A DNA stretch of 41,070 nucleotides from Candidatus Eiseniibacteriota bacterium (lineage in GTDB: Bacteria > Eisenbacteria > RBG-16-71-46 > JACRLI01). The stretch is taken from NCBI GenBank assembly GCA_025351485.1, contig JANXVU010000095.1, forward strand, positions 1-41,070, given 5' to 3'. The notes below the pieces were generated by a model. The model was not told where the DNA came from and made no database searches. It saw only the letters and a program-made list of their open reading frames with translations. Below are positions 1-41,070 of the stretch, in pieces. The translations under genes and the position numbers were made by a program. Position 1 is the stretch's first letter, and every line of letters begins with the position of its first letter.

Positions 1-249
1 GAGGCCGGAACAGGCGAGGATACGGTAGAAGATCGCAGCCTGGAGGTCCGGCCGGCGCATCCAGTAGGTAGCCTTGAAGGTCTGGGAGCTGAACGAGCGG
101 CGACAGTGTAAACAGAGGTATCGCTGGACGGGGCGGCGGCGGGAGTGCTCGGGGTGGTAGAATCCCATCCTCTTGAAGCGCCAACCCGTTGGGCTGCAAT
201 GGAAAGCGCAGCTGGGGTTGGGGCAGTGCGGTGGCAGGTGTGTTCTCAT
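1..249 (-). CDS. Partial transposase-like protein, N-terminal zinc ribbon
   Basis: The reverse strand is open from an ATG at 249 to the window edge (83 codons, no stop), so only the N-terminus is present. Two cysteine pairs are visible: C9-x4-C14 ('CPNPSC') and C46-x2-C49 ('CLHC'), followed by 'RRSFSSQTF'. A zinc ribbon followed by a Ser/Phe-rich stretch and a basic helical region is the usual N-terminus of IS1-like transposases and related DNA-binding proteins. The catalytic part would lie outside the window, so activity cannot be judged. An in-frame ATG at 267 is an alternative start; 249 is preferred because an AGGA lies about 10 nt upstream. Both ATGs sit inside an 8-bp inverted repeat. 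The family call is inference from the cysteine pattern. Confidence 0.65.
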   Translation of the reverse strand, partial: MRTHLPPHCPNPSCAFHCSPTGWRFKRMGFYHPEHSRRRPVQRYLCLHCRRSFSSQTFKATYWMRRPDLQAAIFYRILACSGL

Positions 250-268
250 GCAGGCTAGGTCCTGCATG
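247..268. repeat. Perfect 8-bp inverted repeat at the transposase-like start
   Basis: CATGCAGG and CCTGCATG flank a 6-nt spacer (CTAGGT). The repeat covers both candidate ATG codons of the leftward transposase-like gene. It could be a translation-blocking hairpin, an operator or part of an element end. The sequence alone does not decide between these. Confidence 0.5.
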
Positions 269-344
269 AACCATGCGAGACACATTCTTCGAAGCACAAC
301 CAACGACTTCAACCCAGGTGCCGAATTCTTCCGCGTGTGGCAGA

Positions 345-2315
345 ATGCCGCTCGTGAATCCATTTCTTTCCGATGCCGCCACCCGCGCCGTCCAGATTGC
401 CCGTCGGGCGTTGTCCCGGCCGGGGTCGCCTTTCCGTGAGCTTCCGGAGACTTTGGTGGTGGTGGACGTGGCGCGCCAGACCGCCTGCCTGCTCCAGGGC
501 GGCCAGGGCCAGGCCTTCTACCCGGTCTCCACCGCCGAGGCGGGCGTGGGCGGCGAGGGGGGATCGCTGCGCACCCCGCCCGGATGGCACCGCGTACACG
601 AACGGATCGGGGAGGGCGCGCCCGCGCGCATGAGCTTTTCCAGCCGCATGGCGACCGGCAAGGAGTGGGATGGCGGTGCCACCCCGGACGATCTCATTCT
701 GGGCCGGATCCTGACGCTCGAGGGCCTGGAAGAGGGCGTCAACCGCGGGCCGGGCTGCGATTCGCTCCAACGTTACATCTATCTCCACGGCACCAACCAC
801 GAAGACACGATCGGACTGCCGGCTTCCCATGGATGCGTCCGGCTGCGGATCCCCGACGTGATCGACCTGTTCGGCCGGCTGAAGGCGGGGGACGCCGTGC
901 TTATCGCCGAGGGGCCGGTGCCGGCGCTGCCCTGGCCCGGACCGGGAAGGTTCCACTACGCCGGCATCGGCGGGAGCGGCATGAGCGCGCTGGCCCAATA
1001 CCAGGTGATGCGCGGCGGCCGCGCCAGCGGCAGCGACCGCGCATTTGATCGCGGCGAGCGCCCCGTGTCGCGCTCCCAGCTGGAGGTGCTCGGGATCGTC
1101 ATCACGGCACAGGACGGCTCGGGGGTCCAAGGGGACTGTGCCCATCTGGTGGTGTCCACCGCGGTGGAAGCGGACGTGCCCGACTTTGCGGAGGCCGCGC
1201 GCCTGGGTGTGCCCACCCTGCACCGCTCCGAGGCGCTGGCCCGGTTTGTCCGCCACAGCCGTTCCATCGCGGTCACCGGCACCAGCGGCAAGTCCACCGT
1301 GGTCGCCATGATCTTTGAAATCCTGCGTGGCGCCGGACGCGACCCTTCCGTGATCACGGGCGGGGAACTGCGCATGCTCCAGGCCGGGGGCATGTGGGGC
1401 AACGCGTTCGCGGGCTCTTCCGACCTGCTGGTGGTGGAAGCCGACGAAAGCGACGGCTCCGTGGTGCGTTACCGCCCCGCGGTGGGCGTGGCGCTTAATC
1501 TGCAGAAGGATCACAAGGAAATGAGCGTGGTGTCCGAGATGTTCCGGAAGTTCCGCTCCCAGGCCCGGGAGGGCTTCGTGTGCGGCGAGGCGGAAAACCT
1601 GGCCGGGTTCGCCGCCGGCGCCACGGTATTCGGGTTCGGCCCCGGGGCCGCGGTGCGCGGCGCCTCGGTGGAGCTCGGACCCGACGGCTCGGACTTCGAG
1701 GCGGGCGGGGTGAGGTTCCAATTGCCTGTTCCGGGACGCCACAACGTGGAGAATGCGCTGGCTGCGATCGCCGCTTGCGCCGCGGTGGGGGTCGCCTACC
1801 GCGAGATGATCGCGCCGCTCGCGGCCTTCCAGGGCGTGGCGCGCCGATTCCAGGTGCTGGGGAGCGCCGGTGGCGTGGAAGTGGTGGATGACTTCGCCCA
1901 CAACCCGGCCAAGCTGGAGGCCGCGATCCGGACCGCTCAACGAAGGGCCGCCAGGGTGCTGGCCGTCTATCAACCGCATGGCTATGGGCCCACCCGCTTC
2001 CTGTGGCAGGACTTCGTGCAGACCTTTTCCTCCACGCTGCGCCCGGAGGATCGCCTGTGGCTGCTGGAGGTGTTCTACGCCGGAGGCACGGCCACGCGGG
2101 ACTTCTCATCGGCGGACATCGCGGCCGACATCGCCGCCCGGGGAACGCGCTGCCGGTTCGCCGCCTCCCGCGACGAACTGGCGTCCTCTCTGGCCGCCGA
2201 GGCGCGGCCCGGGGACCTTATCCTGGTCATGGGGGCGCGCGATCCGTCGCTCACCGAACTGGCGCGGCGCATCCTGGCGGGCCTGCCCGGCGCCTCTCCC
2301 TCCAATCCCGCCTGA
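345..2315 (+). CDS. L,D-transpeptidase / MurC-Mpl-type ligase fusion
   Basis: A 656-residue protein joins two peptidoglycan enzymes in one frame. Residues about 35-190 are a YkuD L,D-transpeptidase domain with H149 in 'YLHGTNH' and the catalytic S161-H-G-C164-V-R motif. Residues about 203-656 are a Mur ligase: 'GIGGSGM' (207-213, UDP-sugar binding Rossmann fold), P-loop 'GTSGKST' (312-318), 'EADESDG' (365-371), R465-H-N, 'DDFAHNP' (515-521) and 'YQPHGYGPTR' (542-551). The motifs are closest to MurC/Mpl, which ligate L-Ala or recycled tripeptide to UDP-MurNAc. No signal peptide is seen, so the transpeptidase half would be cytoplasmic, which is odd because YkuD enzymes usually act in the periplasm. 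Start: the frame is open from ATG 273, but residues 1-24 of that form look unconserved, so ATG 345 is preferred. GTG 354, just after a -10-like CAGAAT, is another option. Confidence 0.88.
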   Translation: MPLVNPFLSDAATRAVQIARRALSRPGSPFRELPETLVVVDVARQTACLLQGGQGQAFYPVSTAEAGVGGEGGSLRTPPGWHRVHERIGEGAPARMSFSSRMATGKEWDGGATPDDLILGRILTLEGLEEGVNRGPGCDSLQRYIYLHGTNHEDTIGLPASHGCVRLRIPDVIDLFGRLKAGDAVLIAEGPVPALPWPGPGRFHYAGIGGSGMSALAQYQVMRGGRASGSDRAFDRGERPVSRSQLEVLGIVITAQDGSGVQGDCAHLVVSTAVEADVPDFAEAARLGVPTLHRSEALARFVRHSRSIAVTGTSGKSTVVAMIFEILRGAGRDPSVITGGELRMLQAGGMWGNAFAGSSDLLVVEADESDGSVVRYRPAVGVALNLQKDHKEMSVVSEMFRKFRSQAREGFVCGEAENLAGFAAGATVFGFGPGAAVRGASVELGPDGSDFEAGGVRFQLPVPGRHNVENALAAIAACAAVGVAYREMIAPLAAFQGVARRFQVLGSAGGVEVVDDFAHNPAKLEAAIRTAQRRAARVLAVYQPHGYGPTRFLWQDFVQTFSSTLRPEDRLWLLEVFYAGGTATRDFSSADIAADIAARGTRCRFAASRDELASSLAAEARPGDLILVMGARDPSLTELARRILAGLPGASPSNPA

Positions 2316-2362
2316 CCACTAGGCGCTTTGTCACCGCACGGGTCGGGCCGGACGAACAGGGT

Positions 2363-2785
2363 TCAGGCCCACTCGGACGAGGCGAACTCGGCGCCATTGG
2401 AGGCGACCAGGACCGCGCGTGCGGAAACTCCGCTCGGAACCCCAGGCCCGGCAGCACTGCCCAGGGGAAGCCTGCAGCCGCCGCCGGGCGGGACGTCGAA
2501 TGGGCTCACCTCCCAGCACCAGGCCCGCACCCCGAGGCCAGGATGGGCCGGGTTGTGGAATTCCACGAACACCGCCTCCACCCGCACCGGCCTGGGGCTG
2601 GGATTGCGGACCTCCACTTGCGGTCCCACCTTCTCGTCTCCCGGTTTCTCCCCACCGACAGATAGTTCCAGCCGCGCGCGTCGTGAAGCCATCCAGCCTC
2701 CCGCTCGCCAGGCCGCGATTCCCATCCCGATCGAAATCACGCCGTAGGCCCACACCCGCGAATCTCCCTTCTTGCACCTCCGCAT
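2363..2785 (-). CDS. Hypothetical small membrane-anchored protein
   Basis: I do not recognise this 140-residue protein. A basic start is followed by one hydrophobic segment (about residues 11-31, with 'YGVISIGMGIAAW'). A soluble region then has alternating hydrophobic residues ('VEVRNPSPRPVRVEAVFVEF') and Pro/Gly-rich turns, which suggests a small extracytoplasmic beta-sandwich on an N-terminal anchor. Its composition fits a real protein better than the arginine-rich frames on the other strand. It is transcribed divergently from the kdp operon and convergently with the fusion gene, ending 47 bp from it. No clear Shine-Dalgarno sequence precedes the ATG. Confidence 0.65.
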   Translation of the reverse strand: MRRCKKGDSRVWAYGVISIGMGIAAWRAGGWMASRRARLELSVGGEKPGDEKVGPQVEVRNPSPRPVRVEAVFVEFHNPAHPGLGVRAWCWEVSPFDVPPGGGCRLPLGSAAGPGVPSGVSARAVLVASNGAEFASSEWA

Positions 2786-2884
2786 GGAAACACAGCGACG
2801 CGTAGTGGAGGTGGCAACATCTGCGGGCTCCGCATCAAAAAGTCATCTACTTGCCCCGGTACCGAGGTCCGCGGTCGTATACCG

Positions 2885-2893
2885 ATTTTTTAT
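2885..2893 (+). promoter_or_regulatory. Candidate KdpE-like T-rich operator
   Basis: ATTTTTTAT stands out in GC-rich surroundings. It is centred about 68 bp upstream of the start point predicted from the 2921-2950 promoter. In E. coli, KdpE binds a T-rich site at roughly -71 to -55 of kdpFABC. The match in base content and position is suggestive, but it is a single site. Confidence 0.4.
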
Positions 2894-2920
2894 GCCGGCG
2901 GCGCCCGGAGATATACCTCC

Positions 2921-2950
2921 TTGACCCTTCCCGGCCGTAGCCTGTGATAG
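2921..2950 (+). promoter_or_regulatory. Candidate kdp operon promoter
   Basis: TTGACC (2921-2926) and TGATAG (2945-2950) are separated by 18 bp. This would start transcription near 2957, giving a leader of about 60 nt before the first small ORF at 3018. The -35 is strong and the -10 is weak, as expected of an activator-dependent promoter. Confidence 0.45.
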
Positions 2951-3017
2951 AAGGACCGCACGGCCGGCGGAAGGCGTCCGTCCGGACCATCCGGCCAAGG
3001 TCCCCGGGGAGGCGCTC

Positions 3018-3101
3018 GTGCTCGACATTGTCTACGTCTCATTGACCATTCTCTTCTTTGCAGCATGCGTGGCATTCGTCCGCCGCTGCGCCCGCTTGTA
3101 G
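3018..3101 (+). CDS. 27-residue membrane peptide leading the kdp operon
   Basis: GTG start with a strong GGGGAGG six bases upstream; the product is 27 residues ending at TAG 3101. It starts 'MLDIVYVSLTILFF', continues through a hydrophobic stretch to about residue 21 and ends in a basic tail with two Arg-Arg-Cys/Ala-Arg elements, so it is a single-span peptide with a positive C-terminus. Short peptides of this look occur upstream of kdpF in other bacteria (recollection, not checked here). Its stop codon is embedded in the Shine-Dalgarno of kdpF (TAGGAG), which implies translational coupling. The role is unknown; stabilising the Kdp complex, as KdpF does, is a guess. Confidence 0.75.
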   Translation: MLDIVYVSLTILFFAACVAFVRRCARL

Positions 3102-3110
3102 GAGAGCGTC

Positions 3111-3197
3111 ATGGCCGATGCAATCTGGGTGGGGGCGCTGGTGGTGCTGCTGGTGGTGTACCTGCTGTATGCGCTGCTGAAGCCGGAGCGGTTCTAG
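3111..3197 (+). CDS. kdpF: KdpF, small subunit of the K+-transporting ATPase
   Basis: A 28-residue single-span membrane peptide, with hydrophobic 'WVGALVVLLVVYLLYALL' followed by the typical KdpF ending 'KPERF'. KdpF sits in the inner membrane against KdpA and stabilises the KdpFABC complex. AGGAG lies 8 nt upstream of the ATG and overlaps the stop of the preceding peptide gene. Its own stop (3195-3197) overlaps the Shine-Dalgarno of kdpA, so the three starts appear coupled. Length and ending match the family. Confidence 0.9.
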   Translation: MADAIWVGALVVLLVVYLLYALLKPERF

Positions 3198-3208
3198 GAG
3201 ACGGAATC

Positions 3209-4996
3209 ATGACCACAAATGGAGTGCTGCAGGTGCTGGTGTTCTTCGGCCTGGTACTGCTGCTCACCCGGCCGGTCGGCACGTGGATGGCACGGGTGTT
3301 CGACGGTGAACGCACCTGGCTCCATCCCGCGCTTGCGCCGGTGGAGCGGCTCAGCTATCGGATCTGCCGCGTGGACCCGCGGGAAGACATGAAGTGGACC
3401 ACCTATGCCGGGGCCCTGATCGCCTTCAGCCTGGCCGGGATGCTTCTGAGCTACGCGCTTCTCCGGCTCCAGGGCATCCTGCCTCTCAACCCTCAAGGCT
3501 TAGGGGCGAAGGAGATGACGCCCGACCTGGCGTTTAACACGGCCGCGTCATTTACCACCAACACCAACTGGCAGTCGTACGTCCCGGAGACCACGGTCAG
3601 TTATTTTTCCAACATGGTCAGCCTGGCGGCGCACAACTGGATGTCGGCTTGCTCGGGGATCGCGGTGGCCTTGGCACTCACCCGCGGCCTGGCCCGTCGG
3701 CAGTCCGGACGGATCGGCAACTTCTGGGTGGATGTGACCCGCTCGATGCTGTATCTGCTCCTGCCGATCTCGATCGTGGGGGCTCTGCTGATGGTGTGGC
3801 AGGGCGTGCCCCAGAACTTTGATCCCTCGACCGTCGCCCACACGGTGGAGGGCGGGACCCAGACCATCGCGCAGGGCCCGGTGGCTTCCCAGGAGATCAT
3901 CAAGGAACTGGGGACCAACGGTGGCGGGTTTTTCAACGCCAATTCCGCGCACCCCTACGAGAATCCCACGCCGATCACCAACCTGTTCCAAGTGCTGTGC
4001 ATCTTCCTGATCCCGGCCGGGCTCACCTCCACCTTTGGCCGGATGGTTGGCAACACTCGCCAGGGCTGGACGCTGTTTGCGGCCATGAGCGTGATGTTCC
4101 TGCTGGGCGTGTTCACCCTCATGCACTACGAGCAGCTCGGCAATCCCAACGTGGCGCGGCTGGGCGTGGTTTCCCATGCGGGGCCGAGGCAGCCGGGCGG
4201 GAACATGGAGGGGAAGGAGACCCGGTTCGGCATCGCCAACTCGGCGCTGTTTGCCACCGTCACCACGGACGCTTCGTGCGGGGCGGTGAATTCCATGCAC
4301 GACAGCTTCACTCCGATCGGCGGCCTGGTTCCGCTGGCCAACATCCTTACTGGCGAGGTGATCTTCGGCGGCGTCGGAGCGGGGCTCTACGGAATGTTGA
4401 TGTACGCGATCCTCGCTGTGTTCATCGCAGGGCTCATGGTGGGACGGACGCCCGAATACCTGGGCAAGAAGATCGAGCAGCACGAGGTCAAGATGGCGAT
4501 GCTGCCGGTGCTGGTGCTGGCGGCGAGCATCCTCGGCTTCAGCGCCCTTTCAGCCAATCTGGGACTTCCCGCACAGAGCGCCATGAATCGCGTGGGCGCG
4601 GATGGGCCGTTCCTGGGCTCCACATTCAACAACCTCAACAACGGCGGCCCCCACGGCCTCACCGAGACGTTCTATGCGTTCGCGTCGGCCACCGGCAACA
4701 ACGGCTCGGCCTTTGCCGGGATCACCGCCAATACGCCGTATTACAACTTGATGCTGGCCCTGGCCATGCTGGCCGGCCGTTTCCTGATGATCATCCCGCT
4801 GTTGGCCATCGCCGGCAGCTTGTCGGCCAAGAAGAGCGTGCCGGCTTCGGCCGGGACGTTCCCGACGGACTCGCCCACGTTCGTGGTCCTTCTGATCGGC
4901 GTCGTGGTGATCGTCGGAGCGCTCACTTTCTTTCCGGCGCTCGCACTGGGTCCGGTGGTGGAGCACCTTCAAATGCGCTCCGGCGTCCTTTACTAG
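3209..4996 (+). CDS. kdpA: KdpA, K+-channel-like subunit
   Basis: A 595-residue polytopic inner-membrane protein that selects and binds K+ for the Kdp P-type ATPase. Selectivity-filter-like loops of all four pseudo-repeats can be seen: 'SFTTNTNWQSY' (residues 114-124), 'GTNGGGFFNANSAHPYEN' (235-252), 'TTDASCGAVNSMHDSF' (about 352) and 'ATGNNGSAFAG' near residue 500. Length is normal for KdpA (about 560-600). ATG 3209 is chosen over further upstream starts in the same frame because AGGAG lies 8 nt before it and the first helix 'VLQVLVFFGLVLLL' begins at once. kdpB follows after 48 bp. Confidence 0.97.
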   Translation: MTTNGVLQVLVFFGLVLLLTRPVGTWMARVFDGERTWLHPALAPVERLSYRICRVDPREDMKWTTYAGALIAFSLAGMLLSYALLRLQGILPLNPQGLGAKEMTPDLAFNTAASFTTNTNWQSYVPETTVSYFSNMVSLAAHNWMSACSGIAVALALTRGLARRQSGRIGNFWVDVTRSMLYLLLPISIVGALLMVWQGVPQNFDPSTVAHTVEGGTQTIAQGPVASQEIIKELGTNGGGFFNANSAHPYENPTPITNLFQVLCIFLIPAGLTSTFGRMVGNTRQGWTLFAAMSVMFLLGVFTLMHYEQLGNPNVARLGVVSHAGPRQPGGNMEGKETRFGIANSALFATVTTDASCGAVNSMHDSFTPIGGLVPLANILTGEVIFGGVGAGLYGMLMYAILAVFIAGLMVGRTPEYLGKKIEQHEVKMAMLPVLVLAASILGFSALSANLGLPAQSAMNRVGADGPFLGSTFNNLNNGGPHGLTETFYAFASATGNNGSAFAGITANTPYYNLMLALAMLAGRFLMIIPLLAIAGSLSAKKSVPASAGTFPTDSPTFVVLLIGVVVIVGALTFFPALALGPVVEHLQMRSGVLY

Positions 4997-5044
4997 CGAA
5001 GCGGGCACGAGCGCGAGTTTGCCGGCCTGCAGAAGGATGAATTC

Positions 5045-7189
<2,145 letters not shown>

Positions 7190-7204
7190 GGAGGAAGACA
7201 AACC

Positions 7205-7879
7205 ATGTTTCGTCAGATCGTGAGCGCGGTGGCCATGGTGGTCGTGATGACCGTCCTTACCGGAGTCCTGTTTCCGCTGGGAATCACGGCCATGGCCCAG
7301 GTGTTCTTTCCCTTCCAGGCGCACGGCAGCCTGCTCAAGGCAGGCGGCCGCGTGGTCGGATCCAGGCTGATCGGCCAGAACTTCTCCCGGGCGGCGTACT
7401 TTCATTCCCGGCCATCGGCGGCCGGAAACGGCTACGACGCCTCGAACTCCGGAGGGACCAACCTGGGCCCCACCAGCCTCAAGCTGATCCGCGGGGTCCA
7501 TTTGAAACGCAAGGATGGCAGCGACGATCCGGGGAATTTCGACGGCATCGCCGACCTGGCCTCGGCCTACCGCGCGGAGAACGGCCTGGACTCCACGGCG
7601 TTGTTGCCTGCCGATGCCGTCGCCCGTTCGCCCAGCGGACTCGACCCCGAGATCAGCCCGGAAAACGCGCAGCTGCAATGCGCGCGGGTGGCCCGCGCAC
7701 GGGGAGTCGGTGCCGAACTGGTGCGTCGCCTGGTCCAGGCACACACCCGGGGCCGGCAGCTGGGCCTTTTGGGCGAGCCCCGGGTGAACGTCCTGGAACT
7801 CAATCTGGAGCTGGATCGCGGGATCCGTTCCCCACGCGTCGCGGCCCCGGCCGTTCGGAATTCGAAAGGATCCCTATGA
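7205..7879 (+). CDS. kdpC: KdpC subunit of the K+-transporting ATPase
   Basis: A 224-residue protein with one N-terminal membrane span (about residues 6-30, 'VVVMTVLTGVLFPLGITAMA') and a periplasmic domain. Family signatures are present: 'GSRLIGQNF', 'YFHSRPSAAGNGYDASNSGG', 'NLGPTS' and, near the C-terminus, 'GLDPEISPENAQLQ' and 'GEPRVNVLELNLEL'. KdpC is the chaperone-like subunit that raises ATP affinity of the complex. GAGGAGG lies 9 nt before the ATG. The stop overlaps the next gene's start (ATGA, 7876-7879), so the porin gene is part of the same operon. Confidence 0.96.
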   Translation: MFRQIVSAVAMVVVMTVLTGVLFPLGITAMAQVFFPFQAHGSLLKAGGRVVGSRLIGQNFSRAAYFHSRPSAAGNGYDASNSGGTNLGPTSLKLIRGVHLKRKDGSDDPGNFDGIADLASAYRAENGLDSTALLPADAVARSPSGLDPEISPENAQLQCARVARARGVGAELVRRLVQAHTRGRQLGLLGEPRVNVLELNLELDRGIRSPRVAAPAVRNSKGSL

Positions 7880-9228
7880 ACAGGTGGCTGCTGGTGGTGA
7901 CGCTGCTGGCGCTGAATTCGGTGGCATACGCCCCGCTCGTCTCCGCCCAAACCGCTCCGGACTCGGCCAAGCCGGCGCCGGCCACGGAACCACCGGCGCC
8001 GTTTGCATTCGCCGACTTTTCGTGGGCGCCCGGGAATGCTGGCGCCAGCGAGAGGCCGCTCACCATGGGACCTTTCATCGGCGAGCTCCGGGTGGATGAC
8101 GTGTATCACTACAGTCTCGCACACCCCGCGGACAACACCATCTCGGGCTCCAGCGAAGTGTTCCGGCATGGGGAATTCCAGCTGACCCAGTTGGGAATCG
8201 GCGGAGACCTGCTCTACAAGCACGCCATGGCCCGCCTCATGACCCAGTTCGGGTTGTATTCCCAGACCACCGCGCGCAACGACGCCAGCCCCGGCGCGGG
8301 GCAGTGGCGGCTCGACGACGCCTACCGCTACATTTCCGAGGCGTACGGCGGCTACCACTTCGATGCGCTGAGCGGCGTGAACGTGCAGGCCGGAATTTTC
8401 ATGTCCTACATCGGCCTGTGGAGCTACTACAACGCCGACAACTGGACCTACCAACCGTCGTACGTCTCGTCCAACACGCCCTGGTTCTTCAACGGCATGC
8501 GGGTGCAGATCTACACCAGTGACAAGCTGAAGATCGAGCCATGGATCGTGAACGGCTGGCAGTCGTATGGGCGATTCAACAAGTCCATGGGGACCGGCGG
8601 CCAGATCCTGTGGCGTCCCACCGGATCGATTTCCGTGGTCGGAAACCAGTACTACGGCAAGGACGCCTACGGAGTCCCGGACCGCAAGCGCTTTCACACC
8701 GACGACAGTTTCATGGCGAAGTACTACGATCATCCGGACCGGACCATTACTCGGGCCGCATTTTCGTTCACCGCGGACGCGGGTTGCGAGTCCGGCGGCG
8801 GGGTGACGGCTTCGTCCCAGTACTTTCTGGGGTTCATGGCCTACAACCGCCTGTGGTTCAACCACGACCGCCTCGGCCTGACCGTGGGGGGCGGGGCCAT
8901 CACCAACCCGGGCCGCTACCTGGTGCTCCTGCCCCCGGTCAACGGGGCAACGGCGTTTTCCGGGACGCCGTATTTCACGGAGAACCCCGGCGACCCCTAC
9001 AAGGCGTGGGACTTCCAGGTCACAGGTGACCTCATGCCGAGCCCCTTCGTCACCTTCCGGCTGGAGTTCAATCACCGGCACGCCAATGTGCCATACTTCT
9101 CCGGATCGGGCGGAGTCACTCCTCCCGGAGGAAACCAGGGCGCTCCCGGATCGCTGGTGGAGGGCTGGGCCCCCGACCTGGTGCACGACGAAGACCGGCT
9201 GTCGGCAGCCATGCTGATCAAGCTCTAG
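7876..9228 (+). CDS. Outer-membrane beta-barrel porin in the kdp operon (OmpL / Bbp2-like)
   Basis: A 450-residue exported protein with a signal peptide in about residues 1-26 ('LLVVTLLALNSVAYAPLVSA') and then a Pro/Ala-rich linker. The rest has amphipathic strands with aromatic girdles, such as 'GGYHFDALSGVNVQAGIF', 'WTYQPSYVSSNTPWFFNG' and 'LKIEPWIVNGWQSYGRF'. This pattern is typical of the putative OmpL-like beta-barrel porin-2 family. ATG 7876 overlaps the kdpC stop and has AAAGGA upstream; the open frame runs further back inside kdpC but without sense. Position between kdpC and kdpD suggests a channel supplying K+ to the periplasm when K+ is scarce (inference). Confidence 0.88.
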   Translation: MNRWLLVVTLLALNSVAYAPLVSAQTAPDSAKPAPATEPPAPFAFADFSWAPGNAGASERPLTMGPFIGELRVDDVYHYSLAHPADNTISGSSEVFRHGEFQLTQLGIGGDLLYKHAMARLMTQFGLYSQTTARNDASPGAGQWRLDDAYRYISEAYGGYHFDALSGVNVQAGIFMSYIGLWSYYNADNWTYQPSYVSSNTPWFFNGMRVQIYTSDKLKIEPWIVNGWQSYGRFNKSMGTGGQILWRPTGSISVVGNQYYGKDAYGVPDRKRFHTDDSFMAKYYDHPDRTITRAAFSFTADAGCESGGGVTASSQYFLGFMAYNRLWFNHDRLGLTVGGGAITNPGRYLVLLPPVNGATAFSGTPYFTENPGDPYKAWDFQVTGDLMPSPFVTFRLEFNHRHANVPYFSGSGGVTPPGGNQGAPGSLVEGWAPDLVHDEDRLSAAMLIKL

Positions 9229-9282
9229 GAATCATCGCGGCCCCGATCTGCGCCCTTCGGCGCCGCCACCCAGGAGGACTCC

Positions 9283-11994
9283 GTGACCGAACGCAGGCCG
9301 GATCCCGACGAGCTGCTTCGTCGGGTGCAGGCCGAAGAGCTCCGCGAGCGGCGCGGCAAGCTCACCGTGTTCTTCGGGGCAGCCCCCGGCGTGGGCAAGA
9401 CCTACGCGATGCTCCGGGAGGCAATCCGCGAACAGGAACTGGGCTCGGACGTGCTGGTGGGGGTCCTGGAAACCCACGGGCGGGCCGAGACCGAGGCGCT
9501 GCTCCAGGGGCTCGCGTTGCTGCCCAGGCGACCGGTCGATCACCGCGGAGTCACGCTGAGCGAATTCGACCTGGACGGGGCGCTGGCCCGGCATCCCCGG
9601 CTGATCCTGGTGGACGAGCTGGCCCACACCAACGCCGAGGGCTCGCGGCACCCCAAGCGCTGGCAGGACGTGGCGGAGCTCCTGGACGCCGGGATCAACG
9701 TCCACACCACACTGAATGTCCAGCACCTCGAGAGCCTGAGCGAGATCATCGCCGTGGGCATGGGACTCGTGGTGCGCGAGACGGTTCCGGACTCCGTGCT
9801 GGAAATGGCCGACGAGGTTCGGCTGATCGACCTTCCGCCTGGCGAGCTTTTGGAGCGGCTCGCCGAAGGCCGGATCTATATCCCCGAGCAGGCGGAGCGG
9901 GCGCGCGACAACTTCTTCAGGAAGGAAAACCTGCACGCGCTCCGCGAGCTGGCCCTGCGCCAGACCGCCGAGCGCGTGGGCACCCAGGCCCGGCAATACC
10001 AGGAGCACCGCGGCCTCAAGCGGACCTGGACGGTCTCCGAGCGGCTCCTGGTGTGTCTCAGCGAGAGCCCCGATGCGGACAAGGTGCTGTGGGCCGCCTC
10101 CGGCCTGGTGATGCGCATGCACGTCCCCTGGGCGGTGCTGCACGTGGAGTCCCCGGGAAATGTGCGGCTTCCTGAGGCGCGCCGCCAGGAATTGGTGAAG
10201 AGGCTGCGGCATGCCGAACAGCTGGGGGCGGAGGTATCGACGGTGAGCGGGATGAACGCCGCCGACGAAATCCTGAAATTCGCTTCGGAGTGGGGGGCGA
10301 CGCGCATCGTGGTGGGTCCCCCCGGACGCCGCCTGCTGCCTTGGAGGATCACCGGTTCGGTGGTTGCCGATCTGATGGATCGCGCGGTCGAGCAGGACAT
10401 CTGGGTCACCCGGAACCCGCGCTCGCCCGCCCCCCGCAGGTTTAGGCTGGAGTTCCAGGCGCGCCGCGGACGCGGCACGCCGGCGCAGTACGTGGTTGCC
10501 GTCGCCACCATGGCCGCGGTCACCGCCATCACCTCGCTCCTGTTCGGCCGGGGTCGTGCGGCCGACGTCGTGATGCTCTACCTGCTGGGTGTGGCGCTGG
10601 TGGCCATGCGCTGCGGATACGGGCCATCCCTGCTGGCGGCATTGCTGGGCGTGCTGGCGTTCGACTTCTTCTTCGTCCCTCCTTACCTCAGCTTCGCGTT
10701 CTCCGACCTGGGCCATGTGATCACTTTCGGCATCCTGCTGTTCGTGGCGCTGGTGATCAGCAACCTGACCGACAGGATCCGCGCCCAGGTCGAGGCCTCC
10801 CGCGCGCGCGAAAAACGCATCGCCACCCAGTACGCGCTGAGCCGCGAACTCGCCCGCACCACCGGGCGGGACGGGCTCATCGCCGTCTCCATAGTCCACA
10901 TCGAGGACACATTCGACTGCCGGGCCATGCTCCTGCTTCCGGACGCGGTCGGCCGGCTGGCAGTGGCCGGGCCCTCCCGGTCCGAAGTGTTGCCGTCGCA
11001 CGACGAGGGCATCGTGCAATGGGTGTGGCAGAACCGGCGCGAGGCTGGACTGGCGACCGATACTCTTCCAGGGTCCGAAGGCCTCTACCTCGTGGTCTCA
11101 GGGACCCAGGGCGCGATGGGAGTGCTGTGCGTCATTCCGAAAGACCGCCACCAGTTCGAGGACACCGAGCAGCGGCGGCTCCTGGACACGTTCGTGTCGC
11201 TTACCGCCATTGCGCTCGAGCGCGCGCGCCTGGCGGAGGAGTCTCAGTTAACCCGCGGCGAGCTCGAAAAGGAAGGCCTGCGAAACACTCTGCTGGCCTC
11301 GATCTCCCACGACCTGCGCACACCCATCGCCGTGATCATGGGCGCGGCCAGCGCCCTGATGGACGACTCCGACCGGCTGGATGCGGGCGCCCGCATGGAC
11401 CTGGTCCAAACGGTCTACGGCCAGTCGGTCCGCCTGAACCGGCTGGTGAGGGACCTGCTGGACATGACCCGCCTGGAGTCGGGGGGCGTTCAATTGACCT
11501 TGGAATGGCACTCGGTGGAGGAAATCGTGGGAGCCTCGCTGAACCGGCTGGAAGACCTCCTGGGCTCGCGCGAGGTGCGCGTGGAGCTCGAGCCCGGCCT
11601 GCCGCTGATCCGCGTGGACGGCGTTCTGATCGGGCAACTGCTGGTCAACCTGCTGGAGAACGCGGTCAAGTATTCGCCGCGGGATGCGCCTATCGAGATC
11701 TCCGCCTCGAAACCGGGCGATGAGGTGTTGCTGGAGGTCGCCGACCGAGGTCCGGGAATTCCGGAAGCGGATCTGGACCGGGTGTTCGACAAGTTCTATC
11801 GTGGTTCGCAGGAGCGATTGCCGGAAGGCGTGGGACTGGGGCTCGCGATCTGCCGCGCCATCGCCGTGGCGCACGGAGGCCGGATGCTGGCCCTGAACCG
11901 CCCGGGTGGAGGGGCTTCGTTCCGTTGCGCAGTGCCCGCCGGGGAACTGTCCCCGGGGTTCGACCCTCCCGCTTCGGAAACCAGCGAGGAGTGA
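9283..11994 (+). CDS. kdpD: KdpD, K+/turgor sensor histidine kinase
   Basis: A 903-residue sensor. The order is: KdpD N-terminal domain with Walker A 'GAAPGVGKT' (32-40) and 'DELAHTN' (about 110); universal-stress-like domain (about 250-380); four membrane spans (about 400-500, 'AALLGVLAFDFFFVPPYL' and neighbours); GAF-like region; HisKA with H676 in 'ISHDLRTP'; and HATPase_c with 'NLLENAVKYSP', 'DRGPGIP' and 'GVGLGLAICRAIA'. It autophosphorylates and signals to KdpE. GTG 9283 is preceded by AGGAGG. The TGA overlaps the kdpE ATG (TGATG). Length is full, and no broken motif is seen. Confidence 0.97.
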   Translation: MTERRPDPDELLRRVQAEELRERRGKLTVFFGAAPGVGKTYAMLREAIREQELGSDVLVGVLETHGRAETEALLQGLALLPRRPVDHRGVTLSEFDLDGALARHPRLILVDELAHTNAEGSRHPKRWQDVAELLDAGINVHTTLNVQHLESLSEIIAVGMGLVVRETVPDSVLEMADEVRLIDLPPGELLERLAEGRIYIPEQAERARDNFFRKENLHALRELALRQTAERVGTQARQYQEHRGLKRTWTVSERLLVCLSESPDADKVLWAASGLVMRMHVPWAVLHVESPGNVRLPEARRQELVKRLRHAEQLGAEVSTVSGMNAADEILKFASEWGATRIVVGPPGRRLLPWRITGSVVADLMDRAVEQDIWVTRNPRSPAPRRFRLEFQARRGRGTPAQYVVAVATMAAVTAITSLLFGRGRAADVVMLYLLGVALVAMRCGYGPSLLAALLGVLAFDFFFVPPYLSFAFSDLGHVITFGILLFVALVISNLTDRIRAQVEASRAREKRIATQYALSRELARTTGRDGLIAVSIVHIEDTFDCRAMLLLPDAVGRLAVAGPSRSEVLPSHDEGIVQWVWQNRREAGLATDTLPGSEGLYLVVSGTQGAMGVLCVIPKDRHQFEDTEQRRLLDTFVSLTAIALERARLAEESQLTRGELEKEGLRNTLLASISHDLRTPIAVIMGAASALMDDSDRLDAGARMDLVQTVYGQSVRLNRLVRDLLDMTRLESGGVQLTLEWHSVEEIVGASLNRLEDLLGSREVRVELEPGLPLIRVDGVLIGQLLVNLLENAVKYSPRDAPIEISASKPGDEVLLEVADRGPGIPEADLDRVFDKFYRGSQERLPEGVGLGLAICRAIAVAHGGRMLALNRPGGGASFRCAVPAGELSPGFDPPASETSEE

Positions 11995-12710
11995 TGCCCA
12001 AGTCCCCTGAGGAAGCGGCCCACGAGCCCCTGGTTCTCATCGTTGAGGACGAGCTCCCGATGATGCGCTTTTTGCGCACCTCGCTCCAGAGCCACGGCTA
12101 TCGGGTTGGTGAGGCCCGCACAGGTAGCGAGGCCATCGCCCTGGCCGGCACGCAGATTCCCGATCTCATTATCCTGGATCTGGGTCTGCCGGACATGGAT
12201 GGGCTGGCGGTGACGCGGCGCCTCCGGGAGTGGAGCGCCACGCCGATCATCGTCGTGTCCGCGCGTGGTCAGGAGCGGGACAAGATTGCCGCGCTGGACG
12301 CGGGCGCGGACGACTACCTGACCAAGCCCTTCAGCGTCCCAGAACTCCTGGCTCGTCTGAGGGTGGCGCTCCGGCACCGGGACAAGACCGGTGCGGACAA
12401 GCCGGAGCCCGTATTCGAATCCGGCCGGCTCCGGGTGGACATTGCACACCGCCAGGTCTGGGTGGACGGCGCCGAGATCCGGCTGACGCCGATCGAATAC
12501 CGGCTGTTGCTCACCCTGGTTCACTTCGCGGGCCGGGTGCTCACGCACCGGCAGCTGCTGCGGGAAGGCTGGGGGCCGGCGTACGAGGGCCAGTCGCAAT
12601 ACCTGCGTATATACATGGCACGCCTCCGACACAAGATCGAGGCGGATCCCTCGCGCCCCCGCCTGCTGCTGACCGAGCCCGGAGTGGGCTACCGCCTGCG
12701 GGATTCCTGA
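11994..12710 (+). CDS. kdpE: KdpE, response regulator
   Basis: A 238-residue OmpR/PhoB-type regulator. In the receiver domain (residues about 13-125) the acidic pocket is E18/D19, the phosphoacceptor is D62 in 'IILDLGLPDMDG', and K111 is in 'LTKPF'. The winged-helix DNA-binding domain (about 140-236) has 'IRLTPIEYRLLLTLV' and the end 'LLTEPGVGYRLRD'. It activates kdpFABC when phosphorylated by KdpD. The ATG overlaps the kdpD stop by one base and GAGGAG lies just upstream inside kdpD. A candidate target site is the T-rich box at 2885-2893. Confidence 0.97.
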   Translation: MPKSPEEAAHEPLVLIVEDELPMMRFLRTSLQSHGYRVGEARTGSEAIALAGTQIPDLIILDLGLPDMDGLAVTRRLREWSATPIIVVSARGQERDKIAALDAGADDYLTKPFSVPELLARLRVALRHRDKTGADKPEPVFESGRLRVDIAHRQVWVDGAEIRLTPIEYRLLLTLVHFAGRVLTHRQLLREGWGPAYEGQSQYLRIYMARLRHKIEADPSRPRLLLTEPGVGYRLRDS

Positions 12711-12762
12711 GCGGCCGTGCCGCCCCGACCCGGGTGCGTGGTTCCGGTCCCGAAGTCCCGCC

Positions 12763-12791
12763 TTGCGGTGCGGAGTGGGCGAGGCTAGAAT
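12763..12791 (+). promoter_or_regulatory. Promoter of the beta-sandwich protein gene
   Basis: TTGCGG (12763-12768), 17-bp spacer, TAGAAT (12786-12791). It separates the next gene from the kdp operon and gives a leader of about 90 nt before ATG 12888. It is one of the two clearest sigma70-like promoters in the window and resembles the one at 31240-31267. Confidence 0.65.
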
Positions 12792-12887
12792 TATTCAAAG
12801 AAAGCGGCGCCACGAGGGCTTCCGCCAGGCATTTCCCGGTGGGGCCGCCCGCGCCCGCATTTCCTTCCCCTGAACTGGAGCCGTGAC

Positions 12888-13436
12888 ATGAGCACCATCA
12901 ATCCTTGGGATTCCGGCCCCGGCGCGGGCGGCAAGCTGAACCCGGTCACGGGGGGCAAGGAGCCCGCGGGTCCGGTCAAGCCGGGCTTTCTGCAGGTGAG
13001 AGTGAAGACGGTCAAGCCCAACAATAAGTCCGAGCCGGTCTCGGGCGCGAACGTGGACCTCAAGCCCGCCGCCCCCGGTGGCGCGCCGCGAACCAACGCC
13101 GAGGGCATGTCCGAGGTCCCCAATCTCAAGCCCGGCATGTACCAGGTCACGGTCAAGGCCCAGGGGTATGAGCCGGCCCAGGCCAACGGGGTGGTGGTGA
13201 GCGAAAAGACCTCCCTGGTAGACGTCAAGCTCCGCACCCAGTGGATCGAAGTCGTGGTGGTGGGGGACAAGGGCGAGCCCATTCCGAACGTGAAGTACGT
13301 GATCACCCTGGGTGACGGAAAACCGGTGGAAGGCAAGACGGACGCGGACGGCAAGCTCTACATGGAAGAACTGCCCCCGGGCAACTGCAAGCTCTCGTTC
13401 CCGGACCTGGACGACGATGCCTGGGCGCCCGCCTGA
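12888..13436 (+). CDS. Two-domain carboxypeptidase-regulatory-like protein
   Basis: A 182-residue protein without a signal peptide. A Gly/Pro-rich head (1-34) is followed by two Ig-like beta-sandwich modules. Module 1 (about 35-115) has 'GANVDLKPAAPGG', 'TNAEGMSEVPNLKPGMYQV' and 'AQGYEPA', the carboxypeptidase-regulatory pattern. Module 2 (about 119-180) has 'GEPIPNVKYVITLGDG', 'GKTDADGKLYMEELPPG' and the end 'CKLSFPDLDDDAW'. Module 2 closely resembles, from memory, the small domains attached to VgrG/PAAR and related spike proteins of type VI or phage-like injection systems, where the 'FP-x-L-D-x-x-x-W' ending recurs. No secretion-system gene is nearby, so the role is open. GGAG lies 8 nt before the ATG. 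Confidence 0.7.
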   Translation: MSTINPWDSGPGAGGKLNPVTGGKEPAGPVKPGFLQVRVKTVKPNNKSEPVSGANVDLKPAAPGGAPRTNAEGMSEVPNLKPGMYQVTVKAQGYEPAQANGVVVSEKTSLVDVKLRTQWIEVVVVGDKGEPIPNVKYVITLGDGKPVEGKTDADGKLYMEELPPGNCKLSFPDLDDDAWAPA

Positions 13437-13475
13437 GAAAACGAATTGCTGGATGACAGGTTCGTGCATGTCCAC

Positions 13476-13504
13476 CGGCCTCCGGCGCCCTGCTCCGGAG
13501 GCCG
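13476..13504 (+). terminator. GC-rich hairpin after the beta-sandwich gene
   Basis: CGGCCTCCGG and CCGGAGGCCG form a perfect 10-bp stem with a 9-nt loop, 40 bp after the stop codon. Only a short TTT follows at 13509, so it may be a weak terminator or an RNA-stabilising hairpin. Confidence 0.45.
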
Positions 13505-13565
13505 CGGCTTTGGGGTGGCGAAATACCTGCGGACGGCCCTGTTCCATCCAATGGCTGGTCCACGG

Positions 13566-13594
13566 TTTTCCCGGGCGCGATTTCGTGCGATCAT
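13566..13594 (+). promoter_or_regulatory. Weak candidate promoter of the CoA-transferase gene
   Basis: TTTTCC (13566-13571), 17-bp spacer ending in TGC, GATCAT (13589-13594). It matches consensus only partly and is offered because the stretch between the hairpin and ATG 13684 shows nothing better. Confidence 0.25.
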
Positions 13595-13683
13595 GTGGAC
13601 GGCCACGATCTCATGCGTCGAACTTTCGCCCGGAGCGGCGGTGCCGGTTCCGGAAACTCCGTGATCTTTCCCAGAGTGGAGCC

Positions 13684-14964
13684 ATGATCCCGAACTTCGT
13701 ATCCGCCGAAGAGGCGGTCGGCGTTGTCCGATCCGGACAGCGCGTCTTTGTCCACAGCGTCGCCGCCGCCCCCCAACGCCTGGTCGCCGCCCTTACCGCC
13801 CGCGCACCTGAACTTCGAAACGTCGAGATCGTCCACGTCCACACCGAGGGACCGGCTCCGTACGCCGATCCGGGCATGGAGCAGAGCTTTCGGGCCAACG
13901 CGTTCTTTATCGGACCGAACGTCCGCAAGGCGATCCAGGATGGACGCGCCGACTTCACGCCGGTATTCCTGAGCGAGGTGCCCGCGTTGTTCCGCAGGCG
14001 GATCCTGCCGATCGACGTGGCGCTGGTGCAGGTTTCCCCGCCGGACCGCCACGGCTTCTGCTCACTCGGGATCTCCGTGGATGTCACCCGGGCGGCGGTG
14101 CAGATGGCCGCCCACGTGGTGGCCCAGGTGAATCCCCGCATGCCGCGCACCCACGGGGATGGCCTGATCCACGCCTCGAACCTCCATGCGATGGTCGAAG
14201 TGGACGAGCCGCTCCCCGAGAACACGCCCGCGAAACTTACCGACCTGGAGCATTCCATAGGCCGCCACGTGGCGGGACTGGTGGAGGACGGAGCCACGCT
14301 CCAGATGGGGATAGGCGCCATTCCCGACGCCGTGCTGAGTTCCCTCGGAGGACATCGCCGGCTCGGCGTCCACACCGAAATGTTCTCGGACGGGCTGATC
14401 GCGCTGGTGGAAAAGGGCGTGGTGACCGGCGAGGAAAAGCGGGTGAGGCCCGGCAAGATCGTGGCCGGGTTCGTGATGGGCACCCGAAAAGTCTATGACT
14501 TCGTGGACGACAATCCGCTGGTCGCGATGCTGGATATTGCCTTTGTCAACGACACCGCCGTGATTCGTCGAAACCCTCGAGTGACCGCCATCAACAGCGC
14601 GATCGAAGTGGACCTGACCGGCCAGGTGTGCGCCGATTCCATCGGGGAGCGGATGTATTCGGGCGTGGGGGGGCAGATGGATTTCATCCGGGGAGCCTCG
14701 CTTTCCGAGGGTGGAAAGCCGATCCTGGCGCTGCCTTCCGTGACTTCGCGCGGCGAGACCCGCATCGTTCCCCTGCTCAAGCCTGGCGCCGGCGTGGTGA
14801 CCACGCGGGCGCACGTTCGCTTCGTGGTGACCGAGTACGGGGTGGCCGACCTCTATGGCCGGTCGCTGCGGGCGCGCGCCCGGGCGCTGATCGAGATCGC
14901 CCACCCCTCGCACCGGGAAGCGCTGTCCGCAGAGGCGCACCGGCGGTTTGGCGGCCAGGGTTGA
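13684..14964 (+). CDS. Acetyl-CoA hydrolase / 4-hydroxybutyrate CoA-transferase family protein
   Basis: A 426-residue family I CoA-transferase. These enzymes move CoA between an acyl-CoA and a free acid (acetate, butyrate, 4-hydroxybutyrate or succinate) through a glutamyl-CoA intermediate. The likely catalytic glutamate is E232 in 'LGVHTEMFSDGL'. Other family features are 'LQMGIGAIPDAVLSSL' (206-221), 'SGVGGQMDFIRGA', and near the C-terminus 'VRFVVTEYGVADLYGRS'. Length matches the AbfT/Cat2 group (about 430). ATG 13684 follows GTGGAG; the frame is open further upstream, but that part has low-complexity Arg-rich sequence. A DUF3224 gene follows after 19 bp. The exact substrate cannot be told from sequence. 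Confidence 0.9.
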   Translation: MIPNFVSAEEAVGVVRSGQRVFVHSVAAAPQRLVAALTARAPELRNVEIVHVHTEGPAPYADPGMEQSFRANAFFIGPNVRKAIQDGRADFTPVFLSEVPALFRRRILPIDVALVQVSPPDRHGFCSLGISVDVTRAAVQMAAHVVAQVNPRMPRTHGDGLIHASNLHAMVEVDEPLPENTPAKLTDLEHSIGRHVAGLVEDGATLQMGIGAIPDAVLSSLGGHRRLGVHTEMFSDGLIALVEKGVVTGEEKRVRPGKIVAGFVMGTRKVYDFVDDNPLVAMLDIAFVNDTAVIRRNPRVTAINSAIEVDLTGQVCADSIGERMYSGVGGQMDFIRGASLSEGGKPILALPSVTSRGETRIVPLLKPGAGVVTTRAHVRFVVTEYGVADLYGRSLRARARALIEIAHPSHREALSAEAHRRFGGQG

Positions 14965-14983
14965 CGGGCCCGCGGAGACCCAA

Positions 14984-15445
14984 ATGACAACTCGCGCGAT
15001 CGGACCTTTTGAAGTGAAGCTCACTCCCCAGGGGCCGGAAGAAGAGGGCGGAGGATCGGCGATCGGAAGGATGCTGCTGCACAAGACGTTCCACGGCGAC
15101 CTCGACGCGGTGAGCCGGGGCCAGATGCTGGCCGCCGGCACCAGCGTCAAGGGATCGGCCGGCTACGTGGCCATCGAACGGGTGGAGGGGAGCCTGCATG
15201 GGCGGCCGGGGACGTTCGTGCTGCAGCACCGGGGCGTCATGACTCGCGGGACGCCCGAGCTCTCGGTGACCGTGGTTCCGGATTCCGGTACGGGCGAGCT
15301 GGAAGGCCTGGATGGCCGGATGGAGATCGTCATCGAGGGCGGCCGGCATTCCTACGTGTTCGACTACTCGATCCAGCCCCCGAAGGCTAGGGGCGGGGCC
15401 GAAACTCATTTCTTCTTCGCTTCCAGCACCGCCCATCGTTCGTAG
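14984..15445 (+). CDS. DUF3224 domain-containing protein
   Basis: A 153-residue cytosolic protein recognised as DUF3224 by 'FEVKLTPQ', 'GRMLLHKTFHGDL', 'GTSVKGSAGYVAIERVEG', 'GTFVLQHRGVM', 'LSVTVVPDSGTGEL' and 'GGRHSYVFDYSI'. The family forms small beta-barrels similar to allene-oxide-cyclase-like folds; its biochemical role is not established. ATG 14984 is chosen because GGAGA precedes it and the conserved 'MTTRAIGPFEVKL' start follows. The last 13 codons overlap the end of the convergent ABC-F gene, giving an unusual tail ('ETHFFFASSTAHRS') beyond where the family normally stops. Confidence 0.88.
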   Translation: MTTRAIGPFEVKLTPQGPEEEGGGSAIGRMLLHKTFHGDLDAVSRGQMLAAGTSVKGSAGYVAIERVEGSLHGRPGTFVLQHRGVMTRGTPELSVTVVPDSGTGELEGLDGRMEIVIEGGRHSYVFDYSIQPPKARGGAETHFFFASSTAHRS

Positions 15446-17241
15446 AGGGCCTCGACTTCCGCGTGGGCCTCGTCCAGTTGCCTGCAGATCTCCTGGAGCC
15501 TCTCGTGATCCGCCGCCACGGCCGGTTCCCGCATCTGCGCCTCCAGCTTCTCGGCCCGGGCTTCCGTTTCGTGGATCCTGGACTCCATCCCATCCCACTC
15601 GCGCTGCTCCATGTAGCTGAGGCGTCCCGGCCGGCCTTCGGCCGCGGATGAGCGCGATGCGGTGGCCGGGCGCGCGGCCTGTGCCGCCCGGGCGGCTTCG
15701 GCGGCATCCGCCTCCAGGGAAGCCAGCCACTGCGAAACTCCCGCAACCAGCTTCGTCGCGCCCTTTCCGTCCAGCCCCAGCACCTGGGTCGCCAGCCGGT
15801 CCAGCATGAACCGGTCGTGGGTCACGAGCAGCACCGAGCCGGGAAACTCCTTCAGGCTCTCTTCCAGCACTTCCAGCGACGGGATGTCCAGATCGTTGGT
15901 GGGCTCGTCCAGAATTAACACGTCTGCGGGACGGCGCATGAGGTCCGCAATCAGGATCCGCGCCTGCTCGCCTCCCGAGAGCTCGCTCACCGGAACATCC
16001 AGCTGGTCGGGGCGAAACAGGAACTGTCGGGCCCACGAAGCCACATGCACCGCCTGGCCCCGGTACACGATGGAATCGCCCTCGGGGCACAGCGCCTTGC
16101 GGAGCCGCTGGGTCCGGTCGAGCTCGGCGCGGCTCTGGCTGAAGCTGGCCACCCGCAGGCCGGTCGCCCGCTTGACCGTGCCGGCGTCGGGATCCAGCTC
16201 CCCGGTCAGGACCCGGATGAGTGTCGTCTTGCCGCTCCCGTTGGGGCCCACCAGTCCCAGGCACGAGCCCGGCCTCAGGGTCAGGTCCACGCCCGAAAAG
16301 AGCAGGCGCCCGCCCAGCGACCTGGCGATTCCCTCGGTTACCAGCAGGTCCTTCGTCTTCCGCCCGGTGGCGTCGAAGTCGATCCCGGCCTTTCGTTCCG
16401 GCGTGTTGCGTCGCTTGAGCTCGGCCAGCTCGCCCATTCGGCGCGTGGCATCCTCGATGCGCCCCTTGGCCTTGGTGCGCCGGGCGCGCGCTCCCCGCAG
16501 CAGCCACGCCACGTCCTGCCGGACCCGTCCCGCCAGGTTCTGCTCCTGGCTGGCCTGGGCCTCCAGGTGCGCGGCGCGCGCCTCCAGGAAATCGCTGTAA
16601 GGCCCGGCCACGTCGAACATGCCGCCCTGGTAGGCGGCGTTCAGCTCCACGATCCGGTCGGCCACCTCTTCCAGGAAGTACCGGTCGTGGGTGACCACCA
16701 CCACGCTGAACGACGCGGCGTCCAGCAGGTCCTCCAGCCACAGGATTCCTTCGAGATCGAGATGATTGGTAGGTTCGTCCAGGAGCAGCAGATCCGGCTC
16801 GCGGGCCAGCTCCCGCGCGATGGATAATCTCTTGCGCCAGCCGCCCGAGAGCTCGGACGCCGGCTGGTCGAAGCTCAGGAATCCCACCTTGCCCAGGGCG
16901 ATGATGGCGCGGGTCTCTCGCTCGTGCAGATCGTCGTCGTCGTGGGAGGATGAGCCGGATAGCCGCAGGGCCTCGGCGACGAAACTGAGCGGCGTGGCTT
17001 CGGTGGGGAAGTCGTCCGTCTGGGGGACATAGCCCACCCGGACGCTCTTTCGCCGGATGACCTGGCCGTCGTCCGGGTCTTCCATTCCGGCCAGGATCCG
17101 CAGCAGGGTGGATTTTCCGGAGCCGTTGGGGCCGATGAGCCCCAGCCGCTCACCGTCGGAAAGGCCGAGGGACACGTCCTGGAACAGGGGCCTGGGGCCG
17201 AAGGACTTGGTCAGGGACTGGCAACTGAGCAGGATGGGCAT
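15406..17241 (-). CDS. ABC-F family ATPase (Uup-like)
   Basis: A 611-residue soluble protein with two ATP-binding cassettes and no membrane spans, as in ABC-F ribosome-associated ATPases. Cassette 1: Walker A 'GPNGSGKST' (37-45), signature 'LSGGWRKR', Walker B 'LLLLDEPTNHLD'. Cassette 2: 'GPNGSGKTT', 'LSGGEQAR', 'VLILDEPTNDLD'. The linker between them is charged and helical, and the C-terminus is a coiled coil rich in Glu/Arg/Ala (about 540-611), the feature that separates Uup from the shorter EttA group. The start lies 8 nt after a TGC-TATTCT -10 element, with no Shine-Dalgarno, which suggests a leaderless message. Its 3' end overlaps the DUF3224 gene by 40 bp. Confidence 0.93.
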   Translation of the reverse strand: MPILLSCQSLTKSFGPRPLFQDVSLGLSDGERLGLIGPNGSGKSTLLRILAGMEDPDDGQVIRRKSVRVGYVPQTDDFPTEATPLSFVAEALRLSGSSSHDDDDLHERETRAIIALGKVGFLSFDQPASELSGGWRKRLSIARELAREPDLLLLDEPTNHLDLEGILWLEDLLDAASFSVVVVTHDRYFLEEVADRIVELNAAYQGGMFDVAGPYSDFLEARAAHLEAQASQEQNLAGRVRQDVAWLLRGARARRTKAKGRIEDATRRMGELAELKRRNTPERKAGIDFDATGRKTKDLLVTEGIARSLGGRLLFSGVDLTLRPGSCLGLVGPNGSGKTTLIRVLTGELDPDAGTVKRATGLRVASFSQSRAELDRTQRLRKALCPEGDSIVYRGQAVHVASWARQFLFRPDQLDVPVSELSGGEQARILIADLMRRPADVLILDEPTNDLDIPSLEVLEESLKEFPGSVLLVTHDRFMLDRLATQVLGLDGKGATKLVAGVSQWLASLEADAAEAARAAQAARPATASRSSAAEGRPGRLSYMEQREWDGMESRIHETEARAEKLEAQMREPAVAADHERLQEICRQLDEAHAEVEALYERWAVLEAKKK

Positions 17242-17249
17242 TGGAGGGG

Positions 17250-17258
17250 AGAATAGCA
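17250..17258 (-). promoter_or_regulatory. Extended -10 element of the ABC-F gene, leaderless layout
   Basis: On the reverse strand TGC-TATTCT ends 8 nt before ATG 17241, and the intervening bases are pyrimidine-rich without a Shine-Dalgarno. Transcription starting 6-7 nt after the -10 would begin one or two bases before the ATG. No convincing -35 is seen. Confidence 0.4.
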
Positions 17259-17300
17259 GGCCGGGGCGTTTCCGGCCCTCCCGATTCGCGTCCGGGGGGA

Positions 17301-17306
17301 TACAAT
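17301..17306 (+). promoter_or_regulatory. -10 element of the deoxynucleoside-kinase-like gene
   Basis: TACAAT lies about 80 bp before the preferred TTG start at 17386. A start point near 17313 would exclude the GTG at 17311 as the start codon. No clear -35 is present. Confidence 0.4.
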
Positions 17307-17385
17307 CCTCGTGTTCCGGATGGGGCCCGGTGATAGGATCGGGATCCTGTGGAAAACCGAGGATGATTCACGAGAGGGGAACATT

Positions 17386-18315
17386 TTGAACCAGGCCGGG
17401 ACCATATTGGAGGTGCGGGAGGACGAGTCCATTCGCCGCCACCAGATCGCCAATCGCCTCACCGATGTGGAGCGGCGGCTGATGACCTACCTGGCCCGGA
17501 ACCCGACGCTGGTCGCATGCGTGGGCAATATCGGCTCGGGCAAGAGCTCCCTGGTCAAGATGCTGGCCTACAGCAGCGGGATGAACGCGCTCTTCGAACT
17601 GCCCGACGAGGGCTTCGAGGACCACATCATCCAGAATCCATCGCTCTTTCCGCTGCTGGCCACGGCCAAGAACTCCGCCAAGCGCACGCTGGGACGCTAC
17701 TACGGCGCCATCAATCAGTTCATCGATTGCCAGTCCCGCGATGCGCCCGAGAGCCACGCCTTGCAGGCTGCCCGGCGCAGCCTCGAGAACGCGGCCCTGG
17801 ACATCCAGCACTCCTACCTGGACCTGCGCAAGATGCAGCTGCAGGCCATGCCCCACCTGTCGGCCTCCACCTGCATCGATGGATCGCCGCTGGCGGACCG
17901 CTTCGCCTTCTGCGAGGTGCTGCACCGGGACATGGATGTGCCGTACCTGACCGCAGAGGCGCTGCAAGTGATCGATGCGCGCCTGGAGAGCGAGTTCAAG
18001 CCCCTGGTGCGCCCGGGCCTGCTGGTGCTGCTCAAGAGCCCGGTGGAGGGCCTGCTCCGCAACATCCGCGAGCGCCGCCGGGAGGAGGAGCAGGCGCAGT
18101 TGGCCGACATTCCCGAGGGCCTCACGCGCCTGGTGCGGGCCCTGAACGTTCGTTACGATGAGTTCGTCGGCCACCTTCGGGCAACCGGCTGGTACACTGG
18201 CCCGGTGCTGGAGATCGACGTCAGCAAGATCGACTTCGTGTCCAACGTGCGCCACCTGATCGCGGTGTACGAAGGGATCGAGCAGCTGCTGGTGCCGGGG
18301 GATTTCCGGCACTGA
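17386..18315 (+). CDS. Deoxynucleoside-kinase-like P-loop protein
   Basis: A 309-residue protein of the deoxynucleoside kinase fold. The P-loop is 'GNIGSGKSS' (47-55), then E71 in 'LFELPDE' at the place of the catalytic Glu, 'YLDLRK' (144-149), and 'DGSPLADRFAFCE' (165-177), which corresponds to the family's E/D-R-S motif. An Arg-rich lid 'NIRERRREEE' follows. The motif reads D-G-S rather than D-R-S, so a normally conserved arginine is missing, which is a caution on activity. About 40 residues precede the P-loop, more than usual for bacterial enzymes. The TTG start is chosen for its GAGAGGGG 6 nt upstream; GTG 17311 and ATG 17320 are in frame but lie at or before the predicted transcript start. 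Likely role: phosphorylating deoxynucleosides for salvage. Confidence 0.72.
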   Translation: MNQAGTILEVREDESIRRHQIANRLTDVERRLMTYLARNPTLVACVGNIGSGKSSLVKMLAYSSGMNALFELPDEGFEDHIIQNPSLFPLLATAKNSAKRTLGRYYGAINQFIDCQSRDAPESHALQAARRSLENAALDIQHSYLDLRKMQLQAMPHLSASTCIDGSPLADRFAFCEVLHRDMDVPYLTAEALQVIDARLESEFKPLVRPGLLVLLKSPVEGLLRNIRERRREEEQAQLADIPEGLTRLVRALNVRYDEFVGHLRATGWYTGPVLEIDVSKIDFVSNVRHLIAVYEGIEQLLVPGDFRH

Positions 18316-18318
18316 ATC

Positions 18319-18340
18319 CTGGCGCCCGAGGGGGCGCCAG
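18319..18340. terminator. Hairpin between convergent genes
   Basis: CTGGCGCCC and GGGCGCCAG form a perfect 9-bp stem with a 4-nt loop. It sits between two stop codons that face each other 36 bp apart. It lacks a T run on either side, so termination would be hairpin-driven and possibly partial. Confidence 0.55.
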
Positions 18341-18351
18341 CATTCACGCCT

Positions 18352-20760
18352 CTACCGCAACTTCAAGGCCCGTGTCCGCAGCACCCGCGTCCCCGAGGGC
18401 CCCGAGATCTCCGCCCGCACAAAGAGGATCCCGCTGGGTGAGCCCGTGCCCGGTACCGGGACATCGGTCGTTCCTGCAGGCAGCAACCCATCCACCAGCA
18501 CCGCCTTTTCCCGCCCGGATACGTCGTACGCCACCATCCGCACCCGGGACGGTTCCGCCAGGCTGATGGCAAAGGTCGGGCGCCGCAGCGTCCCGATCGA
18601 GGTCAGCCGCAGTTCGCGGAGCGCTTCCGGCTCGACCCCGGTGATCGCGCCCACGCGGACCACCTTCACAGAGGTTGGGGTGTAGAGCAGGGCAACCTGG
18701 CCCGCGCCCGGTGCGCCGTTTACCGTCACGGAACGAAATGTCCCGATCACCGAGGAGGCGGTGATGATGGTCAGAGTGTCACCCAGCTGGGGGAATGTGA
18801 TCGGCCCGGTGCGAAGGGCCAGGGCGCAATCCAGGGTGGCGGTTCCGGTGACGGCGAGCGTGTCCCAGCGACCGCTGGAGCGCGAGCCGATGTTGAAATT
18901 CATCGTGGCGTTCGATGGGGCCCGGATCCCGCCCGCGGAGGAGATCCTCGAGGGGCTCACATGAAAGGCCAGCGATCCCTCAAGCACGATTTCAGGCTCG
19001 ATCAGCCCGCGCGCCAGCAAGGAAGCGCCCGGAAGGACATGGAGGATCCCCGCGCCGGTGACTTTCCCGGTGCGCTGGGTCAGGCGGCCCGCGAAATCGA
19101 GCTGTTCGCCGCCGGCCAGGATGATCTCGCCCTCGTTGGTCAGATCCCCCTCGATCCGCCCCCCCCCTATCACCGTGAACCCGCTATGGAGAAACCCGCC
19201 GCTGGGAATGCGCAACGTGCCCAATCCCAGATAGAGATTTCCAAGATCCACGCCATCCTTGTCCAGCAAGAGCAGGTTGCCGCTACTCTGCAGATAGGTT
19301 GTTCCAGAGGAGACGAACCCATCGTTTGCTGTCGAGTCGCCCGCGGAAAATGGCCCATAGGCACAGGCATAGAATTCAGTCCCCACGGGAATGGACAACC
19401 TGCTTCGCAGCGATCCCGAGAGCCCCTGGAGGGTGGGCTGGCCGTATACGACCTTGATCAGTTTCAAGATGGGCGCCTGCACCGTCCCATCGATTTGAAC
19501 CACGCCGCGCACATCGATCTCCGACGAGGCGGTGATCGTCGAATTTCGGTACACATACAGGTATCCCGTGGGACCGACCTTCAGCGGCGCGGATCCGGTG
19601 CAGGTGATCGACGCACCCGAGTCTGCGCCGGCGAAATAGGCCGAGAAAGACGAGTACGGGCTATCCCCGACCTCCAGGGAAGAGCTGATGGTGGCCGAGG
19701 TCCCCGGGCCGACCATGCTGAGACCCCAGCCCCTGTTGCTATAGGAAGAGCCCGTGAATCCCACCTTGATGCTCGTGGCCGTCAGGGATGCCCCGTTTCT
19801 TACCTGGAAGAAGCCGGCGTTGACCTGGCACGGTCCAAGGAGGTTCAGATAGCCCTTCTCCACCAGCAGTCGGCCGACGTTGATGTCGATGTTGTTGGGA
19901 ACCACGGTGCCGATCGTCGTCCGCCCGTGAACCGTGAGGTAGGGGGTGCCGATGCCCGCCGGGGAATTGAAGACGTGCACCGTGCCGATCGCCGAGGGCG
20001 AGTTTGCGGCAACCAGGTCGCCCGCGATATCCGCGTAGCCGCCGTTCTGCAATTGGAGCACGCCCGTGCCCTGCTGCCCCACGATCAGGGATCCGCGGTT
20101 GCCTCCCCCGAGGGATGAACGCGTGGTGAGATTCGACCAGACCTGGTCCACGAACTTGCCTCCGATCGCCGTGGTGGTGCACACGTCGGTGGCGGCGCCC
20201 GCCATCACCACCCAGCCGTTGCTTCGATAGGCGGCCCCACCCACCATGCGCAGATTGGCGTTTCCGGAATCCCCGAAGTGATCCGCTTGCGTGGAATCCC
20301 TTGATTCGACCAAGGTGGTCGATCCGGACACCAGCATGGATGTGGCCCGGCCCTGGCCGAGGTACCAGTTGGAGGCCTTGATCCTTCCGGACAGCACGGT
20401 GAAGCTGTCGGAATTCGCAAAAGCATAGCTGCTCATACCCAGGCTCGATCCCACGTTGAAACGCACCCGCCCCGCCTGCAGGGACAGGTCTATCAGGCTG
20501 TCCACGGGGGAGGCCCAGGTCACGGGATAGGCGCCCGGCAGAAGGAAGCGCGCCCGGTCGAGCGGGGCCGGAAGGCCGGTCGAGACGCCATTCCACCAGT
20601 TGATCGGATTGGTCGCCACACCGCCCCCGGGACTACTCCAGTCCCAGGTGACCGGCTCCGGTTGGGCGGATGCGGGCCGGATGGATGCCATCAGGAGCAG
20701 CGGCAGCGCTGCCATTGCAAGGGCGGTTCGGAAGGAACGGGATGGCGTGGAGCTGAGCAT
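18352..20760 (-). CDS. Large secreted protein with FlgD-like C-terminal sorting module
   Basis: An 802-residue exported protein. The signal peptide is in about residues 1-32 ('ALAMAALPLLLMASIRPASA'). The body is Gly/Ser/Thr/Val-rich and strand-forming, with recurring phrases such as 'GTVHVFNSPAGIGTPYLTV', 'GRLLVEKGYLNLLG' and 'GNLYLGLGTLRIPSGGFLH'. This suggests a right-handed beta-helix passenger like autotransporter-associated repeats. The last 85 or so residues ('PSRVRMVAYDVSGREKAVL', then 'GILFVRAEI', ending 'VLRTRALKLR') match the type IX-like tail seen elsewhere in the window. ATG 20760 is preferred over 20781 because GGAGGT lies 4 nt before it. It is probably a surface or released protein; the function is unknown. 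Confidence 0.82.
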   Translation of the reverse strand: MLSSTPSRSFRTALAMAALPLLLMASIRPASAQPEPVTWDWSSPGGGVATNPINWWNGVSTGLPAPLDRARFLLPGAYPVTWASPVDSLIDLSLQAGRVRFNVGSSLGMSSYAFANSDSFTVLSGRIKASNWYLGQGRATSMLVSGSTTLVESRDSTQADHFGDSGNANLRMVGGAAYRSNGWVVMAGAATDVCTTTAIGGKFVDQVWSNLTTRSSLGGGNRGSLIVGQQGTGVLQLQNGGYADIAGDLVAANSPSAIGTVHVFNSPAGIGTPYLTVHGRTTIGTVVPNNIDINVGRLLVEKGYLNLLGPCQVNAGFFQVRNGASLTATSIKVGFTGSSYSNRGWGLSMVGPGTSATISSSLEVGDSPYSSFSAYFAGADSGASITCTGSAPLKVGPTGYLYVYRNSTITASSEIDVRGVVQIDGTVQAPILKLIKVVYGQPTLQGLSGSLRSRLSIPVGTEFYACAYGPFSAGDSTANDGFVSSGTTYLQSSGNLLLLDKDGVDLGNLYLGLGTLRIPSGGFLHSGFTVIGGGRIEGDLTNEGEIILAGGEQLDFAGRLTQRTGKVTGAGILHVLPGASLLARGLIEPEIVLEGSLAFHVSPSRISSAGGIRAPSNATMNFNIGSRSSGRWDTLAVTGTATLDCALALRTGPITFPQLGDTLTIITASSVIGTFRSVTVNGAPGAGQVALLYTPTSVKVVRVGAITGVEPEALRELRLTSIGTLRRPTFAISLAEPSRVRMVAYDVSGREKAVLVDGLLPAGTTDVPVPGTGSPSGILFVRAEISGPSGTRVLRTRALKLR

Positions 20761-20764
20761 GGTG

Positions 20765-20770
20765 ACCTCC
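20765..20770 (-). promoter_or_regulatory. Shine-Dalgarno that fixes the start of the large secreted protein
   Basis: On the reverse strand GGAGGT lies 4 nt before ATG 20760. The upstream in-frame ATG at 20781 would place this site inside the coding region, so 20760 is the better start. Confidence 0.6.
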
Positions 20771-20986
20771 GGGTGAACCAAGGTTTTGCGGACTGCCGTA
20801 TTACATGACTTACGTTTCAGCGGGGCCGAGCGAACGGGGCGGGTTGGCCTGCGCGGGCCGACTTGGAGGTCCGGAGTTGCATGGCATTGAAATACAACAG
20901 CTTAGAGAATCCGAGCGATACCGGCCTTTCGGCCCCCGGGGAAAGGGAGCGCCCGAGGATTGCCCGCGTCCCTTCCCTCGGTCCGG

Positions 20987-20995
20987 TGCTAGAAT
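20987..20995 (+). promoter_or_regulatory. Extended -10 promoter of the DUF2911 gene
   Basis: TGC-TAGAAT (TAGAAT at 20990-20995) gives a leader of about 50 nt before TTG 21054. TTGCCC at 20960 is 24 bp away, too far for a normal -35, so the TGC extension probably matters. Confidence 0.5.
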
Positions 20996-21053
20996 CCTGG
21001 TCAGTCACGCTGAACCCCTCCCCGGTCCACCGCTCCATTCCAGGAGGTCTTGA

Positions 21054-22190
21054 TTGTCACGCCGCACCTGCCTTGCCCTGGCCGTCACGCTCTTCATGGC
21101 GGCGCCGGTCGCCCGGGCCAAGGACATCACGCTTCCCCCGAGCGGGGACAACCAGGTCTGTTCCGTCACCCAGGGAATCGGGCTGGTGAGGGTCTCGATC
21201 ACGTACAGCTCTCCCCACGTGCATACGCGCGAAGGCGTCGACCGCAAGGGGCACATCTGGGGCGAATTGGTGCCCTACGGGCTCTACGATCTTGGATACA
21301 ACAACTGCAAGGAGTGCCCGTGGCGGGGAGGGGCGAACGAGAACACGGTATTCACCGTGTCCCACGACGTCCGGGTGGAGGGGCAGCCGCTTCCGGCCGG
21401 GTCCTACGGGCTCTTCTTCGTTGCCGGCAAGGAAGAGTGGACCGTGATCTTTTCGAAGAACCACGAGTCGTGGGGCGCGTTCTGGTACGACCCGGCCGAG
21501 GACCAGCTGCGGGTCAAGGTGAAGGCCAGCCCGTGCGGGTATCGCGAGTGGCTGACCTATGACTTTGTTGAAAGGGCGCCCGATCGGGCCACCGTCACGC
21601 TGATCTGGGAAAACCTCGAGATCCCCTTCAAGATCACCGTGGACGACATGCCGGGCGTCTACGTGGCCAATCTCAAGCAGGAATTCCGGAACGCCCAGGC
21701 GTTCAAGTGGGAGAACTTCCGCGATGCGGCCGAGTACTGCCTGGGCGCCCATGCCCACCTGGACCAGGGCCTGCTCTGGGCCGAGGAGGCGGTGAGCCGG
21801 CCGGGCAACGGGGTGGAGAACTTCCAGACACTCTCGACCCTGGCCAATCTGCAGCGTGCGAACGGCAAGGCGGAGGAAGCCGGCAGAACGCTGGAACGGG
21901 CCATGGCCCTGCCCACGGCCGGCCCGATCGATATTCACCAGTTGGCGCGAAGCCTCATGATCGCCGGCGACAACGAGGGCGCCCGAAAGGCTTTCCTGGC
22001 CAACGCGAAACGTTTTCCCAACCAGTGGCCGGTCAACGTGGGCCTGGCCAGGGCGGCGGCAATCTCGGGCGACATGAAGCAGGCGGCCTCCCATGCCCGC
22101 CAGGCGCTGCCCCAGGCTCCCGACGAAGCCAACCGGAAGAACATCGAAGACCTGATCAAGCAATACGAGTCCGTGCCGGCGAAGAAGTAG
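21054..22190 (+). CDS. Secreted DUF2911 and TPR protein
   Basis: A 378-residue exported protein with a signal peptide in about residues 1-22 ('LALAVTLFMAAPVARA'). The DUF2911 domain follows (about 30-205) with 'VRVSITYSSPHVHTREGVD', 'IWGELVPYG', 'LPAGSYGLFFV', 'WTVIFSKNHESWGAFWYD' and 'LTYDFVERAP'. The C-terminal part (about 225-378) is helical with TPR-like units ('TLANLQRANGKAEEAGRTL', 'LIAGDNEGARKAFLANAKRFP' in outline). DUF2911 proteins are common in Bacteroidota and related phyla, and their role is not established. The TTG start is supported by AGGAGGT 5 nt upstream. 'NNCKECPW' contains a C-x-x-C, not followed by H, so it is not a heme site. Confidence 0.85.
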   Translation: MSRRTCLALAVTLFMAAPVARAKDITLPPSGDNQVCSVTQGIGLVRVSITYSSPHVHTREGVDRKGHIWGELVPYGLYDLGYNNCKECPWRGGANENTVFTVSHDVRVEGQPLPAGSYGLFFVAGKEEWTVIFSKNHESWGAFWYDPAEDQLRVKVKASPCGYREWLTYDFVERAPDRATVTLIWENLEIPFKITVDDMPGVYVANLKQEFRNAQAFKWENFRDAAEYCLGAHAHLDQGLLWAEEAVSRPGNGVENFQTLSTLANLQRANGKAEEAGRTLERAMALPTAGPIDIHQLARSLMIAGDNEGARKAFLANAKRFPNQWPVNVGLARAAAISGDMKQAASHARQALPQAPDEANRKNIEDLIKQYESVPAKK

Positions 22191-22237
22191 CTTCACTGCG
22201 CTGTTGACGGCCGTCTGCAGGTGGCGCTGCCCCCGTA

Positions 22238-22273
22238 CAAAAGAAGGCGGCGCGGGTCATCGACCCGCGCCGC
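22238..22273. terminator. Strong intrinsic terminator between convergent genes
   Basis: GCGGCGCGGGTC (22247-22258) and its exact complement (22262-22273) make a 12-bp stem with a 3-nt ATC loop. On the reverse strand it is followed by CTTCTTTTGT, a good U-rich tract, so it should end the cytochrome/barrel operon. On the forward strand only the hairpin would act on the DUF2911 transcript. Confidence 0.8.
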
Positions 22274-22298
22274 TCGGAAAACCTTCCGCCGGATCTCC

Positions 22299-24491
22299 CT
22301 AGAAGTGCTGCGTCGCCAGGAGCGCCCAACGGTAGACGCGGTAGTCCTGGAATCCGCTCCCCAGATAGATTCCCTGTCCATTCTGGAACAGCGGAATATC
22401 CTTGGCGGCAAAGTCCACGGCCACGAACTCCTGGTAGCCCAACCGCCCCACGATTTCCATGTCGCCCTTCAGCCAGTACCGGCCTTCCACTTGCGCATCG
22501 TGGCGCCGGTAGCGGGTGTCGGGGACGTCCTGGGCGGTGCCCGTGCCGTTGCTCAGGATGTACCGCGACACGTCCTTGCTGAAGCCATAGTCGGCGATGA
22601 TCGAAAGCTTCTTCGGCACCACCTTCCAGTTGGCCTGGAGAAACGCGTAGTCGTTGCGGTCGCGGAGGTCGGCCTTCCAGTTGTTCTTGGGCAGGGTGTC
22701 CACCGGCGCCGCGTTGTTGGACTCGTGGGACGTCTGGATATTCCTGATCCAGCCCTGCGAATATCCGAAGACGAGATCGAGCGCCTCGCCCGGATGGCAG
22801 CTGATCTCCGACGTGAGCTGCTCGTCCTTCTGGCTGGTGACGCCGTACCGGGTGTCGGGGTAATCGTTCAGCGCGTAGTCATAGCCCAGCGACACATCGA
22901 ACATGTCGCTGATCTCATAGGCGAAGTTCAGATTGCGCAGGTCCTGGTTGCGGTTGGCCACGTCAAAGCGCCGCAGCCCGGCCTGTTCCACCTGGACTCC
23001 CTTTTCGTCCCTGTAGTCTTCCGTGATGAACTCGTCCAACTCGCGCTTGGCGTGCCGCAGCCGGCCCTCCACGCTGAAATTGTCGAAGAGACTGGCCCGG
23101 GCGCGGACCATGTAGGCGTTCTCCGCGTCGCTCTCCACTTCCCGCAGGGTGTGCTCGCGCTTCTGGTGCTCAAGGGTACCCGAGAGATGCAGGGAAGTCA
23201 GAACATCTCCACCTTGGAGTTCGAAGGCGGACATCGGATCAAAGTCGACGTCCGCGCCCAACACCGTCTGCTTGTTTCCGAAAGGATCGCTCTCGATCGG
23301 GATCGCTTCCCATACCTGGTCCATCCGCACGTAGCCCTTGAACTCGTGCACCGGGGTCTTGTTGTCGTATTTCTGCTCCCGGAAACGCAGGGTTCCGCGC
23401 AGGCCGCGAACGGTGGAACTCGTGAGCCGGGTGTCCATCGTGAGATTCGTGGCCTTCCCGCCGGTGCTGCTCGCCGGCAGGGAGTCCACTGAAGCCGATG
23501 GGGTGGCCTTCAGTATCGCCGTGTTCAGGGTCTGCGGCAGCCACGGGTCATCCTGGGTTCCCTGGCTGTAGTACAGGGAGGCGGTCAGCATGTTGTCCCG
23601 GGGAAGATCCAGTCCCAGGGAAAGCTGCCCGTAGACCATCTTGTTGTCGGGTGCCGTCGACATCTGCGCAGTGGCCGTGCCGTCGCCCGGACTGTAGGCG
23701 GACGCGTACGTCGTGTCCGTCAACCGCTTGGGATTGTCCCAGCGCGTAGCCTTGATGCGGTTGGTGAACGCGGATACGCCGCCGCCGGCCACGATCTTGA
23801 CCTGGTCCCGCGCATAGGTCATCGAAGCGTCCGCCTCGATGGTCCGCTGGTCGATCGGCTCCGGCAACTCGATCGCGCTGGCAAACCCAAGGGGGGCGCC
23901 GAGCGGCTTGTGGCCGCTCCGCATCCGGCTCAGGCCCGAGATCTCGAACTGGCATCCCTCGGCGGGACGCCCGCGCAGCCGAGCTTTCGTCTCGTTGGTC
24001 TGGACGTCCAGCGCCACGCCCCGGGAATTGTTGATGAGGTCCTGCATGACCGAAGGATACTTCCCGGGAGTCCTCTGGTTGGCGAGCTGGATGATGGTGT
24101 CGGGAAGCGAGAAGACCCCCGGCTGGAGTTCGGCGTACGGGGTCCTGCCGATCTGGCTGTACAGGTGCGGGACTCCCTGGTACTTGAGGTCAAACTTCCA
24201 CTGCGCGCCGTGGGCGACCGACAGTCCAACCAACTGGTCCTTGTGCACCGGGTTGGAGCCGTACACGGTGAAGAAGTCGTGCTTTCCCCACTGCCTCAGC
24301 AGAAAGCTGTCCAGGAAGGGGCCCTTGGCAGGGTCCGTGTATTCCCGGAATTTGGCCTCGGGAGCCGACTGGTCCCACCACTGCGATCCATACGTGACAT
24401 CGCCTTCCGAATCAGCCCGTGAAGCCGCGACCCAACCACCACAACACACGGTCGCGAGCAGCAGGGCGAAACATACGTTTTTCGTCTGCAT
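22299..24491 (-). CDS. MtrB/PioB-family outer-membrane beta-barrel
   Basis: A 730-residue exported barrel; the signal peptide is in about residues 1-26. MtrB/PioB proteins form the outer-membrane sheath that holds a decaheme cytochrome so that electrons can cross. Family signatures: 'FREYTDPAKGPFLDSFLL' near the N-terminus, then 'MRSGHKPLGAPLGFASAIEL', 'PEPIDQRTIEADASMTYA', 'TRWDNPKRLTDTTY', 'LRRFDVANRNQDLRN' and 'DYALNDYPDTRYGVTS'. It ends in a strand with terminal Phe, the usual barrel-assembly signal. The mature part lacks the N-terminal C-x-x-C of Shewanella MtrB and so is nearer PioB. The gene starts 9 bp after the cytochrome stop, with GGGGG before the ATG, so the two are co-transcribed and their products probably form one complex. 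Confidence 0.93.
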   Translation of the reverse strand: MQTKNVCFALLLATVCCGGWVAASRADSEGDVTYGSQWWDQSAPEAKFREYTDPAKGPFLDSFLLRQWGKHDFFTVYGSNPVHKDQLVGLSVAHGAQWKFDLKYQGVPHLYSQIGRTPYAELQPGVFSLPDTIIQLANQRTPGKYPSVMQDLINNSRGVALDVQTNETKARLRGRPAEGCQFEISGLSRMRSGHKPLGAPLGFASAIELPEPIDQRTIEADASMTYARDQVKIVAGGGVSAFTNRIKATRWDNPKRLTDTTYASAYSPGDGTATAQMSTAPDNKMVYGQLSLGLDLPRDNMLTASLYYSQGTQDDPWLPQTLNTAILKATPSASVDSLPASSTGGKATNLTMDTRLTSSTVRGLRGTLRFREQKYDNKTPVHEFKGYVRMDQVWEAIPIESDPFGNKQTVLGADVDFDPMSAFELQGGDVLTSLHLSGTLEHQKREHTLREVESDAENAYMVRARASLFDNFSVEGRLRHAKRELDEFITEDYRDEKGVQVEQAGLRRFDVANRNQDLRNLNFAYEISDMFDVSLGYDYALNDYPDTRYGVTSQKDEQLTSEISCHPGEALDLVFGYSQGWIRNIQTSHESNNAAPVDTLPKNNWKADLRDRNDYAFLQANWKVVPKKLSIIADYGFSKDVSRYILSNGTGTAQDVPDTRYRRHDAQVEGRYWLKGDMEIVGRLGYQEFVAVDFAAKDIPLFQNGQGIYLGSGFQDYRVYRWALLATQHF

Positions 24492-24500
24492 GATATCCCC

Positions 24501-25448
24501 CTACCTCAAGAAGAACTTGCCAGCCGGGTGATTTGACCCATGGACCTGGCTGTGGCAGTTCGAACACGACCGGTTGAAAAGGCGGTTGCTGACCAGGTCC
24601 GGCTTGTCATAAAGGGTGCTCGGGTGGCGCGTGGCGATGTGGCAGCGCTGGCACAGGTACGGGCGCTTCTCAGCCAGCACCTTCTCGTTGTTTGCTCCAT
24701 GAGGCTCGTGGCAGCTCATGCAATTCTCGCGAACCGGCGCGTGCTCCCACAGGAACGGGCCCCGCTTATCCGCGTGGCACTTGTAGCACAGCTCGTTGAC
24801 CGTGTTGGCCTTGAGCTGGTGCGGCGCCGGGGAGCCGTGGGGGTTATGGCAGCTCACGCAGGTCATGCCGCCTTCGGTGATCGGCATGTGGCCCGAGCGG
24901 GCCATGCGGGCACGCTTGTTCTTGTGGCACTGCAGGCACAGTTCGCTGGTGCTGGCTTGCTTCAGCAGCGCCACCCTGCCGGCATCCTTGGGAGAGTGGA
25001 TGCTGTGGCATTGCACGCAGGCCACGTCGGCCTGGGCGTGGAAGCCCTGCTTCCAGTAGAACTGCTGCCCGGTCTTGTGGCAGCCGAGGCACGCCTTGTT
25101 GGCCTCCGCGGCCGGCAACTTGCTCGGCACCAGGAGCGAGGCGCGTCCCTCTTCCTTGGTCGGCGCTCCCGCGGCATCGGAGCCGCTTTCCGCCTCCACG
25201 TGGATCGAGGCCGGCCCATGGCAGGTCTCGCAACCGATCTTCTGGCCGACCAGCGCCGAATCCTTTTCGGCCCGGCCGTGCCCGCCGGCCTTGAACTGCT
25301 GGACAGCTGCTCCATGACAGTCATCGCAGATTTCCGAGCCGACGAATTTTCCCACCCGGTCCGACTTGGGTGGGGCCGGCTTTGCCGCCAGGACGGCCAG
25401 CCCGGCTAGCGCGGAAACCGCCAGGAGTAAGGTGAGGCCACGTTTCAT
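24501..25448 (-). CDS. Decaheme c-type cytochrome (MtrA/DmsE-like)
   Basis: A 315-residue exported cytochrome. An N-terminal hydrophobic segment (about 4-22) is a signal peptide. Ten C-x-x-C-H heme sites begin at residues 41, 73, 120, 144, 171, 197, 221, 243, 266 and 295; no site is broken. Many distal histidines are present ('GGHGRA', 'HMPITEGG', 'NPHGS', 'EPHGANN'). Length and heme number match the periplasmic MtrA/DmsE/PioA group that sits inside an MtrB/PioB barrel. Start: ATG 25448 is chosen because GGAGG lies 6 nt upstream; an in-frame ATG 14 codons earlier has no such site. Expected role: electron transfer between periplasm and cell exterior (metal reduction or iron oxidation). Confidence 0.93.
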   Translation of the reverse strand: MKRGLTLLLAVSALAGLAVLAAKPAPPKSDRVGKFVGSEICDDCHGAAVQQFKAGGHGRAEKDSALVGQKIGCETCHGPASIHVEAESGSDAAGAPTKEEGRASLLVPSKLPAAEANKACLGCHKTGQQFYWKQGFHAQADVACVQCHSIHSPKDAGRVALLKQASTSELCLQCHKNKRARMARSGHMPITEGGMTCVSCHNPHGSPAPHQLKANTVNELCYKCHADKRGPFLWEHAPVRENCMSCHEPHGANNEKVLAEKRPYLCQRCHIATRHPSTLYDKPDLVSNRLFNRSCSNCHSQVHGSNHPAGKFFLR

Positions 25449-25559
25449 CGACGCCTCCGTGTGTCGGGTCGCTGATTTTCGAGGAGCCATCCTGCTGCTC
25501 CGGTGGGGATCCCTGCGGGTCGGTAGGGCGCCCTTGGCGCTCGAACTGCAAGGTACTCA

Positions 25560-25572
25560 TTGCTATTAGCAA
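25560..25572. promoter_or_regulatory. Palindrome overlapping the cytochrome operon -10
   Basis: TTGCTATTAGCAA is a perfect 6-1-6 inverted repeat that covers the -10 hexamer of the leftward promoter. Position over the -10 would suit a repressor site. No regulator gene is adjacent. Confidence 0.4.
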
Positions 25573-25591
25573 GACTCAAGCCCATCTTCAA
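25563..25591 (-). promoter_or_regulatory. Promoter of the cytochrome/barrel operon
   Basis: On the reverse strand: TTGAAG (25591-25586), 17-bp spacer ending in TGC, TAATAG (25568-25563). Spacing is ideal and an extended -10 is present. Transcription would start near 25556, leaving a leader of about 108 nt before ATG 25448. Confidence 0.65.
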
Positions 25592-25957
25592 TGTCTAGGA
25601 CGCCGAGAATCGAGACATCTTATCTGCTTACGGGAGTGAAGGAAGCTGTTTCATCTCAACCAGGCTCCCCAAGGGGGCAGACCCGCAGGCCGATGTTATT
25701 GTCACTGGGTCCGAACGGGCCTGACACCTTGTCGGGCCGCCGGGGGAATGAGGCCGGGCATGCCCTGGCGCCGGTGGGCCGCCACTTCGGAACCTGGAAC
25801 TTCCGCCGCGCTCGGATTCCCGGGGATTTCCGGGTGTATCTCCAGCACGCTGTTGGACACTTTATCGAAAGAAGCGAGCCCCGGCCCTGCGCATCCGAAC
25901 TTGTGCGTGACCCATGTGCCCGTCGATCCATGAAGAGCAAGAAAGGCAGCCCCAGCC

Positions 25958-26779
25958 ATGAGATCCATCTTCCCACTCCGAACCCGCCTGATCCCTGGCC
26001 TGTTCCTCGCCGCGTGCCTGGGGCTTTCGGCACCCAGCGGCGCACTCGCCGACAGCGTGACCTTCCTGATCAAGGACCTCACCTTTGACGGAACCGCGGC
26101 CCAGAACAACTGGCCGGTCCCCATCCACGCTTCGGAGCCGGGGGTGGATGGACATCTGGTGTGGACCTATCCGACAGGGGATTTTCAGGCGGGATCCGGG
26201 GTCCTTCAAGACCTGCTTCTGCCCATCACCTGGTTTCCGCTCGCTTCCGCGATCATCACGGTGGACGCCACCGGCATCACCGGTGCCCAGCCCGGCAACA
26301 CCCATGACCTGACCTACGATTTCCAGCTCCAGTTCGCGCAGCCGCTCACCAGTCCCACCCAGGTTTCCGGAATCAACGCCGGGGCGAGCACGTTCGATTT
26401 CACAGGCCAGTACCAGGGGTTCAACGGCGAGTGGCTTGGGAATGTCAGCGGCGGCATGGTGATTCCCGCGACGGTCGCCGGCCTCGGCGGCGCTCCGGCC
26501 AGGCCCACCGCGCTGGCCCCGGCCTCTCCCAACCCATTCCGACGGGCCACCACGATTTCCTACGACCTGGCGCGCCCCGGTACGGTCGAGCTGGCGATCC
26601 ACTCCGTGGACGGAAGGCGCGTGGCCCTCCTCGAGCGGGAGACGCAAGCCGCTGGAAGTCACCAGGTGCGTTGGGACGGCCGAGGGGCGGGCGGACAGGC
26701 CCTGCCTTCGGGAATCTACTTCCTGCGGCTCTCGACGCCGGACCGGACCTTGACCCGGTCGGTGGCCTTGCTCAGGTAG
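25958..26779 (+). CDS. Secreted protein with FlgD-like sorting module
   Basis: A 273-residue exported protein. The signal peptide is in about residues 1-31 ('PGLFLAACLGLSAPSGALA'). The middle (about 32-180) is a strand-rich domain I do not recognise, with 'LVWTYPTGDFQAGSG' and 'HDLTYDFQLQFAQPL'. The C-terminal 85 or so residues are a FlgD-Ig / type IX-like tail: 'ASPNPFRRATTISYDLA', 'VELAIHSVDGRRVALL', 'GGQALPSGIYFLRLS' and a final 'SVALLR'. AGAAAGG lies about 10 nt before the ATG. It is transcribed away from the cytochrome operon; whether it shares regulation with it is not known. Confidence 0.8.
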   Translation: MRSIFPLRTRLIPGLFLAACLGLSAPSGALADSVTFLIKDLTFDGTAAQNNWPVPIHASEPGVDGHLVWTYPTGDFQAGSGVLQDLLLPITWFPLASAIITVDATGITGAQPGNTHDLTYDFQLQFAQPLTSPTQVSGINAGASTFDFTGQYQGFNGEWLGNVSGGMVIPATVAGLGGAPARPTALAPASPNPFRRATTISYDLARPGTVELAIHSVDGRRVALLERETQAAGSHQVRWDGRGAGGQALPSGIYFLRLSTPDRTLTRSVALLR

Positions 26780-26898
26780 CCGGTCGGCCACTCCAAGGAC
26801 CGGCGCTAGGAGAGCCGGCCGCGTTCGTCTATGCTGTGGTCTCTTCGGTGCCGAGGCTGAAATGGTTCGCCCGGCCATCGAGACCCAAGGAGACCCTC

Positions 26899-29856
26899 GT
26901 GGACGTTGTGGTTCTGTTGGCCTACATCCTGGCCGCGCTGCCCGCGCTGCGGGCCCTATCCCGGAGCGGCCGCGGCGAGCGTTCCAACCTCGGGTTTTCA
27001 GTGCGGCTGAGCATCGCTCTTCTCCTGGCCCTGTTCCTGGGGCAGGGCGCGCTTTCGATCTATGTCGACCTGCTGTGGTTTCGCGAGCTCGGCGCCGCGC
27101 AACGCTACTGGACCGAGCTCTCCGCGCGCTCCACGCTCACCCTGGGCGGGATCCTTGTTTCGTTCGCGCTGCTGTGGCTGAACGCCTTCCTGGCTCGCGG
27201 CCGGCAGCCCGGTGGGGCTTCGGGGCAGGCTCCGCGGATGTCGGGAGGTATTCCGGGGCGGCCGGGCGAAGCCGAGATCATCGACATCTCCACCGGACGA
27301 ATCCATCCGATTCCAGGAGGCCCGCAGGTCGCCCGCCTGCTTGACCGCGCCCGCATGGGAGTGCTGATCGTCCTGGCGCTGGCCCTGGGCAGCGCGCTGG
27401 GCTCCAGCTGGTGGACCTTCCTCACCGCCCTGCACCAGCAGCCGTTCGGACGGGTGGATCCCCAGTTCCACCGGGACATTTCGTTCTTCGTGTTCACGCT
27501 TCCCGCATGGAGCGCGCTCCTGGAGTGGGCGACCGGCCTGCTGATGGCGTGCATCGGCACCACCGCGGTGCTGTACATCCTGCCGGCCGCTCTGGCCGGG
27601 CTTTCGCAGGGCACCTGGCTGGGGCAGCTGCGGCGCGGGGCGCGGCACCTGAGCGTGCTGGGCGGATTCCTGCTGGCGCTGTGGGGGCTGGGAGTATGGA
27701 TCTCGCGCTACGAGCTGGTGTACAGCCGGAGGGGTCCGCTGGTCGGGGTCTCGGCGGTGGACGCGAACCTGGGCGTCACGCTGCTGGGAGTGCTGGCGGT
27801 GACGCTGCTCCTTGCGGGCGCCGCCCTGGCGATCATCGGACCCCGGGGCGGCCGCCGCTTTGCGGCCTCGCTCGTGGCGGTGCTGCTTGTCAGCGCGGTG
27901 CTGGAAGTGGGGGTGATTCCTTCGGTCTACGAAGCCGTGGCGATCCGGCCCGAGCAACTGCGCGCGGAGCTTCCCTACATCCGCAGGCACCTGGAGATGA
28001 CCCGGCAGGCATTCGGGCTCGACTCCTCCCATGTGGTGGTCCGGGATTTCCCGGAACCGCGCAATCCCACGTCCGCGCAGGTGCTGGCCGACCGGACCAC
28101 CGTGTCCAACCTGCGCCTGGCCGACTGGCGCCCGCTGCAGCACACGTTCAACCAGCTCCAGACCCTGCGCACCTACTACCGGTTCTCGGACATCGACCTG
28201 GACCGCTACACCGTGGGCGGGGAGCCGCAGATGGTGATGGTATCCCTGCGTGAGCTGGACCACACCAAGGTGCCGCAGGCCCAGGGCAGCGGGGGCTGGG
28301 ACATCAACCGCTGGTTCATCTACACGCACGGATACGGGGCCTGCATCAGCAGCGTGAATGCGTTCACCCCCGAGGGCATCCCCGAGCTCCTGGTGCGGGA
28401 CCTGCCGCCGGTCTCGACCGCGCCGGAGCTCAAGATCACCCGCCCCGAAATCTACTTCGGAGAGCTCACCACCCACGCGGTCATGGTCAAGGCCCACGGG
28501 CAGCAGGAGTTTGACTATCCCCGCGGGGACGACAACGTGTTTACCACCTATCAGGGGCGCGCGGGCATTCCGCTGGGCGGGGTGTTCTCGGTGCGCCGGC
28601 TGGCCTTTGCTCTGCGCTACCACACGCTTAAGTTCTTCCTGTCGTCGTACATCGCGTCCGAAACGCGGATCCTGTTTGACCGGGACATCGACACCCGGCT
28701 GGAAAAGCTGGCGCCGTTCCTGACTCCCGACCGCGATCCCTACCCGATCGTCCGGCCGGACGGCTCGCTCACGCTGATGCGCGACTTCTACACCAGCACC
28801 GACCGCTATCCGTACGCGGCCAAAATGGCCGGGGTCAACTACATGCGCAACAGCGTCAAGGCCACCGTGGACTGCTACAACGGCTCGGTGCGTTTCTACG
28901 TGGTGGACGAGGCCGATCCGCTGGTGCTCACGTATCGCAAGATCTTCCCCGAATTGTTCTCGCCGGCATCCCAGGTCCCGGCCGACGTGCGTGCGCACTA
29001 CCGGTACCCCGAGGACATGCTGGCGATCCAGGCGGATGTGTACGGGGCCTTCCACGTGAAGGATCCGGTGACGTTCTACAACCACGAGGACGTGTGGGAG
29101 GGGAGCGCCGAGGTGGCCGAGGGCGCGGCCGGCGGCACCACCGTGCCGGTGCTGCCCTACTACATGCTGATGCGGCTGCCCGGCCAGCCCAAGGCCGAAT
29201 ACTTACAGATGATCCCGCTCACCCCGCGCGGCAAGGACAACATGATCGCGTGGGTGGCGGGCCTGTGCGATCCGGACCGCTACGGGACCATCGTGGCCTA
29301 TCACCTGCCCAAGGGCACCATCAGCTACGGGCCGCGGCAGATCGAGGCGCGGATCGACCAGGACGCCACGATTTCCAAGGACCTGACCCTGTGGAACCAG
29401 CAGGGCTCGCAGGTGCTTCGCGGCAATCTGCTGACCGTGCCGATCGAGGGATCCTTCCTGTACGTGGAGCCGCTCTACATCCAGTCGACCGGGGGCAAGA
29501 TCCCCGAGCTCAAGCGGGTGATCGTGGCCACGCAGAAGGACATCGGGTACGGGAACTCGCTGGAGGAGGCGCTCACCGACCTGTTCGGTCCCACCGTGGG
29601 GGCGCTCGCGCCGGCAGCCAGGGGCGACAGCGCCCAGGCGCCGGCCGCCACTGCATCCACTCCCGCGGCGCCGGAGGCACGCATCCGGCAGGCTGCCCGG
29701 GGTGGCGCGGACCCGGCGCTGGTGCACTCGGCGGCGGAACACCTGCGGCGCTACCAGCAACTCATGGGCGCGGGCAAGGCGGGGGAAGCCGGGCTGGAAC
29801 TCGATGGGCTTTCGAGGGACCTGCGCGAACTCGAGCGGCTCTCGGGGAGGCGGTAA
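26899..29856 (+). CDS. UPF0182 family membrane protein
   Basis: A 985-residue protein of the UPF0182/COG1615 family, whose function is not established. About seven membrane spans occupy the first 350 residues ('VVVLLAYILAALPALRAL', 'LSIALLLALFLGQGALSIY', 'LGGILVSFALLWLNAFL' and others). A long extracytoplasmic region follows with conserved runs such as 'NLRLADWRPLQHTFNQLQ', 'YTHGYGACISSVNAF', 'EIYFGELTTHAVMV' and 'FDYPRGDDNVFTTY'. The C-terminus has an Ala/Pro-rich linker and a short helical end. GTG 26899 is chosen because AAGGAG lies 8 nt upstream and the first span follows; the frame is open much further back into the preceding gene's region but without sense. Confidence 0.92.
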   Translation: MDVVVLLAYILAALPALRALSRSGRGERSNLGFSVRLSIALLLALFLGQGALSIYVDLLWFRELGAAQRYWTELSARSTLTLGGILVSFALLWLNAFLARGRQPGGASGQAPRMSGGIPGRPGEAEIIDISTGRIHPIPGGPQVARLLDRARMGVLIVLALALGSALGSSWWTFLTALHQQPFGRVDPQFHRDISFFVFTLPAWSALLEWATGLLMACIGTTAVLYILPAALAGLSQGTWLGQLRRGARHLSVLGGFLLALWGLGVWISRYELVYSRRGPLVGVSAVDANLGVTLLGVLAVTLLLAGAALAIIGPRGGRRFAASLVAVLLVSAVLEVGVIPSVYEAVAIRPEQLRAELPYIRRHLEMTRQAFGLDSSHVVVRDFPEPRNPTSAQVLADRTTVSNLRLADWRPLQHTFNQLQTLRTYYRFSDIDLDRYTVGGEPQMVMVSLRELDHTKVPQAQGSGGWDINRWFIYTHGYGACISSVNAFTPEGIPELLVRDLPPVSTAPELKITRPEIYFGELTTHAVMVKAHGQQEFDYPRGDDNVFTTYQGRAGIPLGGVFSVRRLAFALRYHTLKFFLSSYIASETRILFDRDIDTRLEKLAPFLTPDRDPYPIVRPDGSLTLMRDFYTSTDRYPYAAKMAGVNYMRNSVKATVDCYNGSVRFYVVDEADPLVLTYRKIFPELFSPASQVPADVRAHYRYPEDMLAIQADVYGAFHVKDPVTFYNHEDVWEGSAEVAEGAAGGTTVPVLPYYMLMRLPGQPKAEYLQMIPLTPRGKDNMIAWVAGLCDPDRYGTIVAYHLPKGTISYGPRQIEARIDQDATISKDLTLWNQQGSQVLRGNLLTVPIEGSFLYVEPLYIQSTGGKIPELKRVIVATQKDIGYGNSLEEALTDLFGPTVGALAPAARGDSAQAPAATASTPAAPEARIRQAARGGADPALVHSAAEHLRRYQQLMGAGKAGEAGLELDGLSRDLRELERLSGRR

Positions 29857-29892
29857 GGGCGGGGCGCCACCGGCATCGGGCGCGCGGCGACG

Positions 29893-31230
29893 TCAGGCGA
29901 AGGTCGGCTCCGGGACTTCCCGGTCGTCCTCGATCTCGACGTCGATCGCTGCTTGAAAGATCCGGCCGCGGTCGTCGAATTCCCGTGCCAGCTCCAGCAT
30001 GGTGCGAATGTCGGGGGCGACCCGGCTGTCGAAGATGATCCTGTGGTTGGCAGTCACAACCACGTTTTTCGAGATGTCCACCATCCTCGGGTGCAGATAC
30101 AGCCGAATCCGGCGGGCGTTCAAGCTCGTCACGGTGAAGGCATTGTTCCCCTCGTTCACCGCCTGGACCTCCTGCCCATCCATGTCCCCGGATGTGCCCG
30201 GCGCCGCGGGCATCAGCCGCAGCCAGTGAAACGTGCCGGCGGGGATCCCCCGGCCGCTCCTCCACGTGTGGGCCATGCCCCAGTTGGGATGCGCGTCCGG
30301 GATGTTGAATTCCATAGCGCCCCCTCCGCGAGCCTGGACGCTGTTCCGGTACAGGTCGCGCGGATGTTCCTGGAAGAACCGCGCGATCCCGGGGATCTGG
30401 TCCGGAAAGATCTCGTGGCCCCCGCGGGCCTCCTCGTGCTGCCTCCAGGAATATCCGTGGCGATCCATCCAGTCCCGGATGGCGCGGTTGAACTCCCGGA
30501 TCTGGTAGGGCTCGTCCTCGCCCCAGGTCGCATAGCCGGGCACGTTGCACAGGTTGTGGACCTGCTTGTCCTTCACGTAGTCGTAGCCGCCGCTCATCGG
30601 GCTGATGGCGCCCCAGCGGTCCCCGAAGTTGATCCCGCAGCGCCACGCCAGGTGCCCGCCCATGGAATGCCCGGTGAGATGGACCCTGTCGGGATCCACG
30701 TGGTAGTCGCGCGTCACCTTTGAAATCGTGGAGAACAGGATCGAGTAGCCGATCGCGCCCCAGCCGCGGTCGGTGATCGGGGCGACCAGGATCAGGCCGT
30801 GCCGCCCCGCTTCCTCGATCCAGAAGGGGTCGATCGAGTGGATGGCCGCCTCGCTCCCGAATTCCAGGTCGCGGCCGGCGCTGCCCCCGTGGGCCACCAC
30901 CACCATGGGCCAGGCGCGAGCGGAGTCGTAGTCGCCCGGGACGTAGATGTGATAGTTCACCGAGTGATCCACGTGCAGGCAGTCCAGGGCCAGTCCTTCG
31001 GTGAGCGCGCCCGCTTTCTGTGGGGCTTCGGGATAGTTTGCCCGGCCCCCGCGGAGCATGGACTCCACCTCCGCGATGCCGAGGCCGGCCCGCGAGAACA
31101 TCTCGAGCAGCGGTTCGATCGGGGCGCTCCGTTCGTAGCGCCGGTCGAGCCACGCATCGAGCGCTTCCCATTCGGCCCGCCTTGCGCCGCGCGGGCCATG
31201 GGACCACTGGAACTTCAGGAAATTTCGCAT
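29893..31230 (-). CDS. Alpha/beta hydrolase, esterase/depolymerase type
   Basis: A 445-residue protein with no signal peptide. The hydrolase core begins near residue 90 ('VNYHIYVPGDY', 'WPMVVVAHGGSAG', an oxyanion-hole HGG). The nucleophile is S189 in 'GHSMGGH'. The likely catalytic His is H272 in 'GGHEIFPDQIP', with an acidic residue between them (D239/E240 region). The pattern fits the PHB-depolymerase / feruloyl-esterase-like group (prolyl-oligopeptidase fold). A C-terminal strand-rich domain (about 330-445, 'ARRIRLYLHPRMVDISKNV') is extra and unassigned. The promoter is 9 nt from the ATG with no Shine-Dalgarno, suggesting a leaderless message. Substrate unknown. Confidence 0.82.
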   Translation of the reverse strand: MRNFLKFQWSHGPRGARRAEWEALDAWLDRRYERSAPIEPLLEMFSRAGLGIAEVESMLRGGRANYPEAPQKAGALTEGLALDCLHVDHSVNYHIYVPGDYDSARAWPMVVVAHGGSAGRDLEFGSEAAIHSIDPFWIEEAGRHGLILVAPITDRGWGAIGYSILFSTISKVTRDYHVDPDRVHLTGHSMGGHLAWRCGINFGDRWGAISPMSGGYDYVKDKQVHNLCNVPGYATWGEDEPYQIREFNRAIRDWMDRHGYSWRQHEEARGGHEIFPDQIPGIARFFQEHPRDLYRNSVQARGGGAMEFNIPDAHPNWGMAHTWRSGRGIPAGTFHWLRLMPAAPGTSGDMDGQEVQAVNEGNNAFTVTSLNARRIRLYLHPRMVDISKNVVVTANHRIIFDSRVAPDIRTMLELAREFDDRGRIFQAAIDVEIEDDREVPEPTFA

Positions 31231-31239
31231 GTCCCGGGA

Positions 31240-31267
31240 ATTCTAGCGCCGGGCGGCGATTCCGCAA
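31240..31267 (-). promoter_or_regulatory. Promoter giving a leaderless hydrolase message
   Basis: On the reverse strand: TTGCGG (31267-31262), 16-bp spacer, TAGAAT (31245-31240), then 9 nt, then ATG 31230. Both hexamers are close to consensus. The transcript start would fall within about three bases of the ATG, leaving no room for a ribosome site. Confidence 0.65.
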
Positions 31268-31328
31268 TCCGCGCGCAGGTTCCCCGGCTCGCCGGGGCGG
31301 CGGGCCGGATGCGCGGCCACGCATGGAA

Positions 31329-31337
31329 TGCTAATGT
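31329..31337 (+). promoter_or_regulatory. Possible -10 of the MATE gene
   Basis: TGC-TAATGT lies about 70 bp before the preferred start TTG 31402. There is no convincing -35. It shares the TGC extension with other promoters here. Confidence 0.25.
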
Positions 31338-31401
31338 GGGGCATTCGGAAGCCCGCCCCGGCGCGGGCAAGCCCTTCCTCATCCATCTGAAAGAGTCCCC
31401 G

Positions 31402-32793
31402 TTGGGCCAGGCTACCACTCGCATCACCGCCCGATCCTTTCGACCCGGCTCTGCCGACCTGAACAGGCTGGCCGCGCTGGCGCTGCCCATCGTGGTGGTG
31501 CAGGTCGGCATGATGACCATGGGAGTGGTTGATTCCATCCTGCTCGGGCACCTTTCCGCGGCGGATCTGGCCGCCGGCGCGCTGGGGAACATGTACTTCT
31601 TCGGGATGGCCGGCCTGGGGATGGGCACGCTGTACGCCCTGGATCCGATCGTCGCGCAGGCGGTGGGGGCGGGCGAGCAGGAAGGCGTGGCGCGGGGCCT
31701 GCAGCGCGGACTGATGCTCGCGGTGATGATCAGCGCCGTGACGTCGCTGGGATTCCTGCCGGCCGGGCACGTGTTCGTCCTGCTCGGCCAACCGGCCGAA
31801 GTGGTGCCGCGGGCCGCCGGCTATGCGCTGGCATCCATCCCCGGCGTGCTGCCGTTCTTCGGTTTCATCGTGCTTCGGCAGACGCTCCAGGCGATGGGCC
31901 GCCTGAGGCCGATCGTCATCACCATCCTGCTCTCCAACCTGCTCAACTTCGCCCTCGCCTGGGCGCTGATCTTTGGCCACCTCGGATCGCCCGCCATGGG
32001 CGCGGCCGGCGCGGCATGGGCTTCCTCGCTGGCCCGCTGGGGCATGATGCTCGGACTCCTTGGACTGTCCTGGCGCGATCTCGCGCCCCATCTGGACCAC
32101 CTTCGGTCCGAGGTCCTGGAATTCGGGCCCCTCTTGAAGATGCTCTGGATCGGCGTGCCGATCGGGCTGCAGTTCCAGCTCGAGATGGGCGTGTTCTCCG
32201 TGGTGGCGCTGCTGATGGGCCGCATCGGCACCCAGGCCATCGCCGCGCACCAGATCGCCATCAACATCGCTTCGCTCACCTTCATGGTGCCGCTGGGAGT
32301 TTCGGGCGCAGCCGCCGTGCTGGTCGGCCAGGCGGTGGGAGCGGGCGACATCGCCGGTGCGCGCCGCGGGGCGCTGGCGGCCTTGCTGGCCGGTGCGGGT
32401 TTCATGCTGGTCTCGGGATTGACGCTGACGGTGCTGCCCGGCCTTCTTGCGGGGGTCTACACGAGGGATCCCGCGGTGCTCTCGGTCGCCATTACGCTCA
32501 TTCCCATCGCCGGCGTGTTCCAGGTGTTCGACGGGCTGCAGGTGGTTTCGATCGGCGTGCTGCGCGGGGTGGGGGACACGCGCACCCCGCTGCTCGTGAA
32601 TATCCTGGGTTTTTGGCTGATAGGGCTGCCGGTGAGCCTGACTCTGGCCTTCCGGGCGGGACTGGGGGCCCCGGGACTGTGGTGGGGGCTGGTGGTCGGG
32701 TTGATCCTCGTGGCGGGATTCCTGGTGTTCCGGGTGGCCCAGCGATTGTCGCGGGGGATCGGCCGGATTGTCGTGGACCAGCCGGCGGCCTGA
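31402..32793 (+). CDS. MATE family efflux transporter (NorM-like)
   Basis: A 463-residue inner-membrane protein with about twelve hydrophobic helices in two similar halves, as in MATE cation/drug antiporters. Typical stretches are 'LALPIVVVQVGMMTMGVVDS', 'GLGMGTLYALDPIVAQAVGA', 'SIPGVLPFFGFIVLRQTLQA' and, in the second half, 'AAHQIAINIASLTFMVPLG' and 'IGVLRGVGDTRTPLLVNI'. It would export drugs or metabolites using Na+ or H+. Start: the frame is open far upstream, but TTG 31402 has an AAAGAG nearby and leaves about 26 residues before the first helix, as expected for the family; GTG 31336 and ATG 31309 are less likely. It is divergent from the hydrolase gene. Confidence 0.9.
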   Translation: MGQATTRITARSFRPGSADLNRLAALALPIVVVQVGMMTMGVVDSILLGHLSAADLAAGALGNMYFFGMAGLGMGTLYALDPIVAQAVGAGEQEGVARGLQRGLMLAVMISAVTSLGFLPAGHVFVLLGQPAEVVPRAAGYALASIPGVLPFFGFIVLRQTLQAMGRLRPIVITILLSNLLNFALAWALIFGHLGSPAMGAAGAAWASSLARWGMMLGLLGLSWRDLAPHLDHLRSEVLEFGPLLKMLWIGVPIGLQFQLEMGVFSVVALLMGRIGTQAIAAHQIAINIASLTFMVPLGVSGAAAVLVGQAVGAGDIAGARRGALAALLAGAGFMLVSGLTLTVLPGLLAGVYTRDPAVLSVAITLIPIAGVFQVFDGLQVVSIGVLRGVGDTRTPLLVNILGFWLIGLPVSLTLAFRAGLGAPGLWWGLVVGLILVAGFLVFRVAQRLSRGIGRIVVDQPAA

Positions 32794-32826
32794 TCCCGGT
32801 TGTGCGTGTACGCCGGGCGCGCGGGA

Positions 32827-32835
32827 TGCTAAAAT
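32827..32835 (+). promoter_or_regulatory. Extended -10 promoter of the TPR-CHAT/kinase cassette
   Basis: TGC-TAAAAT (TAAAAT 32830-32835) lies about 90 bp before ATG 32924. The only TTG-type -35 (TTGTGC, 32800-32805) is 24 bp away. The same arrangement with a 24-bp gap occurs before the DUF2911 gene. Confidence 0.5.
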
Positions 32836-32923
32836 CCATCTTCCAATCCTGGGTTGCCACGGTGCGGGATGTCCATGCCGCCGCGACTGGTTTCTCCCCC
32901 GTTCTCCCTTCCCTGAGGTGACG

Positions 32924-35900
32924 ATGGCTCGCCTGCTGACACCCATGCTTGCAGCGGCCCTGTCGATAACCCTGTTGTCCTCATTCCCCCCCGACCCCAG
33001 GGCGGGCGGATCTCCAGGCGCTCGCCTTGCGGCACGGTTCCGGGAGGTGGACAGCCTCTTGTCCCTGGAGCGCTCGGCCGCGGCGGACAGCCTGGCCACG
33101 CTGGCCCTGGCCGAGGCCGAACAGGCGGATCCTCCGGATTCGGCGATGATCGCCGGGGCGATGATGCGCGTCGGCAAGGCGCGCTATGCCCGCCGCATGC
33201 TGAAGGACTCGGTGGCCTATACCATGCTCACCGGCAGCCTGGCCATCCAGTCGCGGCTGTCACACCCCGATTACGCGGAACTGGCCGAAACCCACACCAG
33301 GCTCGGCCGCGTTCTGGCGGAGACCGATCGCGCCGACTCGGCGCTCATCCAATACGCCGCGGCCCTTGCCGCCGCGGAAGCCGGCGGGCTCGCGAACGAT
33401 TCCACGCGGGCGGTGCTCCTGTGGAACAAGGGAACCGCGCTGCGGACTCTCAGCCGGCCACGGGAGGCCGAGGCCACGCTCCTGGATGCCATCGCCCGGA
33501 TGGAACGCTGGGGAGGTCCGCAGCACACGGGCTTGCCGCTCTTGCTGAACGTGCTCTCCGGCGCCTACGTCGACCTGGGCCGGTTCGCCGAGGCGCGCGC
33601 GGCCCTGGAGCGGGCCATCGGGATCGTGGAGCGCACGCAGGGAGGCGAATCTGCGGATCTGATTCCGCTTGTGAACCGGCAGGCGACCATCGAACACCGG
33701 GCCGGCGACACGGCGCGCTCGATCGAGCTGCTCGAGCGCGCGCTCGCGATCTCGGCGAAAGTCTATGGCGCCGAGGACGTGCACTCCTTCCCACTCCGCT
33801 ACAACACCGCGCTCAGGCTGATGGACTTCGGCGACTACAAAGGCGCCTCGCGCTGGTTCCGCGATGCGCTCCGCATCGGCGAAGCTCACTACGGGAAGGG
33901 TCATATCAGCACCGAACAGACCCGCACCATGCTGGGATACGCCGAAGTCTCGGCCGGCGACACGGCCGAAGCGCTGCGCGACCTGGACCAGGCCCAGGCC
34001 GAGCTCGAGAAACGCCCGCTCGACCCGAACCAGATGCTGGTCTACTGCTACCGCAGCCGCGCCGCGGTGCTGCTCATGCGCGGCGACGTCCAGGGGGCTC
34101 GCCGGGTGGCGAACCGGGGGCTCGCGATCCTGGCCACCAGCCCGTCCCCGCTGCTCGAGGCCCAGATGGGTCTCTACGAACAGAAGGTCGAGGCCGCCCG
34201 GCTCGCGAGCGACCTCTCGGGCCTCGACAGCACCAACGCCCAGATGGCGGCGCTATTCGACACTCCCGAGAGCCGGGGCCTGGAAACGTACATGGAGTAC
34301 CTGTGCCTGCGTGGGCGCAGCGAGGCGGCGCTGGGGCGCGTGGACTCGGCGTGGGTGCACCTCCTGGCCGCGGAACAGATCGAACGGCAGCGACTGGAGC
34401 GCAACATCCGGGCGTTGCCCGATGCGCGCGCGCTCGAGTTCTCGAGCCTGAATGCCGCGCCGCTGGACTTCCTGATCCAGTTCGCGTCCGGGCGCGGGCC
34501 CTCGGCCGACGCCGTCGCCTGGGACCGCGTGATCCGCTGGCGCGGCAGCGTCCACGACGAGATGGCACGCCGGCGCGCCCCGGAGGTGGCAGCCGGGGAT
34601 ACCGCACTTGCGGGCGCACACGGGCGCTGGACGACATCGGCGCAGCGGCTGGCACGCGCCGAGGTGGGAGGGGCGCCTCCCGCGTCGCTCGAGACGCTGC
34701 GCACCGAATCCGCGGAAGCCGAGCGGAGCTACGGTTCGCTGATCGCCTCGCACGGGATCGGCCCCGACACCGCCGCCGCTAGCCTGGAGCGGGTCCGGGG
34801 GGCGCTGGCGCCCAGGGAGGCGCTGGTCGGAATCGTCGAGAGCTTTGCTTCGGGCGACACGGCCCGCTTGATCGCGTTCGTCGTCCCTTCGGCGGCTGCC
34901 CCCGTGCAACGTATCGAACTTGGACCCACCCGCCGGATTCGCGACGCGATCGGGGCCTGGCGGGCGGCCATTTCCACGCCGCCCGAACCGGGCGCCGAAG
35001 CCGAGTCCGAGGCGGCTTGCCGAAAACTAGGCTCGATCGTGCGCTCGCTCACCTGGGGCCGCCTTGCGCCGGCCATCGGCGGCGCCGGGGCGGTGGCCTT
35101 GGTTCCGGATGGCCCGCTGGTGGATCTGCCCTGGGCGGCCTTGCCGGAAGGGAAGCGCGGCTACTGGGTGGAGCACGCTCCGCGCCTTCGCACGATCGAA
35201 TCGGAGCGCACGCTGCTCGAGCCCGATTCCCGCGTCGGCCGTGGAATGCTCGCGCTGGGAGACCCGGACTTCAATCGCAGGGGTGGCGCCCAGACGCCCG
35301 CGCCCACGATGTACGCGGCGGCCTTCCGGGGTCCGCTTGGAAATTGCGCGTCCGGGGAAGCGCTCAAGTTTCCGCCGCTGGCCGGAGCCCGGGCCGAAGC
35401 GATGGAGGTCGCGGACCGCTGGGACGCGGCGCATCCCCTGGAACGCGCGCGCCGGCTCCTGGGAGCCGACGCCGACCAACCGGCGTTCTGCCGCGACGCC
35501 CCGGGCCGCGAAGTGCTGCACATCGCCACCCATGGCGTGGTGTGGGGCGACTCGTGCGCCCCGGTCGCCGCGAATGGCCGGGGTGTGGGCGGGGTTGGAC
35601 GGATCGGGCCCGGCAGGGCCGCGCGCAAGCCGGGAGCAGGCAAGCCCGCCGGCCTGGCCGCGGCCGCGGCCCCCACGCCATCCGCATCGCCCATCGTCTC
35701 GCCCTGGATGGGGCGACGCGTGTGGCTGGCGCTGGCCGGGGCGAACCACGCCCGCGAGACGGCCCTTGAATCCGACGATGGACTGCTCACCGCGACCGAC
35801 ATCTCCCTGCTCGACCTGTCCGGCGTTCGGTGGGTGGTGCTTTCGGCCTGCCAGTCGGGGGTGGGGGATTCATGGCCCCGCGAGGGCGCGATCGGAATGC

Positions 35901-36133
35901 AGCGCGCGTTCCGCCTGGCGGGCGCCCACGAAGTGGTTGCGAGCCAGTGGTCGATCGGAGATGAATCCACCCGCGAGTGGATGCGCGCGCTCTACGCGGC
36001 CCGCACCGGTCCGGCGATCCGGGCCGCCGACGCCTCTGCCGCCGCCTGCCGGCGCGTGCTGGCCGCGCGGCGGAGTTCCCACCGCTCCACGCACCCCTTT
36101 TACTGGGCCGCGTTCACCGCGACCGGCGCTTAA
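32924..36133 (+). CDS. TPR-CHAT caspase-like protease
   Basis: A 1069-residue protein. The N-terminus ('MLAAALSITLLSSFPP') is a signal peptide or anchor. Residues about 35-510 are helical tetratricopeptide repeats (for example 'LLNVLSGAYVDLGRFAEARA' and 'TALRLMDFGDYKGASRWF'). The C-terminal CHAT domain (about 730-1069) carries the caspase/separase-like dyad: H870 in 'HIATHG' and C976 in 'VVLSACQSG'. Before them lie 'VALVPDGPLVDLPWAALP' and 'LALGDPDF', also family features. A Gly/Ala/Pro-rich insert of about 45 residues (roughly 880-925) lies between His and Cys. TPR-CHAT proteins cleave partner proteins when the TPR part is engaged; substrates vary. GAGGTG precedes the ATG. The kinase gene starts 15 bp downstream. 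Confidence 0.9.
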   Translation: MARLLTPMLAAALSITLLSSFPPDPRAGGSPGARLAARFREVDSLLSLERSAAADSLATLALAEAEQADPPDSAMIAGAMMRVGKARYARRMLKDSVAYTMLTGSLAIQSRLSHPDYAELAETHTRLGRVLAETDRADSALIQYAAALAAAEAGGLANDSTRAVLLWNKGTALRTLSRPREAEATLLDAIARMERWGGPQHTGLPLLLNVLSGAYVDLGRFAEARAALERAIGIVERTQGGESADLIPLVNRQATIEHRAGDTARSIELLERALAISAKVYGAEDVHSFPLRYNTALRLMDFGDYKGASRWFRDALRIGEAHYGKGHISTEQTRTMLGYAEVSAGDTAEALRDLDQAQAELEKRPLDPNQMLVYCYRSRAAVLLMRGDVQGARRVANRGLAILATSPSPLLEAQMGLYEQKVEAARLASDLSGLDSTNAQMAALFDTPESRGLETYMEYLCLRGRSEAALGRVDSAWVHLLAAEQIERQRLERNIRALPDARALEFSSLNAAPLDFLIQFASGRGPSADAVAWDRVIRWRGSVHDEMARRRAPEVAAGDTALAGAHGRWTTSAQRLARAEVGGAPPASLETLRTESAEAERSYGSLIASHGIGPDTAAASLERVRGALAPREALVGIVESFASGDTARLIAFVVPSAAAPVQRIELGPTRRIRDAIGAWRAAISTPPEPGAEAESEAACRKLGSIVRSLTWGRLAPAIGGAGAVALVPDGPLVDLPWAALPEGKRGYWVEHAPRLRTIESERTLLEPDSRVGRGMLALGDPDFNRRGGAQTPAPTMYAAAFRGPLGNCASGEALKFPPLAGARAEAMEVADRWDAAHPLERARRLLGADADQPAFCRDAPGREVLHIATHGVVWGDSCAPVAANGRGVGGVGRIGPGRAARKPGAGKPAGLAAAAAPTPSASPIVSPWMGRRVWLALAGANHARETALESDDGLLTATDISLLDLSGVRWVVLSACQSGVGDSWPREGAIGMQRAFRLAGAHEVVASQWSIGDESTREWMRALYAARTGPAIRAADASAAACRRVLAARRSSHRSTHPFYWAAFTATGA

Positions 36134-36148
36134 CACACCCCGGGAGGA

Positions 36149-38410
36149 ATGTTGACCCTCGGCATCGGAACCAGGCTCGGTCCCTACGAGATCATCGCTG
36201 CGCTCGGCGCCGGCGGCATGGGCGAGGTGTACCGCGCCCGCGACACCCGGCTGGGGCGCGAGGTGGCGCTCAAGGTGCTGCCGGAAGCCTACTCGGGGGA
36301 TGCCGCCCGGCTGGCGCGCTTCGAGCAGGAGGCGCGGACCGTGGCCGGGCTCAACCACCCGAACATCGTCACGCTGTTCTCCGTTGAAAAAGAGGGCGCG
36401 GTCCACTTCCTGACCATGGAACTGGTCGAGGGCCGCACCCTGGACCGGGAAATCGCGCCCGGCGGCCTGCCGCTCGCCCGCCTGCTGGAACTCGCGCTTC
36501 CGCTCTCCGAGGCCCTGGTGGCGGCCCACGCGCGAAACGTGGTCCACCGCGACCTCAAGCCCGCGAACGTGATGGTGGGGGACGAAGGACGGGTCAAGGT
36601 GCTGGACTTCGGCCTGGCCAAGCTGTCTCTCGGAGATCCGGCGCTGGACGCCACTCAGGCGCGGACCCTGGCGGCGCCGCTTTCGGGCGAGGGCCAGGTG
36701 ATGGGCACGGTGCCGTACATGTCCCCCGAGCAGCTCCGCGGCGAGCCGGTGGACTCCCGCACCGATCTCTTCGCGTTCGGGGCCATCGTGTACGAACTGG
36801 CCTCGGGAACGCGCCCGTTCGCCGGCGCCAGTTCCGCCGACGTGAGCTCGGCGATCCTGCGCGACACGCCGCCGCTTCTCGCGAAATTGCGGTCCGACCT
36901 GCCGGCCGAGCTCCATCGCCTCGTGGGCCGCTGCCTGGAAAAGGCCCCGCGGGATCGTTTCCAGAACGCCGCGGAGGTGCGCGACGAGCTCCGGTCGTTG
37001 AAGCGAACCCTGGAAAGCGGTCCCCAGACCACGGCTACTGCCGCCGCGCACGAAGTTCCCTCGATCGCGGTGCTGCCCTTCACCAACATGAGCGCCGATC
37101 CGGAGAACGAATTCTTCTCCGACGGGCTGTCCGAGGAGCTGCTCAATTCCCTGGCCAAGATCCCGGAGCTTAAAGTGACCGGCCGCACCTCCTGTTTCGC
37201 GTTCAAGGGCAAGCACGAGGACCTTCGCGAGATCGGGCAGAAGCTGGGCGTGGCAACCCTGCTGGAAGGCAGCGTGCGCAAGGCCGGCAACCGGGTGCGC
37301 ATCACGGCCCAGCTGATCAAGGTCTCGGACGGCTTCCACCTGTGGTCCGAGACCTACGACCGGGTGCTGGACGACATCTTCGCGGTGCAGGACGACATTG
37401 CCGGGGCAGTTTCGGCGGCGCTGAAGGTGACGCTGCTGAAGAAGGCGGCGCCGGCCCTCAAGATAAGCGCCCGCAGCTACGAGTTGATCCTCAGGGCCAA
37501 CCACTTCGCCCTGCAAACCACACGCGAGTCGCTCGCCAGCGCGGTGACGCTTTACCGGCAGGTGATCGCCGAGAGCCCCGAAGATGCCCGGGCATGGGCG
37601 GGCATGGCCAAGGCACATGCTTACCAGGCTTTTCATGGGCACATCGATGTCCACGAGGGGCGCCAGCTGGCCCGGAAGGCGGCCGAGCGTGCGCTGGAAC
37701 TGGACGATGACCTCCCGGACGCGCACGAAGCGATGGGCTGGATCCTGGCTTCTCTGGAATTCCGCTGGACGGAGGCCGCCGCGGAGGTGCGAAGGGCCCT
37801 TGCGCTGGCTCCGGGCGCCAGCGGCCCGCTCTCGACGATGGCCACGTACGAGGCTTTTTTCGGCCGGATCGAGGAAGCCCGCCGGCTGGCCCGGGAGGCC
37901 CTCGAACTTGACCCTCTCTATGCGCGCGCACACACCAATCTCGCCCGGATCGAGATGCTCGCGCGGGACTACAAGTCGGCCGCGGAATCCTTCCTCAGGG
38001 CCCTGGAATTGAGCCCGGGGATGACCGCCGCACATTCCATCCGGGCGATTTGCCTCATGGAGCTTGGGCTGGGGGACAAGGCGATGGCCGAGATCAAGCT
38101 TGAGCCCTCCGCCGGATACCGTTACTGCTCGCTGGCGATCGTCTGCCACGACCTCGGCCGGCAAGAGGAGTCGGACGCGGCGCTGGCCGGGCTGATCGCC
38201 GAGGGGGAGCAGTGGGGCTATCAGATCGCGATGGTCTGCGCGCGGCGGGGCGAACACGACCAGGCCTTCCGGTGGCTGGAGCGATCCTATGAGCTGCGCG
38301 ACTCGGGCATCCCGATGACCAAGGTCCAACCGATCTTTGACGTCCTGCATTCCGATCCGCGCTGGCCGAAATTTCTGGAGAGGATCGGGCTGGCGGACAC
38401 GGCCTGGTAG
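36149..38410 (+). CDS. Ser/Thr protein kinase with TolB-like and TPR regions
   Basis: A 753-residue protein. The kinase domain (about 10-285) has the glycine loop 'LGAGGMGEVYRA', K42 in 'VALKVL', D135 in 'HRDLKPANV', D153 in 'DFGLAKL' and 'GTVPYMSPEQLRGEPVDSR', so it looks active. The TolB/FlgO-like nucleotide- or partner-binding region (about 305-435) starts 'PSIAVLPFTNMSADPENEFF' and includes 'LLEGSVRKAGNRVRITAQLI'. TPRs follow (about 445-735). No membrane span separates the parts, so it should be cytosolic. ATG 36149 follows GGGAGG by only one base, so TTG 36152 could be the true start. Co-transcription with the CHAT protease suggests that one controls the other (inference). Confidence 0.92.
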   Translation: MLTLGIGTRLGPYEIIAALGAGGMGEVYRARDTRLGREVALKVLPEAYSGDAARLARFEQEARTVAGLNHPNIVTLFSVEKEGAVHFLTMELVEGRTLDREIAPGGLPLARLLELALPLSEALVAAHARNVVHRDLKPANVMVGDEGRVKVLDFGLAKLSLGDPALDATQARTLAAPLSGEGQVMGTVPYMSPEQLRGEPVDSRTDLFAFGAIVYELASGTRPFAGASSADVSSAILRDTPPLLAKLRSDLPAELHRLVGRCLEKAPRDRFQNAAEVRDELRSLKRTLESGPQTTATAAAHEVPSIAVLPFTNMSADPENEFFSDGLSEELLNSLAKIPELKVTGRTSCFAFKGKHEDLREIGQKLGVATLLEGSVRKAGNRVRITAQLIKVSDGFHLWSETYDRVLDDIFAVQDDIAGAVSAALKVTLLKKAAPALKISARSYELILRANHFALQTTRESLASAVTLYRQVIAESPEDARAWAGMAKAHAYQAFHGHIDVHEGRQLARKAAERALELDDDLPDAHEAMGWILASLEFRWTEAAAEVRRALALAPGASGPLSTMATYEAFFGRIEEARRLAREALELDPLYARAHTNLARIEMLARDYKSAAESFLRALELSPGMTAAHSIRAICLMELGLGDKAMAEIKLEPSAGYRYCSLAIVCHDLGRQEESDAALAGLIAEGEQWGYQIAMVCARRGEHDQAFRWLERSYELRDSGIPMTKVQPIFDVLHSDPRWPKFLERIGLADTAW

Positions 38411-38461
38411 GGCGTGTGCAGGAATTCGGCGCGCCCGAAGCGCTGCCGGCGGGAGCATCCC

Positions 38462-38503
38462 AAAGCAGGACGGCCACCCTCTCCGGGGTGGCCGTCCTGC
38501 TTT
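38462..38503. terminator. Bidirectional intrinsic terminator, 18-bp stem
   Basis: Arms 38462-38479 and 38486-38503 are perfectly complementary (18 bp) with a 6-nt loop TCTCCG. The arms begin AAA and end TTT, and TTTGTT follows on the forward strand, so both converging transcripts can end here. It is the strongest hairpin in the window. Confidence 0.9.
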
Positions 38504-38524
38504 GTTCCTGAACTTGAACGCCGG

Positions 38525-40282
38525 CTACCTTACCACGGCCATCCTGCGAACCAGGATCTGCCCAGCCGCCTCGAGCCGCGCAAAATACAGCCCCGCGCTC
38601 GCCGCGCTGCCGCCGGAATCTTGCAGATTCCAGCGTTCCGAATGCGCGCCCGCGGCGATGGGGCCGTTCACCAACTCCCGCACCAGACGGCCGGCGGCGT
38701 CATACACCGCGAGGCGAACCTGCGAGGCGGCCGGCAGCGCGAATCGCAGCGTGGCCGCGCCAAACGCCGGGTTTGGCGAAGGGGCGGCGAATGATACCCC
38801 GTCCACCGGGCCCCGGTCGCCCACGCCAACCAGCGGCCCGCCCAGGGCGCCGTTTCCGGACACGCCCTGCGCGTAGACGTCGTAGTTGAAGCTGCGGCTG
38901 TCGAGCCAGGTCACGATAGCGCCGCCCGCTCCGTCCGAGGCGATGGTCGGGGCGTACTGGTCCCTGGCGGCGGTGCAAGCCGCCCGGCCATTGATCGGCC
39001 AGGCGGGATCGACCACGCCGGACTTGCGCACATGGCCCGCGTAGATATCACCGGAGCTTCCGCGGTAGTCCTGCCAGGTGACGATGATTCCGCCGGCTCC
39101 GTCCGGGCACACAGTGGGATACTGCTGGTAGTCTCCCGCGGTACAGAGCGCCTGCCCGTCGGCGGGCCACGCAGGATCCACCACCCCCGAGGACAGCACC
39201 CGCTGCGCGTAGATGTCGGCGCAGCAGGGCAGCCGGGAGTCGGACCAGCCGATCACGGCGCCGCCGGAGCCGTCCGAGACGATCCCCGGGGCGACCTGGT
39301 TTCCCGTGGCGGTGCACACGGCCACCCCGTTGCCGGGCCAGGCGGGATCCAGCGCCCCCGTGGCCAGCACGTGCTGGGCGTAGATGTCGACGTTGAACGC
39401 GCCGCTCCGGGCATCCTCCCAGGTGACGATGGCGCCACCGGCCCCATCGGACAGGATCTTGGGGTTCAGTTGGGTGCTAAGGGCGGTGCACAGGGCCTTG
39501 CCGTTCGCGGGCCACGCCGGATCCACCGCGCCCGAGGCCTTCACGTGCTGGGCGTAAATGTCCTGGTCGCCGCCCCCGCGTGCGTCGTGCCAGGCGACGA
39601 TGGCGCCGCCGGCCCCGTCGGACGCGATCTTCGGGGCCTGCTGATTGTTCGGCTGGACGCACAGCGCCTGCCCGTCGGCCGGCCACGCCGGATCCACCGC
39701 CCCGGTGGCGAGCACGTGCTGGGCGTAGATGTCGTCGCCCGCGCCGCCGCGGCTGTCCGTCCAGGTGGCGATGGCGCCGCCGGCCCCGTCCGAGACGAGA
39801 TCCACGGCCAACTGATTTCCGGCCGCCGTGCAAAGGGCCCGTCCGTCCAGGGGCCACGCCGGATCCACCACCCCCGCTCCCGAGACGTGCTGCGCGTAGA
39901 TGTCGGACGTAAGGGCGCTGCGCTCATCGGCCCACGCCACGATGGCCCCCCCGGCCCCATCCGATACGATCGCCGGCAGCGACTGGTTGTTCGCTGCGCT
40001 GGACAGGGCCCGGCCATTGGCCGGCCATGCGGGGTCCGCGGCGCCGGAGCTCAGCACGTGCTGGGCGTAGATGTCGTAACCGCTGCTAACGCCGCGGCTG
40101 TCGTACCAAGTGATGATGGCCCCGCCCGTTCCGTCCGATACGATCACCGGGCCAAACTGGTCATTGGCCTGGGTGCACACCGGCAGATTCACGGCCGGGT
40201 TGGTAGGCCAGGCCGCCAGGGCCGGCGGCGCCGCAACAGCGAGCAGCGACAGGGAAAGGCTCAACGGCATCCACGAGCGCAT
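38525..40282 (-). CDS. Secreted repeat protein with FlgD-like sorting module
   Basis: A 585-residue exported protein. The signal peptide is in about residues 1-23 ('LSLSLLAVAAPPALA'). Residues about 45-490 are eight copies (the last short) of a roughly 57-residue unit with the core 'SDGAGGAIVTW', 'DIYAQHVL' and 'VDPAWPADGQALC', most likely blades of a beta-propeller or a similar strand array. The C-terminal 85 residues are the FlgD/type IX-like tail ('PSPNPAFGAATLRFALP', 'VYDAAGRLVRELV', 'GLYFARLEA', final 'RRMAVVR'). TAGGAG lies 6 nt before the ATG. Repeat copies carry a Cys near 'ALC', which may form disulfides. Function unknown; likely cell-surface. Confidence 0.82.
   Translation of the reverse strand: MRSWMPLSLSLSLLAVAAPPALAAWPTNPAVNLPVCTQANDQFGPVIVSDGTGGAIITWYDSRGVSSGYDIYAQHVLSSGAADPAWPANGRALSSAANNQSLPAIVSDGAGGAIVAWADERSALTSDIYAQHVSGAGVVDPAWPLDGRALCTAAGNQLAVDLVSDGAGGAIATWTDSRGGAGDDIYAQHVLATGAVDPAWPADGQALCVQPNNQQAPKIASDGAGGAIVAWHDARGGGDQDIYAQHVKASGAVDPAWPANGKALCTALSTQLNPKILSDGAGGAIVTWEDARSGAFNVDIYAQHVLATGALDPAWPGNGVAVCTATGNQVAPGIVSDGSGGAVIGWSDSRLPCCADIYAQRVLSSGVVDPAWPADGQALCTAGDYQQYPTVCPDGAGGIIVTWQDYRGSSGDIYAGHVRKSGVVDPAWPINGRAACTAARDQYAPTIASDGAGGAIVTWLDSRSFNYDVYAQGVSGNGALGGPLVGVGDRGPVDGVSFAAPSPNPAFGAATLRFALPAASQVRLAVYDAAGRLVRELVNGPIAAGAHSERWNLQDSGGSAASAGLYFARLEAAGQILVRRMAVVR
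38850..40175. repeat. About eight tandem 171-bp coding repeats
   Basis: The reverse complement of the 'DIYAQ' codons (GCGTAGATGTC and variants) recurs near 38871, 39038, 39206, 39376, 39550, 39724, 39895 and 40066, a spacing of about 167-174 bp, all in frame. Copies differ at many third positions, so the array is old rather than a fresh duplication. Confidence 0.8.
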
Positions 40283-40382
40283 GGGAACTCCTAGGTTCGG
40301 TTGTGAGCCCGGCGGCCGGGCGGATAGGGGGCTGTTCTAGACTTCGAAATCTTCTGTCGACTCGCGGCCGGCCGGCTGCCGG

Positions 40383-41070
40383 TTACCGCACCACGGTCAT
40401 CCTGCGCACCAGCACCCGCCCATCGGCCTCCAGCCGGGCAAAGTAGAGGCCCGCGCCGGCCGAGCGGCCGCCCGCATCCTTCAGGTTCCAAGGTTCCGAA
40501 TGCTCACCCGCCGCGACCGGGCCGCTTACCAGTTCGCGCACCAGCCGGCCCGCGGCGTCGTAGATGGAGAGCCGCACCCGCGAAGCGTGCGGCAGCGCGA
40601 AGCGCAGCGTCGTTGCCGCGCCGGCCGGGTTCGGCGAAGGCGCCGCAAACGACAACTCGCGGGGCGCGCCGCGGTCACTCACGCCGGTCGCCGCCGTGGG
40701 GGTGAGCGTGGCCACCGGCGACTCGTTGCCGTGTATGTCAACCGCGGTCAGTTTGTACACGTAGATCAACCCGGCCGGATCGGCGAACCCGGTATCCGCG
40801 AGCGAGGCCACCAGGTTCCCCGGGCCGGGCACGAAGCCAACCGAAGCGCCCCGGTAGAGCCGGTACCCTGCAAGGTCTGCCTCGATGTTCCGATTCCAGT
40901 GCAGGTGGGTGGTGCCCCCGACAAACTGCCCCGTGAGCGGTGCCGGAGCGGCCGGCGGCAGGTTGTCCACCGAGTAGCCCGATGCGCCTGCGGAGGCCCA
41001 CTGGGAATAGCCGTCCTTGTCCACGGCCAGGATCAGCACCTGCAGGGTCGGAATCCCGGCCCCGATCGAG
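40383..41070 (-). CDS. Secreted protein, C-terminal part (fibronectin type III and sorting module)
   Basis: The frame is open to the window edge (229 residues seen), so the N-terminus lies outside. A fibronectin type III-like domain is visible ('LHWNRNIEADLAGYRLYRG', 'VYKLTAVDIHGNESP'). The C-terminal FlgD/type IX-like tail ('SFAAPSPNPAGAATTLRF', 'IYDAAGRLVRELVSG', 'GLYFARLEADGRVL', final 'RRMTVVR') is nearly the same as that of the next gene downstream, which starts 100 bp on in the same direction. The two tails differ mainly by conservative changes, so the module was probably copied between neighbours. A GTG at 41039 is only an internal codon. Confidence 0.8.
   Translation of the reverse strand, partial: SIGAGIPTLQVLILAVDKDGYSQWASAGASGYSVDNLPPAAPAPLTGQFVGGTTHLHWNRNIEADLAGYRLYRGASVGFVPGPGNLVASLADTGFADPAGLIYVYKLTAVDIHGNESPVATLTPTAATGVSDRGAPRELSFAAPSPNPAGAATTLRFALPHASRVRLSIYDAAGRLVRELVSGPVAAGEHSEPWNLKDAGGRSAGAGLYFARLEADGRVLVRRMTVVR

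Follow-up and report, generated by a model that had tools for sequence, protein, structure and literature searches.

A gene at one end of a contig of Candidatus Eiseniibacteriota joins, in a single frame, a predicted L,D-carboxypeptidase domain of the ElsL type to a predicted peptide ligase of the MurC superfamily. We consider it likely that the protein is a cytosolic bifunctional enzyme of peptidoglycan recycling, which would trim tetrapeptides to tripeptides and ligate these to UDP-MurNAc. What is new, as far as we could search, is the fusion itself, its occurrence in three phyla and a ligase clade without a name; each of the two activities is already known. The original prediction had known of no described enzyme with this order, and we too found no paper on a YkuD-Mur ligase fusion in a search of mainly open-access literature.

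The fused gene and its domains

The window, the whole stretch of 41,070 nt analysed here, is contig JANXVU010000095.1 of assembly GCA_025351485.1 (Candidatus Eiseniibacteriota bacterium, forward strand; GTDB lineage Bacteria; Eisenbacteria; RBG-16-71-46; JACRLI01), part of a draft genome that is 98.55% complete. Kinship and matching loci indicate that it is DNA of Candidatus Eisenbacteria (Eiseniibacteriota). The fused gene occupies positions 345–2315 of the plus strand, stop codon included, and its open frame encodes 656 amino acids. The contig end lies 344 bp away, genes for Kdp potassium transport come downstream, and no conserved neighbourhood was evident among the neighbours scanned. An in-frame ATG is also present at 273; since the G+C content at codon position 3 is only 50% in 273–344 against 71% in 345–460, the start at 345 seems the likelier one.

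Four Pfam domains were identified, all on the plus strand and all scoring above their curated cut-offs. The YkuD domain (PF03734, E 2.7e-17) spans 450–905 (residues 36–187), with its active site at 786–836, comprising His148 of an HGTN motif and Ser161-His-Gly-Cys164, the catalytic cysteine being encoded at 834–836. The ligase follows with an N-terminal, UDP-MurNAc-binding domain (PF01225, Mur_ligase; 951–1259, residues 203–305), a central ATP-binding domain (PF08245, Mur_ligase_M; 1272–1778, residues 310–478) and a C-terminal domain for binding an amino acid or peptide (PF02875, Mur_ligase_C; 1842–2240, residues 500–632). With these three domains, the P-loop TGTSGKST (residues 311–318, 1275–1298) and the Mg/ATP motifs, it has every feature of the Mur ligase superfamily. 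An intact SHGC active site, a full set of Mur motifs and a short linker in one frame are thus present as first described. Pfam revealed no peptidoglycan-binding or other extra domain. The absence of a signal peptide was also borne out, as far as hydropathy can tell: neither the signal peptide or membrane anchor of an exported L,D-transpeptidase nor any other membrane segment is apparent, the 19-residue maximum being 1.6 and lying within the ligase.

An AlphaFold2 model built from 45 relatives reached a mean pLDDT of 88.8 and a pTM of 0.72. Modelling of the interface, which had been proposed along with the original prediction, gave two confident domains separated by a flexible linker at residues 191–196 (915–932, plus strand; pLDDT <50), but at this pTM the predicted relative placement of the YkuD and ligase domains is left open.

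The fusion is conserved in three phyla

When the same domain order was sought in other genomes, a YkuD domain followed by a Mur ligase was found in a single frame at about 30 distinct loci in three phyla. Both parts lie in one frame in at least nine other genomes of the window's order (47 genomes of the phylum were searched), and a scan of GTDB genomes identified carriers, at about 58–71% identity, among Candidatus Eisenbacteria MAGs, Geothrix (Acidobacteriota) and Methyloceanibacter with other Hyphomicrobiaceae (Alphaproteobacteria). The Geothrix carriers are G. fermentans DSM 14018, G. campi, G. fuzhouensis, G. oryzisoli, G. terrae and G. paludis; isolates with the fusion include the first of these and Methyloceanibacter superfactus. 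The fused proteins fall in one clade of 37 (support 100/99), in which 30 members are fused, 5 are split and 2 are without the YkuD domain. Purifying selection was seen in every pair tested, with dN/dS of 0.12–0.38 for the YkuD half and 0.05–0.27 for the ligase half. The YkuD active site is present in all 28 fused proteins listed, and His148, Ser161, Gly163 and Cys164 are invariant in the 18 linked YkuD halves that were aligned.

The fusion is therefore real and not an assembly join. A frameshift, a misassembly or one dead half might be suspected from four loci at which the halves lie in different, adjoining frames (L059, L061, L062 and L187); L059 and L187 look like frameshifts, and L061 and L062 could be true splits. 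Conservation of the single frame across so many loci, phyla and isolates, together with selection on both halves and invariant catalytic residues, rules out such an artefact, to which we assign a negligible probability, and the concern that only this contig might carry the fusion, owing to a join close to position 930, falls away. We also looked for independent plasmid copies; no plasmid match covers 80% of the query, and the best matches listed comprise the ligase half only.

The YkuD half is related to ElsL

In an NCBIfam search the window's YkuD domain matched the ElsL model NF040925 at 131 bits over profile positions 5–161 of 164, whereas models of transpeptidases scored about 30 bits or less and only at the active-site end. 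ElsL was likewise the match for 18 of the 18 aligned YkuD halves. The score of 131 bits lies below the curated cut-off of 270 for this model, which is of the 'exception' type, so the domain is a relative of ElsL rather than a close orthologue. Taken alone, its predicted fold has B. subtilis YkuD as the top structural match; a related solved structure of ElsL was not found, only those of ordinary YkuD enzymes.

In Acinetobacter baumannii, ElsL (LdtK) is a YkuD enzyme of the cytosol that has no leader and serves as an L,D-carboxypeptidase of peptidoglycan recycling; the activity requires Cys138, and in the absence of ElsL tetrapeptides are ligated by Mpl (PMC8649774). The window's domain resembles it in being leaderless, matched end to end, equipped with the catalytic cysteine and histidine, and without a peptidoglycan-binding domain; the difference is that ElsL stands alone and the window's domain is part of a much longer fusion. 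A YkuD domain without a leader had been regarded as a puzzle; no leader is apparent here, and ElsL provides a described precedent. The published survey of ElsL kept homologues of 105–200 amino acids only (PMC8649774), so that any fusion would have been discarded, and the 656-residue protein falls outside this single-domain filter. The reported range of ElsL comprises mainly Gamma- and Betaproteobacteria and Verrucomicrobia, and neither Eisenbacteria nor Acidobacteria are named there.

The association of ElsL-type domains with the ligase can be followed in the order of Methyloceanibacter. A full-length ElsL match (135–141 bits) occurs in only 4 of its 121 genomes, and in all four it is fused to, or directly abuts, the ligase; all other YkuD proteins in the 121 genomes give partial matches of 42 bits at most. 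In some copies from Methyloceanibacter and its kin (L040, L044, L048, L049, L050, L055 and L187) the histidine of SHGC is replaced by Cys or Gln, a variation unusual for the family; these SCGC and SQGC variants retain the catalytic cysteine and the histidine of HGTN or HGSN.

By sequence, the ligase half belongs to neither MurC nor Mpl

Against the family models the ligase half scores 284.5 bits for MurC (TIGR01082, cut-off 335.1) and 116.8 bits for Mpl (TIGR01081, cut-off 388.7). In a tree of 94 ligases, a split with a support of 100/100 sets 69 relatives apart from 25 MurC. Two positions that are arginine in MurC (25/26 and 26/26 sequences) are Gly/Ala and Pro/Ser in 69/69 members of the clade; in the window these are Gly546 and Pro549 of the motif QPHGYGP (residues 543–549, 1971–1991, plus strand). 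The corresponding R377 and R380 of H. influenzae MurC are believed to bind the incoming L-alanine (PMC3060825). A peptide substrate would have no free alanine carboxylate to hold, and we infer that loss of the arginines fits peptide ligation. The P-loop residue that is His in Mpl and in 26/26 MurC is Ser in 69/69 clade members (Ser314 in the window), and the motif DDFAHN (residues 515–520, 1887–1904, plus strand) stands in place of DDY[GA]HH in MurC and DDFAHH in E. coli Mpl, two members of the clade having Tyr. The motifs on the UDP-MurNAc side, GIGGSGMS and GSD, are kept.

MurC is the nearest family, both by sequence and by predicted fold (TM 0.86–0.88 to H. influenzae MurC crystal structures, 0.66 to Mpl 3hn7), but the half falls below the MurC cut-off, has lost the arginines, groups in its own clade and has beside it, in the window's genome and in related ones, a separate ligase of the MurC type. 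With Mpl it would share the proposed reaction, the transfer of tripeptide to UDP-MurNAc, as well as the DDFAH motif and the lack of a MurC-type arginine pair; however, it is far below the Mpl cut-off, lacks the GTHGKT histidine and, when aligned with E. coli Mpl, lacks the (S/T)AFFDKRSK loop. No canonical Mpl above the TIGR01081 cut-off was found in any of the 29 genomes tested. The ligase half thus appears to represent a distinct clade, neither MurC nor Mpl by these sequence tests; of its initial description as MurC/Mpl-like, the complete Mur ligase stands and the family assignment needs refining. This would add a ligase clade that the MurC and Mpl models do not name, with members in Elusimicrobia, planctomycetes, Acidobacteria and Eisenbacteria. 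The MurC-Ddl fusion (NF011171) offers a precedent for a MurC-superfamily ligase joined to an enzyme acting on the same peptide, although its partner is a D-Ala-D-Ala ligase and its role lies in biosynthesis, not recycling. No Mpl fused to a carboxypeptidase was found in the literature searched.

Standalone members of the clade occur in other settings. In a rumen Elusimicrobium (L085:3542-7410) the ligase gene comes after those for DHDPS, a semialdehyde dehydrogenase and DapB, all in an operon-like arrangement, neighbours that would fit an mDAP-containing substrate. A standalone clade ligase is the sole MurC/Mpl-type match in a genome labelled Kuenenia (L091 in G086) and in a planctomycete (L111 in G088), and these two, unlike most other genomes searched, gave no MurD/E/F-type cross-matches. 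Peptidoglycan synthesis may be missing there, the bins may be incomplete, or the ligase may have another role.

Reciprocal occurrence of LdcA and the YkuD half

In E. coli, LdcA trims the tetrapeptide to the tripeptide, the substrate that Mpl joins to UDP-MurNAc; if the trimming step fails, the tetrapeptide is ligated by Mpl instead and a dead-end precursor results (PMC8649774, PMC13046382). Caulobacter has been found to be without both LdcA and Mpl (PMC13046382). The two steps are those proposed here for the fusion, the differences being that LdcA has a fold unrelated to YkuD and that the E. coli enzymes are encoded by two separate genes. LdcA (peptidase S66) was found in 0 of the 21 genomes of the window's order, the window's own included, and every ligase recovered whole in this order is either fused to a YkuD domain or lies next to one. 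Within the phylum, all 11 genomes with a standalone ligase (families f3 and f11) have LdcA; of the 15 genomes that lie outside the order and have no such ligase, only 1 does. Outside the phylum, one of 20 genomes with the fusion (Geothrix, Hyphomicrobiaceae and kin) has LdcA, that of G. oryzisoli, and S66 is present in both genomes of the fused clade that have lost the YkuD domain (L063, Armatimonadetes; L064, Ignavibacteriales). This reciprocal pattern is as expected if the YkuD half has replaced LdcA; a tree-aware test of it comprises only 1–2 independent pairs and hence has no power. Together with the kinship to ElsL, the pattern makes the predicted role of the YkuD half as a trimming L,D-carboxypeptidase well supported.

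Elusimicrobia with the ligase alone do not follow this pattern, as S66 was not found in the genomes searched. Their YkuD proteins were considered as separate ElsL enzymes and rejected for the loci examined, where they give partial matches only. With a ligase and neither LdcA nor, among these loci, an ElsL-type YkuD domain in these bacteria, trimming is not always paired with the ligase.

Of the wider pathway, the window's genome has a gene for a GH3 (NagZ-type) glycosidase. No AmpG was detectable in this nearly complete draft; the match is clear for Geothrix and Methyloceanibacter and weak for several relatives. A search for Amidase_2 (AmpD-type) proteins gave none in the window's genome and none in most relatives. 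These two gaps, which concern the import and the release of peptides, speak against a recycling role.

A model for coupled trimming and ligation, and its alternatives

We propose that the YkuD domain, as a cysteine L,D-carboxypeptidase, would cut off the last residue, D-Ala, of salvaged tetrapeptides (L-Ala-gamma-D-Glu-mDAP-D-Ala, either free or sugar-linked), that the fused ligase would load the resulting tripeptide onto UDP-MurNAc, and that MurF would then add D-Ala-D-Ala. Trimming at the site of ligation would avert the dead-end UDP-MurNAc-tetrapeptide. The tripeptide as substrate of the ligase, the two chemical activities and any advantage of coupling them are what we infer; channelling or physical coupling of the halves is speculation, for or against which the flexible linker does not speak. 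A cytosolic YkuD domain that works on recycled peptides before their re-ligation had been part of the original prediction and gains support here, trimming being the activity that fits an ElsL-type domain and the LdcA pattern. Its other element, a transpeptidase that exchanges the peptide, does not: no finding hints at a transferase function, and among characterised proteins the domain's nearest relative acts as a carboxypeptidase (PMC8649774). Tentatively, and as a possibility to which we would commit ourselves less readily, the ElsL-type carboxypeptidase may hand the tripeptide directly to a ligase of a third kind that is neither MurC nor Mpl and reached tripeptide ligation independently, the unit having spread between phyla and replaced LdcA plus Mpl.

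The closer resemblance of the ligase to MurC, in score and in predicted fold, and the lack of any other MurC-type match in G086 and G088 might suggest that the protein pairs a trimming YkuD domain with a second, paralogous or conditional MurC that adds free L-Ala (or Gly or Ser). We regard this as unlikely, given the replacement of both alanine-binding arginines and of the P-loop His by Ser throughout the clade and the separate MurC-type ligase in the window's genome and relatives; a trimming enzyme would also make little sense as a partner of MurC. That the YkuD half might instead be a cytosolic L,D-transpeptidase, replacing residue four in recovered peptides or in UDP-MurNAc-peptides and supplying the ligase with the product, would agree with the activity of most YkuD domains, with the intact active site and with the variable SHGC histidine in some relatives. 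This appears quite improbable to us, as the specific match is to a carboxypeptidase, the presence or absence of the domain tracks that of another carboxypeptidase, LdcA, and there is no sign of an acceptor amino acid.

A role outside recycling, in which the fusion makes or edits another gamma-linked peptide of a capsule, a storage polymer or a modified precursor, could account for a ligase clade that departs from all named Mur families, for planctomycete members that may be without the usual mur set and for the fact that neither AmpG nor AmpD was found in the window's genome. The retained UDP-MurNAc-side motifs, the DAP-pathway genes adjoining one Elusimicrobium relative and the reciprocity with LdcA, which points to peptidoglycan recycling, make it very improbable. 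If trimming and re-ligation by one enzyme is correct, the loop of peptide recycling would be closed in lineages that seemingly lack it, such as Alphaproteobacteria, and the fusion would suggest that the two steps can be coupled in one chain. Its presence in cultured Geothrix and Methyloceanibacter makes it open to direct testing.

Other genes in the window

Genes for potassium transport and sensing occupy 3065–12707 (plus strand). Read from their translations, they begin with a KdpA-type subunit (3065–4996) and a KdpB-type P-type ATPase (5045–7189); a BBP2 porin, a KdpD-type kinase and a response regulator, identified by Pfam, come after the KdpB-type gene. At 22302–25490 (minus strand) an MtrB/PioB-type outer-membrane porin adjoins a multihaem cytochrome (doubled CXXCH), which suggests a putative route of electron transfer across the outer membrane. 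At 32768–38407 (plus strand) the gene for a TPR-CHAT protease-like protein immediately precedes that for a TPR serine/threonine protein kinase, and the two may possibly form a functional pair.
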